IMG/VR virus record: IMGVR_UViG_3300027760_000034
Coordinates: 1 to 57,258 of that record
Source: a virus
DNA: 57,258 bases
Reading direction: 5' to 3' (one strand)
Position numbers and translations under genes: made by a program. This document shows, piece after piece, positions 1-57,258 of the stretch (position 1 is the stretch's first letter; each line of letters opens with the position of its first letter). Below the pieces are notes generated by a model that saw only the letters and a program-made list of their open reading frames with translations, ran no database searches and was not told where the DNA came from.

Positions 1-258
1 TAGTTCTTCGACCCTCTACGCTCATGATTTCGTAAAGGAATATCCTGCTCCTCTTTCGCCTCTGACTCTGGGCGTTGGCAGGTTCATCCTCTTATGGGAG
101 CTAGTCAGACTCGCCAAGAGAAGTGTTGGCGTTCCGTTATACATAACCAATGTCTCCATTGGAAACTTTCCAGAACTGCAACCTTTCGGTCAACCTTCTC
201 CGATATCGAAGAACTATACGCTTTGTATACTATCTGATTTTATTGTCAATAATAAAAG
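1..258. other. Unassigned edge region beside the tRNA cluster
   Basis: No gene is supported here. The composition is more GC-balanced than the flanks. Plus-strand frame 2 stays open from base 2 to about base 273 (roughly 90 codons) but has no visible start, runs into the antisense of tRNA-Thr and resembles nothing I recognise. It could be the end of a plus-strand gene cut by the window edge, or a structured RNA next to the tRNA genes. Confidence 0.2.
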
Positions 259-331
259 AGCCGGATGTCGGATTTGAACCGACGACCTGCGGTTTACAAA
301 ACCGCTGCAACTACCGCTGTGCTAATCCGGC
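259..331 (-). tRNA. tRNA-Thr (TGT)
   Basis: The reverse strand folds into a full cloverleaf. The acceptor stem is GCCGGAT with its complement, the D-arm is normal, the anticodon loop is TTTGTAA (anticodon TGT, threonine) and the T-loop is TTCAAAT. The 3' CCA is not encoded. The tRNA-Tyr gene begins two bases away, so both are probably cut from one precursor. Confidence 0.95.
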
Positions 332-333
332 AT

Positions 334-416
334 TGGGCAGAAGTGGATTCGAACCACTGAAGGCGTGAGCCAGGAGATTTACAGTCTCCCCCGTTTGTCC
401 ACTTCGGTATCTGCCC
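334..416 (-). tRNA. tRNA-Tyr (GTA)
   Basis: Class II cloverleaf with the long variable arm expected of bacterial tRNA-Tyr. The acceptor is GGGCAGA/TCTGCCC with discriminator A, and the anticodon loop CTGTAAA gives GTA. The T-loop is TTCGAAT and CCA is not encoded. Confidence 0.95.
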
Positions 417-457
417 ATGATTATTATATATTCTATTTTTTTAAAAATAAATGATTG

Positions 458-530
458 TGGGCAAAGAGGGATTCGAACCCCCAACCAAGGCATTATGAGT
501 GCCCTGCTCTAACCGTTGAGCTATTTGCCC
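458..530 (-). tRNA. tRNA-Met (CAT)
   Basis: Cloverleaf with acceptor GGGCAAA/TTTGCCC, anticodon loop CTCATAA (CAT) and T-loop TTCGAAT. The first acceptor pair is matched (G1-C72), so this is not an initiator. Elongator Met or a lysidine-modified Ile2 tRNA reading AUA cannot be told apart from sequence. CCA is not encoded. Confidence 0.9.
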
Positions 531-533
531 AAA

Positions 534-624
534 TACCTCCGATTGGATTCGAACCAATATTGCGCCCTCATCTAGGGCTTCACGAGTATAAGTCGTGGGT
601 CTTAACCAGTTAGACGACGGAGGC
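534..624 (-). tRNA. tRNA with anticodon TAT and a class II long variable arm
   Basis: Acceptor GCCTCCG pairs with CGGAGGT (one G-U pair, discriminator A). The D-stem is GTCT/AGAC, the anticodon stem CACGA/TCGTG encloses the loop CTTATAC (anticodon TAT, AUA codons), and the T-arm is ATTGG/CCAAT. Between the anticodon and T stems is a 22-nt variable region with a GCCC/GGGC hairpin. Long arms are typical of Leu, Ser and Tyr tRNAs, not Ile. The amino acid charged is therefore uncertain; A73 plus a long arm are features seen in bacterial tRNA-Leu. Confidence 0.85.
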
Positions 625-630
625 AAAGCT

Positions 631-882
631 CTACGCCGTCTTTTCTATTCGAGTCTGGTGTTTGAATGGGGGCTTCCATACATAACTGCCCCACATCTTC
701 ATCTTTAATTGTTGTTTGGCTTGCTTGAATGCTTTGGGCTTCATCTTCTTTGATCGCATTCGGGCTTCTTCAATCACACATTCTTCCTGCACTTTACCAC
801 TAAACTTTTTAAGACAACGAGCAAACGAATCGTTGCTTTGTCTTTCCCTTTCACTTACCTTCATGTTTACTCGGTCTACCAT
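631..882 (-). CDS. rpsU: bS21-like ribosomal protein
   Basis: An 83-residue, very basic protein. Residues 17-27 (NDSFARCLKKF) fit the bS21 signature of an acidic/polar lead followed by S-F-x-x-x-L-[RK]-[RK]-F. A helical segment and a Lys-rich second helix (about 40-63) follow in the usual bS21 order. The tail past residue 65 is longer than in most bS21 proteins. Phage-encoded bS21 is known from several marine and giant phages. In bacteria bS21 sits beside the anti-Shine-Dalgarno end of 16S rRNA, so a phage copy may bias initiation. A sigma70-like promoter lies just upstream and the tRNA genes follow directly downstream. Assignment is by motif only; another small basic RNA-binding protein is possible. 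Confidence 0.6.
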   Translation of the reverse strand: MVDRVNMKVSERERQSNDSFARCLKKFSGKVQEECVIEEARMRSKKMKPKAFKQAKQQLKMKMWGSYVWKPPFKHQTRIEKTA

Positions 883-891
883 ATTCTTAAC

Positions 892-920
892 CTTATATAC
901 CTTTCTGGGTTGATTGTCAA
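892..920 (-). promoter_or_regulatory. sigma70-like promoter for the bS21-like gene
   Basis: On the minus strand, TTGACA (915-920) is followed by a 17-bp spacer and TATAAG (892-897). Nine bases separate the -10 from the ATG at 882, so the mRNA leader would be about three bases. Confidence 0.6.
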
Positions 921-1109
921 TTAGTTTTTAAAATCAAACTCATATTGTTCAGCCATGTATCTGCCCCGCATCTTTTCATTCAACAATGCTTGTTCGGCTT
1001 CCAACATATTTACCATCAGTTTTTCTTGCCACAGATCATCGTTACCATGCATGACCAGTTCTTGATAGTCTTTTAGTATTTGTTCCAATACTTCAGTTGC
1101 TCTTTTCAT
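921..1109 (-). CDS. Hypothetical protein, 62 aa
   Basis: Short acidic, probably helical protein of unknown function. A good ribosome-binding site (AAAGGAG) precedes the ATG. It overlaps the upstream gene by four bases (ATGA), so it is the last gene of a translationally coupled trio with the 64- and 57-aa ORFs. No family recognised. Confidence 0.7.
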   Translation of the reverse strand: MKRATEVLEQILKDYQELVMHGNDDLWQEKLMVNMLEAEQALLNEKMRGRYMAEQYEFDFKN

Positions 1110-1300
1110 GCAATCTCCTTTTCTGTTGTATAGCTATCCTCATAATCGAATGCTTCATTTGCATCTTGAGGATGATTTCGCAAATAGTCAATCCTTTTCT
1201 GTGCCATGTTTAGCAGTTCGTCTACCGGTATATTATCAAAAGTTCCGATAGGTGTCTCCATTTCAAACCGCATTCTTGCAACATAATTAACCACCATCAT
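1106..1300 (-). CDS. Hypothetical protein, 64 aa
   Basis: Small protein of unknown function. Its start overlaps the stop of the upstream 57-aa gene and its stop overlaps the start of the next gene, which indicates coupled translation. A second ATG follows immediately, so the start is uncertain by one codon. Confidence 0.7.
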   Translation of the reverse strand: MMVVNYVARMRFEMETPIGTFDNIPVDELLNMAQKRIDYLRNHPQDANEAFDYEDSYTTEKEIA

Positions 1301-1470
1301 TTGGTTTCCCTTTTATATTTTGTTATGAAGTCATGGGCAGTCATCATGCTTTCATCAAAGTGTCGGGTGCGATATTCATGTGGAGTATCCTCGTCAGCTT
1401 GGCTCATCAGTTCCGCAAGTATATCCACACTCTCGTTTAATAACTTTTTATATTTTATATCTTCTTTCAT
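1297..1470 (-). CDS. Hypothetical protein, 57 aa
   Basis: Small protein with an acidic, helical middle and a basic C-terminal end. The start is well supported by AGGAGG seven bases before the ATG. The stop overlaps the next start (ATGA). First of three coupled small genes downstream of the RadA-like gene. Function unknown. Confidence 0.7.
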   Translation of the reverse strand: MKEDIKYKKLLNESVDILAELMSQADEDTPHEYRTRHFDESMMTAHDFITKYKRETK

Positions 1471-1497
1471 TTGTCCTCCTATATGGAAGGTGGGGGA

Positions 1498-2559
1498 TTA
1501 AACCCCACCCTCCATTTGAGCACCACCTGCTTCACCAACATCATCTCCACCTTCCTCACCCTCACCCGCACCTTCCTCGTTGGCTTGGGCGAGACTAGCT
1601 TTGCCAGCATCGGTAAGTTTGTAGACTGCTTCCTCTCCTCGACCTTCCTTCATCACCTTGCCCTCCCGAATGAGTTGTCGGATGATGAGATAACCCCGCT
1701 GAACATTTCCATCTACAGCGTTGGTTACATCGGTTTGGGTCAATGGCTCGGCAAGCGAGAGAACCTTTTTCAAATCCTCTTGCCAACGCACTTTGCGAGG
1801 GTCAATTTGGGCAGGGGCAGTTCCATCATTCACCCGAATTGCATTATCCAAATCGAATCCGTTGTGTCCTAGACGAAGCTCAACATTATAGAGTCTGCCA
1901 TAGCGATTCTTTGTGCTGTAAATCACACGCACATCTTCATCGGTCACGCTGGAACGCATCATAAAGTTTGCGTCCACGGCGTGAGGAATGAGAGTCGAAC
2001 CCCGATAGTTGTTGCTCTTTGTGACGTGAAGAATCAATCCAAGAACACACTCTGTCTTTTTGCTGGACTTAATCATTTCATGGAGACAATAGCTTTCCTT
2101 CTCCCTAGCATTCATCTTCTTTGCCGTGGTGAGACATTGAAAGCTATCCACTACCATCACATCCACTTGGCTCATCATTTCAATTACCTTGTCTACATCA
2201 GTTTGAATTGCGATGTTCACATCCTTCAAACCGAGACGACGACAAGTATATGCCAACATCTCACGGCTTTCTTCGCCAGAGATATAAGCAGTTTTGATTC
2301 CTACCTTGGTCATGCAATTAAGCATTTGAAGCAGGAAGGTTGTCTTACCAAGACCAGCACCAGCCGCGAGTGTAAAAACTGTAGATGGTAACAAACCTTC
2401 GCCCCCGAAGATTTTATCCAACATCTCATTTCCAGTTTTCAAACGGCGGTTGAAAAGATCGGGGATAACGATCTCGCTAACCTTCGTAAGATTGGTTTCG
2501 TTGTGGGAGAGGTTCATCACCGCTCCGCTGTTAGGTGTAGTTGCTGTTGTGTTGCTCAT
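1498..2559 (-). CDS. radA: RadA/Sms-like RecA-fold ATPase
   Basis: A RecA-core ATPase of 353 residues. Walker A GAGLGKTT is at about 67-74, a Walker B strand ending VVDS at about 134-138, and KNRYG at about 217 corresponds to the KNRFG motif diagnostic of RadA. The N-terminal zinc finger and C-terminal Lon-like domain of bacterial RadA are missing. Instead the C-terminus has a winged-helix-like segment (about 265-320) and a Gly/Glu-rich tail. RadA acts as a ring helicase driving branch migration during recombination, so a role in phage recombination or replication is likely. DnaB-type helicases are the main alternative. A GGAG five bases before an internal ATG at 2517 suggests translation may start at residue 15. 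Confidence 0.75.
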   Translation of the reverse strand: MSNTTATTPNSGAVMNLSHNETNLTKVSEIVIPDLFNRRLKTGNEMLDKIFGGEGLLPSTVFTLAAGAGLGKTTFLLQMLNCMTKVGIKTAYISGEESREMLAYTCRRLGLKDVNIAIQTDVDKVIEMMSQVDVMVVDSFQCLTTAKKMNAREKESYCLHEMIKSSKKTECVLGLILHVTKSNNYRGSTLIPHAVDANFMMRSSVTDEDVRVIYSTKNRYGRLYNVELRLGHNGFDLDNAIRVNDGTAPAQIDPRKVRWQEDLKKVLSLAEPLTQTDVTNAVDGNVQRGYLIIRQLIREGKVMKEGRGEEAVYKLTDAGKASLAQANEEGAGEGEEGGDDVGEAGGAQMEGGV

Positions 2560-2653
2560 AGGTTGGAGAGTGACAGATTTTGAAAATAATACAAGAAAAT
2601 AATCTTATATTTTATGGGGGTGGGTGAGTTATTAAAACGGCTAATAACCAAGA

Positions 2654-2947
2654 TTAGCTCACCTTATGCATGAAGATGGGCGTGTAATCACCCACATATG
2701 CACCTTCGGTGTTGTAGCTGAAAAATTCTTCAGCGTCATCGGGACTCATATCCTTCTCCAAAATCTTGATGCATTTGGCTCGGTCATATATCGCCACATT
2801 CTTTCCACCAAATGCACTTCCAATTCCAATGAATGCACCATCAAAATTATCTGCCAACAATATCTTGTTCGCTTCATCGGGATAATACTCCTCGATGAAT
2901 TCGCTGATCATTTTACGATTAGGGTTTTTATTCTTTATTCTTTTCAT
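2654..2947 (-). CDS. Conserved phage hypothetical protein, 97 aa
   Basis: Acidic protein whose C-terminal half (acidic helix, then FFSYN, GAYVG and TPIF) matches a pattern I associate with a family of unknown function common in environmental phages. The N-terminus is basic. AAAGGAG precedes the start, and the ATG overlaps the stop of the upstream 105-aa gene by four bases. Confidence 0.75.
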   Translation of the reverse strand: MKRIKNKNPNRKMISEFIEEYYPDEANKILLADNFDGAFIGIGSAFGGKNVAIYDRAKCIKILEKDMSPDDAEEFFSYNTEGAYVGDYTPIFMHKVS

Positions 2948-3261
2948 TGTGCTTTCTCCTTTTTGCCAGTTATCAAGTATTGTTTGATATATTGGCCGTT
3001 TAGATTTTCTATATTCACTTCACTATACTTCCTGCGATATATGGTATCTGCAAGAAGAAGAGGATCTTTACAATAATAAGCATCCCCATTTCTGTTGAAC
3101 ACACGCCAAAGACCTTGGCCAATATTGACCAGATTCTTCAGCTTGCTTCTCAGCTTGTTTGTCATTCTCACTTGGTTACCCTCCTTTGTTTTAGGGTCAT
3201 CAGAGGTAACCATATTCTTTTCTTTCTTGCAAGTCTTTTTTTGCAAAATCTTCTTCTTCAT
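2944..3261 (-). CDS. Hypothetical basic protein, 105 aa
   Basis: Lys-rich protein of unknown function, cytoplasmic by composition. A late-type AATAAATA box lies nine bases upstream of the ATG (3271-3278), giving a plausible start. An internal ATG at residue 17 is an alternative. Its stop overlaps the next start. Confidence 0.6.
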   Translation of the reverse strand: MKKKILQKKTCKKEKNMVTSDDPKTKEGNQVRMTNKLRSKLKNLVNIGQGLWRVFNRNGDAYYCKDPLLLADTIYRRKYSEVNIENLNGQYIKQYLITGKKEKAQ

Positions 3262-3270
3262 TACTTGATG

Positions 3271-3278
3271 TATTTATT
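3271..3278 (-). promoter_or_regulatory. TAAATA-type box upstream of the 105-aa gene
   Basis: AATAAATA on the minus strand, nine bases from the ATG at 3261, a longer spacing than the usual 5-7. Confidence 0.35.
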
Positions 3279-3319
3279 TCAAAATAACAAAAAAGATTTT
3301 ATATATTTTAAAAAAGAGA

Positions 3320-3495
3320 TGTTGCCGGGGGATGGCAAGCTCCCGGAGAAGCTCCCGGCACCACCCTGATCCGGTGGTGTTCAGTCGAGACCAGCTCTTC
3401 AGAAAAATTTCGAGGGAACAATAACACTGCAGTTGGTTGGAAAAAAACGGGACTGTAAGACTCTTACAGTTCTGCTGCCGCTGCAGCGGCCCTGA
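3320..3495. other. GC-rich non-coding segment with several hairpins
   Basis: Three perfect inverted repeats lie close together: CACCACC/GGTGGTG (3359-3365 with 3373-3379), ACTGTAAG/CTTACAGT (3452-3459 with 3463-3470) and the palindrome GCCGCTGCAGCGGC (3477-3490). A further GCCGGG/CCCGGC pairing spans about 3324-3359. This could be a terminator array, a processed leader or a small structured RNA; the sequence does not decide. Confidence 0.45.
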
Positions 3496-3660
3496 TCACG
3501 CGTGAATGTCAACCAGGCGGCGGCATTTGGTCTTCAGGGCCGCGATGAAATCGTCACCCAGGTCATACTCCAGATGCAGCTCTTCCAGGAGCTCAGTGTT
3601 CTGCAGTGCAACCAATGCTGCATGCGCCAATACCAATGTTTCACTATCGTCGAAATGCAT
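3496..3660 (-). CDS. Hypothetical protein, 54 aa
   Basis: Acidic, Leu-rich and probably all-helical small protein. Codon use is GC-rich like the sigma-factor block around it. It follows the 79/73-aa gene in the same direction by a few bases. No family recognised. Confidence 0.55.
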   Translation of the reverse strand: MHFDDSETLVLAHAALVALQNTELLEELHLEYDLGDDFIAALKTKCRRLVDIHA

Positions 3661-3666
3661 TTTATA

Positions 3667-3888
3667 TTATTTTATTTTTGTTGATGTTTCTTCCACGAAA
3701 TGAATCGCTTCTTTTCTCACGTACCATGGCCAGGGCCAACTGCAGTCAATCAACACGGTGTAATGCTCAGTGTTGCTGACACCGCTTATCTTGCCATATA
3801 AACGGTCCCCGTCATCGGTTTGAAATGTGACGCTGCGGCCCACATTCTTTTCCATTAGCTCCAGCTGCAGCTCTTCGTCTGTTATCAT
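3667..3888 (-). CDS. Hypothetical protein, 73 aa
   Basis: Small protein with a predicted beta-rich middle (residues about 20-55) reminiscent of SH3-like or Sm-like barrels. The start at 3888 is chosen because AAAGGA lies seven bases upstream; an in-frame ATG at 3906 would add six residues. Part of the GC-richer block with the sigma factor. Function unknown. Confidence 0.6.
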   Translation of the reverse strand: MITDEELQLELMEKNVGRSVTFQTDDGDRLYGKISGVSNTEHYTVLIDCSWPWPWYVRKEAIHFVEETSTKIK

Positions 3889-3924
3889 GGTATTTTCCTT
3901 TGACATGCTTTTTGGATCAACGTT

Positions 3925-3950
3925 TCTATTAGACAGGTTTGTCCATCAGA
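3925..3950. repeat. 26-bp intergenic element, copy 1
   Basis: Begins TCTATTAGA and contains AGGTTTGTC in its middle. It matches 21 of 26 positions of the copy at 6206-6231. Both copies lie just upstream of minus-strand genes, which suggests an operator or promoter element. Confidence 0.5.
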
Positions 3951-4096
3951 CATGTTGTTCCTGGGTGGTACCGGTAAGGTTATGGTAAGGATATATTATC
4001 GTTCCGCCGGAGTGGAAAGAGATGTTCCGCTATCCAGGGTGGTCGGAATGCACGGGATATGAACCATGCACTCACGGAAGATAATAAATTAATATA

Positions 4097-4486
4097 TTAT
4101 TTCTTGTGCTTGCCGTTAATGGTGATGGCGCTCTGAAGCACTTCCGGACTGATCTCGGGCAGACCGGCTGTTGCATTCAGTTGCTCGCGCACCTGCTGCA
4201 CGTTCAATCCCTGGCGCAGCAGCTTGAGCGCAGGACGGCAAATGTATTGGCTCCTGAACTCAGCTGGCTTGGTGCTGAGATATCCGCTGCCTGCAGTGCG
4301 CGTGGCACCGGTAATAAGACATACCAGCTTGGCTGTTTTACCTTCACTCTTGCGGCCCCGACGGGTTTCAGTGGTTGATGTATTCATATTGTTTTCTTCT
4401 CCAGTATTATTCTTTTCAGAAATCTCCGGGACAGCAGCATCTGCCGCTTTCTTCCCGGGAACTTCATCCAGATATGTAATAGTCAT
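4097..4486 (-). CDS. Hypothetical protein with RRGRK motif, 129 aa
   Basis: The N-terminal third is low-complexity and acidic. An RRGRK patch (about residues 42-46), reminiscent of an AT-hook, is followed by a compact region (about 52-125) with conserved-looking Cys, Gly and aromatic positions. The general layout resembles small phage DNA-binding proteins, but I cannot name the family. A TTGATA/TATATA promoter is spaced exactly six bases from this ATG, supporting the start. An internal ATG at residue 34 is an alternative. Downstream of, and co-oriented with, the sigma-factor gene. Confidence 0.65.
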   Translation of the reverse strand: MTITYLDEVPGKKAADAAVPEISEKNNTGEENNMNTSTTETRRGRKSEGKTAKLVCLITGATRTAGSGYLSTKPAEFRSQYICRPALKLLRQGLNVQQVREQLNATAGLPEISPEVLQSAITINGKHKK

Positions 4487-4492
4487 ATTTCT

Positions 4493-4520
4493 TATATAAA
4501 TGAATTGTTTACATTATCAA
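4493..4520 (-). promoter_or_regulatory. sigma70-like promoter with +1 predicted at the start codon
   Basis: Minus-strand TTGATA (4515-4520), 16-bp spacer, TATATA (4493-4498), then six bases to the ATG at 4486. Same geometry as the promoters near 7840, 36815, 39889, 43730, 44085 and 49439. Confidence 0.6.
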
Positions 4521-4623
4521 CCGTTATTTTTATAAAATCTCTTAAATTGTTGATACTTAATGATATTATTTTTAAAAAGAATATATATTTTAATAAAATA
4601 ATGCCATAGGGCCCAGTACATGT

Positions 4624-4749
4624 TCAATGGACACGCTTTTCTATTAGAATGGTCTTCCTGAATTTTGGTCCGGGCAAAAAATAATAACGCAGCTCCAGGG
4701 CCCTAGCCATATGTGGCATGCTGCGCAACCTGCAGCCGGTGATCATCAT
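4624..4749 (-). CDS. Possible small basic protein, 41 aa
   Basis: Starts five bases after the sigma-factor stop codon and encodes a basic peptide. A TCTATTAGA motif lies inside it, so it could equally be a non-coding spacer. Kept because of its position directly behind the sigma gene and its coding-like codon use. Confidence 0.35.
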   Translation of the reverse strand: MMITGCRLRSMPHMARALELRYYFLPGPKFRKTILIEKRVH

Positions 4750-4754
4750 GAACT

Positions 4755-5540
4755 CTACGTGATCTGCAGGTTATATTTCTTTTTATATATTTCTAATTTC
4801 TTTTTTATTTTGTACAGGGCACTCATCTCCAGTTGACGAATGCGTTCCCGGGTAACATGCATTTGGCTGCCCAGCTCTTCCAGTGTGGGAATATGGTCCT
4901 GTTGATTGAAACCAAAACGGGCCAGCAATATTTCTCGTTGCCTGGGATCCAAATCATTTATTAATTTGCGCAGCACACCGTACTCTTCATTCCCGTATAT
5001 ATTTTCAGGTTCAGATTGCGGCAGCTCCATGTACTCACCGTCGTCATTTGGTTTATCCAGGTCCACACGTTTGCATATCCTGCTGAAAGATCTGAGCGCT
5101 GCAGCACTGAGCCGCTCATCATCAAATTCTATGCCGCATCCCAGTCTTTCCTCCAGTTCATGTTTCTCCCGGTATGCCCGGGCCACATCATCATTATGAC
5201 GGTATGGCACACTGACCACATTGCTGTTCTTTTGAATAAAACGCCGGATACCGTGCTTGATGTAATATGATGCGTAATTACCAAAGCTGGCTCCTTTAAT
5301 CCTCTTCCACCGGCGGACCGCACTGTATAATCCAGGAGTTCCTGCCATGATCAGGTCCTCGTGGCTATAACCTGATGGGGGACGATACTGATAAGCCAGG
5401 TATATCACCAACTTCATGTTGTGAAGCACCAGTTTGTCCAGGAAATGGCGGCGGCCCTTTTTAATTGCTTTCTGGTACCGTTCTATGGTCTCATCACTGA
5501 GTACCGGAAGATCATCGATTTTTATTCCCTTCAAGCTCAT
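4755..5540 (-). CDS. Phage sigma-70 family RNA polymerase sigma factor
   Basis: A 261-residue sigma factor. Region 2 (about 38-105) contains the LVIYLAYQY helix, an AGTPGLYSAV segment matching the core-binding motif, and SFGNYASYYIKHGIRRFI for -10 recognition. A region 3-like linker follows (about 110-175). Region 4 (about 190-255) includes LDPRQREILLARFG and the helix-turn-helix around TRERIRQLEMSA. Region 1.1 is absent and it is shorter than housekeeping factors, as in alternative and phage sigmas. It would redirect host RNA polymerase, and the TAAATA boxes of this window are an obvious candidate target. Codon use and base composition are distinctly GC-richer than in the rest of the window. 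Confidence 0.93.
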   Translation of the reverse strand: MSLKGIKIDDLPVLSDETIERYQKAIKKGRRHFLDKLVLHNMKLVIYLAYQYRPPSGYSHEDLIMAGTPGLYSAVRRWKRIKGASFGNYASYYIKHGIRRFIQKNSNVVSVPYRHNDDVARAYREKHELEERLGCGIEFDDERLSAAALRSFSRICKRVDLDKPNDDGEYMELPQSEPENIYGNEEYGVLRKLINDLDPRQREILLARFGFNQQDHIPTLEELGSQMHVTRERIRQLEMSALYKIKKKLEIYKKKYNLQIT

Positions 5541-5580
5541 AAAGTTTTGACGGGAAAACGCAGCATATGTTCAAAAGGTT

Positions 5581-5748
5581 TTAACGGGCCCTGTCCCCGT
5601 TTATTATAAAATCTTTGATTTTGACAAAAACATATGCAAGAAACAACGATCCCAGACCCAGTGTCCATATGAGCGCTACCAGCAACAGCTGCAGCAGCAG
5701 CGTGTAAACCAGGTTTACAACACTCCAAATACTTTTAAAAACACGCAT
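5581..5748 (-). CDS. Small membrane protein, 55 aa
   Basis: One long hydrophobic stretch (about residues 8-43) could form one or two membrane helices. The ends are basic. The reading overlaps the 3' end of the 67-aa membrane-protein gene by 34 bases in another frame and precedes the sigma gene. Function unknown; a small holin-like or regulatory membrane peptide is possible. Confidence 0.5.
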   Translation of the reverse strand: MRVFKSIWSVVNLVYTLLLQLLLVALIWTLGLGSLFLAYVFVKIKDFIINGDRAR

Positions 5749-5918
5749 AAACCTAGTATGGCATTGATTACGCTGCCAGCTGTGCGCAACACCTCCAGCT
5801 TGTGGTTGTGATGGTCCAGCCAGATCTCCAATGGATCGCGCAACTTGGCCAGTTTATTCAGACGTTTCTTTTCCTTTTTACTCAGTTCTGGAACATTCCA
5901 ATATTTGCTATATTTCAT
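5715..5918 (-). CDS. Hypothetical protein with C-terminal membrane helix, 67 aa
   Basis: Basic N-terminal half, then a hydrophobic C-terminal segment (about 48-66), giving a tail-anchored layout. The start at 5918 is chosen because it overlaps the upstream stop as ATGA; an in-frame upstream ATG at 5948 would run 30 bases into that gene. Function unknown. Confidence 0.55.
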   Translation of the reverse strand: MKYSKYWNVPELSKKEKKRLNKLAKLRDPLEIWLDHHNHKLEVLRTAGSVINAILGLCVFLKVFGVL

Positions 5919-6100
5919 ATTTTCACATGTGTTATCATTGTGGAACATCCCAATGTGGTGCTAATTGTTTCACCATCCTTTTTGCTTTCACAACCATATG
6001 TCCGGTGAAAAGTGTCTAGTTGTTCTTTGAGTTGTTGATTTTGTTTCTCCAAATCACTTATCAAATGTTGCAACCGCTGCAATTCCTCCCCCATGTTCAT
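5915..6100 (-). CDS. Hypothetical coiled-coil protein, 61 aa
   Basis: Residues 3-33 form a Leu/Gln/Lys heptad pattern typical of a short coiled coil; the rest is polar with two Cys. It heads a small co-directional group running into the sigma gene. An ATG two codons downstream is an alternative start. Function unknown. Confidence 0.55.
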   Translation of the reverse strand: MNMGEELQRLQHLISDLEKQNQQLKEQLDTFHRTYGCESKKDGETISTTLGCSTMITHVKI

Positions 6101-6205
6101 ATTATTATCTTATCTTATTCATCATATTATTCATCATATTATTATTATCAATCCATCCAGGAAAACGCATCTATTAGGGAGAAACGCCCCCCATGGAAAG
6201 ACCTT

Positions 6206-6250
6206 TCTAATAGAGAGGTTTGTCTAATAGAGCAACGTTGCTCTAATAGA
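6206..6250. repeat. TCTAATAGA repeat cluster with perfect 16-bp palindrome
   Basis: Three copies of TCTAATAGA (6206-6214, 6223-6231, 6242-6250) flank AGGTTTGTC and the perfect palindrome AGAGCAACGTTGCTCT (6229-6244). The first 26 bases repeat the element at 3925. A nearby TCTATTAGG is at 6170. It sits between tRNA-Asn and the 61-aa gene. An operator site is the simplest reading; a hairpin is also possible. Confidence 0.55.
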
Positions 6251-6281
6251 AACGAAATTATTATTATTATCTTATTATTAT

Positions 6282-6353
6282 CTGCTGGGGCAGGGATCGA
6301 ACCTGCGACCAATGCATTAACAGTGCACCGCTCTACCTCTGAGCTACCCAGCA
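6282..6353 (-). tRNA. tRNA-Asn (GTT)
   Basis: Cloverleaf with acceptor TGCTGGG/CCCAGCA, discriminator G, anticodon loop CTGTTAA (GTT) and T-loop TTCGATC. CCA is not encoded. It stands alone about 5.7 kb from the other four tRNA genes. Confidence 0.95.
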
Positions 6354-6377
6354 AAGTACTGGGTACTTATAAACTTA

Positions 6378-6692
6378 TTATATAGCGCAAGCTTTAAACA
6401 TTCCGGTACGTTTTAAAGGAATATCCAGGCTCATTGGTTTTACAGTCATGTCATTATCAAATTGTTCAACAAATGATGTTCCTTTAACTGGCATCTTGGC
6501 ACCATAAGATACCACCTTATTATTTTCAAAAACATGTATGCACACATGACCAGGCAATACATTAACATCCATTAGTTCTTTCTTTTGATGTTTAGCGCGA
6601 TATTGGCGCTTTATGCTACGCGCAACTGCGCAATTTGCTGGATCATGTTGTTTGCCGTTTCTTATATCACTTTTGGTTATTTTGAGTTTCAT
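6378..6692 (-). CDS. Conserved phage hypothetical protein, 104 aa
   Basis: Starts with the motif K-I-T-x-x-D-I-x-N-G followed by C-A-V-A-R-S-I-K-R, a layout I recognise from a widespread phage protein family of unknown function. The start at 6692 (ATG) is supported by GTTAAATA exactly five bases upstream. A single gene, followed by tRNA-Asn on the same strand. Confidence 0.7.
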   Translation of the reverse strand: MKLKITKSDIRNGKQHDPANCAVARSIKRQYRAKHQKKELMDVNVLPGHVCIHVFENNKVVSYGAKMPVKGTSFVEQFDNDMTVKPMSLDIPLKRTGMFKACAI

Positions 6693-6697
6693 AAAAA

Positions 6698-6705
6698 TAT
6701 TTAAC
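6698..6705 (-). promoter_or_regulatory. TAAATA-type late promoter (5-nt spacing)
   Basis: GTTAAATA on the minus strand, five bases before the ATG at 6692. Confidence 0.55.
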
Positions 6706-6827
6706 AATCTGAATATAATATTTTGGGAACAGGCAAAAACGCAAAAAGCAGGATTTTGATAAGAATTAATATAAAAAAAATATATGAAAAATATAATAAA
6801 AAAAGGATCTGGGGGTGCCGATGGGAC

Positions 6828-6914
6828 AGTACTTATAATTTATTTTGACAATAATTCCCTATAATATATATTGTCTTATCCTTTATACCCTATCTTATCC
6901 CTCCCAATATTCCC
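6828..6914. repeat. Long direct repeat, copy 1
   Basis: The first 42 bases are identical to copy 2 starting at 7011, and similarity continues to about 6914 apart from one mismatch and a 7-base insertion in this copy. It includes TTGACA followed 16 bp later by TATATT and an inverted pair GACAATA/TATTGTC. Confidence 0.75.
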
Positions 6915-7010
6915 TCGGTCCCAACAGAAAAAAATGCCCTTGAGGGGGCTCTAGGAATCTTGTTAAAGTCGTAATTTTGAGTCTCATTCTTATGGTTGTT
7001 CTGTTATTTT

Positions 7011-7090
7011 AGTACTTATAATTTATTTTGACAATAATTCCCTATAATATATCTTGTCTTATCCTTTATCTTATCCATCCCAATATTGCC
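7011..7090. repeat. Long direct repeat, copy 2
   Basis: Second copy, 183 bp downstream of the first. The TTGACA element is retained and the inverted pair is damaged by one base. The gap relative to copy 1 removes one ACCCTAT unit. Confidence 0.75.
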
Positions 7091-7287
7091 CACTTGGGCA
7101 AATGGGGTAATATATCCTCTTATACCCTATTATACCCTCTTATATGGATATTTGCTTTTAAGATATATAAGGTTCCTTTTCCCCTATTAAACCTTTAAAC
7201 AAACCATATCTTCTCTATAGGATACCTAGGATTATCTTTTTTACCCTCTTTTTTCCCCTTTTATTCCTTTTTTATTGTAAAAAAAGC

Positions 7288-7398
7288 TTATTTTATCTTC
7301 TTTTTTATAAAATCATATGTTGCAAAACCTATCCATAATAGTCCGAAACATATGAAGAAGAATGGTACTATACCTGCAAATAGTGTGTCTATGTTCAT
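7288..7398 (-). CDS. Tiny membrane protein, 36 aa
   Basis: A single membrane helix (about residues 5-28) followed by a basic tail ending KKKIK, so the C-terminus should face the cytoplasm. A weak AGGT lies upstream of the ATG. Function unknown; such peptides in phages often act in lysis control or host takeover. Confidence 0.45.
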   Translation of the reverse strand: MNIDTLFAGIVPFFFICFGLLWIGFATYDFIKKKIK

Positions 7399-7425
7399 AT
7401 CTATAATTACCTGTTTATATTGTTT

Positions 7426-7602
7426 TTACATGGAATACCATTGTTCTGCCCTGTTTAATGGACCAGACTGGTTGGCATTTTCCGCCCTATTCATCTTCTT
7501 TTTCAGTTCTTTTTGGTAAACTTTGGGATGATGTTTTTTACAAAATCTCAAAAAAGGATCGTTATGCGCATCTTGTTTTATCCATTTTTTATGTTGTTTC
7601 AT
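7426..7602 (-). CDS. Hypothetical basic protein, 58 aa
   Basis: His/Lys-rich N-terminal half and a polar C-terminus with two NRAE segments (about residues 38-41 and 50-53). No signal peptide or membrane segment. Co-directional with the 36- and 66-aa genes. Function unknown. Confidence 0.55.
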   Translation of the reverse strand: MKQHKKWIKQDAHNDPFLRFCKKHHPKVYQKELKKKMNRAENANQSGPLNRAEQWYSM

Positions 7603-7632
7603 AATCCCATTTTAATATGAGGATATGCTTTT

Positions 7633-7833
7633 TCAATGTTTTTTGTTATTTTTATATATTTTAACAGGGGTTGAAGAAGGAGGAGAGGATTGTTTCATTT
7701 TTGGCAGTTGTACAGTGCATAACAATATCAGTTCCAGGGCTAATACACTAAAGAATCCGGTCAAGAACATCCTTACCCTTTTTGTTTTTCGACTGTTGCT
7801 TTTTTTAAGGCAATAATTATAGGCGTTGAGCAT
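7633..7833 (-). CDS. Small membrane-anchored protein, 66 aa
   Basis: Basic N-terminus, one hydrophobic segment (about 22-41) and a Pro/Ser/Lys-rich tail. The start at 7833 is chosen because a TTGACA/TATCTT promoter lies exactly six bases upstream. A start at 7770 (residue 22) is possible and would leave a signal-like N-terminus. Function unknown. Confidence 0.5.
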   Translation of the reverse strand: MLNAYNYCLKKSNSRKTKRVRMFLTGFFSVLALELILLCTVQLPKMKQSSPPSSTPVKIYKNNKKH

Positions 7834-7839
7834 CGTCCC

Positions 7840-7867
7840 AAGATAAATGAAAATGTATTATTGTCAA
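7840..7867 (-). promoter_or_regulatory. sigma70-like promoter with +1 predicted at the start codon
   Basis: Minus-strand TTGACA (7862-7867), 16-bp spacer, TATCTT (7840-7845), six bases to the ATG at 7833. Confidence 0.65.
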
Positions 7868-7892
7868 TATATTTTTTCAACCCTTTATAAAT

Positions 7893-7900
7893 GATAAATA
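7893..7900 (+). promoter_or_regulatory. TAAATA-type late promoter (6-nt spacing)
   Basis: GATAAATA ends six bases before the ATG at 7907, divergent from the sigma70-like promoter at 7840. Confidence 0.5.
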
Positions 7901-7906
7901 AATGAT

Positions 7907-9079
7907 ATGGATTGGCTAGACAACTATCTGGATGGTTTGGGACAATATAAAGTAACAGTTTCACCATCAGACACTCATGTTTGGGGAGTTAAACCCAAGC
8001 TTAATAATACACAACAAAAAATGCTGTTTGATGCGGCTGCACAAAGTGAATTGGAATACCGATTGATTGTGCAAGAATCAAGAGAAGCTGAAATAGATGC
8101 AGGCATGGGTGGAGGATATGATGCAGGCAGTGCAGCCCGGGAAGAAAGACCAACACCCTCACCCACTCCTGCACCAGATCCATATTCATATGCTTATATA
8201 AGCGATGAAACAGGTGTCACGGTTCTTTCTGCTTTGGGTAATATTCCTGACGAATGGTTATATCTCAAGGGATATATTGTGGAAGCAGTTACCTTTGGAA
8301 CCAGTGTGAGCTCTATTGGAGATTTTGCAATTAATGGTGCCTTCATACCCAACATCATTATTCCTGACAATGTAACATCCATAGGAAATGAATCATTCAG
8401 AAGCTGTCCTTTTTTAACAAGTGTGGTATTGAGCAACAACTTAACTAAATTGGGTGATAATGCTTTCATGCAGTGTGCAATATCAGAACTCACCATTCCA
8501 AATAGCTTAAGAAACATTGGAGCAGAGTCATTTGCAGGCAATAATATTCAAAATTTGACTCTGGGCACAGGACTCACAGCCATTGCACCAGGTGCTTTCG
8601 CTTATAATTATAATTTGACCACTCTGGTTGTGCCTGATCAAGTTAAGCGCATCGAAGGAGGTGGATCCCCATACCTAGGAGCATTTGCTAATTGCGGTCT
8701 GAACAATATAGTTTGGGGCTCTGGATTGACTTACATTGGTGAATTTGCATTCTACCAGAATGCATTAACTGAACTGGTGCTGCCCAGTGGTTTAAGAGAC
8801 ATTGCTAGTAATGCTTTTACAAACAATCAATTGACTCATCTAATCATACCTGGCAGTGTGATTAATATTGAAAGACAGGTCTTTGCATTCAATTCTAATT
8901 TGGCTTCAGTGAGCTGTTTCAATACTTCTTCAAGCTTTACTGGGGCTATACCTGATGCTTTCCAGGGCACATCTGATCCTTTGATCATACATGCCAGAAT
9001 TTCTGATGACTCATGGACTCCAGGTGCACAAAGCTTTCAAGGAAATGATAATGTGACTGTGATCAGGGATTTGAATTGA
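7907..9079 (+). CDS. BspA-type leucine-rich-repeat protein
   Basis: 390 residues. An N-terminal domain (1-80) is joined by a Pro/Thr/Ser linker (about 81-93) to tandem LRR_5/BspA-type repeats (about 105-385). Typical repeat cores are I-x-x-L-x-[IL]-P and [IV]-x-x-I-G-x-x-A-F, visible in segments such as SIGDFAING and YIGEFAFYQ. BspA-like repeats mediate binding to host or matrix proteins. In a phage the likely role is a virion-associated adhesin or receptor-binding accessory, but no secretion signal or tail-attachment motif is visible. Transcribed divergently from its upstream neighbour and from its own TAAATA promoter. Confidence 0.8.
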   Translation: MDWLDNYLDGLGQYKVTVSPSDTHVWGVKPKLNNTQQKMLFDAAAQSELEYRLIVQESREAEIDAGMGGGYDAGSAAREERPTPSPTPAPDPYSYAYISDETGVTVLSALGNIPDEWLYLKGYIVEAVTFGTSVSSIGDFAINGAFIPNIIIPDNVTSIGNESFRSCPFLTSVVLSNNLTKLGDNAFMQCAISELTIPNSLRNIGAESFAGNNIQNLTLGTGLTAIAPGAFAYNYNLTTLVVPDQVKRIEGGGSPYLGAFANCGLNNIVWGSGLTYIGEFAFYQNALTELVLPSGLRDIASNAFTNNQLTHLIIPGSVINIERQVFAFNSNLASVSCFNTSSSFTGAIPDAFQGTSDPLIIHARISDDSWTPGAQSFQGNDNVTVIRDLN

Positions 9080-9274
9080 TGAATCAAAGCTTCACTTAAA
9101 AAAAGCAACAATCGTAAAATCAATCGCGCATACTTTTATTTATTAAAAAGCGTTTATCACAAGTGTTTGTTCTTTTTCAAAACCGTCCATAAAGTTATTT
9201 ATATAATAACCAAAACGTTAATAACCAAATCGGGCTTTGTATGTTGCATGCAATGATTATTTGACTTACAGTGC

Positions 9275-10333
9275 TTAACTCATCACCGAGTATGCCACCT
9301 TGTTGGTGGAAACAGTAGTATTCCGAGTAAGAACTCCAGCGGCATTCACGAAATTCACATTGTCAAACAAAACCAGTGAATATGGAAAGGTATATAGATT
9401 TGCTGAAACCACCCCATTGATGGCTTTGGCACCAGATCCAGTGAGAATGTTGAGCCCACAGGTGCCAATGGATGCAAGAGAACCTGCAGACAAAGTTATT
9501 CCATGTCCAGTGGAGCGATTGTTGGTTAACAGAGTTTGAGCCACAGTGATATTAAAACCAGAAGCGCCATAATCACCCCCTGAACATTTGATCATGTGTG
9601 TTGCATCGCCCTCCAGCTGACACCGAATAAAGTTTAATTTGCCTCCACTAGCTGCAGCAAACATGCTGTCACAGGAAGCAGAACCTCCTGTGGAATCACA
9701 ATCCACCATGTTGCAAGTGCCATTAATTGCCACAATTCCCCCACCAGTAGCAAAAGGACTAAATTGACACAGTTGCCCATTAACTACACTTGATGCTCCT
9801 GTGTTATTAATATTTACCCCAAAAGAACTGGGGCTTCCATTTTGTAACCAAACAGATTCCAGGAATACTCTCAGGGGTACAGCACCTCCCAGCACATCAA
9901 TGCAATTGCCACTGGTCACTTCAGGTTTGAGAATAGCCAAATTTGTTATGCCAAAAAAATTGTCAGTTATTGTGCCTGCAGTAGGAGCAATGGTGATGGT
10001 ACCATTCAAATACAAGGGAGCTCTTACACCAGAATTGGTGAATCCTTGCAATCCCACATAACCTGTGTCCATGGTTAAATTTTCTGTGATGCTGCTGAGC
10101 AAGTTGATGTACTTGGGATTGAGTCTGGTGGCTCCAATTTTTGCAGCTGCATATGCAGCACTCAATGTTTTGAATGGTGTTAATAGGTTGCCATCTTGTG
10201 TGTAAACATCAGTTCTGTTGGCATCCACATAGTATTGAGATGTCAAAGGCATGCCCAGAGGAGCAGCACTCAATGCATTTCTTATACCATTAATTGTCTG
10301 AGCATCTGCCGTCGTTATCTCTATGTTGGCCAT
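9275..10333 (-). CDS. Beta-helix-like virion or tail-fibre protein, 352 aa
   Basis: Gly/Asn/Ser/Thr-rich sequence with short recurring strands (for example GGGIVAINGTCNMVDCDS) typical of right-handed parallel beta-helix or pectin-lyase-like fibre proteins. The N-terminal 60 residues are distinct and probably the attachment domain. Low charge and absence of catalytic motifs argue for a structural rather than enzymatic role. It has its own CTTAAATA promoter. Tail spike or decoration protein is the best guess. Confidence 0.6.
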   Translation of the reverse strand: MANIEITTADAQTINGIRNALSAAPLGMPLTSQYYVDANRTDVYTQDGNLLTPFKTLSAAYAAAKIGATRLNPKYINLLSSITENLTMDTGYVGLQGFTNSGVRAPLYLNGTITIAPTAGTITDNFFGITNLAILKPEVTSGNCIDVLGGAVPLRVFLESVWLQNGSPSSFGVNINNTGASSVVNGQLCQFSPFATGGGIVAINGTCNMVDCDSTGGSASCDSMFAAASGGKLNFIRCQLEGDATHMIKCSGGDYGASGFNITVAQTLLTNNRSTGHGITLSAGSLASIGTCGLNILTGSGAKAINGVVSANLYTFPYSLVLFDNVNFVNAAGVLTRNTTVSTNKVAYSVMS

Positions 10334-10339
10334 TATTAT

Positions 10340-10347
10340 TATTTAAG
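10340..10347 (-). promoter_or_regulatory. TAAATA-type late promoter (6-nt spacing)
   Basis: CTTAAATA on the minus strand, six bases from the ATG at 10333; it is embedded in one arm of the inverted repeat 10341-10385. Confidence 0.5.
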
Positions 10348-10385
10348 GATTATAATGAATATTATTATTCAAATAATCCTTAAAT
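10341..10385. terminator. Inverted repeat between two genes, possible terminator
   Basis: Perfect 13-bp arms (ATTTAAGGATTAT at 10341-10353 and its complement at 10373-10385) around a 19-nt loop, directly after the stop of the 144-aa gene. The stem is AT-rich with no U-tract, so terminator function is uncertain. Both arms carry a TAAAT core, so it may also act as a paired promoter element. Confidence 0.4.
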
Positions 10386-10395
10386 AACCAAAATA

Positions 10396-10830
10396 TTACT
10401 GATATTTATTTTTATAAGATTCCAACAAAACTTGTGCTTTTTTCATGTCTTCCTGGTTTATTTTGAGAAAATTCATGATTTGATCATCATTCATGTTCAG
10501 ATTGTCTTTTTCAATACGATAAAGTATTCGGCTGGCCATTTGTTGCTTGTATTTCTTTACAAAATTATCACTGCTTTCATTCAGTACATTTTCAAAGCTT
10601 TCAAAATAATCCTCGTCTTTGCCCTCTTTTGTTTTGTTTTCAATGTGGGATTTGACGGCAAGTTCCAGATCATTTTTAAAATTTTCAACATTTTGTTTAT
10701 CTTCATATATTGCAGCCAGTTTAACAAAAGCGGCATGAATGGTCATGCGTCGGAGCGGATCCTGAAACAGGTTGAGTGTTTTGGGATAATCAATGCTTAA
10801 CATTTTGCTGAATATGCTGTTGTCGATCAT
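10396..10830 (-). CDS. Hypothetical helical protein, 144 aa
   Basis: Charged, almost wholly helical by composition, Lys/Glu/Asn-rich; no membrane segment. Its start overlaps the stop of the 63-aa coiled-coil gene by four bases, and it ends a small operon (11670 to 10396). Possibly an assembly or chaperone-like factor, but no family is recognised. Confidence 0.65.
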   Translation of the reverse strand: MIDNSIFSKMLSIDYPKTLNLFQDPLRRMTIHAAFVKLAAIYEDKQNVENFKNDLELAVKSHIENKTKEGKDEDYFESFENVLNESSDNFVKKYKQQMASRILYRIEKDNLNMNDDQIMNFLKINQEDMKKAQVLLESYKNKYQ

Positions 10831-11015
10831 TTTTTCTTTTTCCTTTCTTTGCTGTATTTTTCCAACATCTTAATGAAGCTGACGCTATAAAGATGATGTT
10901 TAAGTTCCCTTATCTCTTTTTGCAGGCTGATGTTTTCATTTGTCATTCGAATCATATCCTTTTGCAGTTTATTGTTCTGCTCTTTTAATTTGCGAAAAGA
11001 TTCCAGGAGGCTCAT
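10827..11015 (-). CDS. Hypothetical coiled-coil protein, 63 aa
   Basis: A continuous heptad pattern over residues 3-40, then a KERKKKK tail. The ATG at 11015 is two bases after the stop of the upstream gene and a GGGA lies just upstream. Overlaps the next gene by four bases. Confidence 0.65.
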   Translation of the reverse strand: MSLLESFRKLKEQNNKLQKDMIRMTNENISLQKEIRELKHHLYSVSFIKMLEKYSKERKKKK

Positions 11016-11017
11016 GA

Positions 11018-11497
11018 TTAGTCCCAAAGATTATTATAGTAAATGGCGAACAATTTCAATCCCCGCTTTTGACGTTTCCTGGATTTTTTGTCGGCATCCT
11101 CTTTTAGTTGATATTCAAAAGCAAATATGATGTCATCCAACACACTTCGCCATTCCTGTTCAGTTAATGATTCTGTATCTGGTCCGAAAATTACATCTGT
11201 TAATTCAGAAACAGTTCCATCCTTTCCATCTTTGTGAAATCGAATGCTGGTGCCATGAAAGTTGTTTCGCATCTTTTTCAAAGGAGGTAATATTTTACGG
11301 GCAATATACCATGCCACATTCCAAGGATCAGTTTCATTATACCCCCATACAATTTCCTGGATAAAATATTTTATACGGTGAAAAAAGGGTTTCACATACC
11401 AATTCCACAAACGGTTAAGAAATCCTATCTCAACAATCTTGATGTTGTTCCGGTCCAGCATGTCTTTTATTTTTTGTTCGATTTCTGCCTGGTTCAT
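11018..11497 (-). CDS. Conserved phage hypothetical protein, 159 aa
   Basis: The pattern WNVAWYIARKILPPLKKM, then an acidic loop, then EWRSVLDDIIFAFEYQ, resembles a phage family of unknown function with a W-N-x-x-x-x-IA...L-P-x-L and EW-x-x-x-L-D-x-[MI]-I-x-AFE layout. A basic SRKRQKRG patch is near the C-terminus. The start at 11497 overlaps the upstream 58-aa gene as ATGA. Cytoplasmic, function unknown. Confidence 0.7.
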   Translation of the reverse strand: MNQAEIEQKIKDMLDRNNIKIVEIGFLNRLWNWYVKPFFHRIKYFIQEIVWGYNETDPWNVAWYIARKILPPLKKMRNNFHGTSIRFHKDGKDGTVSELTDVIFGPDTESLTEQEWRSVLDDIIFAFEYQLKEDADKKSRKRQKRGLKLFAIYYNNLWD

Positions 11498-11670
11498 TTT
11501 CTTTTGCGATGTTTGACCTTTTTCCAAATCTTTCCGTGCTTATCCAAATCAACGCTCCAAAGCATAAGTTTATTATAAATTGGATAACCAAAACCATCCC
11601 CCCAACGCATGATGGTACGGCTGATCATATCTCCTATGTGATACAGGATCGTGCTAACAACCAACTTCAT
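11494..11670 (-). CDS. Conserved phage hypothetical protein, 58 aa
   Basis: Basic protein with an M-x-R-x-G-x-G-[FY]-x-x-Y-N motif followed by W-S-x-D-L-D and a Lys-rich tail. I associate this layout with small phage proteins that sit beside the 159-aa type above. ATGA overlap with the next gene supports both reading frames. Function unknown. Confidence 0.65.
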   Translation of the reverse strand: MKLVVSTILYHIGDMISRTIMRWGDGFGYPIYNKLMLWSVDLDKHGKIWKKVKHRKRK

Positions 11671-11700
11671 TTTTATTTCCAGATGATACTGGAAAGAAGA

Positions 11701-11898
11701 TTATTTGTTAAAAACACTGACCAGCTTGGTCTTGATGTCGTTGGTGTACTTGTGCAGGAACTTGTCGATTGCTGCATTGGCTGCATCAACTCCCTGTGTC
11801 TTTTCAATCGTCACTATTTGATCATGATCCAAGGTGACGCTGATTGAATCAGTTTTTGTTCCGTCTTTGATAAATCCAGTATCCAATGTTATTTTCAT
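11701..11898 (-). CDS. Hypothetical protein, 65 aa
   Basis: Begins with a predicted beta-hairpin (KITLDTGFI, SISVTLDHDQI) followed by a helix (about 35-55). The start at 11898 is supported by TGTAAGTA, a variant of the TAAATA box, five bases upstream. Function unknown. Confidence 0.6.
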   Translation of the reverse strand: MKITLDTGFIKDGTKTDSISVTLDHDQIVTIEKTQGVDAANAAIDKFLHKYTNDIKTKLVSVFNK

Positions 11899-11903
11899 AA
11901 TAT

Positions 11904-11911
11904 TACTTACA
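11904..11911 (-). promoter_or_regulatory. TAAGTA-variant late promoter (5-nt spacing)
   Basis: TGTAAGTA on the minus strand, five bases from the ATG at 11898; same variant and spacing as at 48452. Confidence 0.4.
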
Positions 11912-11951
11912 AACAACTTTTAAAAAGCTAGTCTATTTAATATATAATATT

Positions 11952-12041
11952 ATGAGTTGTAAATGTTGCCATGGAATCAAGCTTAAGTGGTTGATTCCGT
12001 TTGTTTTACTAATTGCTGCAGTTTATTATTTTGCCAAGTAA
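11952..12041 (+). CDS. Tiny membrane protein, 29 aa
   Basis: Starts MSCKCC, then one membrane helix (about residues 11-27). It overlaps the 3' end of the opposite-strand gene by 16 bases. The CKCC cluster could bind metal or be acylated. Short, so coding status is uncertain. Confidence 0.4.
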   Translation: MSCKCCHGIKLKWLIPFVLLIAAVYYFAK

Positions 12042-12280
12042 TTGGCATGATCTTGCAGGGCATACTGAGCATCCCTTATCATTTCTGGTAGGGGATTCAC
12101 TATCTCGTTATTCTCTTCATCCAATATGAGATATAGTTTCACCTCGGCTTCATTTAATCCAACCTTAACATCTCCGTATGCGAAATAATTTTCATCATTG
12201 AATTTGAAAGAAGCTTTCAGTTCTTCAAAACTTTTGGGTTCTTTTGTTTCAACCTCATTCACCAACATTTGCCAATTCAT
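12026..12280 (-). CDS. Hypothetical acidic protein, 84 aa
   Basis: Soluble acidic protein with alternating strand and helix character. The start is chosen because the ATG overlaps the upstream stop (TGATG). Third gene of a coupled set beginning at 12791. Function unknown. Confidence 0.65.
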   Translation of the reverse strand: MNWQMLVNEVETKEPKSFEELKASFKFNDENYFAYGDVKVGLNEAEVKLYLILDEENNEIVNPLPEMIRDAQYALQDHANYLAK

Positions 12281-12633
12281 CAGTTGTCTTGGTCTTCCCA
12301 ATTGAATTCTTTTTCCGGTCTGCCTTTTTCAAAATGTCCAGCTTCTATTCCTCTTTCATTAGCGTCATCCCGAAGTGCTTCCTTGGCTTTAGTGATGATA
12401 CCTTCATCCGGATATTCTATTTTTTGACCTATATTTTTAGGTTTGGTTTCATCTCGGTCATAAATGTCCCATATTTCCACATCCCAATTATCCCAGTTCG
12501 TATCCTCTGTATCATAATCAACACTACCCACAACAATGTAACGAAATCCCAAATAACGAAAAGGAACGGTTAAACCATCATGATGATAATCACTTTCATT
12601 CAGAATGTGTTTTACCAAATCATCAAACTTCAT
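12280..12633 (-). CDS. Hypothetical protein with capsid-targeting-like N-terminus, 117 aa
   Basis: Begins MKFDDLVKHILNE, an amphipathic leader ending in L-N-E. This resembles the capsid-targeting sequences of T4 internal head proteins that are cut after [LI]-x-E by the prohead protease. The rest is acidic, rich in Trp and Asp, with a beta-rich core. ATGA overlap with the upstream 53-aa gene. Packaging into the head is an inference from the leader only. Confidence 0.65.
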   Translation of the reverse strand: MKFDDLVKHILNESDYHHDGLTVPFRYLGFRYIVVGSVDYDTEDTNWDNWDVEIWDIYDRDETKPKNIGQKIEYPDEGIITKAKEALRDDANERGIEAGHFEKGRPEKEFNWEDQDN

Positions 12634-12791
12634 TTTTTATCAAACTCCTTTTGCGCAACAAGTTTGTTGTATTGATTCATAACTTGTTGCAGATACTGAC
12701 ATTCCAACTGACCACCCAATCTTTTAATCACTTCTTCACACTCTTTCAAGTTCATGACATTAACTTTTTTCTTTTTTTTCTTTTCGGCCAT
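12630..12791 (-). CDS. Hypothetical basic protein, 53 aa
   Basis: Poly-Lys N-terminus, then a helical region with the pattern C-E-x-x-x-x-R-L-x-G-Q-x-x-C-x-Y. I have seen this layout in small phage proteins of unknown function. ATTAAATA lies five bases upstream. Heads the 12791-12026 set. Confidence 0.6.
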   Translation of the reverse strand: MAEKKKKKKVNVMNLKECEEVIKRLGGQLECQYLQQVMNQYNKLVAQKEFDKK

Positions 12792-12796
12792 ATAGT

Positions 12797-12804
12797 TATT
12801 TAAT
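12797..12804 (-). promoter_or_regulatory. TAAATA-type late promoter (5-nt spacing)
   Basis: ATTAAATA on the minus strand, five bases from the ATG at 12791. Confidence 0.55.
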
Positions 12805-12879
12805 CTTTCTTGTCAAAATAAATACATCGCAACCGAACATGATATGGTCTGTGATCACATTCACAGAAATATTTATATA

Positions 12880-13020
12880 TTATTTTTCTCGTTCCGTAAG
12901 CATCTGATCTGCAATCTTATATGCTTCAGCACAAGCACCTTCCGCATAACCCTTGTTAATGATAAGGGCATGTAAACTTAATATTGCAAATATATCCCGC
13001 AAATCACTATCATTACTCAT
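12880..13020 (-). CDS. Hypothetical protein, 46 aa
   Basis: Helical, Ala-rich; the pattern DLRD-x-FA...GYAEGACAEAYKIADQML recalls a common small phage protein of unknown function. AATAGATA, a variant promoter box, sits five bases upstream of the ATG. Confidence 0.55.
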   Translation of the reverse strand: MSNDSDLRDIFAILSLHALIINKGYAEGACAEAYKIADQMLTEREK

Positions 13021-13025
13021 ACAGC

Positions 13026-13033
13026 TATCTATT
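13026..13033 (-). promoter_or_regulatory. TAGATA-variant late promoter (5-nt spacing)
   Basis: AATAGATA on the minus strand, five bases from the ATG at 13020. Confidence 0.3.
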
Positions 13034-13053
13034 ACTACCAACTAAGATATCAA

Positions 13054-13329
13054 TTATTTTTGTTCGGGGGATTCTATCGGAGCTTGTGGAGCAAGTTGCT
13101 TGGCAGTATTGATTGCATCCTGCAGATTCTTTATGGATTGATTTATTTCACCGCTGTTCAGTTCCACCTGCGCTCCTTTTAAACGACCCAGTTCAACAAG
13201 AACAGCCCCTTCCAAGTGACCCAGAGCTTTGCCAAACTGAAGCATCTTTTGTGCTATTGCATCTGATTCATTCAGTACTCTACGACTGGATTCATATTTT
13301 GAAAACATATCCCGATCAGCTGTTCGCAT
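13054..13329 (-). CDS. Hypothetical helical protein, 91 aa
   Basis: Helical throughout with a Pro-rich C-terminal end. No membrane segment. A perfect TATAAATA lies five bases before the ATG, so this is a first gene. Possibly a minor virion or assembly protein, but nothing in the sequence is diagnostic. Confidence 0.65.
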   Translation of the reverse strand: MRTADRDMFSKYESSRRVLNESDAIAQKMLQFGKALGHLEGAVLVELGRLKGAQVELNSGEINQSIKNLQDAINTAKQLAPQAPIESPEQK

Positions 13330-13334
13330 ACTGT

Positions 13335-13342
13335 TATTTATA
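13335..13342 (-). promoter_or_regulatory. TATAAATA late promoter (5-nt spacing)
   Basis: The T4 late-promoter consensus octamer on the minus strand, five bases before the ATG at 13329. Confidence 0.65.
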
Positions 13343-13346
13343 CAAA

Positions 13347-13640
13347 TTACAAAGTAATATTCAATTTCACATTCAATACATAAACCTTGTTGGCTTGCAC
13401 CTCATCTGGATCATTCAAGGTTACCCGCTTCTTTTCACTGAAATTGTAACTTTTTCCATCAGTAAGATCCACAATGTCGTGATCAAAACTGTTTTTTCCA
13501 GGCGTATACATTTTCATATAAATGGCGTGATTGCCTCTTTGTAAGCTTTCATGATCAAAAAAACTAAAAACTTCCCCGGTTTTCACCTTGCTGAATTCCA
13601 CCATGCTTTCCTTTTCTTTGGTCTGGATTGTGTATTTCAT
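13347..13640 (-). CDS. Hypothetical beta-rich protein, 97 aa
   Basis: Mostly strand-forming sequence without membrane segments. Start uncertain: the ATG at 13640 has AAGG upstream, while an ATG at 13604 has a closer AAAGGA. A TTG start at 13676 would reach the upstream stop. Function unknown. Confidence 0.6.
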   Translation of the reverse strand: MKYTIQTKEKESMVEFSKVKTGEVFSFFDHESLQRGNHAIYMKMYTPGKNSFDHDIVDLTDGKSYNFSEKKRVTLNDPDEVQANKVYVLNVKLNITL

Positions 13641-13676
13641 GAATGAATACCTTATATTATCCAAAACCTTTTTCAA

Positions 13677-13916
13677 CTATTTTGCTTCAACTTGTTTTAA
13701 TTTTATATAATAATCAGGCCGTTCCCAAAGATGATCCATTGCGATAAGTCGGGCAGTCTTGGGACATTTGGTATGTTCCATTTCAACAAGTTTGCCTCGT
13801 TCCAATTCTTTCATTATCTGTTGCACACTCACGCCATGTTTGTCAGCAACCTGCTGTTCTGTTTTTCCAGAAGCTAAACCACTCAATAAACCTTCAATCA
13901 ATTGATTGTATCGCAT
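13677..13916 (-). CDS. Small helix-turn-helix-like phage protein, 79 aa
   Basis: Residues 1-12 resemble the amphipathic leaders of internal head proteins. Residues 15-42 (ASGKTEQQVADKHGVSVQQI) look like a helix-turn-helix. The C-terminal part (EMEHTKCPKTARLIAMDHL, then PDYY) matches a pattern I associate with the DUF5661-type phage family; the family name is from memory and needs a profile search. AATAAATA lies five bases upstream of the ATG. Confidence 0.65.
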   Translation of the reverse strand: MRYNQLIEGLLSGLASGKTEQQVADKHGVSVQQIMKELERGKLVEMEHTKCPKTARLIAMDHLWERPDYYIKLKQVEAK

Positions 13917-13921
13917 ATTGT

Positions 13922-13929
13922 TATTTATT
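13922..13929 (-). promoter_or_regulatory. TAAATA-type late promoter (5-nt spacing)
   Basis: AATAAATA on the minus strand, five bases from the ATG at 13916. Confidence 0.55.
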
Positions 13930-13939
13930 AAATAAATTT

Positions 13940-14011
13940 ATGGATCTGGTGACTTTTCTGCTTTGCACCTGTGTTTTATTTTATATATTAAGTGTGGTTG
14001 TTCGTTACTGA
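13940..14011 (+). CDS. Possible tiny membrane peptide, 23 aa
   Basis: Short plus-strand ORF made almost entirely of hydrophobic residues with one C-terminal Arg. It lies between two minus-strand genes and overlaps one by seven bases. No ribosome-binding site or promoter box; listed with low confidence. Confidence 0.2.
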   Translation: MDLVTFLLCTCVLFYILSVVVRY

Positions 14012-14283
14012 TTGTTCAGATACTTTTCAATCTTTGTTTTCAGTTCTGCATTTTCCTTTAACCGTTTGCGCCGTTCCAAACTTGTAATGAACAAACCCAC
14101 ACTGATAGGAAAGAATATTCTCAAGAAGAATTGAAGATGATCTTCTGATGTAAGCATATTAAAGTAAGTGGTGTATAATTCAGCCATTCCCCATATTGTA
14201 TAAAGTATGGCTGGTATGAACAGCATACAAAAAGCTTTGTTCCAGCTTTTCATATTTTTAAAATATTCAATTAACCTGTTCAT
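14005..14283 (-). CDS. Membrane protein with two helices, 92 aa
   Basis: Two hydrophobic segments (about residues 15-37 and 51-68), then a basic, coiled-coil-like C-terminal tail (69-90). GTTAAATA lies seven bases upstream. The layout of two helices plus a charged cytoplasmic tail is compatible with a holin or an inner-membrane takeover protein; no family recognised. Confidence 0.6.
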   Translation of the reverse strand: MNRLIEYFKNMKSWNKAFCMLFIPAILYTIWGMAELYTTYFNMLTSEDHLQFFLRIFFPISVGLFITSLERRKRLKENAELKTKIEKYLNNQ

Positions 14284-14290
14284 TCCAAAT

Positions 14291-14298
14291 TATTTAAC
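14291..14298 (-). promoter_or_regulatory. TAAATA-type late promoter (7-nt spacing)
   Basis: GTTAAATA on the minus strand, seven bases from the ATG at 14283. Confidence 0.45.
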
Positions 14299-14322
14299 AA
14301 ATGTTGATTTTGATGATTATGT

Positions 14323-14330
14323 TTTAAATA
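14323..14330 (+). promoter_or_regulatory. TAAATA-type late promoter (6-nt spacing)
   Basis: TTTAAATA six bases before the ATG at 14337. Confidence 0.5.
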
Positions 14331-14336
14331 AAAAAT

Positions 14337-14501
14337 ATGAAGAAACTTGTGTTTTGTTTAGTTTTGACTGGATGTGCAGGCAACAACAGTTATGTGGTTC
14401 ATGACCCTGAAAAGAATACCAGTGAATATAATCTAATGGACAGCCCAGATGGTATGCAGGATCCTAATCTAAGAGCAAAGACTGTTATTTTTAAATATTA
14501 A
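14337..14501 (+). CDS. Small lipoprotein, 54 aa
   Basis: N-terminal MKKLVFCLVLTGC is a lipoprotein signal with lipobox LTGC; the mature form is about 42 residues beginning at Cys13. After cleavage it should be anchored by lipid in the host envelope. The tail motif PDGM-x-x-x-x-LR is shared with the small lipoprotein at 37001. Phage lipoproteins of this size act as outer-membrane spanins or superinfection-exclusion factors; no partner inner-membrane spanin is evident next door. Confidence 0.65.
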   Translation: MKKLVFCLVLTGCAGNNSYVVHDPEKNTSEYNLMDSPDGMQDPNLRAKTVIFKY

Positions 14502-14518
14502 TTTATATAAAATATATT

Positions 14519-14701
14519 ATGCCATTCAATTTTTTAAACAAAGATAAATGCACAAGAGATTACTATTATCAAGTAACTGGTATTTGGCACAGATTAGGTA
14601 ATGATCATCCTATAAAACAAGTACTTACGTCTTTAATATTTCTGGGAACACTTGGATTGATAATTCATTTGATTATAAAACTTTTTGTTAATGATTTGTA
14701 G
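14519..14701 (+). CDS. Small membrane protein, 60 aa
   Basis: Polar N-terminal half with Cys, Tyr and His, then a C-terminal membrane helix (about residues 35-57). Follows the lipoprotein gene by 17 bases on the same strand and could be its partner. Function unknown. Confidence 0.5.
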   Translation: MPFNFLNKDKCTRDYYYQVTGIWHRLGNDHPIKQVLTSLIFLGTLGLIIHLIIKLFVNDL

Positions 14702-14753
14702 TAGGAATAGGCTAAATTATTGTATTGAAATTTAAGGGCATGCCATCGTTTTT

Positions 14754-15626
14754 ATGAAAATAGATTACGTGTTTTCGTTTGCTAATCATTTTTATAAAGA
14801 ACTTTATAAGCAGTACTTTGATTGCGTTCTTATTAATCCACGCAACGTTTATGAGTTACAGTCTGTGGATGTGACAAAGAATATTATATTTTTATTTGGA
14901 GATCCATTCACTCTCAACTATATCAATAGGAGCAATCTATCTGGCAAGAATATAATGTTTCTAAGACGGCATGAGTTCTATGAAAATAATTTTGAACTGC
15001 TTCAAAAAAACCGTCTTAAGATTCAGCATTTCTTTACTTTAAATTCTTTTTTTCAAAAGATATTAAGAGACTTACATGGCATTGAGTCCATCATAGAGAA
15101 AAATTATCTGGACGAAGAGCTGTGGACATACAAAGAAAGAGGTCATGGCAAAGAGATTGCTTGGGTGGGTGAATTTCAGCAACGCAAATCACCGGATTAT
15201 CTGAGTGAATTATTATCTTGTTTTCCAGATTATAATATCCATTGTGCCGTTTCACCAGGCCCATCTAAACAACTATATATAGATTTTCTACAAAACTATA
15301 ATTATAAGAATCTATTTCTGTATAATGATATTAATACCCAAGAGAAAATGAACAAATGGCTAGATAATAAAAATTATCTGGTAACCACATCCATATCAGA
15401 GGGGTTGCCTAATAATGTCCTGGAGGCTTTGGCAAAAGGTATTAAGCCCATAGTGAGAGATTATCCTGGAAATATATTTAATAAATTCGCATATAAAAGT
15501 ATTTCTGAATTTAATATGCATTTGTCAGACGAATATAATTCTCAAGAATACAGACAAATGATAGAAAAAAATTATGGATTAAAACAGTTTTGTCAATTTA
15601 GAGATAAAATTATTAATATTAAATAA
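14754..15626 (+). CDS. GT-B (GT4-like) glycosyltransferase
   Basis: 290 residues. The C-terminal half has the GT4-type nucleotide-sugar motif: SEGLPNNVLEAL carries the two Glu residues spaced E-x7-E (about 215-223), followed by a Lys-Pro-Ile-Val strand. The WVGEFQQRKSPD segment (about 142-153) corresponds to the hinge before the sugar-nucleotide domain. The N-terminal domain is divergent. Acceptor and sugar cannot be deduced. First gene of the modification island; its stop overlaps the end of the opposite-strand radical SAM gene by eight bases. Confidence 0.8.
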   Translation: MKIDYVFSFANHFYKELYKQYFDCVLINPRNVYELQSVDVTKNIIFLFGDPFTLNYINRSNLSGKNIMFLRRHEFYENNFELLQKNRLKIQHFFTLNSFFQKILRDLHGIESIIEKNYLDEELWTYKERGHGKEIAWVGEFQQRKSPDYLSELLSCFPDYNIHCAVSPGPSKQLYIDFLQNYNYKNLFLYNDINTQEKMNKWLDNKNYLVTTSISEGLPNNVLEALAKGIKPIVRDYPGNIFNKFAYKSISEFNMHLSDEYNSQEYRQMIEKNYGLKQFCQFRDKIINIK

Positions 15627-16569
15627 AAGACTTCTGTATTTTCATATCAAATAAACATGTACATGTATTTTTTTGACAAATAGCTGGTATATCAAATAGT
15701 TTTATTCTAAGATTTTTATCTTGTTGCAAATTACCGAAATAACGAGTACGGCATTGAGATCCCCACACTGAGCCATCTTGTTTAATTACCAAACTATTCA
15801 TGCCAGTGTAACATTTTGATCCAAAAAAATTAAAGTAATTATTTGAAATAATTTTTTGACCATCAAATGCTGTTTGTTCCCCATTAAAATATTCTACAGT
15901 AATTTTATCATTATTTGTATTATAAATTTCATTCGAAGGATTTTCTTGAATATATTTTATTTGATGTTCTGTATATAAAGGAGTGAATCGTTTTTTGTAA
16001 TCATTTACATCCAAGATACCTTTGTTGTTTACAATAACTCCATCTGTTTTCATAAATTCTTTTGATGCTTTTACTGCAATATCCCAGTATTCTGGATCCA
16101 TTAACACATGTATTTCAACATGTTTTTTTCTATCAAGAAAAATATTACACAACTTTTTGAAGTGATCTATTTTTGCATATCTGGGATGAAAGCTACAATA
16201 CAAAATATCCATGTCATCAATTATACGATTCCAAAAATCTAAATTATTTCCAAGATTTGTAACCATAGCAATATTAAAATTTATTGATTTAAAAAATTTA
16301 ATCATATCTTCAACTCCATTGTAGAAGCTAGGCTCACCCCCCGTGATAGTGACTTTTCTTTGAAGCCTGTTTGTTATAATTGGATTATCTTTAATCAGAT
16401 TATCAAAAAACTTTATGTAGGTTTCTACAACTATGTGAGGATACATTCCTTTATTAAGATAAGGCGGACAATAGCTACACCGTTGATTACACCAGCTATT
16501 AATTACAAAATTAATACTAAAACAATCATTTGTAATGCTTTTTATGGCAGGTTTAAAGTGGTTTTGCAT
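15619..16569 (-). CDS. Radical SAM protein 1 with Cys-rich C-terminus
   Basis: The radical SAM cluster motif C-x3-C-x2-C is WCNQRCSYCPP near residues 27-36 and the SAM-contacting GGEP motif follows about 45 residues later. The C-terminal region holds further Cys (SKCYTG, GSQCRT, CQKNTCTC), consistent with an auxiliary SPASM/twitch-type iron-sulfur site. Such enzymes often modify peptides or sugars by radical chemistry. The ATG at 16569 is chosen because GGAGG lies seven bases upstream; it overlaps the end of the preceding radical SAM gene. Substrate unknown. Confidence 0.85.
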   Translation of the reverse strand: MQNHFKPAIKSITNDCFSINFVINSWCNQRCSYCPPYLNKGMYPHIVVETYIKFFDNLIKDNPIITNRLQRKVTITGGEPSFYNGVEDMIKFFKSINFNIAMVTNLGNNLDFWNRIIDDMDILYCSFHPRYAKIDHFKKLCNIFLDRKKHVEIHVLMDPEYWDIAVKASKEFMKTDGVIVNNKGILDVNDYKKRFTPLYTEHQIKYIQENPSNEIYNTNNDKITVEYFNGEQTAFDGQKIISNNYFNFFGSKCYTGMNSLVIKQDGSVWGSQCRTRYFGNLQQDKNLRIKLFDIPAICQKNTCTCLFDMKIQKSFI

Positions 16570-17359
16570 GTTCACACCTCCAGCATAATGTATTAGATTT
16601 ATTGTTGGTTAGCGAATCTACAATGTGTTTGTATGTTTTAGAATTGGTAATTTCTTCATAGGACTGTTCTATAAGATTACCCAATTTATGCTCCATACTC
16701 CAATCCATACAACAAAGATACACGTCACCATTCGGTAATAAGACATGTTGTTTTATTTTATTTGTAGAGCATTTTATGGCTATATTACAAGTGTTGTCTA
16801 TTTTCTTAAATGCACTAACATTTCCAGCTCTGCTATTCCATCGAAAATAATCAGGAGTTAAAAAAGAAATTTTTGCCCGAGTTTTTGATAATAAGGATTG
16901 TATTGAAGAGTGTGGCTCGCTTCCAAAGAAAACTATTGCATCGCTATTCTCTAGGCTTTGCAGGCATTTTTCAACATTATGAATATAATTATTATCTATT
17001 ATTAAGTTCATTGAATTATCGTTAACCGGCAAATGTAGAATAATATTATTATACTTTCGATTTAGAATTGTATTAATATTATCTTGCGATGCTCTATAAA
17101 GAGTTGTAGATATTCGTATATAATGTCCCCTATCCTTAGAAAGCTCAACCATCTTAAAACAATCTTTATGAAAAAAAGGTTCAGAGAATCCTGTAAAATG
17201 TATTCTTGTGGAATTTGGTAATTTATTTAAAATATAATTAAAATTTTCTAAAGATAATTTTTTTATATCTGAATCGTATTTGGATACAAAAGAGTCTTGT
17301 GGACAGTAGGAACATTTTATTCCACACCCCGCCACAGTGGTTATTTCTAATGCATCCAT
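16553..17359 (-). CDS. Radical SAM/SPASM protein 2
   Basis: Cluster motif CGIKCSYCP with Cys12, Cys16 and Cys19. The GGEP position reads GFSEPF. The C-terminal NGDVYLCCMDW followed by LGNL and CWRC matches a SPASM domain that binds auxiliary clusters. 268 residues, compact for the family. Starts 16 bp from the divergent sulfotransferase gene, so the two share a tiny control region (17360-17375). Probably co-transcribed with radical SAM protein 1. Substrate unknown. Confidence 0.85.
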   Translation of the reverse strand: MDALEITTVAGCGIKCSYCPQDSFVSKYDSDIKKLSLENFNYILNKLPNSTRIHFTGFSEPFFHKDCFKMVELSKDRGHYIRISTTLYRASQDNINTILNRKYNNIILHLPVNDNSMNLIIDNNYIHNVEKCLQSLENSDAIVFFGSEPHSSIQSLLSKTRAKISFLTPDYFRWNSRAGNVSAFKKIDNTCNIAIKCSTNKIKQHVLLPNGDVYLCCMDWSMEHKLGNLIEQSYEEITNSKTYKHIVDSLTNNKSNTLCWRCEHAKPL

Positions 17360-17375
17360 ATATAGTATATAGTAT

Positions 17376-18071
17376 ATGCTTAATATTGTTCTACTAGCAA
17401 TTAGTTATCGCTCTGGTTCTAATTGTCTTAGATCAATATTAGACCAGAATAAAGAAATATCTGCCAAGGGTGAAATATTCAGACCCTATTTTAAATTAAA
17501 CAATGTTAATCGTGACTGTCTTCTAAATGAGATTGACACACGTTTGAATAGATTTAGGGAAAGAAGTGATAAGAATAAAGTTTTTTTATATACTAGTGTT
17601 GTAGATGAAATATTAAAGCTAGAAGAGTATGATTTGATCCGTAGCATTTTACCCAATAAATCAATCTTTCTATATCGGGAAGATCTCTTGGAACAGTACT
17701 GTTCAGTTAAGGTAGGAAAAGTAGCGGGTATCTATCAAGATACAGAGCAATCCAAAAAAGAGAAACAAAAAATAAGAATAGAGTTTAATCTTAATGAATA
17801 TTTAAATTTTGTTGCTAGAATGAATCGGCATAGAGACTTCTTTTTTGCGTTTTATAAGAAATATAAGATAAATTATATTATTGTAGAATACAAAAGCATA
17901 ATAAAACGGATAGAAGAAATATTTAAATTTTTAGATTTAGAATATAAAGGCGAGCTACCAATTACTATTAAATCTGAAAGTCGTCCATTGCACGAAATTA
18001 TAATTAATTACTCAGATATACCGAATAACATAGATCATAGATTAGTAGTTGATGACATTATTTCTGCTTAA
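17376..18071 (+). CDS. Sulfotransferase-like protein
   Basis: 231 residues. N-terminal SYRSGSNCLRSIL (about 10-22) fits the PAPS 5'-phosphosulfate loop, and SIFLYREDLLEQYCS (about 95-110) fits the 3'-phosphate-binding strand-helix of sulfotransferases, closest in style to Stf0/NodH-like bacterial enzymes. It would transfer sulfate from PAPS to a sugar or other acceptor. Single plus-strand gene inside minus-strand neighbours; its 3' end overlaps the convergent radical SAM gene by 30 bases. Confidence 0.7.
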   Translation: MLNIVLLAISYRSGSNCLRSILDQNKEISAKGEIFRPYFKLNNVNRDCLLNEIDTRLNRFRERSDKNKVFLYTSVVDEILKLEEYDLIRSILPNKSIFLYREDLLEQYCSVKVGKVAGIYQDTEQSKKEKQKIRIEFNLNEYLNFVARMNRHRDFFFAFYKKYKINYIIVEYKSIIKRIEEIFKFLDLEYKGELPITIKSESRPLHEIIINYSDIPNNIDHRLVVDDIISA

Positions 18072-18950
18072 TGTTCTCCTATCAATCGGACAGACCTTAC
18101 AGATATCATTTTGCTTTCTATTTGCTAGAATTTTAGCAAAAAAATCTTTTGATTTCTCTGAATTAAATATCTCGCTAATAGTTTGCTTGTTTGCGTCGCC
18201 TATTATTACTTCTCCCTGATAATCATGACAACAAGGATTACATTCCCCGTTCCAATTTATAACAAATGAACCGGAGAAAATCGAGCAACTGTTGGGTATT
18301 GCTTCGGTAACTTTTTGCTGTGTCTGTTTATTAATTTGCTCTGTTTCAGTATATTCTGCCATATTAAAATTAGGCAGCTTGTAATATATGTTATCGTATA
18401 ACCCTGAGAATTTATTTTTAATATTGACCAGATCTTGTGTATTGTAAGAAAATAAGACTGTTTGTATCTTTATTTTAGGTCGAGAAGGCATGCTACCATA
18501 TTTGTCAAAATAGTATTTTATTCCCTCATGTATCTTGTCTAAATCCACACCCTTTCTATATGTTGCATTTAATTCTTTTGTTGATCCATCAATACTAACA
18601 ACACACTCATTCAGTTTGCTCTTGGCTAGTAAATCTATATCTTCTTGTTTGTAGAAGACTAATCCGTTTGTAGATGTCCTGTGGTACACATTCTCTGGTA
18701 TCATTTGATAGAGCTGGGACCACCTGGGGTGCAGAAAAGGCTCTCCATAATTGAAAGAGACTATTTGCACTTTGTGATTCAATTCTCTTACCTCATTCAT
18801 TATTTTTTGAAATAATTCATTGGAAATGAACCCTTTTTTTCTATCCAAAGAATCAGAACCTGTTGGACATAGAGGGCATTTGGCATTACACGTGTTGGTA
18901 AGCTCTATCATGATGGAGCTAAGATGTCTATTCATATATGGGATGAACAA
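18042..18950 (-). CDS. Radical SAM/SPASM protein 3
   Basis: Cluster motif TCNAKCPLCP (Cys21, Cys25, Cys28); FNYGEPFLHPRW replaces GGEP. A SPASM-type C-terminus is present: NGECNPCCHDY, then an I-G-D-x-x-x-x-x-I-x-E-I-[FY] segment and CKVC. The pattern resembles SPASM enzymes associated with surface-polysaccharide and peptide-modification clusters. Overlaps the upstream glycosyltransferase by 23 bases. Confidence 0.87.
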   Translation of the reverse strand: MFIPYMNRHLSSIMIELTNTCNAKCPLCPTGSDSLDRKKGFISNELFQKIMNEVRELNHKVQIVSFNYGEPFLHPRWSQLYQMIPENVYHRTSTNGLVFYKQEDIDLLAKSKLNECVVSIDGSTKELNATYRKGVDLDKIHEGIKYYFDKYGSMPSRPKIKIQTVLFSYNTQDLVNIKNKFSGLYDNIYYKLPNFNMAEYTETEQINKQTQQKVTEAIPNSCSIFSGSFVINWNGECNPCCHDYQGEVIIGDANKQTISEIFNSEKSKDFFAKILANRKQNDICKVCPIDRRTLSRNNVINY

Positions 18951-19659
18951 ATTTATGTTCTTTTAATTTTAATTTTGCTTCTTTTTCATCTATAAATTCA
19001 TCATAAAAATAACGGGCCCTTCCTTTCATATAAATTATAGAATAAAATTCAGCGTGATCATATAACTCTATATTTAGATCTTGGCAAGCTATGCCCATGA
19101 GTAATTCTGTTGAGAGAATGTATTCACCAGGTAATCCTCTTGCCAGGAAACTGTTTATTCTACTTGTTAAAAATTTATCATCTTCAAAATACTTTTCTTT
19201 TTTGAATGTTTGAATTACATCAGATCCAATTCCAAAGATTCCATTTTGTATAAATCTGGGTCTTATCAGATTTATAAGTTTATTTCCATCGTATATCTTT
19301 TTATCAAGAGTAGATTCAAACATTGTTCCAAACACAGTATTCTTTAACTCATTACCCAGCTCTATAGTACCCTGCACTCTTGAATCTGGATCTGCCTTTA
19401 TTACAACATCTGTGTTGAGATCATCATACACATTGATTATATTGCGAAAGAAAGCACCTGGTGTTGCATTGGTATGTGATCTATCAAATAGATAATATAT
19501 AAGATTATTATCGTGGCAGTATTTTCTTATATCTGGATCATCATTTCCATCGCTCATAACAGATATGGGACTATTAGGATAATATTTTTGTATCTGTAGA
19601 GCACTTGTTTTTAACAAATCAAAATCCTTATACACGGGTACTATGAAACCTATATTCAT
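18928..19659 (-). CDS. GT-A glycosyltransferase-like protein
   Basis: The N-terminus MNIGFIVPVYKDFDLL fits a GT2-type nucleotide-binding strand, and IKADPDSRV (about 86-94) supplies a D-x-D metal/nucleotide motif. The remainder is divergent. 243 residues, soluble. ATGA overlap with the upstream GT-B gene. Donor and acceptor unknown. Confidence 0.7.
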   Translation of the reverse strand: MNIGFIVPVYKDFDLLKTSALQIQKYYPNSPISVMSDGNDDPDIRKYCHDNNLIYYLFDRSHTNATPGAFFRNIINVYDDLNTDVVIKADPDSRVQGTIELGNELKNTVFGTMFESTLDKKIYDGNKLINLIRPRFIQNGIFGIGSDVIQTFKKEKYFEDDKFLTSRINSFLARGLPGEYILSTELLMGIACQDLNIELYDHAEFYSIIYMKGRARYFYDEFIDEKEAKLKLKEHKFVHPIYE

Positions 19660-20567
19660 ATTTGTAATACTTTCTTAAATATATTATTATTGTAGTTTCT
19701 TGCATTATTTTGAAATGCTGCCAACTCTTCTGTCAGTATACTGTACTTATTTTCATTATTCAAAATATCCATAATGTTACAATCGGCAGAATCAATTTGC
19801 TTCAAGCTATTATATTCTAGGAATTTCTTATTGGCAATTAGAGGTATTTTATTGGCTATACTATGTGTGAGAGATTCTGATGTCTTGATGCTAGTATAAT
19901 CCACTTTGGAGCTATCGTAAGGTATGAGTAAAAACTTGAACCCTGCAATTTGTTTGTAAAAATCTGCATGGCTGCACAGGTCTATTGTTTTTGCGTTGCT
20001 TGAATGTATTTGCTTAATAGTCTCTTTGGATCCTTCACCTAGTAGCTTTATGCTGCAATTATTTTTTTGCATAAAAGAACTTATATATTCTATAGATATC
20101 TTATTTTCAAAAAAACGAGAGGTTACTCCAATCATATTTTCCTTGCATGCATTTAAATTTAGCGGTGTTTCTGTTTGAAAGAAGTAGTTTTCGCTAAATG
20201 ACTTTTCATATACTCCGTTGGCTATATTTTTAGAGAGTGGAAAATACTTTTTAATTATGCTCTCACCATGGCTCAATGGTCTATGATGTACAAATATAAA
20301 ATTATTTGTCTCTCGAAAAACAGGATTAGTATAAAACTCAGGAATTTTATTGTTAGATTCAAGTGCAGTTATTACTATAGAAACATCAAAGCACGGCACC
20401 TGTGTCAGAGGTAATTTATATAAATTACACAGTTCTTTGAAATTATATTTGTCACACGGATTATGATGGTAGAACATGGGCGATAATCCCAAACACTGTA
20501 AAGATTTGTATATCGATAGTGCTGTGGCATGGTGGTATTCTGTATTAACAATGATCCCTATTCTCAT
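19656..20567 (-). CDS. GT-B-like glycosyltransferase, divergent
   Basis: 303 residues. Starts with a strand-loop-helix (MRIGIIVNTEYHHATALSIY) typical of GT-B enzymes. The C-terminal half has a strand-rich region ending in LLIPYDSSKVDYTSIKTSESL, where the conserved Glu-containing helix is expected. No full E-x7-E motif, so the call rests on layout and operon context. Overlaps both neighbours by four bases. Confidence 0.5.
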   Translation of the reverse strand: MRIGIIVNTEYHHATALSIYKSLQCLGLSPMFYHHNPCDKYNFKELCNLYKLPLTQVPCFDVSIVITALESNNKIPEFYTNPVFRETNNFIFVHHRPLSHGESIIKKYFPLSKNIANGVYEKSFSENYFFQTETPLNLNACKENMIGVTSRFFENKISIEYISSFMQKNNCSIKLLGEGSKETIKQIHSSNAKTIDLCSHADFYKQIAGFKFLLIPYDSSKVDYTSIKTSESLTHSIANKIPLIANKKFLEYNSLKQIDSADCNIMDILNNENKYSILTEELAAFQNNARNYNNNIFKKVLQI

Positions 20568-21343
20568 TTATATTTCTCGTATAAGTTTTTTAACGTAGAT
20601 GTTATCTCATTTGGATCTTCCCCCGCTTTCGATAGCAAAGAGAATACAAATGAACTAAAACATTTTTTTGATTCAGAATATATCCACGGTTTACTATTAC
20701 CGTGAAAATGTAGTATAGCTATATCTTTTATTGTATCTTTTGTTACTTGGCTTGTTACTGTGTTATATTTTTGAGGTAGAAGGGTCACAGTATCGCGAAA
20801 ATATAGATTAAATGGGGACTGATCATTATACCATCTTCTTTTTTTAGCAAGATTTATCAAATTGTCTTTATGTTTTTTATCTATTATCTTTCGAGATAAG
20901 ATCATGAGACCACAATTAAAGAAATTCTTTTCAAGATAATTTAAATCCAGAAGCATGTCGGGGTATTTTCTACAAGCTGCAAAATCACCAGAAAAAAGTA
21001 ATAGATCTTTTATATCCTGTAATACAAGCATGTCTGAATCTATCATAACGATTTTGTCGTAGTTAAGATAAGACAACTCGAAAACATCAAATCTATAATA
21101 CAGATTATAATTGTATTCTTCTTGTATGCCCTTGCATTGGTTATAATCTTCTTTTTTAACATGAATTATTTTAATTCTACTATATATTTTGGATAGTTCA
21201 GAAATAGATTTATCTGATAGATTTCCATCAGAAAGAATTAGATAATCCAGGTCAAACCATGGATTATTAGTTAGTAAGCTATTGAGCAAAGCTCTCATTG
21301 CAGGCATGAAATCATCATTTAGAGCAGTAAAAAAAGCTGTCAT
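20564..21343 (-). CDS. GT8-family glycosyltransferase
   Basis: 259 residues with hallmark GT8 features: YDKIVMIDSDML carrying the D-x-D metal site (about 94-105), FNCGLMI in the middle, and HFHGNSKPW near residue 213-221, the family's C-terminal H-x-x-G-x-x-KPW motif. GT8 enzymes transfer glucose or galactose to lipopolysaccharide cores or proteins. ATGA overlaps with both neighbours make it part of one coupled operon with the other transferases. Confidence 0.9.
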   Translation of the reverse strand: MTAFFTALNDDFMPAMRALLNSLLTNNPWFDLDYLILSDGNLSDKSISELSKIYSRIKIIHVKKEDYNQCKGIQEEYNYNLYYRFDVFELSYLNYDKIVMIDSDMLVLQDIKDLLLFSGDFAACRKYPDMLLDLNYLEKNFFNCGLMILSRKIIDKKHKDNLINLAKKRRWYNDQSPFNLYFRDTVTLLPQKYNTVTSQVTKDTIKDIAILHFHGNSKPWIYSESKKCFSSFVFSLLSKAGEDPNEITSTLKNLYEKYK

Positions 21344-22185
21344 ATGCTATCTTTATAATGCAAGAATTGCTCAATATCAATCTTTAGCTGCTTGTATTCC
21401 TGTTTTATTTGTATAATCCCGTTGTCTCGTTTCAACATTAACAAAGGATCAAAACGATTATTTTCATATATTTTATATCTGTTTATATAATTGCGTTTCT
21501 CAAGTTCTCCATGATAATTATGATAAACTACTCCTTGTAAATATCCTGTTTTTAAATTTTTACATTTATTATAATATTCTTGGATGGTGTGGTAATGATT
21601 TTCTGAATAAGGGTAATATGCAAATTTTTCCTTAGCAAAGCAGCTTTGGGGGTAAGGTATCATTTTTTCTTGAATAAAAGACCGGGCCATGATCGCATCA
21701 CCGGTGCCTGCTATATTCATATCATACAATCCTCCAAGATGCAGAAAAACACTTTTTTTCATGGCCCAAGCAAATCCACAATGGCCGTGTCGGTTATTCA
21801 CTTGCTTGGCGTAAACAAAACCGGCTACAGGATTTAATGGTTTGTTGTTTTTGTCCAGATGATAACAAGAATGAAACAATTGAAGCACATCATATCCTTC
21901 TTCAAATTTTTCCAAAGCTTTTGAATACCAATCAAGATCCTGAAAACAAACATCATTATCTATCCAAAAAACATGTTCTGTATCCTGAATATGATTCAGG
22001 ATGGCCAGATTCAATAAATTTTCTTTTAAAAAGATTTTATCCTCGCTTTTGAATGTGTGATCAAAAGATATACCATCCTCCTGTATGCCGGAAACAATTG
22101 AAAAAGGGTATTTTTTCTTAAAAGTTTCTATCGACTCCTTCCTGTTTTTATTATTGAAGAAGTTGAAGTAGCTTGTAAAAATCAT
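21340..22185 (-). CDS. GT-A glycosyltransferase-like protein
   Basis: 281 residues. HVFWIDNDVCFQ (about 70-81) has a D-x-D motif, and the later GGLYDMNIAGTGDAIMA segment resembles the acceptor loop of GT2-type enzymes. The start at 22185 is chosen because the ATG overlaps the stop of the upstream giant tail gene (TAATG), so it is translationally coupled to a virion gene. This ties the modification island to late gene expression. Confidence 0.7.
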   Translation of the reverse strand: MIFTSYFNFFNNKNRKESIETFKKKYPFSIVSGIQEDGISFDHTFKSEDKIFLKENLLNLAILNHIQDTEHVFWIDNDVCFQDLDWYSKALEKFEEGYDVLQLFHSCYHLDKNNKPLNPVAGFVYAKQVNNRHGHCGFAWAMKKSVFLHLGGLYDMNIAGTGDAIMARSFIQEKMIPYPQSCFAKEKFAYYPYSENHYHTIQEYYNKCKNLKTGYLQGVVYHNYHGELEKRNYINRYKIYENNRFDPLLMLKRDNGIIQIKQEYKQLKIDIEQFLHYKDSI

Positions 22186-25100
22186 TATCCCTGGGCTTCT
22201 GTCCAAGAAACTTTACACAATGCTTGATTGGTGGGAGAAGATGATACAGGACGAACAAACACTGTTAAAATATCAGGTCCATTTGGATACACATTGTTAC
22301 CGCCCAATATGGAATTGCCCAGATTTCTTATCAAATCGATAGGATAATTTGTAACTTGATTTCTTCCTGCATCTTGTTCGGCTGCCAAGAAACCCCCTAT
22401 AACAACCCCAGCACTTACCGGCACTGTTCTAAGACTGGGGGTGCTATGATCAAGATATTGTGAAATGCTACCATTGCCTGCGTTAATCCAATTGCCTGAA
22501 ACTGTCCACAAACTGCTTTCACAATTGAGTCTTATAAACACATTCAGTGCCTGACGTGTGACAATCTGCACGTCATTCAATACTAATATGGAACGATTAA
22601 TTAGATTTCGAATTCCCACAAAACTTCCTATTCCATAATCTACGGCAGGCGCAAGACGAATAGAAATAAGGGGATAATCTCGGTTATCCAATAATGGAAG
22701 AGCTGCAGCAGATGTGCCTGCCGTGAACAAATATGATTTGTCCGGGGTGAATCCCCCGTCCATGATCACGGATGTGCCCCAATGTGAAAGAGCCGGAGAA
22801 CAATTTTGATTGAATGAAAATAAATTGTTATAAGGATAAAATTGATGATAAGGAACACTCACAAGATTGCCAGCATTTCTTTGTTTTATTGTTAAAACCT
22901 GTTCACCGGTGCTGGTGGTTCTTATTTTATTGTAGCGCAAATATTCATAATCATATATTAATGTGCCGCTATTCGGTATGAAAAACGTTGCGCTGGATGG
23001 CACAGAAATTGTGGAGGCCAGCGGGGAAATGGTTTGGGTTGTAGCAATTTCTTTTCCTGTTAACAAATCGTATGCTTTATAGAATGCATTGTTTGTTTCA
23101 AGATTGTTTATTATATCAAAACTTGCTGTTGTTGCTTGACCGCTTTCTGTTAAAGGGGTTGTAGGCGGGGTAAAATTACCGTTTCTGTATTGGGCAAATC
23201 CGCTTGTTACGCGAATATCATCAAAATAACAATCAGCTGCATTTCCATAATACACACCGCCTAAATATAGATTTTCATATCCAAAACTATTAAAATTAGT
23301 TGCTGAAAGAACAGATATGCCATCCACGAACAGATCGCAACGTCCATTCAATCTTTGCAACACCATATGATGCCATCTGTTAGCAGAAAGAACATTGGTT
23401 GTGGAGGGACCAATAATATTTACACTATATGCATCAGCCAATCCCATGGATACAGTGGTGGCACTTGTGGTGCTTGTGGCAGTTTTATCTGCAAATATAC
23501 CTAAACCAGCTCTGCCATAATATGCAGGTGCTCCCACAGTAAAAATTGTGTTTGTGTCTGAGTAGGCTTGACTAACTGGAAAAATAAATCTATTAAAGTA
23601 AACAAAACATTCAATTGTAAAATCTGACCCAAATCCCGTATAATTTCCATATATATATGATCCATAGTAATAGGGGTTTGCTTTAACACTATGAGTGCCA
23701 AATTTTACTGGAGATGTGTAATATGTGTAACCACTCCCACCGCCGAAACTACTCCATTTGTTGCTGGAAGTTGCTGAGTTAGCATTTGTGTTATCACAGT
23801 TATACAATGCTATCACTGCATTAGCTGAATTGGAATACCGGAACAAACTTGCACTCAATCTGGGTGTTGTAACAACATAAGGTCCATTTATGTTACTAGA
23901 CTTTCTCACTTCTACTGTTCTTGGTTCAGACAAGTCGTTCAATGTGTTATAAGCAGTGAGATTGATTCGATCTGCTTGCAGAATATATCCTATTTTGGGT
24001 TTGTTTATGATCTCAAACCTTCCTGGCAAATTGCCGGAACGCATGTATGCTTCCAGATTAACATTGTTATTTTTCATTTGATGACAGAAAATAATGCTGC
24101 CATCCTTGGATCGAACACCCCAGCGTATTCTACCTGCACCATACCAACTGTAATCAAAATACAACATCTGCATTTTGTTTAAATCTATGGTGTATCCAGA
24201 AGCACCTGTGCCATCTATTTTATCCAGATTAAATTGATCCTGTGAAATGCGCATTTCCTCTGTTTTTGCATAACGAATAGCATTAACAGTAGAACCTATA
24301 TATTTTGGAACTATTGTTAAAGTTGTATCACTGTTGATATCACTCACATAATAACTCATGCCTCGAATAACAATATAATCGCCTGTCCGGATTTGAGATA
24401 AAAATTTGGTATTGGTGCCTGTCACAACAGTGCTACCGGCCACAACACTTACAGTTCCTGTCATGTTGTTTGTGCTGGTTTTTCTTCCTACATAAAGTTT
24501 GTTTCCATCATATTCAAAAAAGATTCCGTTTTGCTCATCAAACAATCCTGTTCGAACTGATGCATCATTCCAATCCATAACATCTACTTTTCCAAGACCA
24601 TCCGGATTCAAGTCTGTTGGTGCTGTAAGAGTGTTAAATTGTGTGGTTAAACTGCTGGATACAGGCAACAAAACTGTGAATGTATTTTGATCACCAACAG
24701 AAGCAACTGTGAATGTTGTATTATATCGATTAATTCCTCCTTTAACTGTAAGATCCCTGAGACGCACTGATGCACCTTGCAAATAGGTTGAAGGATTGGC
24801 AAAACCATGAGGTTGTTCTGTTGCAATTGTAATCACATAATATGATGATAAATTTTGATTAAAAGATGTTGCATCAACTGATATGCTGCGCATGTCATAG
24901 CTGGGTTTGAACAATAACCCTGTGCTAAACAATATGCTTTTTCCTGATTGATAACGGAAATAATTTCTTGTTTGACGAATAATTTGGGAATATGGAGAGT
25001 TATTAGCAGTTGTTATTTGCACTCCACCATCTGTTGCCCTGTGCAAAGCGTAACCTTCAGGTCGCACATACAAACGAGTGTTAGTAATATTCAGGCTTGT

Positions 25101-25811
25101 ATTGCTTGCCGGAAACAAACCTGCAGTCAAATCAGATTGATATGTGAATGTTGTAGGTGAAATAATATTTTTTACTGTAAATGTTCCTGTGGTATAATCA
25201 TTTGTGCGGGTAGAATCAACAACCCATATGGGTTGATTCAAAAAGAAATTATTAGGATTTGTGGTTGTTACCTGAACATCTGCAATTCCAGAAAGAGACA
25301 CCATGCTAGTAAAAGGTATGGAAGCAGTATCATAAAATCCTCCGTTATAAACTGTTGTTTCAGCCGTTGCATAATTAACGTTGGGACGAATAACCAATCT
25401 TTTTCGAGGAGACATGGTGTATTGTCGAGCATTTTGGGCTGCTGTAATCAGGGCAACACCATCTGCCAAACCATTTAGAGTGTTAACAAACACAAGAGGT
25501 GTTCCCACTGTAAAAGAAAGACTGGGGGTAAATGTGCTGACCAAGTTTAATGTGAGACCACCTGCGGCTGAAGTGGCTGATAAGCTTTGAATTTGATCTG
25601 CCATTAAAACAGTATCATCTGTTTTAAGAAATACTGAAGGAGTATTATTCATCAATTCCAACGTTTCCCACTTGGGAGATTGAAGACTATATTCAAAATC
25701 CGTATCAATCAAAGACTGAGGATTGCTTGTACGGATTCTTTCTACTGCATCATTCTGTACTGGCTTTATTATTCGGTTGCCAATATTTGCACTATTATAT
25801 GGAAAGCTCAT
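22185..25811 (-). CDS. Giant tail/fibre protein with LamG-like insert, 1208 aa
   Basis: Structural protein paralogous to those at 25808 and 50656. Shared blocks include SLIDTDFEYSLQ with KWE near the N-terminus, HRATDGGVQ, RYQSGKSILFSTGLLFKP, FDYSWYGAGRIRWGVR, RSGNLPGRFEI, HWGTSVIMDGGF and a C-terminal LGNSILGG...SWTEAQG. A region at about 660-885 is unique: it reads as a LamG/concanavalin-like lectin domain (FTIECFVYF, then RWHHMVLQR, then DLFVDGI). The start at 25811 overlaps the upstream stop as ATGA. Likely a host-recognition or baseplate-associated fibre. Confidence 0.8.
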   Translation of the reverse strand: MSFPYNSANIGNRIIKPVQNDAVERIRTSNPQSLIDTDFEYSLQSPKWETLELMNNTPSVFLKTDDTVLMADQIQSLSATSAAGGLTLNLVSTFTPSLSFTVGTPLVFVNTLNGLADGVALITAAQNARQYTMSPRKRLVIRPNVNYATAETTVYNGGFYDTASIPFTSMVSLSGIADVQVTTTNPNNFFLNQPIWVVDSTRTNDYTTGTFTVKNIISPTTFTYQSDLTAGLFPASNTSLNITNTRLYVRPEGYALHRATDGGVQITTANNSPYSQIIRQTRNYFRYQSGKSILFSTGLLFKPSYDMRSISVDATSFNQNLSSYYVITIATEQPHGFANPSTYLQGASVRLRDLTVKGGINRYNTTFTVASVGDQNTFTVLLPVSSSLTTQFNTLTAPTDLNPDGLGKVDVMDWNDASVRTGLFDEQNGIFFEYDGNKLYVGRKTSTNNMTGTVSVVAGSTVVTGTNTKFLSQIRTGDYIVIRGMSYYVSDINSDTTLTIVPKYIGSTVNAIRYAKTEEMRISQDQFNLDKIDGTGASGYTIDLNKMQMLYFDYSWYGAGRIRWGVRSKDGSIIFCHQMKNNNVNLEAYMRSGNLPGRFEIINKPKIGYILQADRINLTAYNTLNDLSEPRTVEVRKSSNINGPYVVTTPRLSASLFRYSNSANAVIALYNCDNTNANSATSSNKWSSFGGGSGYTYYTSPVKFGTHSVKANPYYYGSYIYGNYTGFGSDFTIECFVYFNRFIFPVSQAYSDTNTIFTVGAPAYYGRAGLGIFADKTATSTTSATTVSMGLADAYSVNIIGPSTTNVLSANRWHHMVLQRLNGRCDLFVDGISVLSATNFNSFGYENLYLGGVYYGNAADCYFDDIRVTSGFAQYRNGNFTPPTTPLTESGQATTASFDIINNLETNNAFYKAYDLLTGKEIATTQTISPLASTISVPSSATFFIPNSGTLIYDYEYLRYNKIRTTSTGEQVLTIKQRNAGNLVSVPYHQFYPYNNLFSFNQNCSPALSHWGTSVIMDGGFTPDKSYLFTAGTSAAALPLLDNRDYPLISIRLAPAVDYGIGSFVGIRNLINRSILVLNDVQIVTRQALNVFIRLNCESSLWTVSGNWINAGNGSISQYLDHSTPSLRTVPVSAGVVIGGFLAAEQDAGRNQVTNYPIDLIRNLGNSILGGNNVYPNGPDILTVFVRPVSSSPTNQALCKVSWTEAQG

Positions 25812-28800
25812 CCTTGCGCCTCGGTCCATGAAACCCGGCACCTGACAGTCGATGAACCGGCTGTGTTGCATCTGGCATAAACAGTTAGAATATCCGGTCC
25901 ATCCGGAAATGTAAGATTGCCGCCTAGAATACTGTTGCTTAATTCACGAATTGCATCAATTTCTGTGGTGGTAACTTGCAAACGACCCGTGCCTTGTTCG
26001 CTGGCAAAATACCCTAAGATAGTATCTCCGCCTGTTGGCAACGGACTTGTTCCTCGAACTGAATGATCAATATATTGGGCCAAGCTACCTGTACCCACAT
26101 TAGTCCAATTGGATAAAGAATCAAACAAAGTTGAACTGCTGTTGAGTTTGACTGTTACATTTAATGTTTGACCTGTCACAATGCCTATTTGTTTTAAAGT
26201 CAAGAATGAACGATTGATAAGACTTCTTGTACCCACGGTTGCAGCAACAACACCTGTGTCAACAGAAGGTGCCAATTTCACGGATATAAGAGGAATATCA
26301 TTCGCAGAAACAGCACTTAAATTAGATTGATTGATGGCTGTGAACAAATATGATTTGTCTTCGTCGAATCCACCATCCATGATCACGGATGTGCCCCAAT
26401 GTGAGAGAGCCGGAGAACAATTTTGATTAATAGAATAAATGGATGATCTGTTAAGAATGAATTGTGGAATGCTTAATAATCCTCCTGTATTTCGGGTTGT
26501 GTTGATTAATATGCTTGAAACAGGAGCTGAAACAGTATCGTTTAATTTTGTATATGTTAAATTTTCATTTCCTATAACAAGATTTCCTGACGCAGGAATG
26601 CTTATGGTGGATAATAATCGGAAAACTGTGGCCCCGGACAATGCATAAAATGTTGCAGGCACTTCATTGTAATCCCTGTAAACTTTGTAATCACGATATG
26701 TGGTGGTCGGATCATTTGAAGCGGTCAATGTGGCTGTGGCACTGCTCAGAATAATTGCAGAAACAGCAGGTGAAAGTGAATAGTATGTTATATTATTTGA
26801 AGATTGCTTCAATTCATATATTCCACTTGTGGGTTGTGTGTTGGTAACTGAAACACCAAACAAATTGGTTTGAAGTGCGGTTGTTTTTTGGCTTTTGTTT
26901 ATGATCTCAAATCGTCCTGGCAAATTTCCGGAACGCATGTATGCTTCAGTGTTAAAATTATTATTAATTAGTTCATGGCAATATATTATGCTTCCGTCCT
27001 CGCCTCGAACACCCCAACGTATTCTACCGGCACCATACCAACTGTAATCAAAATACACCATCTGCATTTTATTCAGATTGATGATATAACCGCTGGGTCC
27101 TGTTCCATCCAGTTTGTCTATATTAAATGATGTTTGAGGTACCCGTATTTCATCTGTTCTTGTTATGCGTATAAGGGAAATTGTGGGTCCTCGATATGCA
27201 GGAGACATATACAAAGATGTGTCACTATTAATTTTTGTAACCTGATAGCTCATTCCTTGAATAACAATATCATTTCCTTCTTGAAGTTGTGAGATGAATT
27301 TGGTGTTGGTTCCCGTCAAAATCGTGCTTCCGTTTACTGCAGAAACAGAACCTGTCATGTTTGCGGTGCTGGAACGTTTTACAGCAAAAAGTTGATTCCC
27401 ATCGCACTCAAAAAATATTCCGTTTTGTTCATCAAACAATCCGCTTCGAACAACACTGTCATACCATCTAACCACTTCGACTTTTCCTATTCCACCCGGA
27501 GAAAGATCGCTGGGTCCATTATATATGCTTCCTGATACTGGAAGTTGTAATGTGAATGTCTTGCTGTCTGTAACAGTATTTACAAAATATGTTTGATTGT
27601 ATGTGTTGGGTTCCAGTGTTGTTGTTAAATTTGTCAGTTTTACCAATGTTCCTTCTGTATATAAGTTTTTTCCAACAAATCCGTGATCCTGTTCTGTGAC
27701 CACAGTAAGATTAAAGAAAGGATAAGATGTAACGTTATAATTTGCTGTGCTGACAGTCAGATTCTGAATATCATAACTGGGTTTAAATAACAAACCAGTG
27801 CTAAACAATATGCTTTTTCCTGATTGATAACGGAAATATTTTCGTGTTTGTCTTATGATTTGTGTGTAAGGAGTGCTGGTTCCTGGGTTAATTTGCACAC
27901 CTCCATCTGTGGCACGGTGAAGTGCAACTCCAGTGGGTCGAACATAAAGAGCCGCACTGGTTGTGAACAAATTTGTATTGGTTGGGCTACCGGATATTGC
28001 ATTCACTGATGAATATCTGAACACAGTATCAGAACGTATGGAAGTTATGTTAAATGGTCCGGTATGGGCGGATGATGCAGCTGCACTTGGATCAATCAAA
28101 TATATGGGTTGATTCAGGAAAAACTGTTGAGGAAATTGTGTTTGTACTTGAAATTCAGTTGTTCCGCCTATGCCTGAAAGTGCAACAATAGGAATTCTTG
28201 CATTGCTGAAAAATCCGCCTGTGTATATGGTGGTGTTATCTGTTTTATAGTTGGCCACTGCCGGGTTGGGTTGTGTGCGAATGCTAACAAGCACATCGCT
28301 GGGTGTGCTGGATCCTGCTGTTCCTTGAGAAAATACTCCTTTGACCAATGCGCTGCCATCCACATTTGCCAGATCTGATGTTTCACGCAGAACCAATGGC
28401 ATGCCTCCAAAAAATGCAGGGGTGGGTGTGTTTGATGTTTGCAGTCTGACCAAATTTCGGAACCCTGCAGTGTATAGGTCATACTGTACTCCAGCTCGAA
28501 ATGGCAATTGTGTATCGATGGAAAAGCCATTGTTTCCAAGAGTTGCACCATCATTTGCAACAATAACTTTACTGGCCATGAAGAAATTTTTGAGAGGGCA
28601 AATAGTGATTCTGTTATTGTTTGGATAAAAAATATACATGGTGGCTACCCCTTCAGTGCCCCAGTTATTATAATAATCTACAGATTGTTTGTTATCCATA
28701 AATCCCAGTGTGAGCACAAGAAATCTTTCATTAGCAGCTCCAATGTTTTCCCGTTTTGAATAAACCCGTTTTGACTGGTAAGAGTTATTATAACCATATC

Positions 28801-29611
28801 CATTACCTGCATCATTTACATAGTAGCCATATAAATTACCTGGCCAATAATTGGTAATATATAATCCTGGAATGCTTGTAGTATTACCAGTTGTCCCGAT
28901 GGCTCCAAAACTTGATCCTCTGTACAAGCCTGCAACACCACTTCGATCTAGATTGAAGGTGTTTACAGTCTGACCATAAAATAAAATATTAAAAGGCAGA
29001 GTGATTGATGCGTTAATATTATACTGGTCATAAGTGTATTGATAGTTGCCATACTGATCATACACATCAACAAGTGTGCCAGCAGCCACCTCTGTCCAAC
29101 CTGAACTGATGGGACCATTTCGAGTGCTTCGAGGATCTGTTATGAATACCTCAGAACTTACTGCACTGAGCAATGTGGTAAAGCTGCTCAAATAAGGAGT
29201 TATGCTGGTGATTTGTTGATTGGTGAAGCTGGGTTCGTTTGCCCTTATATAAATGCTGGGAACATTGTTTGTTAGGGGTAGTGTTTCCCACTTGGAAGAT
29301 TGAAGAGAGTATTCAAAATCTGTATCAATCAATGATTCAGGGTTGGATGCTCGAATGCGTTCCACTGCATCATTTTGAATAGGACGTATGAAATTGTTTG
29401 GATTCAGAATGCTGGCATCCACGATCAAATCATTATCTATCAAATAAGATGTTAAAGTGGGAAGTGTGGTGGTTGTTATACTTGTTGCAAGTGTTTGACC
29501 ATCAATCTTTTTATTAACATTTGTAGGAGAAGATACAATTGGAACAATATCATATGGACCTAAGGCAGAAGCAGATGGTAACTCTGTAAATTTACGTTGA
29601 ACTAACGCCAT
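25808..29611 (-). CDS. Giant tail/fibre protein, 1267 aa
   Basis: Paralogue of the 1208- and 1001-aa proteins with the same core blocks. Its own N-terminal domain (1-70) resembles generic attachment domains of phage fibres (FTELPSASALGPYDIVPIV). A private module of about 200 residues follows the DTDFEY block (around 140-340), rich in Tyr, Asn and Gly. It has no LamG insert. AATAAATA lies six bases before the ATG, making it the first gene of the 29611-14.7 kb late unit. Confidence 0.8.
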   Translation of the reverse strand: MALVQRKFTELPSASALGPYDIVPIVSSPTNVNKKIDGQTLATSITTTTLPTLTSYLIDNDLIVDASILNPNNFIRPIQNDAVERIRASNPESLIDTDFEYSLQSSKWETLPLTNNVPSIYIRANEPSFTNQQITSITPYLSSFTTLLSAVSSEVFITDPRSTRNGPISSGWTEVAAGTLVDVYDQYGNYQYTYDQYNINASITLPFNILFYGQTVNTFNLDRSGVAGLYRGSSFGAIGTTGNTTSIPGLYITNYWPGNLYGYYVNDAGNGYGYNNSYQSKRVYSKRENIGAANERFLVLTLGFMDNKQSVDYYNNWGTEGVATMYIFYPNNNRITICPLKNFFMASKVIVANDGATLGNNGFSIDTQLPFRAGVQYDLYTAGFRNLVRLQTSNTPTPAFFGGMPLVLRETSDLANVDGSALVKGVFSQGTAGSSTPSDVLVSIRTQPNPAVANYKTDNTTIYTGGFFSNARIPIVALSGIGGTTEFQVQTQFPQQFFLNQPIYLIDPSAAASSAHTGPFNITSIRSDTVFRYSSVNAISGSPTNTNLFTTSAALYVRPTGVALHRATDGGVQINPGTSTPYTQIIRQTRKYFRYQSGKSILFSTGLLFKPSYDIQNLTVSTANYNVTSYPFFNLTVVTEQDHGFVGKNLYTEGTLVKLTNLTTTLEPNTYNQTYFVNTVTDSKTFTLQLPVSGSIYNGPSDLSPGGIGKVEVVRWYDSVVRSGLFDEQNGIFFECDGNQLFAVKRSSTANMTGSVSAVNGSTILTGTNTKFISQLQEGNDIVIQGMSYQVTKINSDTSLYMSPAYRGPTISLIRITRTDEIRVPQTSFNIDKLDGTGPSGYIINLNKMQMVYFDYSWYGAGRIRWGVRGEDGSIIYCHELINNNFNTEAYMRSGNLPGRFEIINKSQKTTALQTNLFGVSVTNTQPTSGIYELKQSSNNITYYSLSPAVSAIILSSATATLTASNDPTTTYRDYKVYRDYNEVPATFYALSGATVFRLLSTISIPASGNLVIGNENLTYTKLNDTVSAPVSSILINTTRNTGGLLSIPQFILNRSSIYSINQNCSPALSHWGTSVIMDGGFDEDKSYLFTAINQSNLSAVSANDIPLISVKLAPSVDTGVVAATVGTRSLINRSFLTLKQIGIVTGQTLNVTVKLNSSSTLFDSLSNWTNVGTGSLAQYIDHSVRGTSPLPTGGDTILGYFASEQGTGRLQVTTTEIDAIRELSNSILGGNLTFPDGPDILTVYARCNTAGSSTVRCRVSWTEAQG

Positions 29612-29617
29612 ATATGT

Positions 29618-29625
29618 TATTTATT
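29618..29625 (-). promoter_or_regulatory. TAAATA-type late promoter (6-nt spacing)
   Basis: AATAAATA on the minus strand, six bases from the ATG at 29611. Confidence 0.55.
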
Positions 29626-29694
29626 CATATAATAATATATTCTACATATAAAGAAGATATGAAAATAAAAGAATATTATATATTATATATAATA

Positions 29695-31386
29695 TCAAGG
29701 CACATAGCTAAACGAAAAATCAGTTACCAATACTTGAAAATCACTCAGATATGAATATGCAGTGCTATGATTTCTGATGATACAAGCTGCTGTTGGCGCT
29801 ACAGTGGCAGTGCATAATTTGCGGTATGTTTTGGTCAAATATCCCCCAATGCTTCTGGTCACTGTTTGACCGGCTCCTACGGTAAATGCACACAATCGAA
29901 ACACCATGCTGGTGTTATCCAAAGAAAATCCATCGTGCAATCGGTACTGAATATAATTTAAAAAACTGTTGTAGGTGGCAGAAGTCATGTTGGTAACTGT
30001 GGAAGGAAACAAATTGTAGTCATCACTTTCACACCACAATTCTATGTTGAATGCAGATAGGGATCCAGCCCGGGCACTCACCGGGCTATTGCTATACAAG
30101 GACAACATGTCTGATCCATTGATGCCACTCAATCCCACATAAATCAAAGGTGGAGGTATTTGCGTATCTGTTAAATTTCTACTCAATCTCATTCTGCCTC
30201 GGTCCAATGGGGATATCATGGGCAACATTCTGCTGCCACACAATTTCCTCAATTGCATGTTAAATTCAACCAGGTTGTTGGTGCCACGGAATCCAAAATT
30301 AGTCTTTTTGGAAAAAAAGAACAAAAACATGGGATTGCCACCATTGGTTCCAACAGCAGTTCCGGCATATCTATTCGCTAGTATAATTAAATTGGGACTG
30401 GTTACTGTGCCAGCAACGGTAGCATTAAGAGCAAATCCTTGAAACGGTGTGTTGTTGGGGTCGTATATTGGTCTTTGTGTGCTGTTCCAACCAGATTCAT
30501 AATTACCATAGGTATTTCCACGGCTGAATGTACGGGGGCGAGGTATCGTGGCACTATAAGCAGTAGCAAGTGTACTATAAGCAATATATTGATATGCACT
30601 CAATACATTGCCATGGCTGGTGTTGGCGCCTAATGTGTTATCTGCATTCAAATACCAACCAGTAAACGTTGCAGTTGGGTCTGTGGCAAAAAAAATGGGT
30701 TGATCATACAGAACACCTTGACTTGCTATGAAACCAGTTCTTACACCTCGGGTGGAAGGAAATTGCGCTTGAAATTGGCGACTGTAAAACTGAAATGTGG
30801 GGGCGATAGAATTACCAGAACCTCCAGTGGTAAATTCATATATTAATCCATTACTTGATGAGTCAGGGTATTTTTGTTCTTGTGTGCCTACGGCAAAACC
30901 TGGATCAATACTGTTAACAGCTCTGTAATCAAGAGTCCAGAATTCAGGTTCATCAATATAAACACCTGCAACACATCCCAGCGGTTCACCATTGCCGAAG
31001 TTGGTATCACCAAAAACGCCTGCCACCGGGTATGTGCCACTCAACACAGCATACTGTGTGCGTGTTGCATTAATAAAGATGTGTGGTCCTTTTGTTGTTT
31101 GTGTTTGACCTGATTCAGAAAAACCTGCCATGTTCAGATTCACTGTGCCTTTCAGGTCATAGAATGTGCCTGTGGTAGAACCTGCAGGTACTCCGCTGTG
31201 CTCTGGTAAAAATAACCAGCCTTGGGTACAATTGTCCCATATGTTCAATCGTTTCATGGTAACAATCAAATCATTGATCTGAACTTTGGCAGCATCTGTA
31301 ATGGGTGTGCCTAGCTTGTTAAAATATGTCAGAGCTTCTGGTTCATAAACAATTCCGGTGTAGTATGTGGTGACTGGTGTTATCAT
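29695..31386 (-). CDS. Virion structural protein, 563 aa
   Basis: Gly/Thr/Asn-rich, low-charge sequence without catalytic motifs, membrane segments or signal peptide; typical of tail or fibre proteins. ATGA overlap with the upstream 327-aa fibre-like protein. Part of the tail operon that starts at 36777. Exact role not determinable. Confidence 0.65.
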   Translation of the reverse strand: MITPVTTYYTGIVYEPEALTYFNKLGTPITDAAKVQINDLIVTMKRLNIWDNCTQGWLFLPEHSGVPAGSTTGTFYDLKGTVNLNMAGFSESGQTQTTKGPHIFINATRTQYAVLSGTYPVAGVFGDTNFGNGEPLGCVAGVYIDEPEFWTLDYRAVNSIDPGFAVGTQEQKYPDSSSNGLIYEFTTGGSGNSIAPTFQFYSRQFQAQFPSTRGVRTGFIASQGVLYDQPIFFATDPTATFTGWYLNADNTLGANTSHGNVLSAYQYIAYSTLATAYSATIPRPRTFSRGNTYGNYESGWNSTQRPIYDPNNTPFQGFALNATVAGTVTSPNLIILANRYAGTAVGTNGGNPMFLFFFSKKTNFGFRGTNNLVEFNMQLRKLCGSRMLPMISPLDRGRMRLSRNLTDTQIPPPLIYVGLSGINGSDMLSLYSNSPVSARAGSLSAFNIELWCESDDYNLFPSTVTNMTSATYNSFLNYIQYRLHDGFSLDNTSMVFRLCAFTVGAGQTVTRSIGGYLTKTYRKLCTATVAPTAACIIRNHSTAYSYLSDFQVLVTDFSFSYVP

Positions 31387-32366
31387 GCCAAGCTACCTAA
31401 TCCCCATACAAAATTATTATATTTGTATAGTAATGTGGAGGAGAAAGGTAATCGTACTTTTGATCCTGTTGCACACAATATTGGTACTTGTGTGGAAGAT
31501 ATGTGCAGGGTGTTAGTACCCAGAGTAACAAGAGTCACATTGAAATTATTGGAGAGGTTACTAGGAACAAGTACGCTAACAGAAGAGGTGGTGGTATCTA
31601 CATGATATATGTTTCCATTGTCAGCGTCGGAAAAAGTATAACCATTTGGAAATTCAGCTAAAGTAATAGTTTTAGATATTCTGAATGTGACAAATGCACT
31701 AATAGCACAAAGAGTGGTGTAAGCTGAAGACCAATTGGCACTATTTGCACAAACGCTGGTATATGTGCTTCTCCACTTTATTGCATCAGCAGAAGCTGCT
31801 TGGCTATTCGTCCAACCTATAGATGTTAAGATATTTCCTGTATTTTCCCATCTTGCACTAAGATTATAAACAGTATCTGTTGTTGAATTCCATGCAGGGT
31901 AACCATCAATATTGCTATTCACCATTAGCAAATTGTCTTGTGTTATAAAGTCGTCTCCTGTTTCAGTTATTAAATAAGTAAACAATTCATTAACAGTTGC
32001 ATCATAGAAACTGCTGTTTGCATTAAAAGAAGTATATGCTCCAGACCAATTGGCACTATTAGAATTCGTAGTAGTCCAATTGCTATTCCATTGATTGCTA
32101 TTACCTCCATCTGCGTGGATAACACCTCTTGCACTCAAAGTAGCTGTTAATGTATCGGTTACGGTGAGCAGTATTCCTCTGTTACCTGCAACAGAAAAAC
32201 GGGTAAGTGCGCTTGCGGCTTGAGCTAGGCTTGAAACTACCAGACCACCTGCGCCATCATATTGTATTTGTGAAGCGCTAGAGAGATTGGGAACAGATGA
32301 ACTTCCTGCACTATCATTACTAAATGATATAACTCCAGACGCTGGAACTATTAATGTATTTGGCAT
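31383..32366 (-). CDS. Fibre-like structural protein with NSANW repeats, 327 aa
   Basis: The middle carries repeats of the type NSANWSGAYTS and NSANWSSAYTT, also present in the 1469- and 103-aa proteins; these probably form trimeric coiled or triple-strand shafts. The C-terminal 100 residues are strand-rich and end in a small beta domain. Starts one base after the stop of the 1469-aa gene. Confidence 0.7.
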   Translation of the reverse strand: MPNTLIVPASGVISFSNDSAGSSSVPNLSSASQIQYDGAGGLVVSSLAQAASALTRFSVAGNRGILLTVTDTLTATLSARGVIHADGGNSNQWNSNWTTTNSNSANWSGAYTSFNANSSFYDATVNELFTYLITETGDDFITQDNLLMVNSNIDGYPAWNSTTDTVYNLSARWENTGNILTSIGWTNSQAASADAIKWRSTYTSVCANSANWSSAYTTLCAISAFVTFRISKTITLAEFPNGYTFSDADNGNIYHVDTTTSSVSVLVPSNLSNNFNVTLVTLGTNTLHISSTQVPILCATGSKVRLPFSSTLLYKYNNFVWGLGSLA

Positions 32367-32367
32367 A

Positions 32368-35300
32368 TTATATTTCTGTCTGCAATTGAGGTATATCTTT
32401 TCTTATGGCTGTAAATGACCAGAAGAATTTATATTCACTTTTGTCAAACAGTTTCTTCTCACACTTGACTGTGAATGTGTTGTTATTCACATCTATATCA
32501 TCCACAAACAATGTTTTGTTATGTTGATAATTAGTTAATTGAATATTTACACCCTCTTGATGTACAAGGCTGAAAATATAATCAGGAAGCGGGACTACAA
32601 CTGAGTCACCGCATTTCACAGATCCATTGCCGGTTAATCGAATACCATGGTAAGGAGATTCCAAGCTTCCATATTGCAAATGCATGTCAGGTTTGGTGGG
32701 ATGTGGAATATAGAATGACTTGGTTGCTGCTGCCACGTGATTGAAATATCCAATAGCTGAAGCACTGATATTACCAGTTACAGTTAAACCACTGCTGTTT
32801 ACTCTTACACGCTCTGTACCTGCAATAGAAATTCCAATGTTGTTAGCGGCAGGTCTAAATAGACCTGAGTTGGTTTCATATCCAACATATACACTGGGAA
32901 ATGCAGCACTACCATCAGCTGTTGTACCTATGACCCTGTCTGAAAGTACTCCCAGACTGGAAATATCCAGATTAGTATAGTTGTTTCTGGTATTGATACG
33001 GATACCATCACCGTCGCCAGTCAGGTATATGCCGCTATTGAAGTTAGTACCACTCAAAATAATGGCTGGGCTAGATGAAGAACCAGCTGTAGTTAGCACT
33101 ATTTTTGGAGTGCTTAGTGTACCAGTCATGGTATCACCAGACAGTTTTACAAAGTTTGTGTTTACATAAGAAGTGCTGGCCCCGGATAGATAATTGGCAC
33201 TATTATTAACAAGATTGGTATACGCAGTATTCCATTGATTGCTATTACCGCCAGAAGCAAACATAGTACCAGAAGCACTAAGACTACCGGTTACAGTTAG
33301 ACTATTATTATTAACTTCTAAAACATTAACACGATTTGTATCGCCGCCTCCTGCACCAACCACAAACAATGCATTATTGTTTGGGTTATTATATTTTCCT
33401 ACAACTGCTTGATAAGGTGTGCTGCTGAGTGAAATCAATCCTTCTCCACCCAAAGCCACCGAGTTGTCGCTGTAAACTGCATTATAATCACCCGCAAACG
33501 TACCAGACTTTTTGCCAAGTACAGCTCCGCGATATCCCAAACCATATGAGAAATCACCATATACTTCAGAGTTACCCAAGCCAACACATTTAACCATTCC
33601 ACCGCTCAAGAAATTAGTACCATCAAAGTACCAAGGTTCCCGTTCAAAGTAAAATCCGGTGGTACCAAATGTGGGGCGGTGCACTGTGTCTTGAGTGCCA
33701 CCATATAACAACCATCCAGCATTTCCTGCAGCACTTATGGGCCAGAATCTATTTTCAAATCCATATGAATCCATCAGATTGCACAATGCAAACTCCATGT
33801 CTGCTCCACTCACATTGATGACATAAGCATCAAAGTAACCAGTACGAACACCAGTAGGAAATGTGCCTTGTGCAAATGTATAAATTTTATCAGATGTGAT
33901 GAAACCTGTACCTATTGGAGATGTGGATGGCATGGCAGTGGGTATCCACAGTGTCAGTGGTGAACCAGGTTTGAATCCGGAAAGAATAGATGATGTTGAG
34001 AAGCGAGCCAATGCATGCTTGGTCATGTTCCGATAACATCCAGTAATACCCACATATTGTGTGCTGGGATTGCTTCCTACCTGACTGGTAATTAGACTAA
34101 CACCTGGATTACCACCATTAGTTCGTGATTGCAGATTTACAGCTTGAATACCTTTTTGAGCCGGTACCCAGTTACTACCTGAGCCAATAAAGAAATCAAA
34201 CTGAAATGCGGAAAGACTTCCGCCATTTGATGAAACTTGAGTACATTGTGAATTGTAAATAACAGCTACAAGACCGACAAGACCTGGATTCAATGTTACA
34301 CCCACAACAGAACCGGGAGTTATCAAATTATAATTACCTGCACCGAAAGTAGTATCCAATAAAATAACAACACCAGATACTCTGTCTGTGTTGGTTACAA
34401 GGCTGGCATTTCTGGTATCAAAATAACCACTTGTTGCAGCAATTGTAGTGCTGATTTGATATTGAGGAAGAGTGTGAACTAAAAATCTTTGAGTGTATGT
34501 GTTGCTACCATAATTATATACATTAAGACTTCCACCATTTGTCATTTGCCATGATTGTGTACTGTTGCTGGGTGCTCCTTGCCATTGAACGTGATTATGA
34601 TCAGACCCTGCTGTGAAGTTGTTAATACCAGCACGGAATGACATGGCATGGGTTACTGCAGCGCGTCCATCACTCACAAAAGTGGTACCTGGATCCATTT
34701 GATCAACACCTTGGAGCCACATTCCATAGGTACCAAACCCAGGTAAGTTTCTTATGATATTATCATATGTTGGTGCGTGACCTTTGATAATAAAGCCACC
34801 CGGAGATGCAAACGTACCCAAAGAATCAAAATACAAAGAATTGTCAGTAAGTGTGGAACTTAATGCTACATAAGATGAATTTTTTACAAATGTGGCAAAG
34901 CTGGGTGAAAAGAGATTACCACCAGAACCTACACTCAAAGTACCCGTCATGGTATCGCCAGATATCTTTACAAAGTTTGTGTTTACATATGAAACGCTTG
35001 CTCCACTAAGATAATTGGCACTGTTATTAACAAGATTGGTATAAGCAGTGTTCCAGTTGGCACTGTTCTGAGTTATTGCTGTGCTGTTAAAACCACTTAA
35101 ATACGCAGCACTGTTATAAATCAGATTTGTATAAGCAACGTTCCAGTTAGCACTGTTACTATGAACCAATAAATTTACCGCTGCATCACCACCACCGCCA
35201 CCGCCACCTGAAAAAATATCCAAAAGATCAATACCACCAGATAAGATATGGCCATTGACATTCAGATTTCCGTTCATGGTACCGCCATTAGCATATTGAG

Positions 35301-36777
35301 TAGCTACCGATCCTCCTCCCCCTCCAAGATCCAGTATACGTTTGGCATAACCCATGGTGTCTTCTGCCACCCGTTTAACTTGAGAATCTGTATATTTTTT
35401 GCTTAAAGAAAGAATATCATTCTTTGCCTCCATCAACAATTGACCATCCTTGGGCAATTGATCCAATTTTTCCTGAACAAGTTTTATTTTTTCATCAAGA
35501 GAAGGTGTTCTTTCATTCAATTCACTTACGGTTTTTTCCAGTAATTCCTTTAAATCCTGTACATTTTTATTGAAATCTTTTTGAAGAGAGGATCTTTCTT
35601 TGGATATGAATTTGTTGATTTCATCACCAACATCTGTTTTCTTTTTTTCCAAATATTCATTTACAATATTTTCATTGGTGCTGTTTATTTCTTGAATTAG
35701 TTTTTCTTTGTATTGTTGAAGATCCACAACAAACTTTTCATCAAACAGTTTTTTAAGTTCATCAGATTTATCAACAATTTTGGATACAAAGTCCTCTCCT
35801 TTGTTTTCTAATAACTCAATCAATTCAGTCTTGCGTTCATCAATTCGTTCTTCAATAAAAATTTTTAGTTTTTCAATGCTATCATTTTCTATATTTTTAA
35901 TTTTTGTATTGAAGTCTTTTTTAATTTCGTTTGTTTGTTCAACAAATACACTTTGTATAGAATCGTTGTAATCTTGAATTTTTTCGTCAATTATATCTTG
36001 TTTGGTTTTTAAATTTGTATCGAGAATTTTTTGTAATTTTTCAAGATTTTTTCTGTTAAAATCTTCCAATACTATTTTGATATCCTTACCATGAATTTGT
36101 TTTTGCTCATCCAATTCATTTTCAAAATTCTTTAGATTTATACTAAGCTTTTCTTTGATTGTATTTTCTTGTTTTTCTGAAACATTTAAAAATTCTTGAA
36201 GAAGACTTTGCTTATAATCATTAATCTTCTCTTCTATGATTCTTTCATTTTTTACAATCTGTTTTTGCTCTTCCAGTTCTTTTCTTTCCTTAACAAGTCT
36301 TGCTTTTTCCTCTATCAGACTCTGCTCAAGTTGTTTTGCTTTCCGGATATATTCCTGATCCTGTTTTATTTTGTTTATGCTTTCAGAAACATCCAAGGGT
36401 TTTGCAGGTTTGACCTGTGCTTTACTAGTTTCAACTATCAGTTGTTTCTTTTCAGGAAGCTTGAATGAATCCGCAACAGATGTTTCACCTTTTGGATTAA
36501 AGGTTGAAAATGGAGTTTCTCCTTTTTCATTTAAAATTACCTGAAACTTTACATTTTTGTATGTTTGACCATCCGGAGTAGTAACATCCGTAATAATATA
36601 TTTTTTATTATTTTCAGTTACGTATTTATGTACAAAATCTTTATCCTTTGTGCTAAAATTGCCTGTTTCAAACAGTTCATCTCTAAAGCTTTTACAAAAT
36701 ATAACATTTTGACCATTAACATCTTGTATAAGATTAATGGGTATTCGTTTATCTAAAACTACCTTGATATGATCCAC
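32368..36777 (-). CDS. Long tail-fibre protein, 1469 aa
   Basis: An N-terminal beta domain (1-110) is followed by a long Lys/Glu coiled coil (about 130-480), a Gly-rich hinge (about 490-545), shaft repeats with NSANWNTAYTNL and GDTMTGTL motifs (about 550-615 and again near 1190-1215), a central beta region, and a C-terminal domain (about 1355-1469) starting FYIPHPTKPDMHLQYGSLE. I associate that last domain with fibre tips of marine phages. The start is GTG, with TATAAATA exactly five bases upstream. Likely the main receptor-binding fibre. Confidence 0.85.
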   Translation of the reverse strand: MDHIKVVLDKRIPINLIQDVNGQNVIFCKSFRDELFETGNFSTKDKDFVHKYVTENNKKYIITDVTTPDGQTYKNVKFQVILNEKGETPFSTFNPKGETSVADSFKLPEKKQLIVETSKAQVKPAKPLDVSESINKIKQDQEYIRKAKQLEQSLIEEKARLVKERKELEEQKQIVKNERIIEEKINDYKQSLLQEFLNVSEKQENTIKEKLSINLKNFENELDEQKQIHGKDIKIVLEDFNRKNLEKLQKILDTNLKTKQDIIDEKIQDYNDSIQSVFVEQTNEIKKDFNTKIKNIENDSIEKLKIFIEERIDERKTELIELLENKGEDFVSKIVDKSDELKKLFDEKFVVDLQQYKEKLIQEINSTNENIVNEYLEKKKTDVGDEINKFISKERSSLQKDFNKNVQDLKELLEKTVSELNERTPSLDEKIKLVQEKLDQLPKDGQLLMEAKNDILSLSKKYTDSQVKRVAEDTMGYAKRILDLGGGGGSVATQYANGGTMNGNLNVNGHILSGGIDLLDIFSGGGGGGGDAAVNLLVHSNSANWNVAYTNLIYNSAAYLSGFNSTAITQNSANWNTAYTNLVNNSANYLSGASVSYVNTNFVKISGDTMTGTLSVGSGGNLFSPSFATFVKNSSYVALSSTLTDNSLYFDSLGTFASPGGFIIKGHAPTYDNIIRNLPGFGTYGMWLQGVDQMDPGTTFVSDGRAAVTHAMSFRAGINNFTAGSDHNHVQWQGAPSNSTQSWQMTNGGSLNVYNYGSNTYTQRFLVHTLPQYQISTTIAATSGYFDTRNASLVTNTDRVSGVVILLDTTFGAGNYNLITPGSVVGVTLNPGLVGLVAVIYNSQCTQVSSNGGSLSAFQFDFFIGSGSNWVPAQKGIQAVNLQSRTNGGNPGVSLITSQVGSNPSTQYVGITGCYRNMTKHALARFSTSSILSGFKPGSPLTLWIPTAMPSTSPIGTGFITSDKIYTFAQGTFPTGVRTGYFDAYVINVSGADMEFALCNLMDSYGFENRFWPISAAGNAGWLLYGGTQDTVHRPTFGTTGFYFEREPWYFDGTNFLSGGMVKCVGLGNSEVYGDFSYGLGYRGAVLGKKSGTFAGDYNAVYSDNSVALGGEGLISLSSTPYQAVVGKYNNPNNNALFVVGAGGGDTNRVNVLEVNNNSLTVTGSLSASGTMFASGGNSNQWNTAYTNLVNNSANYLSGASTSYVNTNFVKLSGDTMTGTLSTPKIVLTTAGSSSSPAIILSGTNFNSGIYLTGDGDGIRINTRNNYTNLDISSLGVLSDRVIGTTADGSAAFPSVYVGYETNSGLFRPAANNIGISIAGTERVRVNSSGLTVTGNISASAIGYFNHVAAATKSFYIPHPTKPDMHLQYGSLESPYHGIRLTGNGSVKCGDSVVVPLPDYIFSLVHQEGVNIQLTNYQHNKTLFVDDIDVNNNTFTVKCEKKLFDKSEYKFFWSFTAIRKDIPQLQTEI

Positions 36778-36782
36778 TTGGT

Positions 36783-36790
36783 TATTTATA
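36783..36790 (-). promoter_or_regulatory. TATAAATA late promoter (5-nt spacing, GTG start)
   Basis: Consensus octamer on the minus strand, five bases before the GTG start at 36777 of the long tail fibre. Confidence 0.65.
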
Positions 36791-36814
36791 TATTTTATTC
36801 ATGTTTCAAGGCTA

Positions 36815-36842
36815 TTGACATTATATCTTAATAGTTTATAAA
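36815..36842 (+). promoter_or_regulatory. sigma70-like promoter with +1 predicted at the start codon
   Basis: TTGACA (36815-36820), 16-bp spacer, TATAAA (36837-36842), six bases to the ATG at 36849. Back to back with the late promoter of the tail fibre, so early and late transcription diverge here. Confidence 0.7.
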
Positions 36843-36848
36843 AGAATC

Positions 36849-37004
36849 ATGAGTGAAACATTTAAGGTAAAAAAACACAAAGATGGTGGTTGGGAAATCT
36901 TTGGAATAGATTCCAAAACCAAAACAGAAATGCAAATTGGTTATATCGGAGAAAATCTTCCTGTGGAAGCTTATGCGCCTCCTGGTTCTCAAATTCAAAA
37001 ATGA
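36849..37004 (+). CDS. Hypothetical protein, 51 aa
   Basis: Small soluble protein with Gly- and Pro-containing turns. Predicted to be translated from a leaderless message. Its stop overlaps the start of the lipoprotein gene (ATGA). Function unknown. Confidence 0.55.
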   Translation: MSETFKVKKHKDGGWEIFGIDSKTKTEMQIGYIGENLPVEAYAPPGSQIQK

Positions 37005-37132
37005 GATGGATGGTGCTGGCTTTGACTTTTGCATTGGCTGGCTGTTCTACAACCGCTAATTCCAAAAAAAGAATGGGTCCGGGAATGCATGAAGATTCCC
37101 AGGATTTACGGGTGGGTGGATATGTTAACTGA
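37001..37132 (+). CDS. Small lipoprotein, 43 aa
   Basis: MRWMVLALTFALAGC is a lipoprotein signal with lipobox LAGC; the mature chain is about 29 residues and basic. The tail pattern G-x-GM-x-x-x-x-x-LR is shared with the lipoprotein at 14337. It follows the 51-aa gene in an apparently early (sigma70-like) unit, which favours a takeover or superinfection-exclusion role over lysis. Not proven. Confidence 0.65.
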   Translation: MRWMVLALTFALAGCSTTANSKKRMGPGMHEDSQDLRVGGYVN

Positions 37133-37238
37133 TATCCTTATATAATTTCTTATAAGGATTATCGCCAAAATAATCGTTCAGATCTTCAGCATATTCATCA
37201 TTATCAAATGATGATAACGGTTCATTTACTGTTGTCAT
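37125..37238 (-). CDS. Hypothetical acidic peptide, 37 aa
   Basis: Short acidic ORF overlapping the 3' end of the nuclease gene by 17 bases. Possible coupled small protein; no ribosome-binding site is clear. Function unknown. Confidence 0.35.
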   Translation of the reverse strand: MTTVNEPLSSFDNDEYAEDLNDYFGDNPYKKLYKDIS

Positions 37239-37659
37239 AATCATCCCAGTTTTGTTTTTTGTCGCCGTAATATTCCCGGGCATATTTGTTTTCCAATAGT
37301 AGTTGTCGAAGACTTTTACCGTCCATTATAACATCGCCCAGCAATCTTCCTCCATACTTGTCCCAGGATAACACTTTAATTTTAATATCTTTGGCATTTT
37401 GCAAAAGATTCTTTGTGAAAGAACTGGCCTGTTCCCCCATCTTTCTTTCATGATCATCTTGCGCCCTCCATCCTTTTTCAGGTGTATCCACACCATATAC
37501 CCTGATATATAAATGATTACTCAGTTCAACTGGTAAAAAGTCTACCTGCACTTCCACAGTATCGCCATCCACGGCTTTTATCACTTTCCATGAGTAAAGA
37601 TTGTCTGGTTCAGCATGACATAAGCATGCAAAACCTATTATTAACAAAAACTTTTTCAT
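37222..37659 (-). CDS. Exported thermonuclease (SNase family)
   Basis: 145 residues. Cleavable signal peptide (residues 1-16, MKKFLLIIGFACLCHA), then a staphylococcal-nuclease fold: AVDGDTVEV with the metal-binding Asp, IRVYGVDTPEKG with the catalytic Arg and Glu, and YGGRLLGDV with the second catalytic Arg. It should act as a Ca-dependent sugar-nonspecific nuclease in the periplasm or outside the cell. For a phage the likely uses are degrading incoming DNA of competitors or released DNA. TGTAAATA lies seven bases upstream. Confidence 0.85.
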   Translation of the reverse strand: MKKFLLIIGFACLCHAEPDNLYSWKVIKAVDGDTVEVQVDFLPVELSNHLYIRVYGVDTPEKGWRAQDDHERKMGEQASSFTKNLLQNAKDIKIKVLSWDKYGGRLLGDVIMDGKSLRQLLLENKYAREYYGDKKQNWDDYDNSK

Positions 37660-37666
37660 TATTAAT

Positions 37667-37674
37667 TATTTACA
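37667..37674 (-). promoter_or_regulatory. TAAATA-type late promoter (7-nt spacing)
   Basis: TGTAAATA on the minus strand, seven bases from the ATG at 37659, back to back with the box at 37680. Confidence 0.45.
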
Positions 37675-37679
37675 AAATA

Positions 37680-37687
37680 ACTAAATA
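37680..37687 (+). promoter_or_regulatory. TAAATA-type late promoter (5-nt spacing, GTG start)
   Basis: ACTAAATA, five bases before the GTG at 37693. Confidence 0.5.
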
Positions 37688-37692
37688 ATAGA

Positions 37693-38532
37693 GTGAGGTT
37701 CGAACAATTATTATATAAAAATTATTTGGCTATTAATGAGGATACATTCTCGTCTGAGAACGATTGTACACTACTCAGCATTTCTAAACCGAATAGCAAA
37801 ATACCGTTTTATAACCTAAATCTTCCGGCTGGTTATACTTGTCCGTTTGCTGACAAATGCTTGAGCAAAGCAGATCGGGAAACAGGTAAAATCAAAGAAG
37901 GTGAAAAAGGTGAAGATGAGTACCGTTGCTATGCAGCTTCACAAGAAGCTGTTTATTCCAACACAAGAAATCAACGCCACAATAATTTTGATCTGCTTCT
38001 TTCCAAAAAAACATCAGATGAAATGGCAGATTTGATCGTAGATTCTATTCAAGCTGAAATACCTATGCGGGAAAAGATTTTCCGTATTCATAGCAGTGGA
38101 GACTTTTTTAACCTGCAATATCTACAAGCTTGGATCAAAGTGGCGGAACGCATGCCCAATATAAAATTTTATGCTTATACCAAAAGCATTCCGTATTGGG
38201 TTGCTTTAAAAGATCAAATACCAAACAATCTTATCCTGACAGCATCTTTAGGAAGCAAACATGACAAATTGATCATGGATAATAATTTAAAATATTCAGT
38301 AGTTGTGTTTAGTAATGAAGAAGCTGAAAATTATGTGTTGCCCAAATATTGGCAGGAAAAGCTTGGTCGAGAAAAAGGTTTGGTGGTTGATCATGATGAC
38401 CATATGGCATATGAAAACAACGAACCGTTTGCATTGTTGATACATGGTGTTCAACCCAAAGGGACGGTGGCAGCTGCAGCTTTAAAGAAATTGGGTGGTA
38501 TTGGTGGTATCAGCAGTTACAGCAAGAAATAA
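37693..38532 (+). CDS. GP88-family phage protein with capsid-targeting-like leader
   Basis: 279 residues. The core fits the mycobacteriophage gp88-type family: a Cys motif near the N-terminus (TCPFADKCLSKAD), IFRIHSSGDFFNLQYLQAWI in the middle, then KFYAYTKSI. The biochemical role of the family is unknown. Unusually the N-terminus (MRFEQLLYKNYLAINE) looks like a T4-style capsid-targeting leader ending I-N-E, suggesting the protein may be packaged in the head. Start is GTG with ACTAAATA five bases upstream. Confidence 0.75.
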   Translation: MRFEQLLYKNYLAINEDTFSSENDCTLLSISKPNSKIPFYNLNLPAGYTCPFADKCLSKADRETGKIKEGEKGEDEYRCYAASQEAVYSNTRNQRHNNFDLLLSKKTSDEMADLIVDSIQAEIPMREKIFRIHSSGDFFNLQYLQAWIKVAERMPNIKFYAYTKSIPYWVALKDQIPNNLILTASLGSKHDKLIMDNNLKYSVVVFSNEEAENYVLPKYWQEKLGREKGLVVDHDDHMAYENNEPFALLIHGVQPKGTVAAAALKKLGGIGGISSYSKK

Positions 38533-38540
38533 TATAAATA
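38533..38540 (+). promoter_or_regulatory. TATAAATA late promoter (5-nt spacing)
   Basis: Consensus octamer, five bases before the ATG at 38546, just past the stop of the GP88-type gene. Confidence 0.6.
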
Positions 38541-38545
38541 TTAAT

Positions 38546-38770
38546 ATGGGCTGGGAATACTTTTTAATCGGTATTGGAATACTTGGATGTGTATTTTTGG
38601 CTGTTTGTAAGTTTCTTTTTTCAAAAGACAATGAAAATCTTGATGTGTATTACACCAAAGAAGTACAGGAAACTGAGGAATTTTTACAAGCCAAACAAGT
38701 GTTTGTCAGGGATCCTAGTGAATATCACGACAAGGATAAAGATGGTGTGGATGATATTTTGGAAAACTAA
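38546..38770 (+). CDS. Membrane-anchored protein, 74 aa
   Basis: An N-terminal membrane helix (about residues 5-24) and an acidic tail ending in DKDKDGVDDI, which looks like a single EF-hand-like or thrombospondin-3-type calcium loop (D-x-D-x-D-G). The start at 38546 is set by the promoter box. The stop abuts the convergent 99-aa gene. Confidence 0.55.
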   Translation: MGWEYFLIGIGILGCVFLAVCKFLFSKDNENLDVYYTKEVQETEEFLQAKQVFVRDPSEYHDKDKDGVDDILEN

Positions 38771-39070
38771 CTATTGCTTTTCAAAACAATCTTTACCGGC
38801 TTGATGCTCAAAAGTCAATAATCCGCAACGGGCAGATTTGATATTGGTACAAACTCCATAATCGCAGTCAATCTGTGTTTTTATATTATATAAAGGTCTG
38901 AAATGTTTGCATCCACAACTGCAATCAGGATAATCTTCTTTTTCGTTTTCCCAACGTTTCACCTTTCCCCACGGCAAATAATCAGTTGCCCGTTTGCAAA
39001 GAACGGTTTGAAGGTTTAATTCTGGTTTGTTTATATTATTTGGTTTCAGAATTTCCAGAATCTTCTTCAT
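38771..39070 (-). CDS. Cys-rich phage protein, 99 aa
   Basis: At least seven Cys, including DCSCGCKH and a later C-x4-C pattern, suggesting a zinc or iron-sulfur site. GAGG lies six bases before the ATG at 39070; it overlaps the upstream membrane-protein gene. Last gene of the 39882 early unit. Function unknown. Confidence 0.6.
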   Translation of the reverse strand: MKKILEILKPNNINKPELNLQTVLCKRATDYLPWGKVKRWENEKEDYPDCSCGCKHFRPLYNIKTQIDCDYGVCTNIKSARCGLLTFEHQAGKDCFEKQ

Positions 39071-39242
39071 CCGTATCCTCATCGTTATAATCCTCTACTG
39101 CATCATGTAATATGATTTGAATAAGAAAAAATACTGCCAATGCCCACCACCAACCGCTTACAGGATTTTCTTTAATGAAAGTCACATAAGCAAAAAGTCC
39201 CATGACAAAACAAGCCAGAAATGTTGCACTCCATGTTCTCAT
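39036..39242 (-). CDS. Membrane protein with two helices, 68 aa
   Basis: Two hydrophobic segments (about 5-22 and 30-48) and a strongly acidic tail. AGGAG precedes the ATG, which overlaps the upstream gene by four bases. Small two-helix membrane proteins of phages include holins and envelope-modifying factors; assignment is open. Confidence 0.6.
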   Translation of the reverse strand: MRTWSATFLACFVMGLFAYVTFIKENPVSGWWWALAVFFLIQIILHDAVEDYNDEDTDEEDSGNSETK

Positions 39243-39577
39243 AGTTTTTTTCTCCTTTTAACATGGATATGGTTGATCATAGTATTTGCCATGTCAATCA
39301 CACCATTAACATAACCAGAGTTTACATTATTATACATACACAACAAACCAAACTTTTCTTTCACCTGAGTAAATTCCACTTGAGGGTATTTGTCAGAAAT
39401 ATGTTTATTATTGTCAGTCATGGTTTGAATACATTGACAAGCAGCATATATCACATCAAACCATTCATCCGGACATTCAATGCCCCAACACATGCAGGTC
39501 ACACTCATGTCTTCATCTTTTTGAGCAAACAACTTGGGAAAATCTTTAAACAGTTTGTCTTGTAATTCTTGTTTCAT
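39239..39577 (-). CDS. Conserved phage hypothetical protein, 112 aa
   Basis: Contains CMCWGIECPDEWFDVI, an M-C-x-G-[IF]-x-C-x-x-G/E-W-[FY] type motif followed by EKFGLL, which I associate with a common phage family of unknown function. Coupled to both neighbours by four-base overlaps. Confidence 0.7.
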   Translation of the reverse strand: MKQELQDKLFKDFPKLFAQKDEDMSVTCMCWGIECPDEWFDVIYAACQCIQTMTDNNKHISDKYPQVEFTQVKEKFGLLCMYNNVNSGYVNGVIDMANTMINHIHVKRRKKL

Positions 39578-39882
39578 AATGCTTCCACAAGTTCTTCTTC
39601 ATTCACATTTTCAAATTCCACCTCTTCAAGAGGAGCAAATCGTTCACTGTTGAAACCCAGTTCCTGGGGTCCACTTTTACAGGTGGGATCAATTGGATTT
39701 TTTACTTCATTCAAAATAATACCCACGCTTCCTCCGTCTTTGTCTTTAAGATCTTCTTTTCCTATATAAACATCTCGAACAGTGTATGTGATATCCTTTT
39801 TAGGCAATTGAGCATACAATTTATAAACCCAAGCTTCAAAAGCATCGTTTATGCATACAACCTGTTGACCTTTCATAAACAT
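39574..39882 (-). CDS. Conserved phage hypothetical protein, 102 aa
   Basis: KGQQVVCINDAF at the N-terminus, ITYTVRDVYIG in the middle, then ELGFNSERFAPLEE match a small beta-barrel-like family frequent in phages and prophages, function unknown. Translation probably starts on a leaderless message from the adjoining promoter. Confidence 0.7.
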   Translation of the reverse strand: MFMKGQQVVCINDAFEAWVYKLYAQLPKKDITYTVRDVYIGKEDLKDKDGGSVGIILNEVKNPIDPTCKSGPQELGFNSERFAPLEEVEFENVNEEELVEAL

Positions 39883-39888
39883 GAAAGG

Positions 39889-39916
39889 ATAGTATCAAAA
39901 TGTTTTATTTTGTCAA
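39889..39916 (-). promoter_or_regulatory. sigma70-like promoter with +1 predicted at the start codon
   Basis: Minus-strand TTGACA (39911-39916), 16-bp spacer, TACTAT (39889-39894), six bases to the ATG at 39882. Drives a four-gene unit ending at 38771. Confidence 0.7.
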
Positions 39917-39952
39917 CAGATTGAATTAATAAAAAGAATGATAAGATAAATC

Positions 39953-40936
39953 ATGATTAAACACGTAGACATAGTATTTGGACTTTGTTGGGGAGATGAA
40001 GGTAAAGGAAAGATAACTTACAATCTCTCAAAGAATTATGATTATGTCTGCAGATGGAATGGGGGAAGCAATGCAGGTCACACCATTTATAAAGATGGTA
40101 AAATGTATAAAACCCATCTTGTACCTTCTGGTATTTTCAATGAAAAGAAATGTATTATTGGTCCCAACTGTATTGTGCATCCTGAATCATTTTACAAGGA
40201 AATCGAATATCTTAAAGATGTGGGTGTGGATACACATCTCATCAAGATTGCGCCAAATGCCCATGTTATCACAGACAAGCATATTGAATATGACAACAAA
40301 CATTTAAAGGAAAAGCTTGGAACAACCGGTAAAGGTATTGCTCCATGTTATTCTGATAAAATGCTTCGTTGCGGAACTCTTGCCAAAGATGCAATTGATG
40401 CAAAATATATCTGGGATGGTGAATTGAAAGGGAACGTTCTTTGTGAAGGTGCCCAATCATTCTGGCTAGACATTAACTTTGGTGTTTATCCTTATGTTAC
40501 CAGCAGTGAAACCCTTCCTTATGCTGCTTGTAGTCTTGGATTTTCACCTCGCAAGATCCGGGATATCATAGGCGTTTGTAAGGCATATGATACCAAGAGT
40601 GGTTTGGATCCAAGATTCCCGGAAGATTCAGTCAAGGATCCAATGTTCAGCAAAATCATTGAAATCGGACATGAATATGGAACAACCACGAACCGCAAGC
40701 GCAAGGTGAATTGGCTGAATCTTACTCTTCTTAATTATGCGATTGAGAAATCAGGCTGTGACATCATTTACAGCAACAAATGGGATGTGCTGGATAAGGT
40801 TAAAATGTATAAAATTATTCACAATCACACTGTGATTGAATTAGAGAACAAGGAAAAAATGATTCAATTCTTCCAGGAGAATTTATCTAAAGAAATTAAG
40901 AAGATTCATTATTCGGCGGATCCTGAAAATATCTGA
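39953..40936 (+). CDS. purA: Short adenylosuccinate synthetase-family enzyme (PurA/PurZ-like)
   Basis: 327 residues against about 430 for bacterial PurA. Motifs: WGDEGKGK (13-20) with Asp15 at the catalytic position, NGGSNAGHT (36-44) with the catalytic His, LGTTGKGIAPCYSDK, VLCEGAQSFWLDI and EYGTTTNRKRKVNW for IMP/GTP binding. PurA joins IMP and Asp. Phage PurZ relatives use dGMP to make 2-aminoadenine for Z-DNA genomes and typically have Ser/Thr at the catalytic Asp position; here Asp is kept. Short length and the SGLDPRFPED segment are atypical for PurA, so a PurZ0-like or purine-supply role is open. Confidence 0.8.
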   Translation: MIKHVDIVFGLCWGDEGKGKITYNLSKNYDYVCRWNGGSNAGHTIYKDGKMYKTHLVPSGIFNEKKCIIGPNCIVHPESFYKEIEYLKDVGVDTHLIKIAPNAHVITDKHIEYDNKHLKEKLGTTGKGIAPCYSDKMLRCGTLAKDAIDAKYIWDGELKGNVLCEGAQSFWLDINFGVYPYVTSSETLPYAACSLGFSPRKIRDIIGVCKAYDTKSGLDPRFPEDSVKDPMFSKIIEIGHEYGTTTNRKRKVNWLNLTLLNYAIEKSGCDIIYSNKWDVLDKVKMYKIIHNHTVIELENKEKMIQFFQENLSKEIKKIHYSADPENI

Positions 40937-41104
40937 TTTGTTTTTTCTGCGATTAATCTCATCAAGAATTATTACCTGTACTTCACATAGATAACTCTTG
41001 GGTATGCAACTGCCATCCCCATTTTCAATTTTTTGATCTTGCCATGCTTGGGCAATACCTAACCCAAAATATATTGTCTCAAGTTGTTCTGTTGTAACCT
41101 TCAT
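40883..41104 (-). CDS. Hypothetical protein, 73 aa
   Basis: Soluble protein, N-terminal half helical, C-terminal half basic. It overlaps the 3' end of the purA-like gene on the other strand by 54 bases. A promoter is placed six bases before its ATG. Function unknown. Confidence 0.6.
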   Translation of the reverse strand: MKVTTEQLETIYFGLGIAQAWQDQKIENGDGSCIPKSYLCEVQVIILDEINRRKNKSDIFRIRRIMNLLNFFR

Positions 41105-41110
41105 CCCTAC

Positions 41111-41137
41111 AGGATACCAGAACTATTATTTTGTCAA
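41111..41137 (-). promoter_or_regulatory. sigma70-like promoter with +1 predicted at the start codon
   Basis: Minus-strand TTGACA (41132-41137), 15-bp spacer, TATCCT (41111-41116) with an upstream TG, six bases to the ATG at 41104. Confidence 0.55.
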
Positions 41138-41350
41138 TCTATCTATCCACTTAGTCCTATGATTACAAACCCAATCCAAAAGAGCCCGTTCAAACCCTAC
41201 ATCCCTTCCTTCCCGTTCACTCATATACCATTTATTTTTTAAAATCTCTTCCCTTTCTTCTGAGAATCTTTTATATAAATCAGAGTTTTTAATCATTTCT
41301 GAAATTCCACCTATCACACCAGCACCGCCACTTTGATTGCTTATATACAT
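41126..41350 (-). CDS. Hypothetical protein, 74 aa
   Basis: Gly-rich start (GGAGVIGG) followed by a charged helical region. The ATG follows the stop of the 51-aa gene by six bases. Its 3' end overlaps the -35 element that serves the next gene. Function unknown. Confidence 0.55.
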   Translation of the reverse strand: MYISNQSGGAGVIGGISEMIKNSDLYKRFSEEREEILKNKWYMSEREGRDVGFERALLDWVCNHRTKWIDRLTK

Positions 41351-41356
41351 ATTTAC

Positions 41357-41512
41357 TCACTTTTTCTTCAAAATTATACCTTTGCAGTCTATTTTTGTAA
41401 ATTTATTGGGTTGACCGATATAATATAAAAGTTTCACAACATCTTTCAGCTCTTCCACTTCTTTTTCAAGCTTGGTAATTCGTTCCAGAATCTTTTCTTT
41501 CTTTAGATTCAC
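41357..41512 (-). CDS. Small coiled-coil protein, 51 aa
   Basis: GTG start. Residues 3-30 form a Lys/Glu/Leu heptad stretch; the end is basic. Lies between two co-directional genes with gaps of six to eight bases. Function unknown. Confidence 0.45.
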   Translation of the reverse strand: MNLKKEKILERITKLEKEVEELKDVVKLLYYIGQPNKFTKIDCKGIILKKK

Positions 41513-41520
41513 TTTAAGAT

Positions 41521-42150
41521 TTAATATAAAATCTTTTGTTCCAGTTTAAACAATAAACTGGGAATTCTTTGGCTATATTTATGGGCCAATCTTAAAGCTA
41601 ATTTTACAGGCTTGTTATAAACATTATTCAAGATTTTATAAGATAGTTTGCTTACCTTTTCGCTATGAAGTCGCATTTCTTCTGCCCACTTATGTTCCAC
41701 CATTAATCTTTCAGAGTAAGTCGTATCATCTTCTCGTTTAGCATTTACCAATTTTATGCTTTTAACTTTTCCTTTGATTACATTGGCTTTATAATCAATG
41801 CTGTAATAACGACCATCTTGCTTTGCTTTTTCATAAGCATAAAACTCCACATCACCCGTATGATTTGTTTTTTCCCATATTCTGCTGTTTACTTTTAATC
41901 GAAAAGATCCGAATTGTTTACCATATGTTTTAATATCCTGCTTTTTTTCTTCAGGAGTGCTGTCCCGGTATTCAATACGTTCCACAAACAAATCTCCGTT
42001 CTTTTTAATTGTATAGGTAAGAAGTGCATTTTCCAAATCTTTGGTTTGATATTCCAATCGTGTCAGATCGAAATCCTTTCCCAGAAATTTTTCAATCAGC
42101 TTGTTTGTAGGCAACTTGGTTTCTACTTTGATGGTGTCGAACATTCCCAT
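41521..42150 (-). CDS. Conserved phage protein of the MGMFDTI type, 209 aa
   Basis: Begins MGMFDTIKVE, an N-terminal signature of a widespread phage family of unknown function, then an alternating strand region and a basic helical C-terminus. AAAGGAG precedes the ATG. The start overlaps the end of rmlB by 28 bases. Cytoplasmic by composition. Confidence 0.7.
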   Translation of the reverse strand: MGMFDTIKVETKLPTNKLIEKFLGKDFDLTRLEYQTKDLENALLTYTIKKNGDLFVERIEYRDSTPEEKKQDIKTYGKQFGSFRLKVNSRIWEKTNHTGDVEFYAYEKAKQDGRYYSIDYKANVIKGKVKSIKLVNAKREDDTTYSERLMVEHKWAEEMRLHSEKVSKLSYKILNNVYNKPVKLALRLAHKYSQRIPSLLFKLEQKILY

Positions 42151-43115
42151 GGTATTTCTCCTTTTTGTTTATTTAGCGGTAAAATATAACTTTCAACTGT
42201 CTGTTTCAAATATTGTAAAAATCTTTGCTCATCATATTTTGGTAAATTAACAATACTACGTGTTTTTGCACTATTCAGTTTATAACAAATATCATGACCA
42301 AGCCGATCCTCCACAAAACTGATAAGACTTTCTGGTTTGTTTAATATTTTTAAAATATGTTTAGCCAAAGAAATGTTATCTAATCTATAGGCAGAACCAA
42401 TATTATATATTTCTCCAATTTTACCCTTTTCACTGAGATCAATAATGGCATTGGCATGATCATCCACATATATCCATTCCCTCACATTCATTCCATTACC
42501 ATAAACCGGTATGTTTCTGTCATTCAAAGCACTGTTTAAAACAACCGGTATGAATTTTTCAGAATGTTGTCCAGGCCCATAGTTGTTGCAACACCGAGTA
42601 ACTATCACTGGAAATTTGTTGGTGTGATAAGAAGCCAGAACAATAAGATCTGAACTTGCCTTCGTCGAGCTGTATATGCTACTAGGTTTGAGATGGTCTG
42701 TTTCCTTGCTTGGATCTGAATCAATATTCAACGATCCGTACACCTCATCAGTGCTGACATGCATAAACTTTTTATATTTGTTTTGAAGACCAAAAAGAAT
42801 ATTGAATGTACCTGTTACATTTGAATCTACAAAACCATTAGGAGAAGTGATGCTTCGATCCACATGACTTTCAGCTGCAAGATGAAACACACAATCTATC
42901 GGTTCAGAAACAGTAGCACAAAACACACCTAGCCATTTTCTATCGGATAGATCCAGTTCAATAAATTCAACATCATAGGATCTAAGACTTTTTTTGTCAG
43001 ACCCTATTCCAAGCTTGTCCAAAACAATAATATGAGAATCTGGATACCTGTTGCGCAGATTCTTGACCAGATGTCGGCCAATGAATCCTGCTCCTCCTGT
43101 TACAATAAATGTCAT
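42123..43115 (-). CDS. rmlB: dTDP-glucose 4,6-dehydratase (RmlB/RfbB-like)
   Basis: Extended short-chain dehydrogenase. Rossmann motif TGGAGFIG at about 6-13, HLAAESHVDRSI, STDEVYG with the catalytic Thr/Asp/Glu triad, YSSTKASSD with the Tyr-x3-Lys pair, and NNYGPGQHSEKFIP, all diagnostic of dTDP-glucose 4,6-dehydratase. It makes dTDP-4-keto-6-deoxyglucose, precursor of rhamnose and other deoxysugars. The other Rml enzymes are not in the window, so it may feed a host pathway or the glycosyltransferase island. ATGA overlap with the flavoprotein gene fixes the start at 43115. Confidence 0.9.
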   Translation of the reverse strand: MTFIVTGGAGFIGRHLVKNLRNRYPDSHIIVLDKLGIGSDKKSLRSYDVEFIELDLSDRKWLGVFCATVSEPIDCVFHLAAESHVDRSITSPNGFVDSNVTGTFNILFGLQNKYKKFMHVSTDEVYGSLNIDSDPSKETDHLKPSSIYSSTKASSDLIVLASYHTNKFPVIVTRCCNNYGPGQHSEKFIPVVLNSALNDRNIPVYGNGMNVREWIYVDDHANAIIDLSEKGKIGEIYNIGSAYRLDNISLAKHILKILNKPESLISFVEDRLGHDICYKLNSAKTRSIVNLPKYDEQRFLQYLKQTVESYILPLNKQKGEIPWECSTPSK

Positions 43116-43723
43116 TTTAGCCATATGCTTGTTGGATCAAAAGTTTGTGTATCTAGGAAATCCCATACTTTCCATTTATTCGTTCCTTTCATACTTTCAA
43201 TAACATTATTAATTAATGCACAAATATCTTCCAAATGCCATACATCATCCATCAGTTTTTTTCCATGATATCGGCTACGATGAGCTACATGATCTGCATA
43301 ACTGTATGCAAAACCACAGAAAGGAGGAATTACACAACCCAAACCGCAAAGAACACCTTGAATTCTGCTTGCAACTTCTTGACCTCCCACAGAGTGCATT
43401 GTCACAATTGCTCCTGCAGGTTTTCCTAAAAGATGTTTCTTTCCTTCCAATTCAGTCATTTTTTCAAAAAGACTTTGCATGGGACTTCCCCAGCTTTGCC
43501 AGTATGTTCCTGTACAAAAAACAAACGCATCACTGGTTTTTATGTATTTTCTCACAAGGAGCCAATTAAAACTGGGTGTGAGATGAATAACCCGTACTTT
43601 TATTTCTGGATCGATTTTATTAATGGTTTTACGTAATTTCTTAATAAGATTATGTGTATTTCCAGTCCGACCTCCAAGAGATCCATTAATGATTGAAATG
43701 GTATATTTCTTTCCTTCGGTCAT
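43112..43723 (-). CDS. Flavodoxin-fold NAD(P)H:FMN oxidoreductase
   Basis: 203 residues. IINGSLGGRTGNTHNLIKKL is the FMN-phosphate loop, and FCTGTYWQSWGSPMQSLFEKM matches the second FMN-contact loop of the NADPH-dependent FMN reductase/iron-sulfur flavoprotein group; HSVGGQEVAS is the third. Likely transfers electrons or reduces quinones. Coupled to rmlB by an ATGA overlap and driven by its own predicted leaderless promoter. Its electrons could serve the radical SAM enzymes, but that is speculation. Confidence 0.8.
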   Translation of the reverse strand: MTEGKKYTISIINGSLGGRTGNTHNLIKKLRKTINKIDPEIKVRVIHLTPSFNWLLVRKYIKTSDAFVFCTGTYWQSWGSPMQSLFEKMTELEGKKHLLGKPAGAIVTMHSVGGQEVASRIQGVLCGLGCVIPPFCGFAYSYADHVAHRSRYHGKKLMDDVWHLEDICALINNVIESMKGTNKWKVWDFLDTQTFDPTSIWLK

Positions 43724-43729
43724 GCTTCT

Positions 43730-43757
43730 TTTATAGCAATATGGTTTACATAAGCAA
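43730..43757 (-). promoter_or_regulatory. sigma70-like promoter with +1 predicted at the start codon
   Basis: Minus-strand TTGCTT (43752-43757), 16-bp spacer, TATAAA (43730-43735), six bases to the ATG at 43723. Confidence 0.55.
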
Positions 43758-43763
43758 CATTTT

Positions 43764-43771
43764 TATAAATA
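43764..43771 (+). promoter_or_regulatory. TATAAATA late promoter (5-nt spacing)
   Basis: Consensus octamer, five bases before the ATG at 43777. Confidence 0.55.
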
Positions 43772-43776
43772 ATAAA

Positions 43777-43863
43777 ATGGTACAAGCATGGTTATGGGGT
43801 TTATTGCTAAAAATTGAAGAAACTGCTGAAAAATTTGTATCAATTGTTATAAAAATAAAATGA
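43777..43863 (+). CDS. Tiny protein, 28 aa
   Basis: Amphipathic, possibly membrane-associated helix. Supported by a perfect promoter box and an ATGA overlap with the next gene; otherwise featureless. Could act as a translational leader peptide for that gene. Confidence 0.45.
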   Translation: MVQAWLWGLLLKIEETAEKFVSIVIKIK

Positions 43864-44084
43864 TTAAAAATAAAGCAGATTTCATTATGGGTATTGGTTA
43901 TGTCTATCACGATGACAAAGGCAGGCGGTATGTTTTTGACACAAAACATGAAATGAATAAATTTATACAAGAATTAAGGAATAAGAAAGAAAAGCCCAAG
44001 CCCAAAGATGATTATGATAAAATACGAATTGCCAACTTTAAACCTCAAATAGAATTGTTGCACCGCAGGGGTATTGGAATTTAA
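43860..44084 (+). CDS. Hypothetical protein, 74 aa
   Basis: GIGYVYHDDKGRRYVF suggests a beta-hairpin; the C-terminal half is Lys/Pro-rich. Coupled to the 28-aa ORF. Function unknown. Confidence 0.6.
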   Translation: MIKNKADFIMGIGYVYHDDKGRRYVFDTKHEMNKFIQELRNKKEKPKPKDDYDKIRIANFKPQIELLHRRGIGI

Positions 44085-44112
44085 TTGACACAACATTCAT
44101 TGTCTGTATAAC
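44085..44112 (+). promoter_or_regulatory. sigma70-like promoter with +1 predicted at the start codon
   Basis: TTGACA (44085-44090) starts just after the upstream stop, 16-bp spacer, TATAAC (44107-44112), six bases to the ATG at 44119. Confidence 0.7.
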
Positions 44113-44118
44113 AAAAGA

Positions 44119-45018
44119 ATGCGTCGAGGCATTTGTTGTATTGTTCTTAGCTTGCAGGATATGGTTGAACCTAAAAAGTTCAAAACCATGACTTATAAAA
44201 AGTTCAGCAGCATGAACCGCAAAGATGGTTTGCAAGATCTGGGTAATCGCATTCTTAACAATATGATGGTGACAGGTGAAGCCATCAAATTCTGTTATCA
44301 AAACAATTACACTTATCGTCTGAGCAGTGATTTGTTTCCGCTTATCACATATGACAAAGCCAAAATACGATTGGAAGATTTGCCTAATTATATGGAAATA
44401 TCTGATACCATTCTGCTTATTCGGGATTATCTAAAAGAGCATCCTGTTCGCTTATCATCCCATCCCAGTGAATTTAATGTGTTGGCCACCGAGAACAAAG
44501 ATGCATTGAATCGCACCATTAATGAACTGAACTTCACTGGTTGGTTTCTTACCCAATTGGGTTGTCCTTTGGATTACAACAGCCCCATCAACATTCACAT
44601 CAACAACAGTAGGGGCAACTTTGATGATATTGCTAAACGGTTTGTGGATAATCTAGGATCATTAACAGAGGATGCTCGTAAACGATTGGTTGTGGAAAAT
44701 GATGATAAAGGCAAATGCTGGAGTGTACGCAAACTTACCCGTCATCTTTATCCTGTGTTTCAAATGCCTTTGACGTTTGATTATCTGCATCACAAATGCC
44801 ATCCGGATGACATGATTGAAAAAGATGCATTTGGTTTGTGCAAGGACACTTGGCGGGGATATCGTCCTTTATTTCATTATAGCGAAAGCAGGGAAGGCAA
44901 AAATCCTCGGGCTCATGCTGATTATGTGAAACAACTTCCTGATACCTACGGACTGGATGATATTGATATTGATTTTGAATTTAAAATGAAAGACAAAGCT
45001 TTTATTAATATAAATTAA
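44119..45018 (+). CDS. uvsE: UV DNA damage endonuclease (UVDE/UvsE family)
   Basis: 299 residues with the TIM-barrel UVDE layout: RLSSDLFPLI, RLSSHPSEFNVL with metal-binding His, INIHINNS, RLVVENDDKG with the metal-binding Glu, TFDYLHHKCHP and LFHYSESREG, the last carrying His and Glu ligands. UVDE nicks 5' of UV photoproducts without a glycosylase step. A phage copy would repair virion DNA damaged by sunlight. Single gene on a sigma70-like promoter, so probably expressed early. Confidence 0.9.
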   Translation: MRRGICCIVLSLQDMVEPKKFKTMTYKKFSSMNRKDGLQDLGNRILNNMMVTGEAIKFCYQNNYTYRLSSDLFPLITYDKAKIRLEDLPNYMEISDTILLIRDYLKEHPVRLSSHPSEFNVLATENKDALNRTINELNFTGWFLTQLGCPLDYNSPINIHINNSRGNFDDIAKRFVDNLGSLTEDARKRLVVENDDKGKCWSVRKLTRHLYPVFQMPLTFDYLHHKCHPDDMIEKDAFGLCKDTWRGYRPLFHYSESREGKNPRAHADYVKQLPDTYGLDDIDIDFEFKMKDKAFININ

Positions 45019-45043
45019 ATCGCTTCAATAATATTCATTGATG

Positions 45044-45931
45044 CTAAAAAATGCCTATTGTCATCGCTGTCCATAAATCTAATTTAGTTGCGCTATCCAA
45101 TCTTTGAACACACATAGTTAAAGTTTTTCCATTTGCAGACAATGGTATGTTGCTTAATGTACTCTCAGCTTCTGAGTTCTTACCAATCACAATGCCACTA
45201 TGTCTTTTTGTTCCACCTGTAAAACCGTTGGGAGTATTGCTTCCAAATGCATCAGTATAGAATCGGTATTCAGCATCTGTATTTACAGAAGAAAAAGCTG
45301 GTACTGTGCCCGTTATTGTTGCATCCTCATACCACACATACCCTATAGTGCTTGAATTGGCATTATTGTTGCCTAATTCATATTCTAATATTTTTACAAT
45401 TTTAGATGCAGTGTTTTTAGCTCTTATTGTAATCATAGGAATTAAATCATCAGACATGGTCCAACCACGATGAGTAAAAATACCGAAATTATGAAATGTA
45501 TAAATTTCTGGTACTTGTTCTAATATAGTGGCAGTTACATTTCCAGACACCGGAGACACACCATATGTTTTTACTGCAACAGCACCTACTCTCGTTATTC
45601 CTATCGTGTCGATTTGTGTTACCTGTGCATAAACATCATTTCCTGTGCTATGATCAATGATGCCTACATCCCCGATGTTTACATTGCTTGCACTAAGTGT
45701 TATGTTGAAATCCTCTGGATTAGCAATATAACTTAAAACTGCATATTTTGGAAATACATCAACTGAAGAAATTGGAGGATACGAACAACCTGGAGGAAAA
45801 AGGGTACTATCAAGATATCTTAACTTTGTTACAGAAATTGCAGGATACCGAGTGTCACCCGGACTGTATTGTACAAATTTACCATACTCAGCCGTCTGAT
45901 AATTAGACACTACATTGGTGGTGTAACTCAC
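45044..45931 (-). CDS. Virion structural protein, 295 aa
   Basis: Beta-rich, low-charge protein. The N-terminal 65 residues (NYQTAEYGKF, then YLDSTLFPPGCSYPPI, then FPKYAVLSY) are clearly related to the N-terminus of the 147-aa protein at 54945, implying a shared attachment domain. The start is GTG at 45931, five bases from ATTAAATA; a TTG one codon earlier is the alternative. Probably a tail or decoration protein. Confidence 0.65.
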   Translation of the reverse strand: MSYTTNVVSNYQTAEYGKFVQYSPGDTRYPAISVTKLRYLDSTLFPPGCSYPPISSVDVFPKYAVLSYIANPEDFNITLSASNVNIGDVGIIDHSTGNDVYAQVTQIDTIGITRVGAVAVKTYGVSPVSGNVTATILEQVPEIYTFHNFGIFTHRGWTMSDDLIPMITIRAKNTASKIVKILEYELGNNNANSSTIGYVWYEDATITGTVPAFSSVNTDAEYRFYTDAFGSNTPNGFTGGTKRHSGIVIGKNSEAESTLSNIPLSANGKTLTMCVQRLDSATKLDLWTAMTIGIF

Positions 45932-45936
45932 CAAAA

Positions 45937-45944
45937 TATTTAAT
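45937..45944 (-). promoter_or_regulatory. TAAATA-type late promoter (5-nt spacing, GTG start)
   Basis: ATTAAATA on the minus strand, five bases before the GTG at 45931. Confidence 0.5.
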
Positions 45945-45959
45945 AAATTAAATTATTAA

Positions 45960-46391
45960 TTACTGAATTTCGCCAGGATTATAACCCAGCTCTTTGGACA
46001 CATCAATCTCATCTTCACCAGTATCTTCATCGCTGTCTAGAGTTTCTACTTCCTTGGGTTCTTCAGTTTCAGGAGCGGCTTCGCCTTTTTTGGTTAATAT
46101 GCCAAAAGCTACAAGATCATCCAATATGGCTTTTTCTTGCTTTCCGGCAGGAACATCTGGAAGTTGTTTGGTTTGAGAATCTTCCCTATAATTCTGAAGG
46201 GAGCGAACAATATCACCCAAAGATTCTGATCCAGGAATTTCATCCGGAAGATATTTTGCAAAACTGCGATAAAACTTTTGAAGACCAACTGGGATTTTAG
46301 CAAAATTAACGTTTAGATTCTTTTCAAAATCCGATACGGCCAGCTTTTTGCTGATATAAGCTTCAAAAATAAGTTTGCTGTCATTGTTCAT
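45960..46391 (-). CDS. Acidic hypothetical protein with leader-like N-terminus, 143 aa
   Basis: The N-terminus MNNDSKLIFEAYISKKL includes I-F-E, compatible with a prohead-protease site. A helical middle is followed by a very acidic C-terminal third. Acidic Pro/Glu-rich proteins of this type occur as head core or scaffold components. ACTAAATA lies 11 bases upstream, longer than usual. Inference only. Confidence 0.6.
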   Translation of the reverse strand: MNNDSKLIFEAYISKKLAVSDFEKNLNVNFAKIPVGLQKFYRSFAKYLPDEIPGSESLGDIVRSLQNYREDSQTKQLPDVPAGKQEKAILDDLVAFGILTKKGEAAPETEEPKEVETLDSDEDTGEDEIDVSKELGYNPGEIQ

Positions 46392-46402
46392 TTCTTATAA
46401 TA

Positions 46403-46410
46403 TATTTAGT
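46403..46410 (-). promoter_or_regulatory. TAAATA-type box with 11-nt spacing
   Basis: ACTAAATA on the minus strand, 11 bases from the ATG at 46391; an AAGAA lies between. Confidence 0.35.
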
Positions 46411-47545
46411 CTTGTTCCGCATCAGAAGCTGTTTTTTTGGATTTAAGAATTAATCCCTGAACAATACGTTCTCCTTCTTTATCTCCTTTGAATACCTTTT
46501 TGATATCTTCAATAGGAAGGGCAAGAACGCTTTGATACACAAAAGGAATATACTTTTGATCTTCAGTGCCTACCAATTCAAATATTTTGTTCCAAAGTTC
46601 AGGTCCAGCAATCGTATCTGTAACTTCCTGTTCAATCACATCCTTCTTGAGTTTACGTTCCACTGCAGCTTCTGGAACACTCTTGTCCGGATCAATTGCC
46701 AAATATTCATAAATTCCTTTAACAATCTCATGAACCAAATAAGGAAATGTTTTGGCTAATGCTTTGATTGTATAAATGTCACCTTCTGGAACAACTTCTT
46801 CACTTCCTTGGGCAGCAGCTTCAATCATGGGCAAGCTGAAATTTTCAATTGGAGGTGCAACAAAATAAAACAATTGAGCAACAGTTGTTATTAATCCATA
46901 ATTGTAAATTAAACTTTTGTCCATTTCGTCCAGTTGATTTTTAACAAGATTAAAAAGATAAAGTTTGCTGACAGCATTTCCCTGCATGAGTGTGTTGGCC
47001 AAACGACGACGCAATTTGGTTTCAGTATCATCAAAAAGATTTTCTGCCACAATTTGATTCAGTTCTTCCAAATCAGAAAGTCCTTCCACATCTGGAAGCA
47101 GTTTGTCTTGGGCTTCTTGTTCAGATTGTGTGACTGCATTTTTGAGATCAGGTGTTCCCAGTTTGGCAACAATCTTGAGACGGTTAGAATCCACCAGCTT
47201 TTTAACAAATTCAAATTCAGGAAGATCCAGCACAACTTGAACAGCCATCTTTTCCAACTTGGCTTTGTTTGCACTTTCCACTTCACTGATTTTATTGAAT
47301 GCAGCAAAAACCTTGGATACCAATTGAGGAAAATTTTGTTGTGTTACCGGAGCTTTGGTATAATGCTGTATTCTCTCTAGCAATTTCTGATAAGCATCTG
47401 AAACAATCAATTCATAATAATCCTGTGCTTTTTCCGGAAGCACACCCAATATTTCTTCGGTTCCAGCTTCAAGCTGTTTGCGTTTCTCTGGATCGATCAG
47501 ATCAGGTTGTTCACCTGTTTCAATTGCTTCCCGGAAGTTTTTCAT
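46406..47545 (-). CDS. Hypothetical helical protein, 379 aa
   Basis: Almost entirely helical, acidic, no membrane segment. The N-terminus MKNFREAIETGE recalls the leaders of neighbouring proteins but lacks a clean [LI]-x-E site. Sits between a Pro-rich leader-bearing protein and an acidic protein, suggesting a head-core or internal-protein set. No family recognised. Confidence 0.65.
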   Translation of the reverse strand: MKNFREAIETGEQPDLIDPEKRKQLEAGTEEILGVLPEKAQDYYELIVSDAYQKLLERIQHYTKAPVTQQNFPQLVSKVFAAFNKISEVESANKAKLEKMAVQVVLDLPEFEFVKKLVDSNRLKIVAKLGTPDLKNAVTQSEQEAQDKLLPDVEGLSDLEELNQIVAENLFDDTETKLRRRLANTLMQGNAVSKLYLFNLVKNQLDEMDKSLIYNYGLITTVAQLFYFVAPPIENFSLPMIEAAAQGSEEVVPEGDIYTIKALAKTFPYLVHEIVKGIYEYLAIDPDKSVPEAAVERKLKKDVIEQEVTDTIAGPELWNKIFELVGTEDQKYIPFVYQSVLALPIEDIKKVFKGDKEGERIVQGLILKSKKTASDAEQD

Positions 47546-47547
47546 TA

Positions 47548-47826
47548 TCAGGATAGGTTTTTGCGATATTTGAAAAACAGATTAACGTCAGGATTGCGTT
47601 TCTTTTCTTCAGCTTCTTCCTCTTCTTCGCTTCCTTTTGGAACAAGACCTTTTGGACGAGGTTGAAAACCAGGACGCGGTTCAAGAGGGTTGCGACGAGG
47701 CGGAGATTTGGGTTCAGTGCTGGGCTTTTCAGTATCAGGCTTCACATCCGGCTTTTCAGTAGGAGGTGCTGCCGGAGCAGGTTGCTCTGTTAAATATTTT
47801 GTAAATAAATCCTTGAAGCTTTTCAT
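47548..47826 (-). CDS. Proline-rich protein with capsid-targeting-like leader, 92 aa
   Basis: Leader MKSFKDLFTKYLTE ends in L-T-E, closely resembling T4 internal-protein leaders. The following 50 residues are Pro/Lys/Glu-rich and disordered, then an acidic run, then a basic tail. ATTAAATA lies six bases upstream. Likely packaged in or used during head assembly; inference from the leader. Confidence 0.6.
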   Translation of the reverse strand: MKSFKDLFTKYLTEQPAPAAPPTEKPDVKPDTEKPSTEPKSPPRRNPLEPRPGFQPRPKGLVPKGSEEEEEAEEKKRNPDVNLFFKYRKNLS

Positions 47827-47832
47827 TAATAT

Positions 47833-47840
47833 TATTTAAT
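47833..47840 (-). promoter_or_regulatory. TAAATA-type late promoter (6-nt spacing)
   Basis: ATTAAATA on the minus strand, six bases from the ATG at 47826. Confidence 0.5.
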
Positions 47841-47860
47841 CTTTTTAAACTAAAATAAGG

Positions 47861-48280
47861 TCAATTAACCTTATCAATTACCTTATCAACAATGCTATCG
47901 GCAGGTTTACCTTCTTTACGCCAACTGTTAAGAATTGCATAATACACCAAGTATTGAGGATCCATGATATACAGCTTGTTTCCTTTTTTATCACTAAATT
48001 CTGTGACACCATCATTTTCTTTCAATTCCACACCTTTATAACTCTTGAATTTAACGTGATATGCTTTGACAAGAGTATTGTATCGCAAAACACCAAAGGC
48101 GGTTAATATTCCTTTACCATCATCAGTAAATCCGATAAAACCGCTGTTTTGCACATCATAACCTGTGGGTGTACTGGCATCATAACTGGCCACTTCATCC
48201 TTGATCTTGTCAGGTGTCACAGTGCTACACCCTGCAATCAAAAGACTACTCAGAGAGAAGATTGCGAATTTCTTTAACAT
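47861..48280 (-). CDS. Lipoprotein, 139 aa
   Basis: Signal MLKKFAIFSLSSLLIAGC with lipobox IAGC; mature protein of about 122 residues with a beta-rich middle and a helical C-terminus. AAGGAAAAGG precedes the ATG. It overlaps the 66-aa gene that follows a holin-like protein, so it may be the outer-membrane component of a lysis cassette, though it is longer than typical Rz1 proteins and lacks their Pro-rich character. Confidence 0.7.
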   Translation of the reverse strand: MLKKFAIFSLSSLLIAGCSTVTPDKIKDEVASYDASTPTGYDVQNSGFIGFTDDGKGILTAFGVLRYNTLVKAYHVKFKSYKGVELKENDGVTEFSDKKGNKLYIMDPQYLVYYAILNSWRKEGKPADSIVDKVIDKVN

Positions 48281-48446
48281 CCTTTTCCTTTATGGCTTTT
48301 TCTGTTTTGCTTGTGTAATCCACTTCTTTTTGTTTTTCGTGACGATCCTTCATTTCAGGAGTGTTCTTGGCATTAAACAAATTATTGATTGCACTGAATA
48401 CTTGGGTTATGGCCGTAAGCACTGCGGTTACTATGTTTGTGGGCAT
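48246..48446 (-). CDS. Hypothetical amphipathic protein, 66 aa
   Basis: N-terminal hydrophobic/amphipathic helix (about 2-26) followed by a highly charged Lys/Glu tail. GATAAGTA, a variant box, is five bases upstream. Placed between a holin-like membrane protein and a lipoprotein; antiholin or spanin-like roles are possible. Confidence 0.55.
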   Translation of the reverse strand: MPTNIVTAVLTAITQVFSAINNLFNAKNTPEMKDRHEKQKEVDYTSKTEKAIKEKDVKEIRNLLSE

Positions 48447-48450
48447 ATTG

Positions 48451-48711
48451 TTACTTATCGCTTATTTTAGGCAAATCAACTTTAGGTTCTTCATCTCTTT
48501 TAACATCACTGATGGTTTGATCAATAAATGCCCGCCATGCTATGAATCCTTGTAAAAAAAAGTTTATAATTATTTGTGCATATATTACGGGGCTTATTTC
48601 ATTAAATTGCTTAAAACCGCTCAGATCTGACATAAGGGCTGTCAGAGATGCTATGCTTATGTAAAGAAAACCCCTTAAGAATATTTTTTTAATTTTGAAT
48701 CTCTTTGCCAT
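48451..48711 (-). CDS. Holin-like membrane protein, 86 aa
   Basis: Basic N-terminus, two membrane helices (about 13-30 and 40-62) and a charged C-terminal tail, a class II holin-like topology. The ATG at 48711 is six bases from GCTAAATA. No endolysin gene is seen in the window, so the lysis assignment is tentative. Confidence 0.5.
   Translation of the reverse strand: MAKRFKIKKIFLRGFLYISIASLTALMSDLSGFKQFNEISPVIYAQIIINFFLQGFIAWRAFIDQTISDVKRDEEPKVDLPKISDK
48452..48459 (-). promoter_or_regulatory. TAAGTA-variant late promoter (5-nt spacing)
   Basis: GATAAGTA on the minus strand, five bases from the ATG at 48446. Confidence 0.4.
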
Positions 48712-49432
48712 CAATAGTATTTAGCAAAGAAATTACCTCATCTTCAAGAAATGGCATGCCTATTTTTTTCCAAATTCCTTCAAAGCTTTCATAATTTTTT
48801 ATATTTTTTCTTTTGAGCCAATACACTGTTAAACGACTGGGTTTCTTTCCGGTCATTTTGGAAAATATATGAGCATATAAACTCAACTGAAGAGCATATG
48901 TGAAATATTCGTTGCAAGGCAAATGACTAATAGGATCCATGAAATGACTGCTTTCCCACTGACTTGTTGAATATGAAAACTTTTTGTTTGTTTTATAATC
49001 AATCACTTCAAAGAAATTATTATCGATATATTCTGCAATAAGATCTGCTGTTCCTGCAATATGATGATCCATGTCATAAATCATGGTTTCACTCAATACT
49101 TTTTTATCCTGAAGCCGATGATCCAGGTTCATTTTTTTCACAAAAGGTTTCAGGCTGTCATCACATTCTTTTCCTTCCAAATGATTTTGGATGTTGTTAT
49201 GAATACGGGTGCCAAAACTTGTTCCTTTGTTTTTAATTTCTTCCCATTCATTCAAAACTTCCTGTTTTACAACTCCTCGTCGCAAGGCTATGCGTTCCGC
49301 TATTTTCTCAAAATCAGTTTTTGGTTTAAATTCTCCAATAAAAGTTGTTACACTTTTAAACAATTGACCATCTGATATTCTTGTATATGAATGTTTCTCT
49401 GCATCAAAAATAATTGGACAAGAAATTGACAT
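48689..49432 (-). CDS. PD-(D/E)XK nuclease (RecB/Cas4-like)
   Basis: 247 residues. IAGTADLIAEY supplies the catalytic Asp, EVIDYKTNKKF the D/E-x-K strand, and YALQLSLYAHIF the QxxxY helix, the usual order in RecB-type PD-(D/E)XK nucleases. An upstream Glu/His segment (GTRIHNNIQ) fits the first helix. Lacks the Cys cluster of Cas4. Probably an exonuclease in replication, recombination or host DNA breakdown. It has a predicted leaderless sigma70-like promoter; its 3' end overlaps the holin-like gene. Confidence 0.85.
   Translation of the reverse strand: MSISCPIIFDAEKHSYTRISDGQLFKSVTTFIGEFKPKTDFEKIAERIALRRGVVKQEVLNEWEEIKNKGTSFGTRIHNNIQNHLEGKECDDSLKPFVKKMNLDHRLQDKKVLSETMIYDMDHHIAGTADLIAEYIDNNFFEVIDYKTNKKFSYSTSQWESSHFMDPISHLPCNEYFTYALQLSLYAHIFSKMTGKKPSRLTVYWLKRKNIKNYESFEGIWKKIGMPFLEDEVISLLNTIDGKEIQN
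48718..48725 (-). promoter_or_regulatory. TAAATA-type late promoter (6-nt spacing)
   Basis: GCTAAATA on the minus strand, six bases from the ATG at 48711; it lies inside the end of the nuclease gene. Confidence 0.5.
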
Positions 49433-49438
49433 CCATCG

Positions 49439-49466
49439 TTTATAACATAAGATAATTTAAATTCAA
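49439..49466 (-). promoter_or_regulatory. sigma70-like promoter with +1 predicted at the start codon
   Basis: Minus-strand TTGAAT (49461-49466), 16-bp spacer, TATAAA (49439-49444), six bases to the ATG at 49432. Confidence 0.6.
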
Positions 49467-49472
49467 TGGCAC

Positions 49473-49799
49473 ATGGCACATCGTATACCAAAAACATCAA
49501 AAAATTTAAAGGTTGCAAAATCGGCACCTTCAACAGAACAAGTCTCAAAACTCGCTTACTCCTTGGTAAAGCATGTAATGACCGCATGCCTGGATTCAGA
49601 AAAGCATTATTCTGGGGAGTGGTATGCAGAGGGATACAAATGGCACCTGACACGCTCCATCAGGCATGCAACAAACTCGTTGATGCTGGTAGAGAATTTG
49701 GACAAAGACTGCAGCAACGAAACCGCCCTTGATCATGCCAAAGGTGCTGCCATACGAGCATTGATGGCAGTTGTTTGTTTACAAAACAAGATCAAATAA
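49473..49799 (+). CDS. Hypothetical protein, 108 aa
   Basis: Basic N-terminus then a helical body with Trp, His and Cys. A frame-shifted ATG seven bases upstream opens a competing ORF, but this frame has the more protein-like composition and ends cleanly at the convergent dCMP deaminase (eight-base overlap). Function unknown. Confidence 0.6.
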   Translation: MAHRIPKTSKNLKVAKSAPSTEQVSKLAYSLVKHVMTACLDSEKHYSGEWYAEGYKWHLTRSIRHATNSLMLVENLDKDCSNETALDHAKGAAIRALMAVVCLQNKIK

Positions 49800-50199
49800 T
49801 TTTACGGACTTTCACGCCGTAAAAATCAAATATCTCCAAACCTTCTGGATCTGTTATATAATCCTCACCATATATCACTTCTGGAACACCCCACGCACAT
49901 ATCATACGGGCACAATAATTGCAGGGTAAAAGTGTGCTGGCTATTAATCGGCATTCACCCCGTTCAAAAAGACTAAGAAGATTTGTTTCGGCATGTATCA
50001 TGTATTTTCTTCGTTCATCTCGATCATTCCAAAAATTTTCATCCACATTTTTTCCGGATGCAAGACCATTATAAGCCACACCCAGAACACGATTGTCGAA
50101 AGAAAGAGCACATGCTCCTACTTTTTTGTGAGGATCCTCACTTCTTTTGCTTGCTTCGATTGCAAGATTCAGAGCATATTTATCCCAACTTAAACGCAT
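49792..50199 (-). CDS. dCMP deaminase-like cytidine deaminase
   Basis: 135 residues with the zinc deaminase signature: IHAETN (His zinc ligand and catalytic Glu, about 68-73) and LPCNYCARMI (two Cys ligands). Size and NDRDERRKY segment fit phage dCMP deaminases, which supply dUMP for thymidylate synthesis. No thymidylate synthase lies in the window. A TTGAAA/TATAAT promoter precedes it. Confidence 0.87.
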   Translation of the reverse strand: MRLSWDKYALNLAIEASKRSEDPHKKVGACALSFDNRVLGVAYNGLASGKNVDENFWNDRDERRKYMIHAETNLLSLFERGECRLIASTLLPCNYCARMICAWGVPEVIYGEDYITDPEGLEIFDFYGVKVRKII

Positions 50200-50204
50200 G
50201 CTGA

Positions 50205-50231
50205 ATTATAACATATAAAATATATTTTCAA
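50205..50231 (-). promoter_or_regulatory. sigma70-like extended -10 promoter
   Basis: Minus-strand TTGAAA (50226-50231), 15-bp spacer, TATAAT (50205-50210) preceded by TG, five bases to the ATG at 50199. Confidence 0.55.
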
Positions 50232-50250
50232 CAAACACCACCAAAAGTTA

Positions 50251-50258
50251 TCTAAATA
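50251..50258 (+). promoter_or_regulatory. TAAATA-type late promoter (5-nt spacing)
   Basis: TCTAAATA, five bases before the ATG at 50264. Confidence 0.55.
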
Positions 50259-50263
50259 CTATT

Positions 50264-50470
50264 ATGGAATCGGTTGCAAAAATACTGACAGAAAACAACA
50301 AGCATCTTTCTGATGCACTATATGTTGGGTATGATGATGAGAATGATACCGTTCTATTGGTATGTGAACATGCATTTATTGAAAAATTTCAAAAGATGTT
50401 CAGCAAATATGGCAATCAGAGTGTTTATTTCGAGGAAACTGAATCAGCAGGGATAATGGTTTATATATAA
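50264..50470 (+). CDS. Hypothetical protein, 68 aa
   Basis: Small alpha/beta protein (strand, helix, two strands by eye). Convergent with the 57-aa gene that follows. Function unknown. Confidence 0.6.
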   Translation: MESVAKILTENNKHLSDALYVGYDDENDTVLLVCEHAFIEKFQKMFSKYGNQSVYFEETESAGIMVYI

Positions 50471-50471
50471 A

Positions 50472-50645
50472 TTATTCCAAGTCTTCCAAAAATTTTTCCC
50501 CTATACCAAAAGTTTTTTCTAGAATTTGTTTTTCTTCCTTGTTTAAAAACAATCTGCCCACATTGTTTCCTTCAATATACAAATCTGCATGTACTATCCC
50601 GTTGGATAGTTTGGAAATAATGTCTAATTTTACCGATTGGTTCAA
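50472..50645 (-). CDS. Hypothetical protein, 57 aa
   Basis: Directly downstream of the 1001-aa fibre gene in the same direction. Start is a TTG at 50645, ten bases after that stop; no ATG is available in frame. Composition is protein-like with a strand-rich start and helical end. Function unknown. Confidence 0.5.
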   Translation of the reverse strand: MNQSVKLDIISKLSNGIVHADLYIEGNNVGRLFLNKEEKQILEKTFGIGEKFLEDLE

Positions 50646-50655
50646 TTTAAAAACT

Positions 50656-53600
50656 TTATGCTTGAGCTTCAGTCCAAGATAATCGGGATTGTACAGGGAT
50701 TGTTAAAGAAGTATTAAAACCACTGGAAAGTGGTGTTACTAATACGTGCAACACGTCAGGACCGTCTGGATATACGTCTTGTGCAGAGGATGAAACAAAA
50801 TTGCTTATTCCACCTCCCAAAATACTGTTACCCAAATCTCTTACAACTGTAAGATCCTCAACCTGTCTGGGACCTGCTGCAAAAAATCCATAAATTGATT
50901 CACCACCGACTACTGAAACAGCAGCAGTTCCTGTATAATAACTGATTTGTGCAAGGCTTGATCCTCCAATGGACTGCCAAGGATAATTGACAGGTCCTGC
51001 AGGAGTTAACAGTTTTCCATTCAAATTAAGTTCAACACGAGCAATTGGATTATTGGATACATTATTAAACACAGGCAAACTAATATCCATGGATTGAAGT
51101 TTCAATTGCATTCTGTTGATCACTTCTTTAACTCCCAATGCACCAGTTCTTCCACTGTCAACACTAGGGGCAAGACGCAAACTCATAATAGCATTTCTTA
51201 TTCCAGGAACTATAGATGTTGGAGCAGTATTTCCTGCATTAAATGAATAAGACAAATCATTATCAAATCTTCCATCCATGATAACACTGCTTCCCCAATG
51301 ACTGATTACAGCTGCGGGTGTTCCTGAAATTGCAGGGGTTGTATTGTTAAGAGCTGCAAGTTCTATTACAACAGGAGCTGTTGGTGAATATGTGAATGTG
51401 GTTGCTACGGTTCCTCCAGCTTGTGCTCTGGTTAGTCCTGTGAATGTTGTGGCCGTTTTTCCTGTGTATGCAATATATTCAATTGCAGCGGATCCACTTG
51501 GGAATGTTGTAGCATCTGTTACACGCAATAATCCTGTTGATGGGAAATTGCTAGCATCGGCAACATTCATTGTGGTTGTTTCAGAACTGGCAAGTGTAGA
51601 AGCCAATGATGTTGAATTAAGGAAAGAATTTACTTCATATCGGGCCGGTAAATTTCCAGAACGGAAATATGCCTCGGTATTAACATTGTTATTAACCATT
51701 TTATGGCAATAACTGACATTTCCATTTGCAGATCTCATTCCCCATCTTATGAATCCTGCTCCATACCATGAGTAGTCAATATAAAGCATCTGCATTTTTG
51801 ATAAGTCAACAGTATAACCACTTGGACCTGTTCCGTTAAATTTGTCAATGTTCCAAGCACTTTGAGGAACTTTAGTATCTATAGTTTTACTAACAACCGC
51901 AAACGATGGAGATACAATTGAAGGACCTCTGTATTCAGGACTAATCAATAATTGCGTTTGACTTATAATGCTTGTTACGCGATAGCTGATTCCTTTTATT
52001 ACAATAAAATCTCCGAACTTCAATTGATCAGCAAATCTTGTATTTGTTCCGGTAACAATATTTTGTCCGCTTAATACGCTTACATTTCCTTGAATTTGAT
52101 ATGTACTGTTTCTACGAACAACATAAAGATTTTGTCCGTCAAATTCAAAAAATGCACCGTTTTGATTATCAAACATTCCAACACGAACAGTTCCATTATA
52201 CCAAGAATTTGCTCCTGCAATTATAAAATTATTTCCGGATGCTGAAGCAGGAGAAGTTGGTGTTCCAGCAATAGTATATGTAAATGAAAGATCATTCGGA
52301 ACCGAAGCAACTGTGAATATTCCGTTATAATCGGATTGAGCAGCACCAGAAAGATAAATTTGAGATCCTGGAACCATTCCGTGAAGATTTTTTGTATTCA
52401 CAGTTACCACCCCACCTGAATATGTGACTTGATCTAAATTGAAATTGGGCTTTAAAAGGGTTCCTGTGCTGAATTGAATTCCTTTTCCGGATTGATAACG
52501 GAAATATCTACGGGTTTGACGAATGTGTTGTGCATTCGGTGTATAAGCTCCATTTGAAAATTGTATTCCACCATCATATGCACGATGAAGAGAGAACCCT
52601 GCAGGACGAGAATACACGCAATTTGCTGGTGAAGTTGTAACTGCGGTGCCTGTTCCAATTGCAACTGTAGGTGTATCATTTGCACTAAATGTGAATGATC
52701 TGGTATTTGGTGTTGTTAATACAACGTGAGAACCAGATGGTCCAGGTGAAGTTGCACAGTAAACGTTTGAAACGAAAATTAAATCGCCAACATACAAATT
52801 ATGTGCTGAAACTGTAGTACAAGTGATTATACGAGGATCTGCCGGTGCTGCACCTGCATTAAAAGTAAAAGCTGTGCTATTTCCAGTATTCACCGGAATA
52901 GAAGCGCCAGAATAAAAACTACAAGGGAATGTTAAAGTTTTTGTGTAATCATAAATCGTTCCAGGTGCTATTGAATTTTTAACTGTATATTTGTATGCCG
53001 ATGTATATCCAGGTCCTACCGTATAATATTCAGATAGATAAAAACCGTTTGCATTATAATCTGTGGCATCCTGAACATAAATTACAACAGGATAATTATT
53101 TGTTCCGTATGATACTCCTCCTGTAGGAATGCTTCTATCAAAAAAACCACCAAAAACGGGTTGACCTGTTAACGATACAGACCTTGAACCGTTTGCGGAA
53201 AGTGACCAAGTATTGTTTGGTATAATAAACGGAGTTGTTGAATCATAAAAAACTGTTGGTTTATTATTCAGAAGTTGAACAAATTCCCATTTGGTGCTTT
53301 GTAACCCATATTCAAAATCGGTATCAATCAAAGATTGTGGTTGGCTAACTCTGCTTTTGTTGACTGGATCAAAATATTCCTCTTGAGGAACAATTGCCAT
53401 GGTAGGTGTATCGTAAATTACTTGAAGTTGATCCGCAGAATTATAACCTCCTGTTGTTGTATCCAATTGAAGTGTTAAAGTTTTTCCATTCGCATCCCAT
53501 GTACCACCCAATCCCGATATGCTTTCTGCATAAAGAATATTGTTTGTTGTTTGATCTACAACAACCATCAACCTATTATTTGTAAAATTAGGAACAGCAG

Positions 53601-53661
53601 AGAAACTAAGTGTTTTTGTGCTGGGTGTAAAAACCGGATTTGTTGTTAAAACAGATTTCAT
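50656..53661 (-). CDS. Giant tail/fibre protein, 1001 aa
   Basis: Third paralogue of the 22185 and 25808 proteins, about 21 kb away. Shared blocks include QSLIDTDFEYGLQSTKWE, HRAYDGGIQF, RYQSGKGIQFSTGTLLKP, YIDYSWYGAGFIRWGMR, RSGNLPARYEV, HWGSSVIMDGRF and SRLSWTEAQ at the C-terminus. The N-terminal 110 residues are different from both relatives. TATAAATA lies nine bases upstream. Role as in the other two: virion, probably distal tail or fibre. Confidence 0.8.
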   Translation of the reverse strand: MKSVLTTNPVFTPSTKTLSFSAVPNFTNNRLMVVVDQTTNNILYAESISGLGGTWDANGKTLTLQLDTTTGGYNSADQLQVIYDTPTMAIVPQEEYFDPVNKSRVSQPQSLIDTDFEYGLQSTKWEFVQLLNNKPTVFYDSTTPFIIPNNTWSLSANGSRSVSLTGQPVFGGFFDRSIPTGGVSYGTNNYPVVIYVQDATDYNANGFYLSEYYTVGPGYTSAYKYTVKNSIAPGTIYDYTKTLTFPCSFYSGASIPVNTGNSTAFTFNAGAAPADPRIITCTTVSAHNLYVGDLIFVSNVYCATSPGPSGSHVVLTTPNTRSFTFSANDTPTVAIGTGTAVTTSPANCVYSRPAGFSLHRAYDGGIQFSNGAYTPNAQHIRQTRRYFRYQSGKGIQFSTGTLLKPNFNLDQVTYSGGVVTVNTKNLHGMVPGSQIYLSGAAQSDYNGIFTVASVPNDLSFTYTIAGTPTSPASASGNNFIIAGANSWYNGTVRVGMFDNQNGAFFEFDGQNLYVVRRNSTYQIQGNVSVLSGQNIVTGTNTRFADQLKFGDFIVIKGISYRVTSIISQTQLLISPEYRGPSIVSPSFAVVSKTIDTKVPQSAWNIDKFNGTGPSGYTVDLSKMQMLYIDYSWYGAGFIRWGMRSANGNVSYCHKMVNNNVNTEAYFRSGNLPARYEVNSFLNSTSLASTLASSETTTMNVADASNFPSTGLLRVTDATTFPSGSAAIEYIAYTGKTATTFTGLTRAQAGGTVATTFTYSPTAPVVIELAALNNTTPAISGTPAAVISHWGSSVIMDGRFDNDLSYSFNAGNTAPTSIVPGIRNAIMSLRLAPSVDSGRTGALGVKEVINRMQLKLQSMDISLPVFNNVSNNPIARVELNLNGKLLTPAGPVNYPWQSIGGSSLAQISYYTGTAAVSVVGGESIYGFFAAGPRQVEDLTVVRDLGNSILGGGISNFVSSSAQDVYPDGPDVLHVLVTPLSSGFNTSLTIPVQSRLSWTEAQA

Positions 53662-53670
53662 TTCTTATAT

Positions 53671-53678
53671 TATTTATA
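53671..53678 (-). promoter_or_regulatory. TATAAATA late promoter (9-nt spacing)
   Basis: Consensus octamer on the minus strand, nine bases from the ATG at 53661. Confidence 0.55.
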
Positions 53679-53681
53679 TAT

Positions 53682-53993
53682 TTAGCTGAATAAGACTGCG
53701 GATATAAATCCATATAAAGCACTATTGCTGTTTAAGTTAGTATATGCTGACTCATATTTGGAACTATTTGCATTAAGACTTGTATAAGCACTGTTTCCGC
53801 CCTGCCAGCTTGCACTATTAGCATTAACTGTGGTGTATGTTCCTGCTGAAAAGCTGCTTAATCCTGATGCCAAAGTGGTGGTTAAGTCATTATAACCTAT
53901 CCTTGTTTCACTTATATTTCTATAACCAACAAGGAAATCTGTAGCTCCCAGACCGCTTATTTGCTGAAATGTTGCGAAAGTATCGTTGGCCAT
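53682..53993 (-). CDS. Short fibre-like protein with NSA repeats, 103 aa
   Basis: N-terminal attachment-like domain (ATDFLVGYRN, typical of fibre anchors) followed by repeats NSASWQGGNSAYTSL and NSSKYESAYTNL. Same repeat type as in the 327- and 1469-aa proteins. It sits two bases after the 317-aa membrane protein gene. Confidence 0.65.
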   Translation of the reverse strand: MANDTFATFQQISGLGATDFLVGYRNISETRIGYNDLTTTLASGLSSFSAGTYTTVNANSASWQGGNSAYTSLNANSSKYESAYTNLNSNSALYGFISAVLFS

Positions 53994-53994
53994 A

Positions 53995-54948
53995 TTACAT
54001 TCCCATTCCTCTTTGTTGTTGTTCCTTGTATATCACCTTTTCTTTTTCTATAATCTTGGGTTTTTCAACAATATGGTGTTTTTCAATAATTTTAGGTTCA
54101 ACAAAGGTTTCAACAATATTTAGCTTAGTTTTTTCCAAATATTGATATAAAAGAACCAATGACAATGCCATAGGATCAAAAACAAAGATTAATACCAAAA
54201 TAAAATAACGCACTGTTCGGTCCAAATCCAATCCCAATCCATCTGCAATAAACTTGAATGTCAAAATATCACTCTTTTTGGCTTGAGTTTGACGACTGTT
54301 TAATATCTGATTTTCCAAATCCAATATCTCTTTTTGAATAATATCATATTGTTGCATCAAATTTGAATATTCAGTATTTGCATTTTGAATTGCATCTGAT
54401 GAAATCTGGATCATTTTGTCTTTTGTTTGTTGGGCTTTTTTATCGTTATAAACAATCTTTTCACCATCCCGATCTTTTCCTTCTACCATTGTGGTGCTTT
54501 TTACAGCATCATTCAAACGCAGTTCTTGTTCTTTTTTGCTATCATTTAATTTTTTAAGACGATCATCGTATTGAACAAGCATTTCCTTTTTCTTGCTTTT
54601 GATACTTTCCAGATTTATTATTTTTCCTTCATCAATACTATATTCTGCTTTACTGACAGTATAAGCTGAACTAAGAAATCCATAAATTCCAAGACTTGTA
54701 ATAATTGAAAGAGCAACCACTCCTGCAAACAAGTACGTTTTTAAGAATTTGTTAAGATTTCCCCAAAGATTATGAAGTCCTACAGTTGCTGTAAACTTAG
54801 CTGCTTCAAGACCTAATCCCAAAATAATAATGCTTATAAACTGGCTTTTGAAAAGATGTGCCATTCCATAAACAGAAAAGAATGCAGCACTACCTGCAAG
54901 AATGAATATGCTTCCAAGAAGCGAAGGCTTGAACCAATTCTGCTTCAC
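53995..54948 (-). CDS. Membrane protein with long coiled coil, 317 aa
   Basis: Three N-terminal membrane helices (about 9-31, 37-58, 68-94), a Lys/Glu coiled coil (about 105-220), a fourth hydrophobic segment (about 243-268) and a C-terminal tail with repeated IIEK/IVEK units (about 285-310). GTG start overlaps the upstream stop (GTGA). The topology would place the coiled coil on one side of the inner membrane. Function unknown; lysis control, superinfection exclusion or membrane anchoring are possible. Confidence 0.7.
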   Translation of the reverse strand: MKQNWFKPSLLGSIFILAGSAAFFSVYGMAHLFKSQFISIIILGLGLEAAKFTATVGLHNLWGNLNKFLKTYLFAGVVALSIITSLGIYGFLSSAYTVSKAEYSIDEGKIINLESIKSKKKEMLVQYDDRLKKLNDSKKEQELRLNDAVKSTTMVEGKDRDGEKIVYNDKKAQQTKDKMIQISSDAIQNANTEYSNLMQQYDIIQKEILDLENQILNSRQTQAKKSDILTFKFIADGLGLDLDRTVRYFILVLIFVFDPMALSLVLLYQYLEKTKLNIVETFVEPKIIEKHHIVEKPKIIEKEKVIYKEQQQRGMGM

Positions 54949-55388
54949 GAAAGGAATGTAATATCACCAGAAGAAGGAGCAGCTCCACCTGCTGTTACTC
55001 TTGCACCATTTGCATTGATGGGAAGAATACCAACAGGAACTGTTCCGAAACTTATCCATTGTCCTCCTATATAAAAATCATAAGCTTTGCTGGCTCCAAC
55101 AAAAACATTGGCTCCTGCTGAAACCGGATCCAGAACAGTGTTTACAGTGATGGGAATAGCTTTTGTGAATCCCGCTGGAGTTGTTACAACGGCATATCGA
55201 TTATAAACATATGGCTGAATGTCTATAAATGCAGGATTGGCACAAACGCTGGGGTTTAGTGACGAATTTAGTATATTTTGCTTGTAAGATGTTACAGGAG
55301 GAAAAGCAGTGCTACTTGCTAGCTCTTTAAACTTTCCTTCTTCAAACGTTTGGTAATATCTGACTACATTTGCTGGTAAATATGCCAT
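54945..55388 (-). CDS. Virion structural protein, 147 aa
   Basis: N-terminal 65 residues (YYQTFEEGKFKEL, NSSLNPSVCANPAFIDI, YNRYAVV) are homologous to the start of the 295-aa protein at 45044. The second half is a short beta domain. ACTAAATA lies five bases upstream. Probably a virion component sharing an attachment fold with that protein. Confidence 0.65.
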   Translation of the reverse strand: MAYLPANVVRYYQTFEEGKFKELASSTAFPPVTSYKQNILNSSLNPSVCANPAFIDIQPYVYNRYAVVTTPAGFTKAIPITVNTVLDPVSAGANVFVGASKAYDFYIGGQWISFGTVPVGILPINANGARVTAGGAAPSSGDITFLS

Positions 55389-55393
55389 GCAAA

Positions 55394-55401
55394 TATTTAG
55401 T
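55394..55401 (-). promoter_or_regulatory. TAAATA-type late promoter (5-nt spacing)
   Basis: ACTAAATA on the minus strand, five bases from the ATG at 55388. Confidence 0.55.
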
Positions 55402-55411
55402 AAAAATGGCT

Positions 55412-55609
55412 TTAATTAATAAAACCATTTTTCAAATTATATACACTATTTCCTTCTTGGTCTGTTATTTCCAGGATTTCATCCGTATAACAATTTATTT
55501 TTTCAAAAATACTTTTGTGGGCTTCATGAGCATCCAACGCACTCACGTCTTGAGTATGAATCTGTTTCTTTTCATTGTTAATGATCTTTACAGTGTACTT
55601 TTCATTCAT
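55412..55609 (-). CDS. Hypothetical protein, 65 aa
   Basis: Small alpha/beta protein. The start at 55609 is chosen because TGTAAATA is five bases upstream and because longer readings would overlap the upstream gene. Function unknown. Confidence 0.6.
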   Translation of the reverse strand: MNEKYTVKIINNEKKQIHTQDVSALDAHEAHKSIFEKINCYTDEILEITDQEGNSVYNLKNGFIN

Positions 55610-55614
55610 AAAAC

Positions 55615-55622
55615 TATTTACA
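55615..55622 (-). promoter_or_regulatory. TAAATA-type late promoter (5-nt spacing)
   Basis: TGTAAATA on the minus strand, five bases from the ATG at 55609. Confidence 0.5.
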
Positions 55623-55637
55623 ACCTTGTTTGAATTT

Positions 55638-55853
55638 TTAAAGCTGGGAAGGACGCTTAATATGTAATGTAAAATTCTCACAGCCAACACAATCTTCAAT
55701 ATTAAAGCAACGAAATCTTCCGTCATTTAGCTGAACAATAAACATAGGAGAATGGTCTAGACCATAATCAATCAATACTATTGCACGACCTTCACCATGT
55801 TCTTTGGCTTGAACCCATATTGGCGGTTCAAGCTGCAACAATGTTTGCCTCAT
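55638..55853 (-). CDS. Conserved phage hypothetical protein, 71 aa
   Basis: Starts MRQTLLQLEPPIWV, then ALIDYG-like and a W/F-rich beta segment: a small SH3-like family frequent near phage replication or recombination genes, function unknown. Its start overlaps the upstream stop (TAATG). Confidence 0.65.
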   Translation of the reverse strand: MRQTLLQLEPPIWVQAKEHGEGRAIVLIDYGLDHSPMFIVQLNDGRFRCFNIEDCVGCENFTLHIKRPSQL

Positions 55854-56212
55854 TAGAAACTACCCAGATGTTCAATACCTGTTTTTTTATTTAATATATT
55901 ATTTTCTGTCAGAATAAAATTGCCATATACATTTGTTTGCAAAATATTTTTATTTTGCAAATTAATACTGCGTCCCATGTTTTTATCAGCTATTGCTTCA
56001 ATTATCAAACAAGGAGAAAAGCCATTTAAAAACATGCTATTACTTTTCCATTCATAAACATACCGATTTCCATGTACTTGCTTAAGGAAAAGAACAGGTC
56101 TTTTTTCACAAAATAGGCTTAAATAAGCATCAATTTTTGCAAAATTCTCTTGAATATGCCTATTTCCTGTATACAATGATGCAATATTTTTATAGTCCTG
56201 TGCAAGCTTCAT
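55853..56212 (-). CDS. Hypothetical protein, 119 aa
   Basis: Mixed alpha/beta protein without membrane segments. ACTAAATA lies six bases before the ATG and AAGG just upstream. First gene of a two-gene unit with the 71-aa protein. Function unknown. Confidence 0.65.
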   Translation of the reverse strand: MKLAQDYKNIASLYTGNRHIQENFAKIDAYLSLFCEKRPVLFLKQVHGNRYVYEWKSNSMFLNGFSPCLIIEAIADKNMGRSINLQNKNILQTNVYGNFILTENNILNKKTGIEHLGSF

Positions 56213-56218
56213 CCTTAT

Positions 56219-56226
56219 TATTTAGT
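56219..56226 (-). promoter_or_regulatory. TAAATA-type late promoter (6-nt spacing)
   Basis: ACTAAATA on the minus strand, six bases from the ATG at 56212, divergent from the box at 56229. Confidence 0.5.
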
Positions 56227-56228
56227 AA

Positions 56229-56236
56229 TATAAATA
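56229..56236 (+). promoter_or_regulatory. TATAAATA late promoter (9-nt spacing)
   Basis: Consensus octamer, nine bases before the ATG at 56246. Confidence 0.5.
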
Positions 56237-56245
56237 TTATATAAA

Positions 56246-56686
56246 ATGAGTTTAAAACTTTGTTTTACTCGTAGGTTCAACAGGTTACTAAGCGAACTTA
56301 AGATTGATGATGGTTTTTTAAGAAAAGAGATATTAAACCTTTTCAAAGGTATAAAGAAAAAAATACGTTCTAAACGATTATTTTTCGATACTCATGGCAA
56401 CCTTAAGAATTCGTGTTATGTGCATTGTTTGATACGCATTCAAACATATTCAATTGATAATTGTCACTTTAATAAAAAGCGACGTAATTTTTTACGAGAT
56501 CTACTGCATGAATTAAGGCATTTCCAACAACACATAATTTACCAAATGGATATGAATGAGTATAGCTTAAAAGACATGAATGAAATAACAAAAGAGTATT
56601 ACAACAGCAAAATTGAAATCGATGCCAGAAAATACGAAAAACGTTACGTCAAAATTTATAAACGTCTCAGAAAACTTTACGGTTGA
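56246..56686 (+). CDS. Small putative zinc metalloprotease, 146 aa
   Basis: Basic protein. LLHELRHFQQH (about residues 88-98) carries H-E-L-R-H, an HExxH zinc site, and EIDARKYEKRY about 30 residues later offers a Glu as third ligand, the layout of small phage/ICE metallopeptidases of the ImmA/SprT type. No signal peptide, so it should act in the cytoplasm, perhaps on a host regulator. Convergent with the membrane protein gene (20-base overlap). Confidence 0.6.
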   Translation: MSLKLCFTRRFNRLLSELKIDDGFLRKEILNLFKGIKKKIRSKRLFFDTHGNLKNSCYVHCLIRIQTYSIDNCHFNKKRRNFLRDLLHELRHFQQHIIYQMDMNEYSLKDMNEITKEYYNSKIEIDARKYEKRYVKIYKRLRKLYG

Positions 56687-56945
56687 TAAGGTAAAGAGTT
56701 CCAGGGATGCAAAAAAATAACCATCCCAGATCAAAAAGAAATCCGGCAATAAACAAACTCAACCAAAAACTAATGCATATATGGCAACCGTTTAGTTTTG
56801 CCAGCAATGGATATTTTAATGAAAGATAATCTTGCAAAGGAATTTTTGTAAAAATTTGAAAATGTTCCTGAATAGGACTTTTAAACCATATAACCAAAAG
56901 GGTTTCAACAATCAAACCCGCAAGAAAAATTGATTCAAGCAGCAT
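56667..56945 (-). CDS. Membrane protein, 92 aa
   Basis: Helices at about 3-21 and 53-85 (the latter long enough for two), with CHICISFW at the membrane edge, a C-x2-C pair like those of small DUF1360-type membrane proteins. The ATG at 56945 overlaps the end of the Cys-rich 58-aa gene. Function unknown. Confidence 0.6.
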   Translation of the reverse strand: MLLESIFLAGLIVETLLVIWFKSPIQEHFQIFTKIPLQDYLSLKYPLLAKLNGCHICISFWLSLFIAGFLFDLGWLFFCIPGTLYLINRKVF

Positions 56946-57111
56946 TTTCCAAAACAAGATTTTTTTTGATTGCTTGAATAGTGTTGGTTCTTAAATTATT
57001 ATGCATGCAAGGATAACATCCACCTTGCTTTTTCAAATTGGCATTGGCCGTGATATAATTGTTTCTTAACGATTGGCAATTCTGAATTTCACTTGGACAA
57101 GGTTCTTCCAT
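56935..57111 (-). CDS. Small Cys-rich protein, 58 aa
   Basis: Four Cys in two groups (CPSEIQNC and CYPC) separated by a basic helix-like spacer, suggesting a zinc-binding module. The start at 57111 is favoured over a GTG at 57180 because the longer form would overlap the upstream virion gene. Coupled to the membrane protein, which also has a C-x2-C pair. Confidence 0.55.
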   Translation of the reverse strand: MEEPCPSEIQNCQSLRNNYITANANLKKQGGCYPCMHNNLRTNTIQAIKKNLVLENAA

Positions 57112-57160
57112 AATGAAAAACTGGTTTATTATATTATATTCCCGAACAATATCCATAAAC

Positions 57161-57258
57161 TTATAATCCAAAAGTGGCACTAAATGCGCTAGTCAAAGTG
57201 GTAAATGTCTGAGTTACTGGATTATATTTTTTAAATGCTATTGTATCAACATAAGCAT
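57161..57258 (-). CDS. C-terminal end of a virion-like protein (partial)
   Basis: Open reading frame entering from the right edge and ending at 57161. The last 32 residues are Thr/Phe/Tyr-rich (for example TFTTLTSAFSATFGL) as in tail structural proteins. The start lies outside the window. Confidence 0.5.
   Translation of the reverse strand, partial: AYVDTIAFKKYNPVTQTFTTLTSAFSATFGL

Follow-up and report, generated by a model that had tools for sequence, protein, structure and literature searches.

Why would a phage carry glycosyltransferase, radical SAM and sulfotransferase genes directly beside its giant fibre genes? The question arises from a window of 57,258 nucleotides (positions 1 to 57,258 of IMG/VR record IMGVR_UViG_3300027760_000034; the window is this whole stretch), in which an initial annotation had described nine consecutive genes of this kind. 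An ORF check found all nine at 14754–22206, with GT1 and ST on the plus strand and the other seven on the minus strand. Pfam backed the labels of GT1, rSAM1, rSAM2, rSAM3 and GT8, and fold comparison that of GTA9. No transmembrane-like stretch was detected in any island protein.

The island follows the fibre genes of a late operon on the minus strand. The first long gene of this operon (32368–36777; weak tape measure match, phrog_4211, 5e-6) leads to fib2 (25808–29611; phrog_5838, 4.9e-173), fib1 (22185–25871; phrog_5838, 1.2e-177) and the island. fib1 encodes a giant virion structural or fibre protein, homologous to cyanophage T4-like GC 863 and matching the "virion structural protein" of S-PM2 and Syn1 at about 37%; fib2 encodes a second giant virion structural protein, exchanged along with fib1. 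Upstream lies an exact T4-type late promoter box, TATAAATA (36783–36790, minus strand); it is one of eight exact copies, all intergenic, and lies 6 bases ahead of the first gene of the operon. In the relative L006, genes for gp23 (PF07068, 3.6e-88) and the gp21 protease (PF03420, 6.8e-36) adjoin the island, in a region beyond the window. The lineage hosting the island is one of uncultured T4-like, probably freshwater, phages. A PurZ-like protein is encoded 18 kb from the island.

The coupling of fibre and island genes proposed earlier was confirmed: a TAATG stop/start junction links fib1 to GTA9 (22183–22187, minus strand), and ATGA overlaps of 4 bases form the three junctions that follow. The most likely start of GTA9 is the ATG at 22185 (281 aa), not the TTG at 22206. 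This ATG start is common to the relatives, and in those examined it overlaps the fib1 stop as TAATG or follows it after a gap of a few bases.

Of the five glycosyltransferase labels, those of GT1, GT8 and GTA9 were supported. GT1 (14754–15626, plus strand) is a GT-B enzyme of the family 4 type (PF00534, 7.2e-9, above the cut-off), kept in all island-bearing relatives that are long enough. GT8 (20564–21343, minus strand) belongs to the GT8 family (PF01501, 2.5e-21; PDB GT8 entry 3tzt, 5e-7). For GTA9 (21340–22185, minus strand), the first island gene after the fibre, an AF2 model (pLDDT 85.7) gave 208 PDB matches at E ≤ 0.001, the top ones being GT-A enzymes. GTA6 (18928–19659, minus strand), by contrast, offers a GT-A-like DPDSR motif but neither a Pfam or PHROG match nor a useful one in the PDB; it is conserved at 72–97% in relatives. 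GTB7 (19656–20567, minus strand), a GT-B-like candidate kept in all relatives, has as its sole PDB lead a weak match (E 0.046) to the "nucleotide sugar synthetase-like protein" 3qkw/3rhz, which we take to be of the Gtf3 type, known for glycosylation of a serine-rich adhesin. The glycosyltransferase labels of these last two candidates are putative and unproved.

The three radical SAM enzymes, all encoded on the minus strand, had been described as SPASM-like. rSAM2 (16553–17359; 1.8e-12, 47.8 bits) and rSAM3 (18042–18950; 6.6e-14, 52.4 bits; Radical_SAM 1e-13) do reach the cut-off of the SPASM model PF13186, whereas rSAM1 (15619–16575; PF04055, 1e-6, at the cut-off) has no Pfam SPASM match. Only four C-terminal cysteine positions are conserved in each protein, rather than the set of a SPASM domain with two auxiliary clusters, and the pattern in all three is that of a 4-cysteine twitch domain, not full SPASM. 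In rSAM1, the invariant cysteines are those of CxxxCxxC (C29/C33/C36) and the twitch-like set C255/C275/C300/C305; its top PDB match is MoaA. Among solved structures, BtrN is nearest to rSAM3 (1.4e-13) and to rSAM2 (8.7e-5), and both combine BtrN homology with CxxxCxxC and four auxiliary cysteines; rSAM3 also matches cytosylglucuronate decarboxylase. BtrN, a 2-deoxy-scyllo-inosamine dehydrogenase (PDB 4M7T), oxidises an aminocyclitol and has a single 4-Cys auxiliary cluster (PMC9012708), like the pattern of rSAM2 and rSAM3. BtrN itself belongs to an antibiotic pathway.

The sulfotransferase label stood in part. ST (17376–18071, plus strand) scored below the Pfam sulfotransferase cut-off (13.9 bits against 27; E 0.065), but all seven members of its family matched Sulfotransfer_3, with a best E of 3.7e-4. 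The PAPS motifs are invariant in seven homologues (5'-PSB R12, G14 and S15; 3'-PB R101 and S110), and the 3' motif aligns with that of a true Stf0-type enzyme from L126, a different phage. Because the AF2 model was poor (pLDDT 52), its top fold matches, sulfotransferases mixed with P-loop kinases and none at E ≤ 0.001, were left out of this call. From the motifs and weak profile matches, ST is a probable PAPS-dependent sulfotransferase, Stf0/NodH-like.

In about a dozen related IMG/VR contigs, whose proteins share 45–99% identity, the island gene order is kept, with the last giant fibre gene on one side and the T4-type capsid genes gp23-gp22-gp21 on the other. Homologues that always occurred separately and away from fibre genes would have spoken against the initial annotation; in these contigs, they remain grouped and adjoin the fibre gene. 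As the order is conserved and dN/dS of island genes is mostly 0.03–0.3, which denotes purifying selection, the island is not a chance assembly. A DegT-type aminotransferase-like gene adjoins GT1 in most relatives. In other close relatives, the slot is empty, carries another glycosyltransferase set (two GT4 genes and a methyltransferase in L142) or holds an unambiguous sulfotransferase (4e-13 in L140). In the different phage L126, GTA9-like and rSAM1-like genes stand with those of a methyltransferase and an Stf0 sulfotransferase. Between the window and L004, rSAM1 shares 70–76% DNA identity and its flanks 97–99%. One near-identical phage pair has fib2+fib1 and rSAM1 as its main diverged blocks, with 85–100% identity (mostly at least 93%) elsewhere. 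These comparisons indicate that the cassette is a facultative, swappable unit in a cargo slot flanked by the fibre and capsid operons. Neither megablast with 24 kb of sequence against phage records nor tblastn searches of phages with rSAM1, ST and GT8 returned a match.

Homologues of rSAM2 and rSAM3 (36% and 23% identity) are adjacent in Desulfuromonadaceae STB_154 (L047), in a cluster that also holds a Wzx-type flippase, a heptosyltransferase, a polysaccharide deacetylase, a GDP-mannose dehydratase (Gmd) and glycosyltransferases. This cluster has the membrane steps that the phage island lacks and, unlike the island, no sulfotransferase was found in it. In a Nitrospiraceae genome, an rSAM2 homologue follows a flippase gene. 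A genome scan with the rSAM2 alignment retrieved mainly rhizobial genes; these were dropped as a clue to host or function because the only window gene detected beside them, in a few cases, was an epimerase-like one, and L047 and L048 were used instead.

The initial annotation had known of no such phage system, a view that the published radical SAM cassettes near tail or fibre genes in Campylobacter phages (PMC2853527) and pelagimyophages (PMC7029224) do not support. The T4-related Campylobacter phages CP220 and CPt10, reported in 2010, carry interchangeable clusters of five radical SAM genes and an amidinotransferase (PMC2853527), likewise several radical SAM genes joined to other modifying enzymes in an exchangeable module. 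The CP220 cluster lies in the tail/baseplate region with two nucleotide-sugar-transferase-like genes alongside. Sequence similarity to the island is slight (rSAM3 and rSAM1 show weak homology, at 24–33%), no sulfotransferase is annotated and there is no coupling to a fibre gene. The T4-like pelagimyophages (2020) carry glycosyltransferase and radical SAM cassettes in a hypervariable, fibre-containing host recognition cluster, with GT8 among the glycosyltransferases, which is proposed to alter the host O-chain (PMC7029224). The window locus and its relatives form the same kind of variable island. The pelagimyophage cluster lies between VrlC and gp14; in relatives of the window, where VrlC and gp14 were not located, the slot is between fib1 and gp23. 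That paper mentions no sulfotransferase and describes freshwater members without LPS and radical SAM genes (PMC7029224). Synechococcus phage DSL-LC02 (OR032571) has, among its fibre genes, a mannosyltransferase-annotated gene, another annotated as FkbM and an FkbM/radical SAM fusion (31% to rSAM2); it differs in having one radical SAM domain, no sulfotransferase and another glycosyltransferase. A search of the openly accessible literature for phage radical SAM, sulfotransferase and glycosyltransferase genes together found no description. Such cassettes are thus not new to phages as a class, but the combination of a sulfotransferase, three radical SAM enzymes and glycosyltransferases appears undescribed. 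That combination, the swappable slot and the phage pair that differs mainly by exchange of the fibres and a single radical SAM gene are the newer elements.

What, then, does the island do? We consider it very likely a glycan-modifying cassette, because glycosyltransferase families are recognised among its genes, because bacterial rSAM2 and rSAM3 homologues sit in polysaccharide clusters with flippases, because the order beside fib1 is conserved and the same slot elsewhere carries other glycan genes, and because L126 joins related genes with Stf0 and a DegT-type gene lies near GT1 in most relatives. rSAM2 and rSAM3 are read as sugar-acting since both are nearest to BtrN and rSAM3 also matches cytosylglucuronate decarboxylase. 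Modification of fibres or of host sugars had been proposed; of this, a glycan-modifying cassette with a probable sulfotransferase, organised with the late fibre operon, is supported. The host envelope is slightly favoured, at just under even confidence, and the phage's own fibres are a possible but less probable acceptor.

Our preferred explanation as a whole, a late-expressed glycan cassette acting on the host surface, is tentative. Expression would be late, driven by TATAAATA in the operon that also yields the fibres. The glycosyltransferases would assemble a short oligosaccharide in the cytoplasm, the BtrN-like enzymes would oxidise sugar carbons, or change them in another way, on a nucleotide-sugar or glycan intermediate, and ST would transfer sulfate from host PAPS. 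The acceptor would most likely be nascent host LPS, capsule or another surface glycan, and the receptor altered late in infection could limit superinfection and keep progeny from binding debris. The pelagimyophage precedent (PMC7029224) argues for the host surface, and the lack of transmembrane-like stretches was counted in favour. The island likewise has no counterpart of the membrane flippase and membrane glycosyltransferase of Gtr O-antigen conversion. With no flippase, polymerase or membrane anchor, however, the phage must borrow host steps, early superinfection exclusion fits poorly with late expression, the window ST match is weak and, of the five putative glycosyltransferases, GTA6 and GTB7 are unproved. 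If the explanation is correct, phages equip the host-recognition interface with sulfated sugars made through radical SAM chemistry and swap cassettes as units at one slot. What glycosyltransferase and radical SAM genes do beside the fibres of marine and freshwater T4-like phages would then be directly testable, because the genes are few, predicted soluble and ordered, with natural presence/absence and exchange pairs.

The fibre coupling and the co-exchange of rSAM1 with the fibres would equally well suit a cassette that puts a sulfated, radical-modified glycan on fib1 and fib2, changing adhesion, stability or recognition; we give this roughly one chance in three. The close GTA9/fib1 junction in the relatives examined, the lack of transmembrane-like stretches in all island enzymes and the presumed Gtf3 type of GTB7's lead, albeit at E 0.046, point the same way. 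The co-exchange is nevertheless a single event, the bacterial rSAM2 and rSAM3 homologues sit in polysaccharide rather than protein-glycosylation clusters, and in the cyanophages S-PM2 and Syn1 no glycan cassette lies downstream of the fib1 homologue, some close relatives having none either. A narrower version, in which rSAM1 would be a specificity element co-varying with the fibre in a viral counterpart of flagellin glycosylation islands, is unlikely.

Less plausible still is that the radical SAM enzymes act on a peptide substrate, be it RiPP-like or the side chains of a fibre, that the glycosyltransferases and sulfotransferase then decorate. Peptides are substrates of many SPASM enzymes (PMC9012708), and NCBIfam peptide maturases gave sub-threshold matches; all curated maturase cut-offs were missed, the cysteine pattern is of the twitch type closest to sugar-acting BtrN, and, short of a dedicated search, no gene for a precursor peptide stood out in the gene-packed island. 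A defence or counter-defence role, with rSAM1 making modified nucleotides like viperin among unrelated cargo, is highly improbable: PADLOC viperin models match rSAM1 (1.4e-10) and rSAM3 (2.6e-9), but only over the radical SAM core that such enzymes share, rSAM1 reaches 37.7 bits where the NCBIfam viperin cut-off is 180, and the genes are inherited with glycosyltransferases as one cassette. T4-like phages are known to glycosylate their DNA, and the PurZ-like protein belongs to the same phage, but decoration of DNA bases by the glycosyltransferases and radical SAM enzymes is just as improbable, as the cassette is grouped with late fibre genes rather than replication genes, its relatives lie in polysaccharide clusters and the PurZ gene is distant.

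All nine open reading frames of the island were located where the initial annotation had placed them. Counted from the fibre side, the glycosyltransferase genes GTA9 (21340–22185) and GT8, the putative glycosyltransferase genes GTB7 and GTA6, and the radical SAM gene rSAM3 follow one another on the minus strand; past rSAM3 lie ST, a probable sulfotransferase gene (plus strand), rSAM2 and rSAM1 (minus), and the glycosyltransferase gene GT1 (plus). The final A of the TAA stop codon of the giant fibre gene fib1 (22185–25871) is the first base of the GTA9 start codon, forming a TAATG junction, and ATGA overlaps are found at GTA9/GT8, GT8/GTB7, and GTB7/GTA6. At 30.6%, the GC content of the island is below that of both the fibre operon (38.4%) and the window as a whole (36.5%).

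The phage is T4-like, as fib1 is homologous to GC 863, a virion structural protein of cyanophages. In S-PM2 and Syn1, the GC 863 homologue is the third and last giant structural gene, and a stretch of hli and other small cargo genes comes after it. T4-like phages are already known to carry cassettes of radical SAM and glycosyltransferase genes near their tail genes, as in the CP220/CPt10 clusters (PMC2853527), the pelagimyophage host recognition clusters (PMC7029224), and DSL-LC02. The literature searched gave no account of a fibre gene to which a sulfotransferase and three radical SAM genes are coupled, so the island appears to be a new version of a known type of cassette.

In related contigs, the island occupies a slot between fib1 and the capsid genes gp23-gp22-gp21. 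The DNA left of GT1 in the window shows rearrangement: the capsid genes do not adjoin the island, the DegT-like gene is missing, and other small genes are present. In most island-bearing relatives, this gene, which encodes a 202-aa DegT-type aminotransferase-like protein (L006 14198–14803) and is absent from the window, adjoins GT1. A 361-aa gene adjoining gp23 (L006 14866–15948, L131 11578–12660, L116 15347–16429) has a match (3e-23) to PF18599, the family of LCIB-type carbonic anhydrases, and is strongly conserved among close relatives (88–100%); it possibly encodes a structural protein with that fold.

The gene order is kept in about a dozen IMG/VR contigs, with most genes at 45–99% identity (falling to about 33–40% in the most divergent contigs for GTB7 and ST) and dN/dS mostly 0.03–0.3. 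Complete islands always hold GTA9, GTB7, rSAM2, rSAM1, and GT1, and usually the short DegT-like gene. ST is absent from L010/L011, and rSAM3, GTA6, and GT8 are jointly absent from L028/L029, L117, and L122; ST also seems to be absent from L124. Of 39 loci that bear gp23 and extend far enough to be examined, seven carried islands (six contigs holding most of it and one cut off), all confined to a group with gp23 identity of at least about 84%. Within this same group, the slot held no glycan genes in L129 and L131, an ST plus another gene in L140, and two GT4 genes, a methyltransferase, and a DUF6734 protein in L142. The cassette is therefore facultative and replaceable. A different, 121-kb viral contig (L126, 9001–13014) groups a GTA9-like, an rSAM1-like, two methyltransferase, and one Stf0 sulfotransferase gene, an independent link between these enzymes.

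Compared with the related contig L004, the window is mostly 93–100% identical over the stretch between 13 and 41 kb (85–95% in parts of 32–35 kb). The exceptions are fib1 together with the neighbouring giant gene fib2 (25808–29611, minus strand), at 65–86%, and rSAM1, at 70–76%; the 5.6 kb separating fib1 and rSAM1 is 96–100% identical, and the remaining island genes are 92–99% identical. Four other contigs resemble one another in the fibre C-terminus (91–97%) and rSAM1 (88–96%), whereas the window differs from all four (75–77% and 65–67%, respectively). These comparisons, which concern a single event, suggest that rSAM1 and the fibre functionally belong together. Exchanges also occurred elsewhere in the island among other members (GTB7/GTA6 in L022).

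Pfam gave firm assignments for GT1, rSAM2, rSAM3, and GT8, a match just at the cut-off for rSAM1, and none for GTA9. The confident predicted structure of GTA9 has GT-A enzymes as its best PDB neighbours, e.g. chondroitin polymerase and GalNAc transferases; GTA6 and GTB7 are putative glycosyltransferases. Besides a CxxxCxxC motif, each radical SAM protein conserves just four cysteine positions in its C-terminal part, by sequence the twitch pattern, which denotes one auxiliary cluster (PMC9012708). rSAM3 matches BtrN (1.4e-13) and cytosylglucuronate decarboxylase (8e-6); rSAM2 also matches BtrN, and rSAM1 is nearer MoaA, with a weaker match. In the bacterium Desulfuromonadaceae STB_154, homologues of rSAM2 and rSAM3 are direct neighbours within a polysaccharide cluster of the Wzx type. 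Some 70 genomes of Bradyrhizobium, Mesorhizobium, and Sinorhizobium (L036–L110) contain genes with ∼33% identity to rSAM2, and no other island genes were detectable in them. Searched alone, ST gave a weak match (E 0.065), whereas seven of seven homologues matched Sulfotransfer_3 (best 3.7e-4), and the residues of both PAPS-binding motifs are invariant. The ST profile aligned with the clear Stf0 sulfotransferase of L126 across the 3'-phosphate motif (E 1.6e-4, HHalign probability 51%). The predicted sulfotransferase function is weak for ST alone and better supported for the family.

Several features point to a sugar pathway: the polysaccharide cluster, the relation to BtrN, the presence of glycosyltransferases and of a DegT-like gene, and the different glycan genes that fill the slot in other relatives. 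No transmembrane-like stretch was found in the island enzymes; their substrates would thus be nucleotide sugars, glycans that are lipid-linked or nascent, or proteins of the cytoplasm. Given the bacterial gene context and the pelagimyophage precedent, a host envelope glycan appears a slightly likelier acceptor than the fibre. The phage's own fibre is a plausible alternative, as the island is coupled to the fibre gene and rSAM1 was apparently exchanged along with the fibres.

An exact TATAAATA late box lies at 36783, upstream of the operon's first gene, and no further exact box was found from there down to the island. Scanning 14000–23500 revealed seven terminator-like sites against 3.4 expected, one of them located right where fib1 meets GTA9; read-through from the operon into the island without interruption is thus no more than plausible. 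Six of the eight exact TATAAATA boxes in the window (9196, 12870, 13335, 36783, 38533, and 43764) lie at a distance of exactly 5 bases from a downstream ATG or GTG, which would fall at or near +1, and relatives show an excess of box-to-start distances of 5–6 bases; some of these codons open no long ORF. One possible reading of this spacing is that this T4-like phage makes late mRNAs that are leaderless. In L035, a contig closely similar to the window, the long gene that opens the operon is split in two around a fib1-like gene, possibly through rearrangement or misassembly. Finally, the window carries a PurZ-like gene (39953–40936; phrog_1211, 1e-71), and the phage may possibly have a 2-aminoadenine genome.
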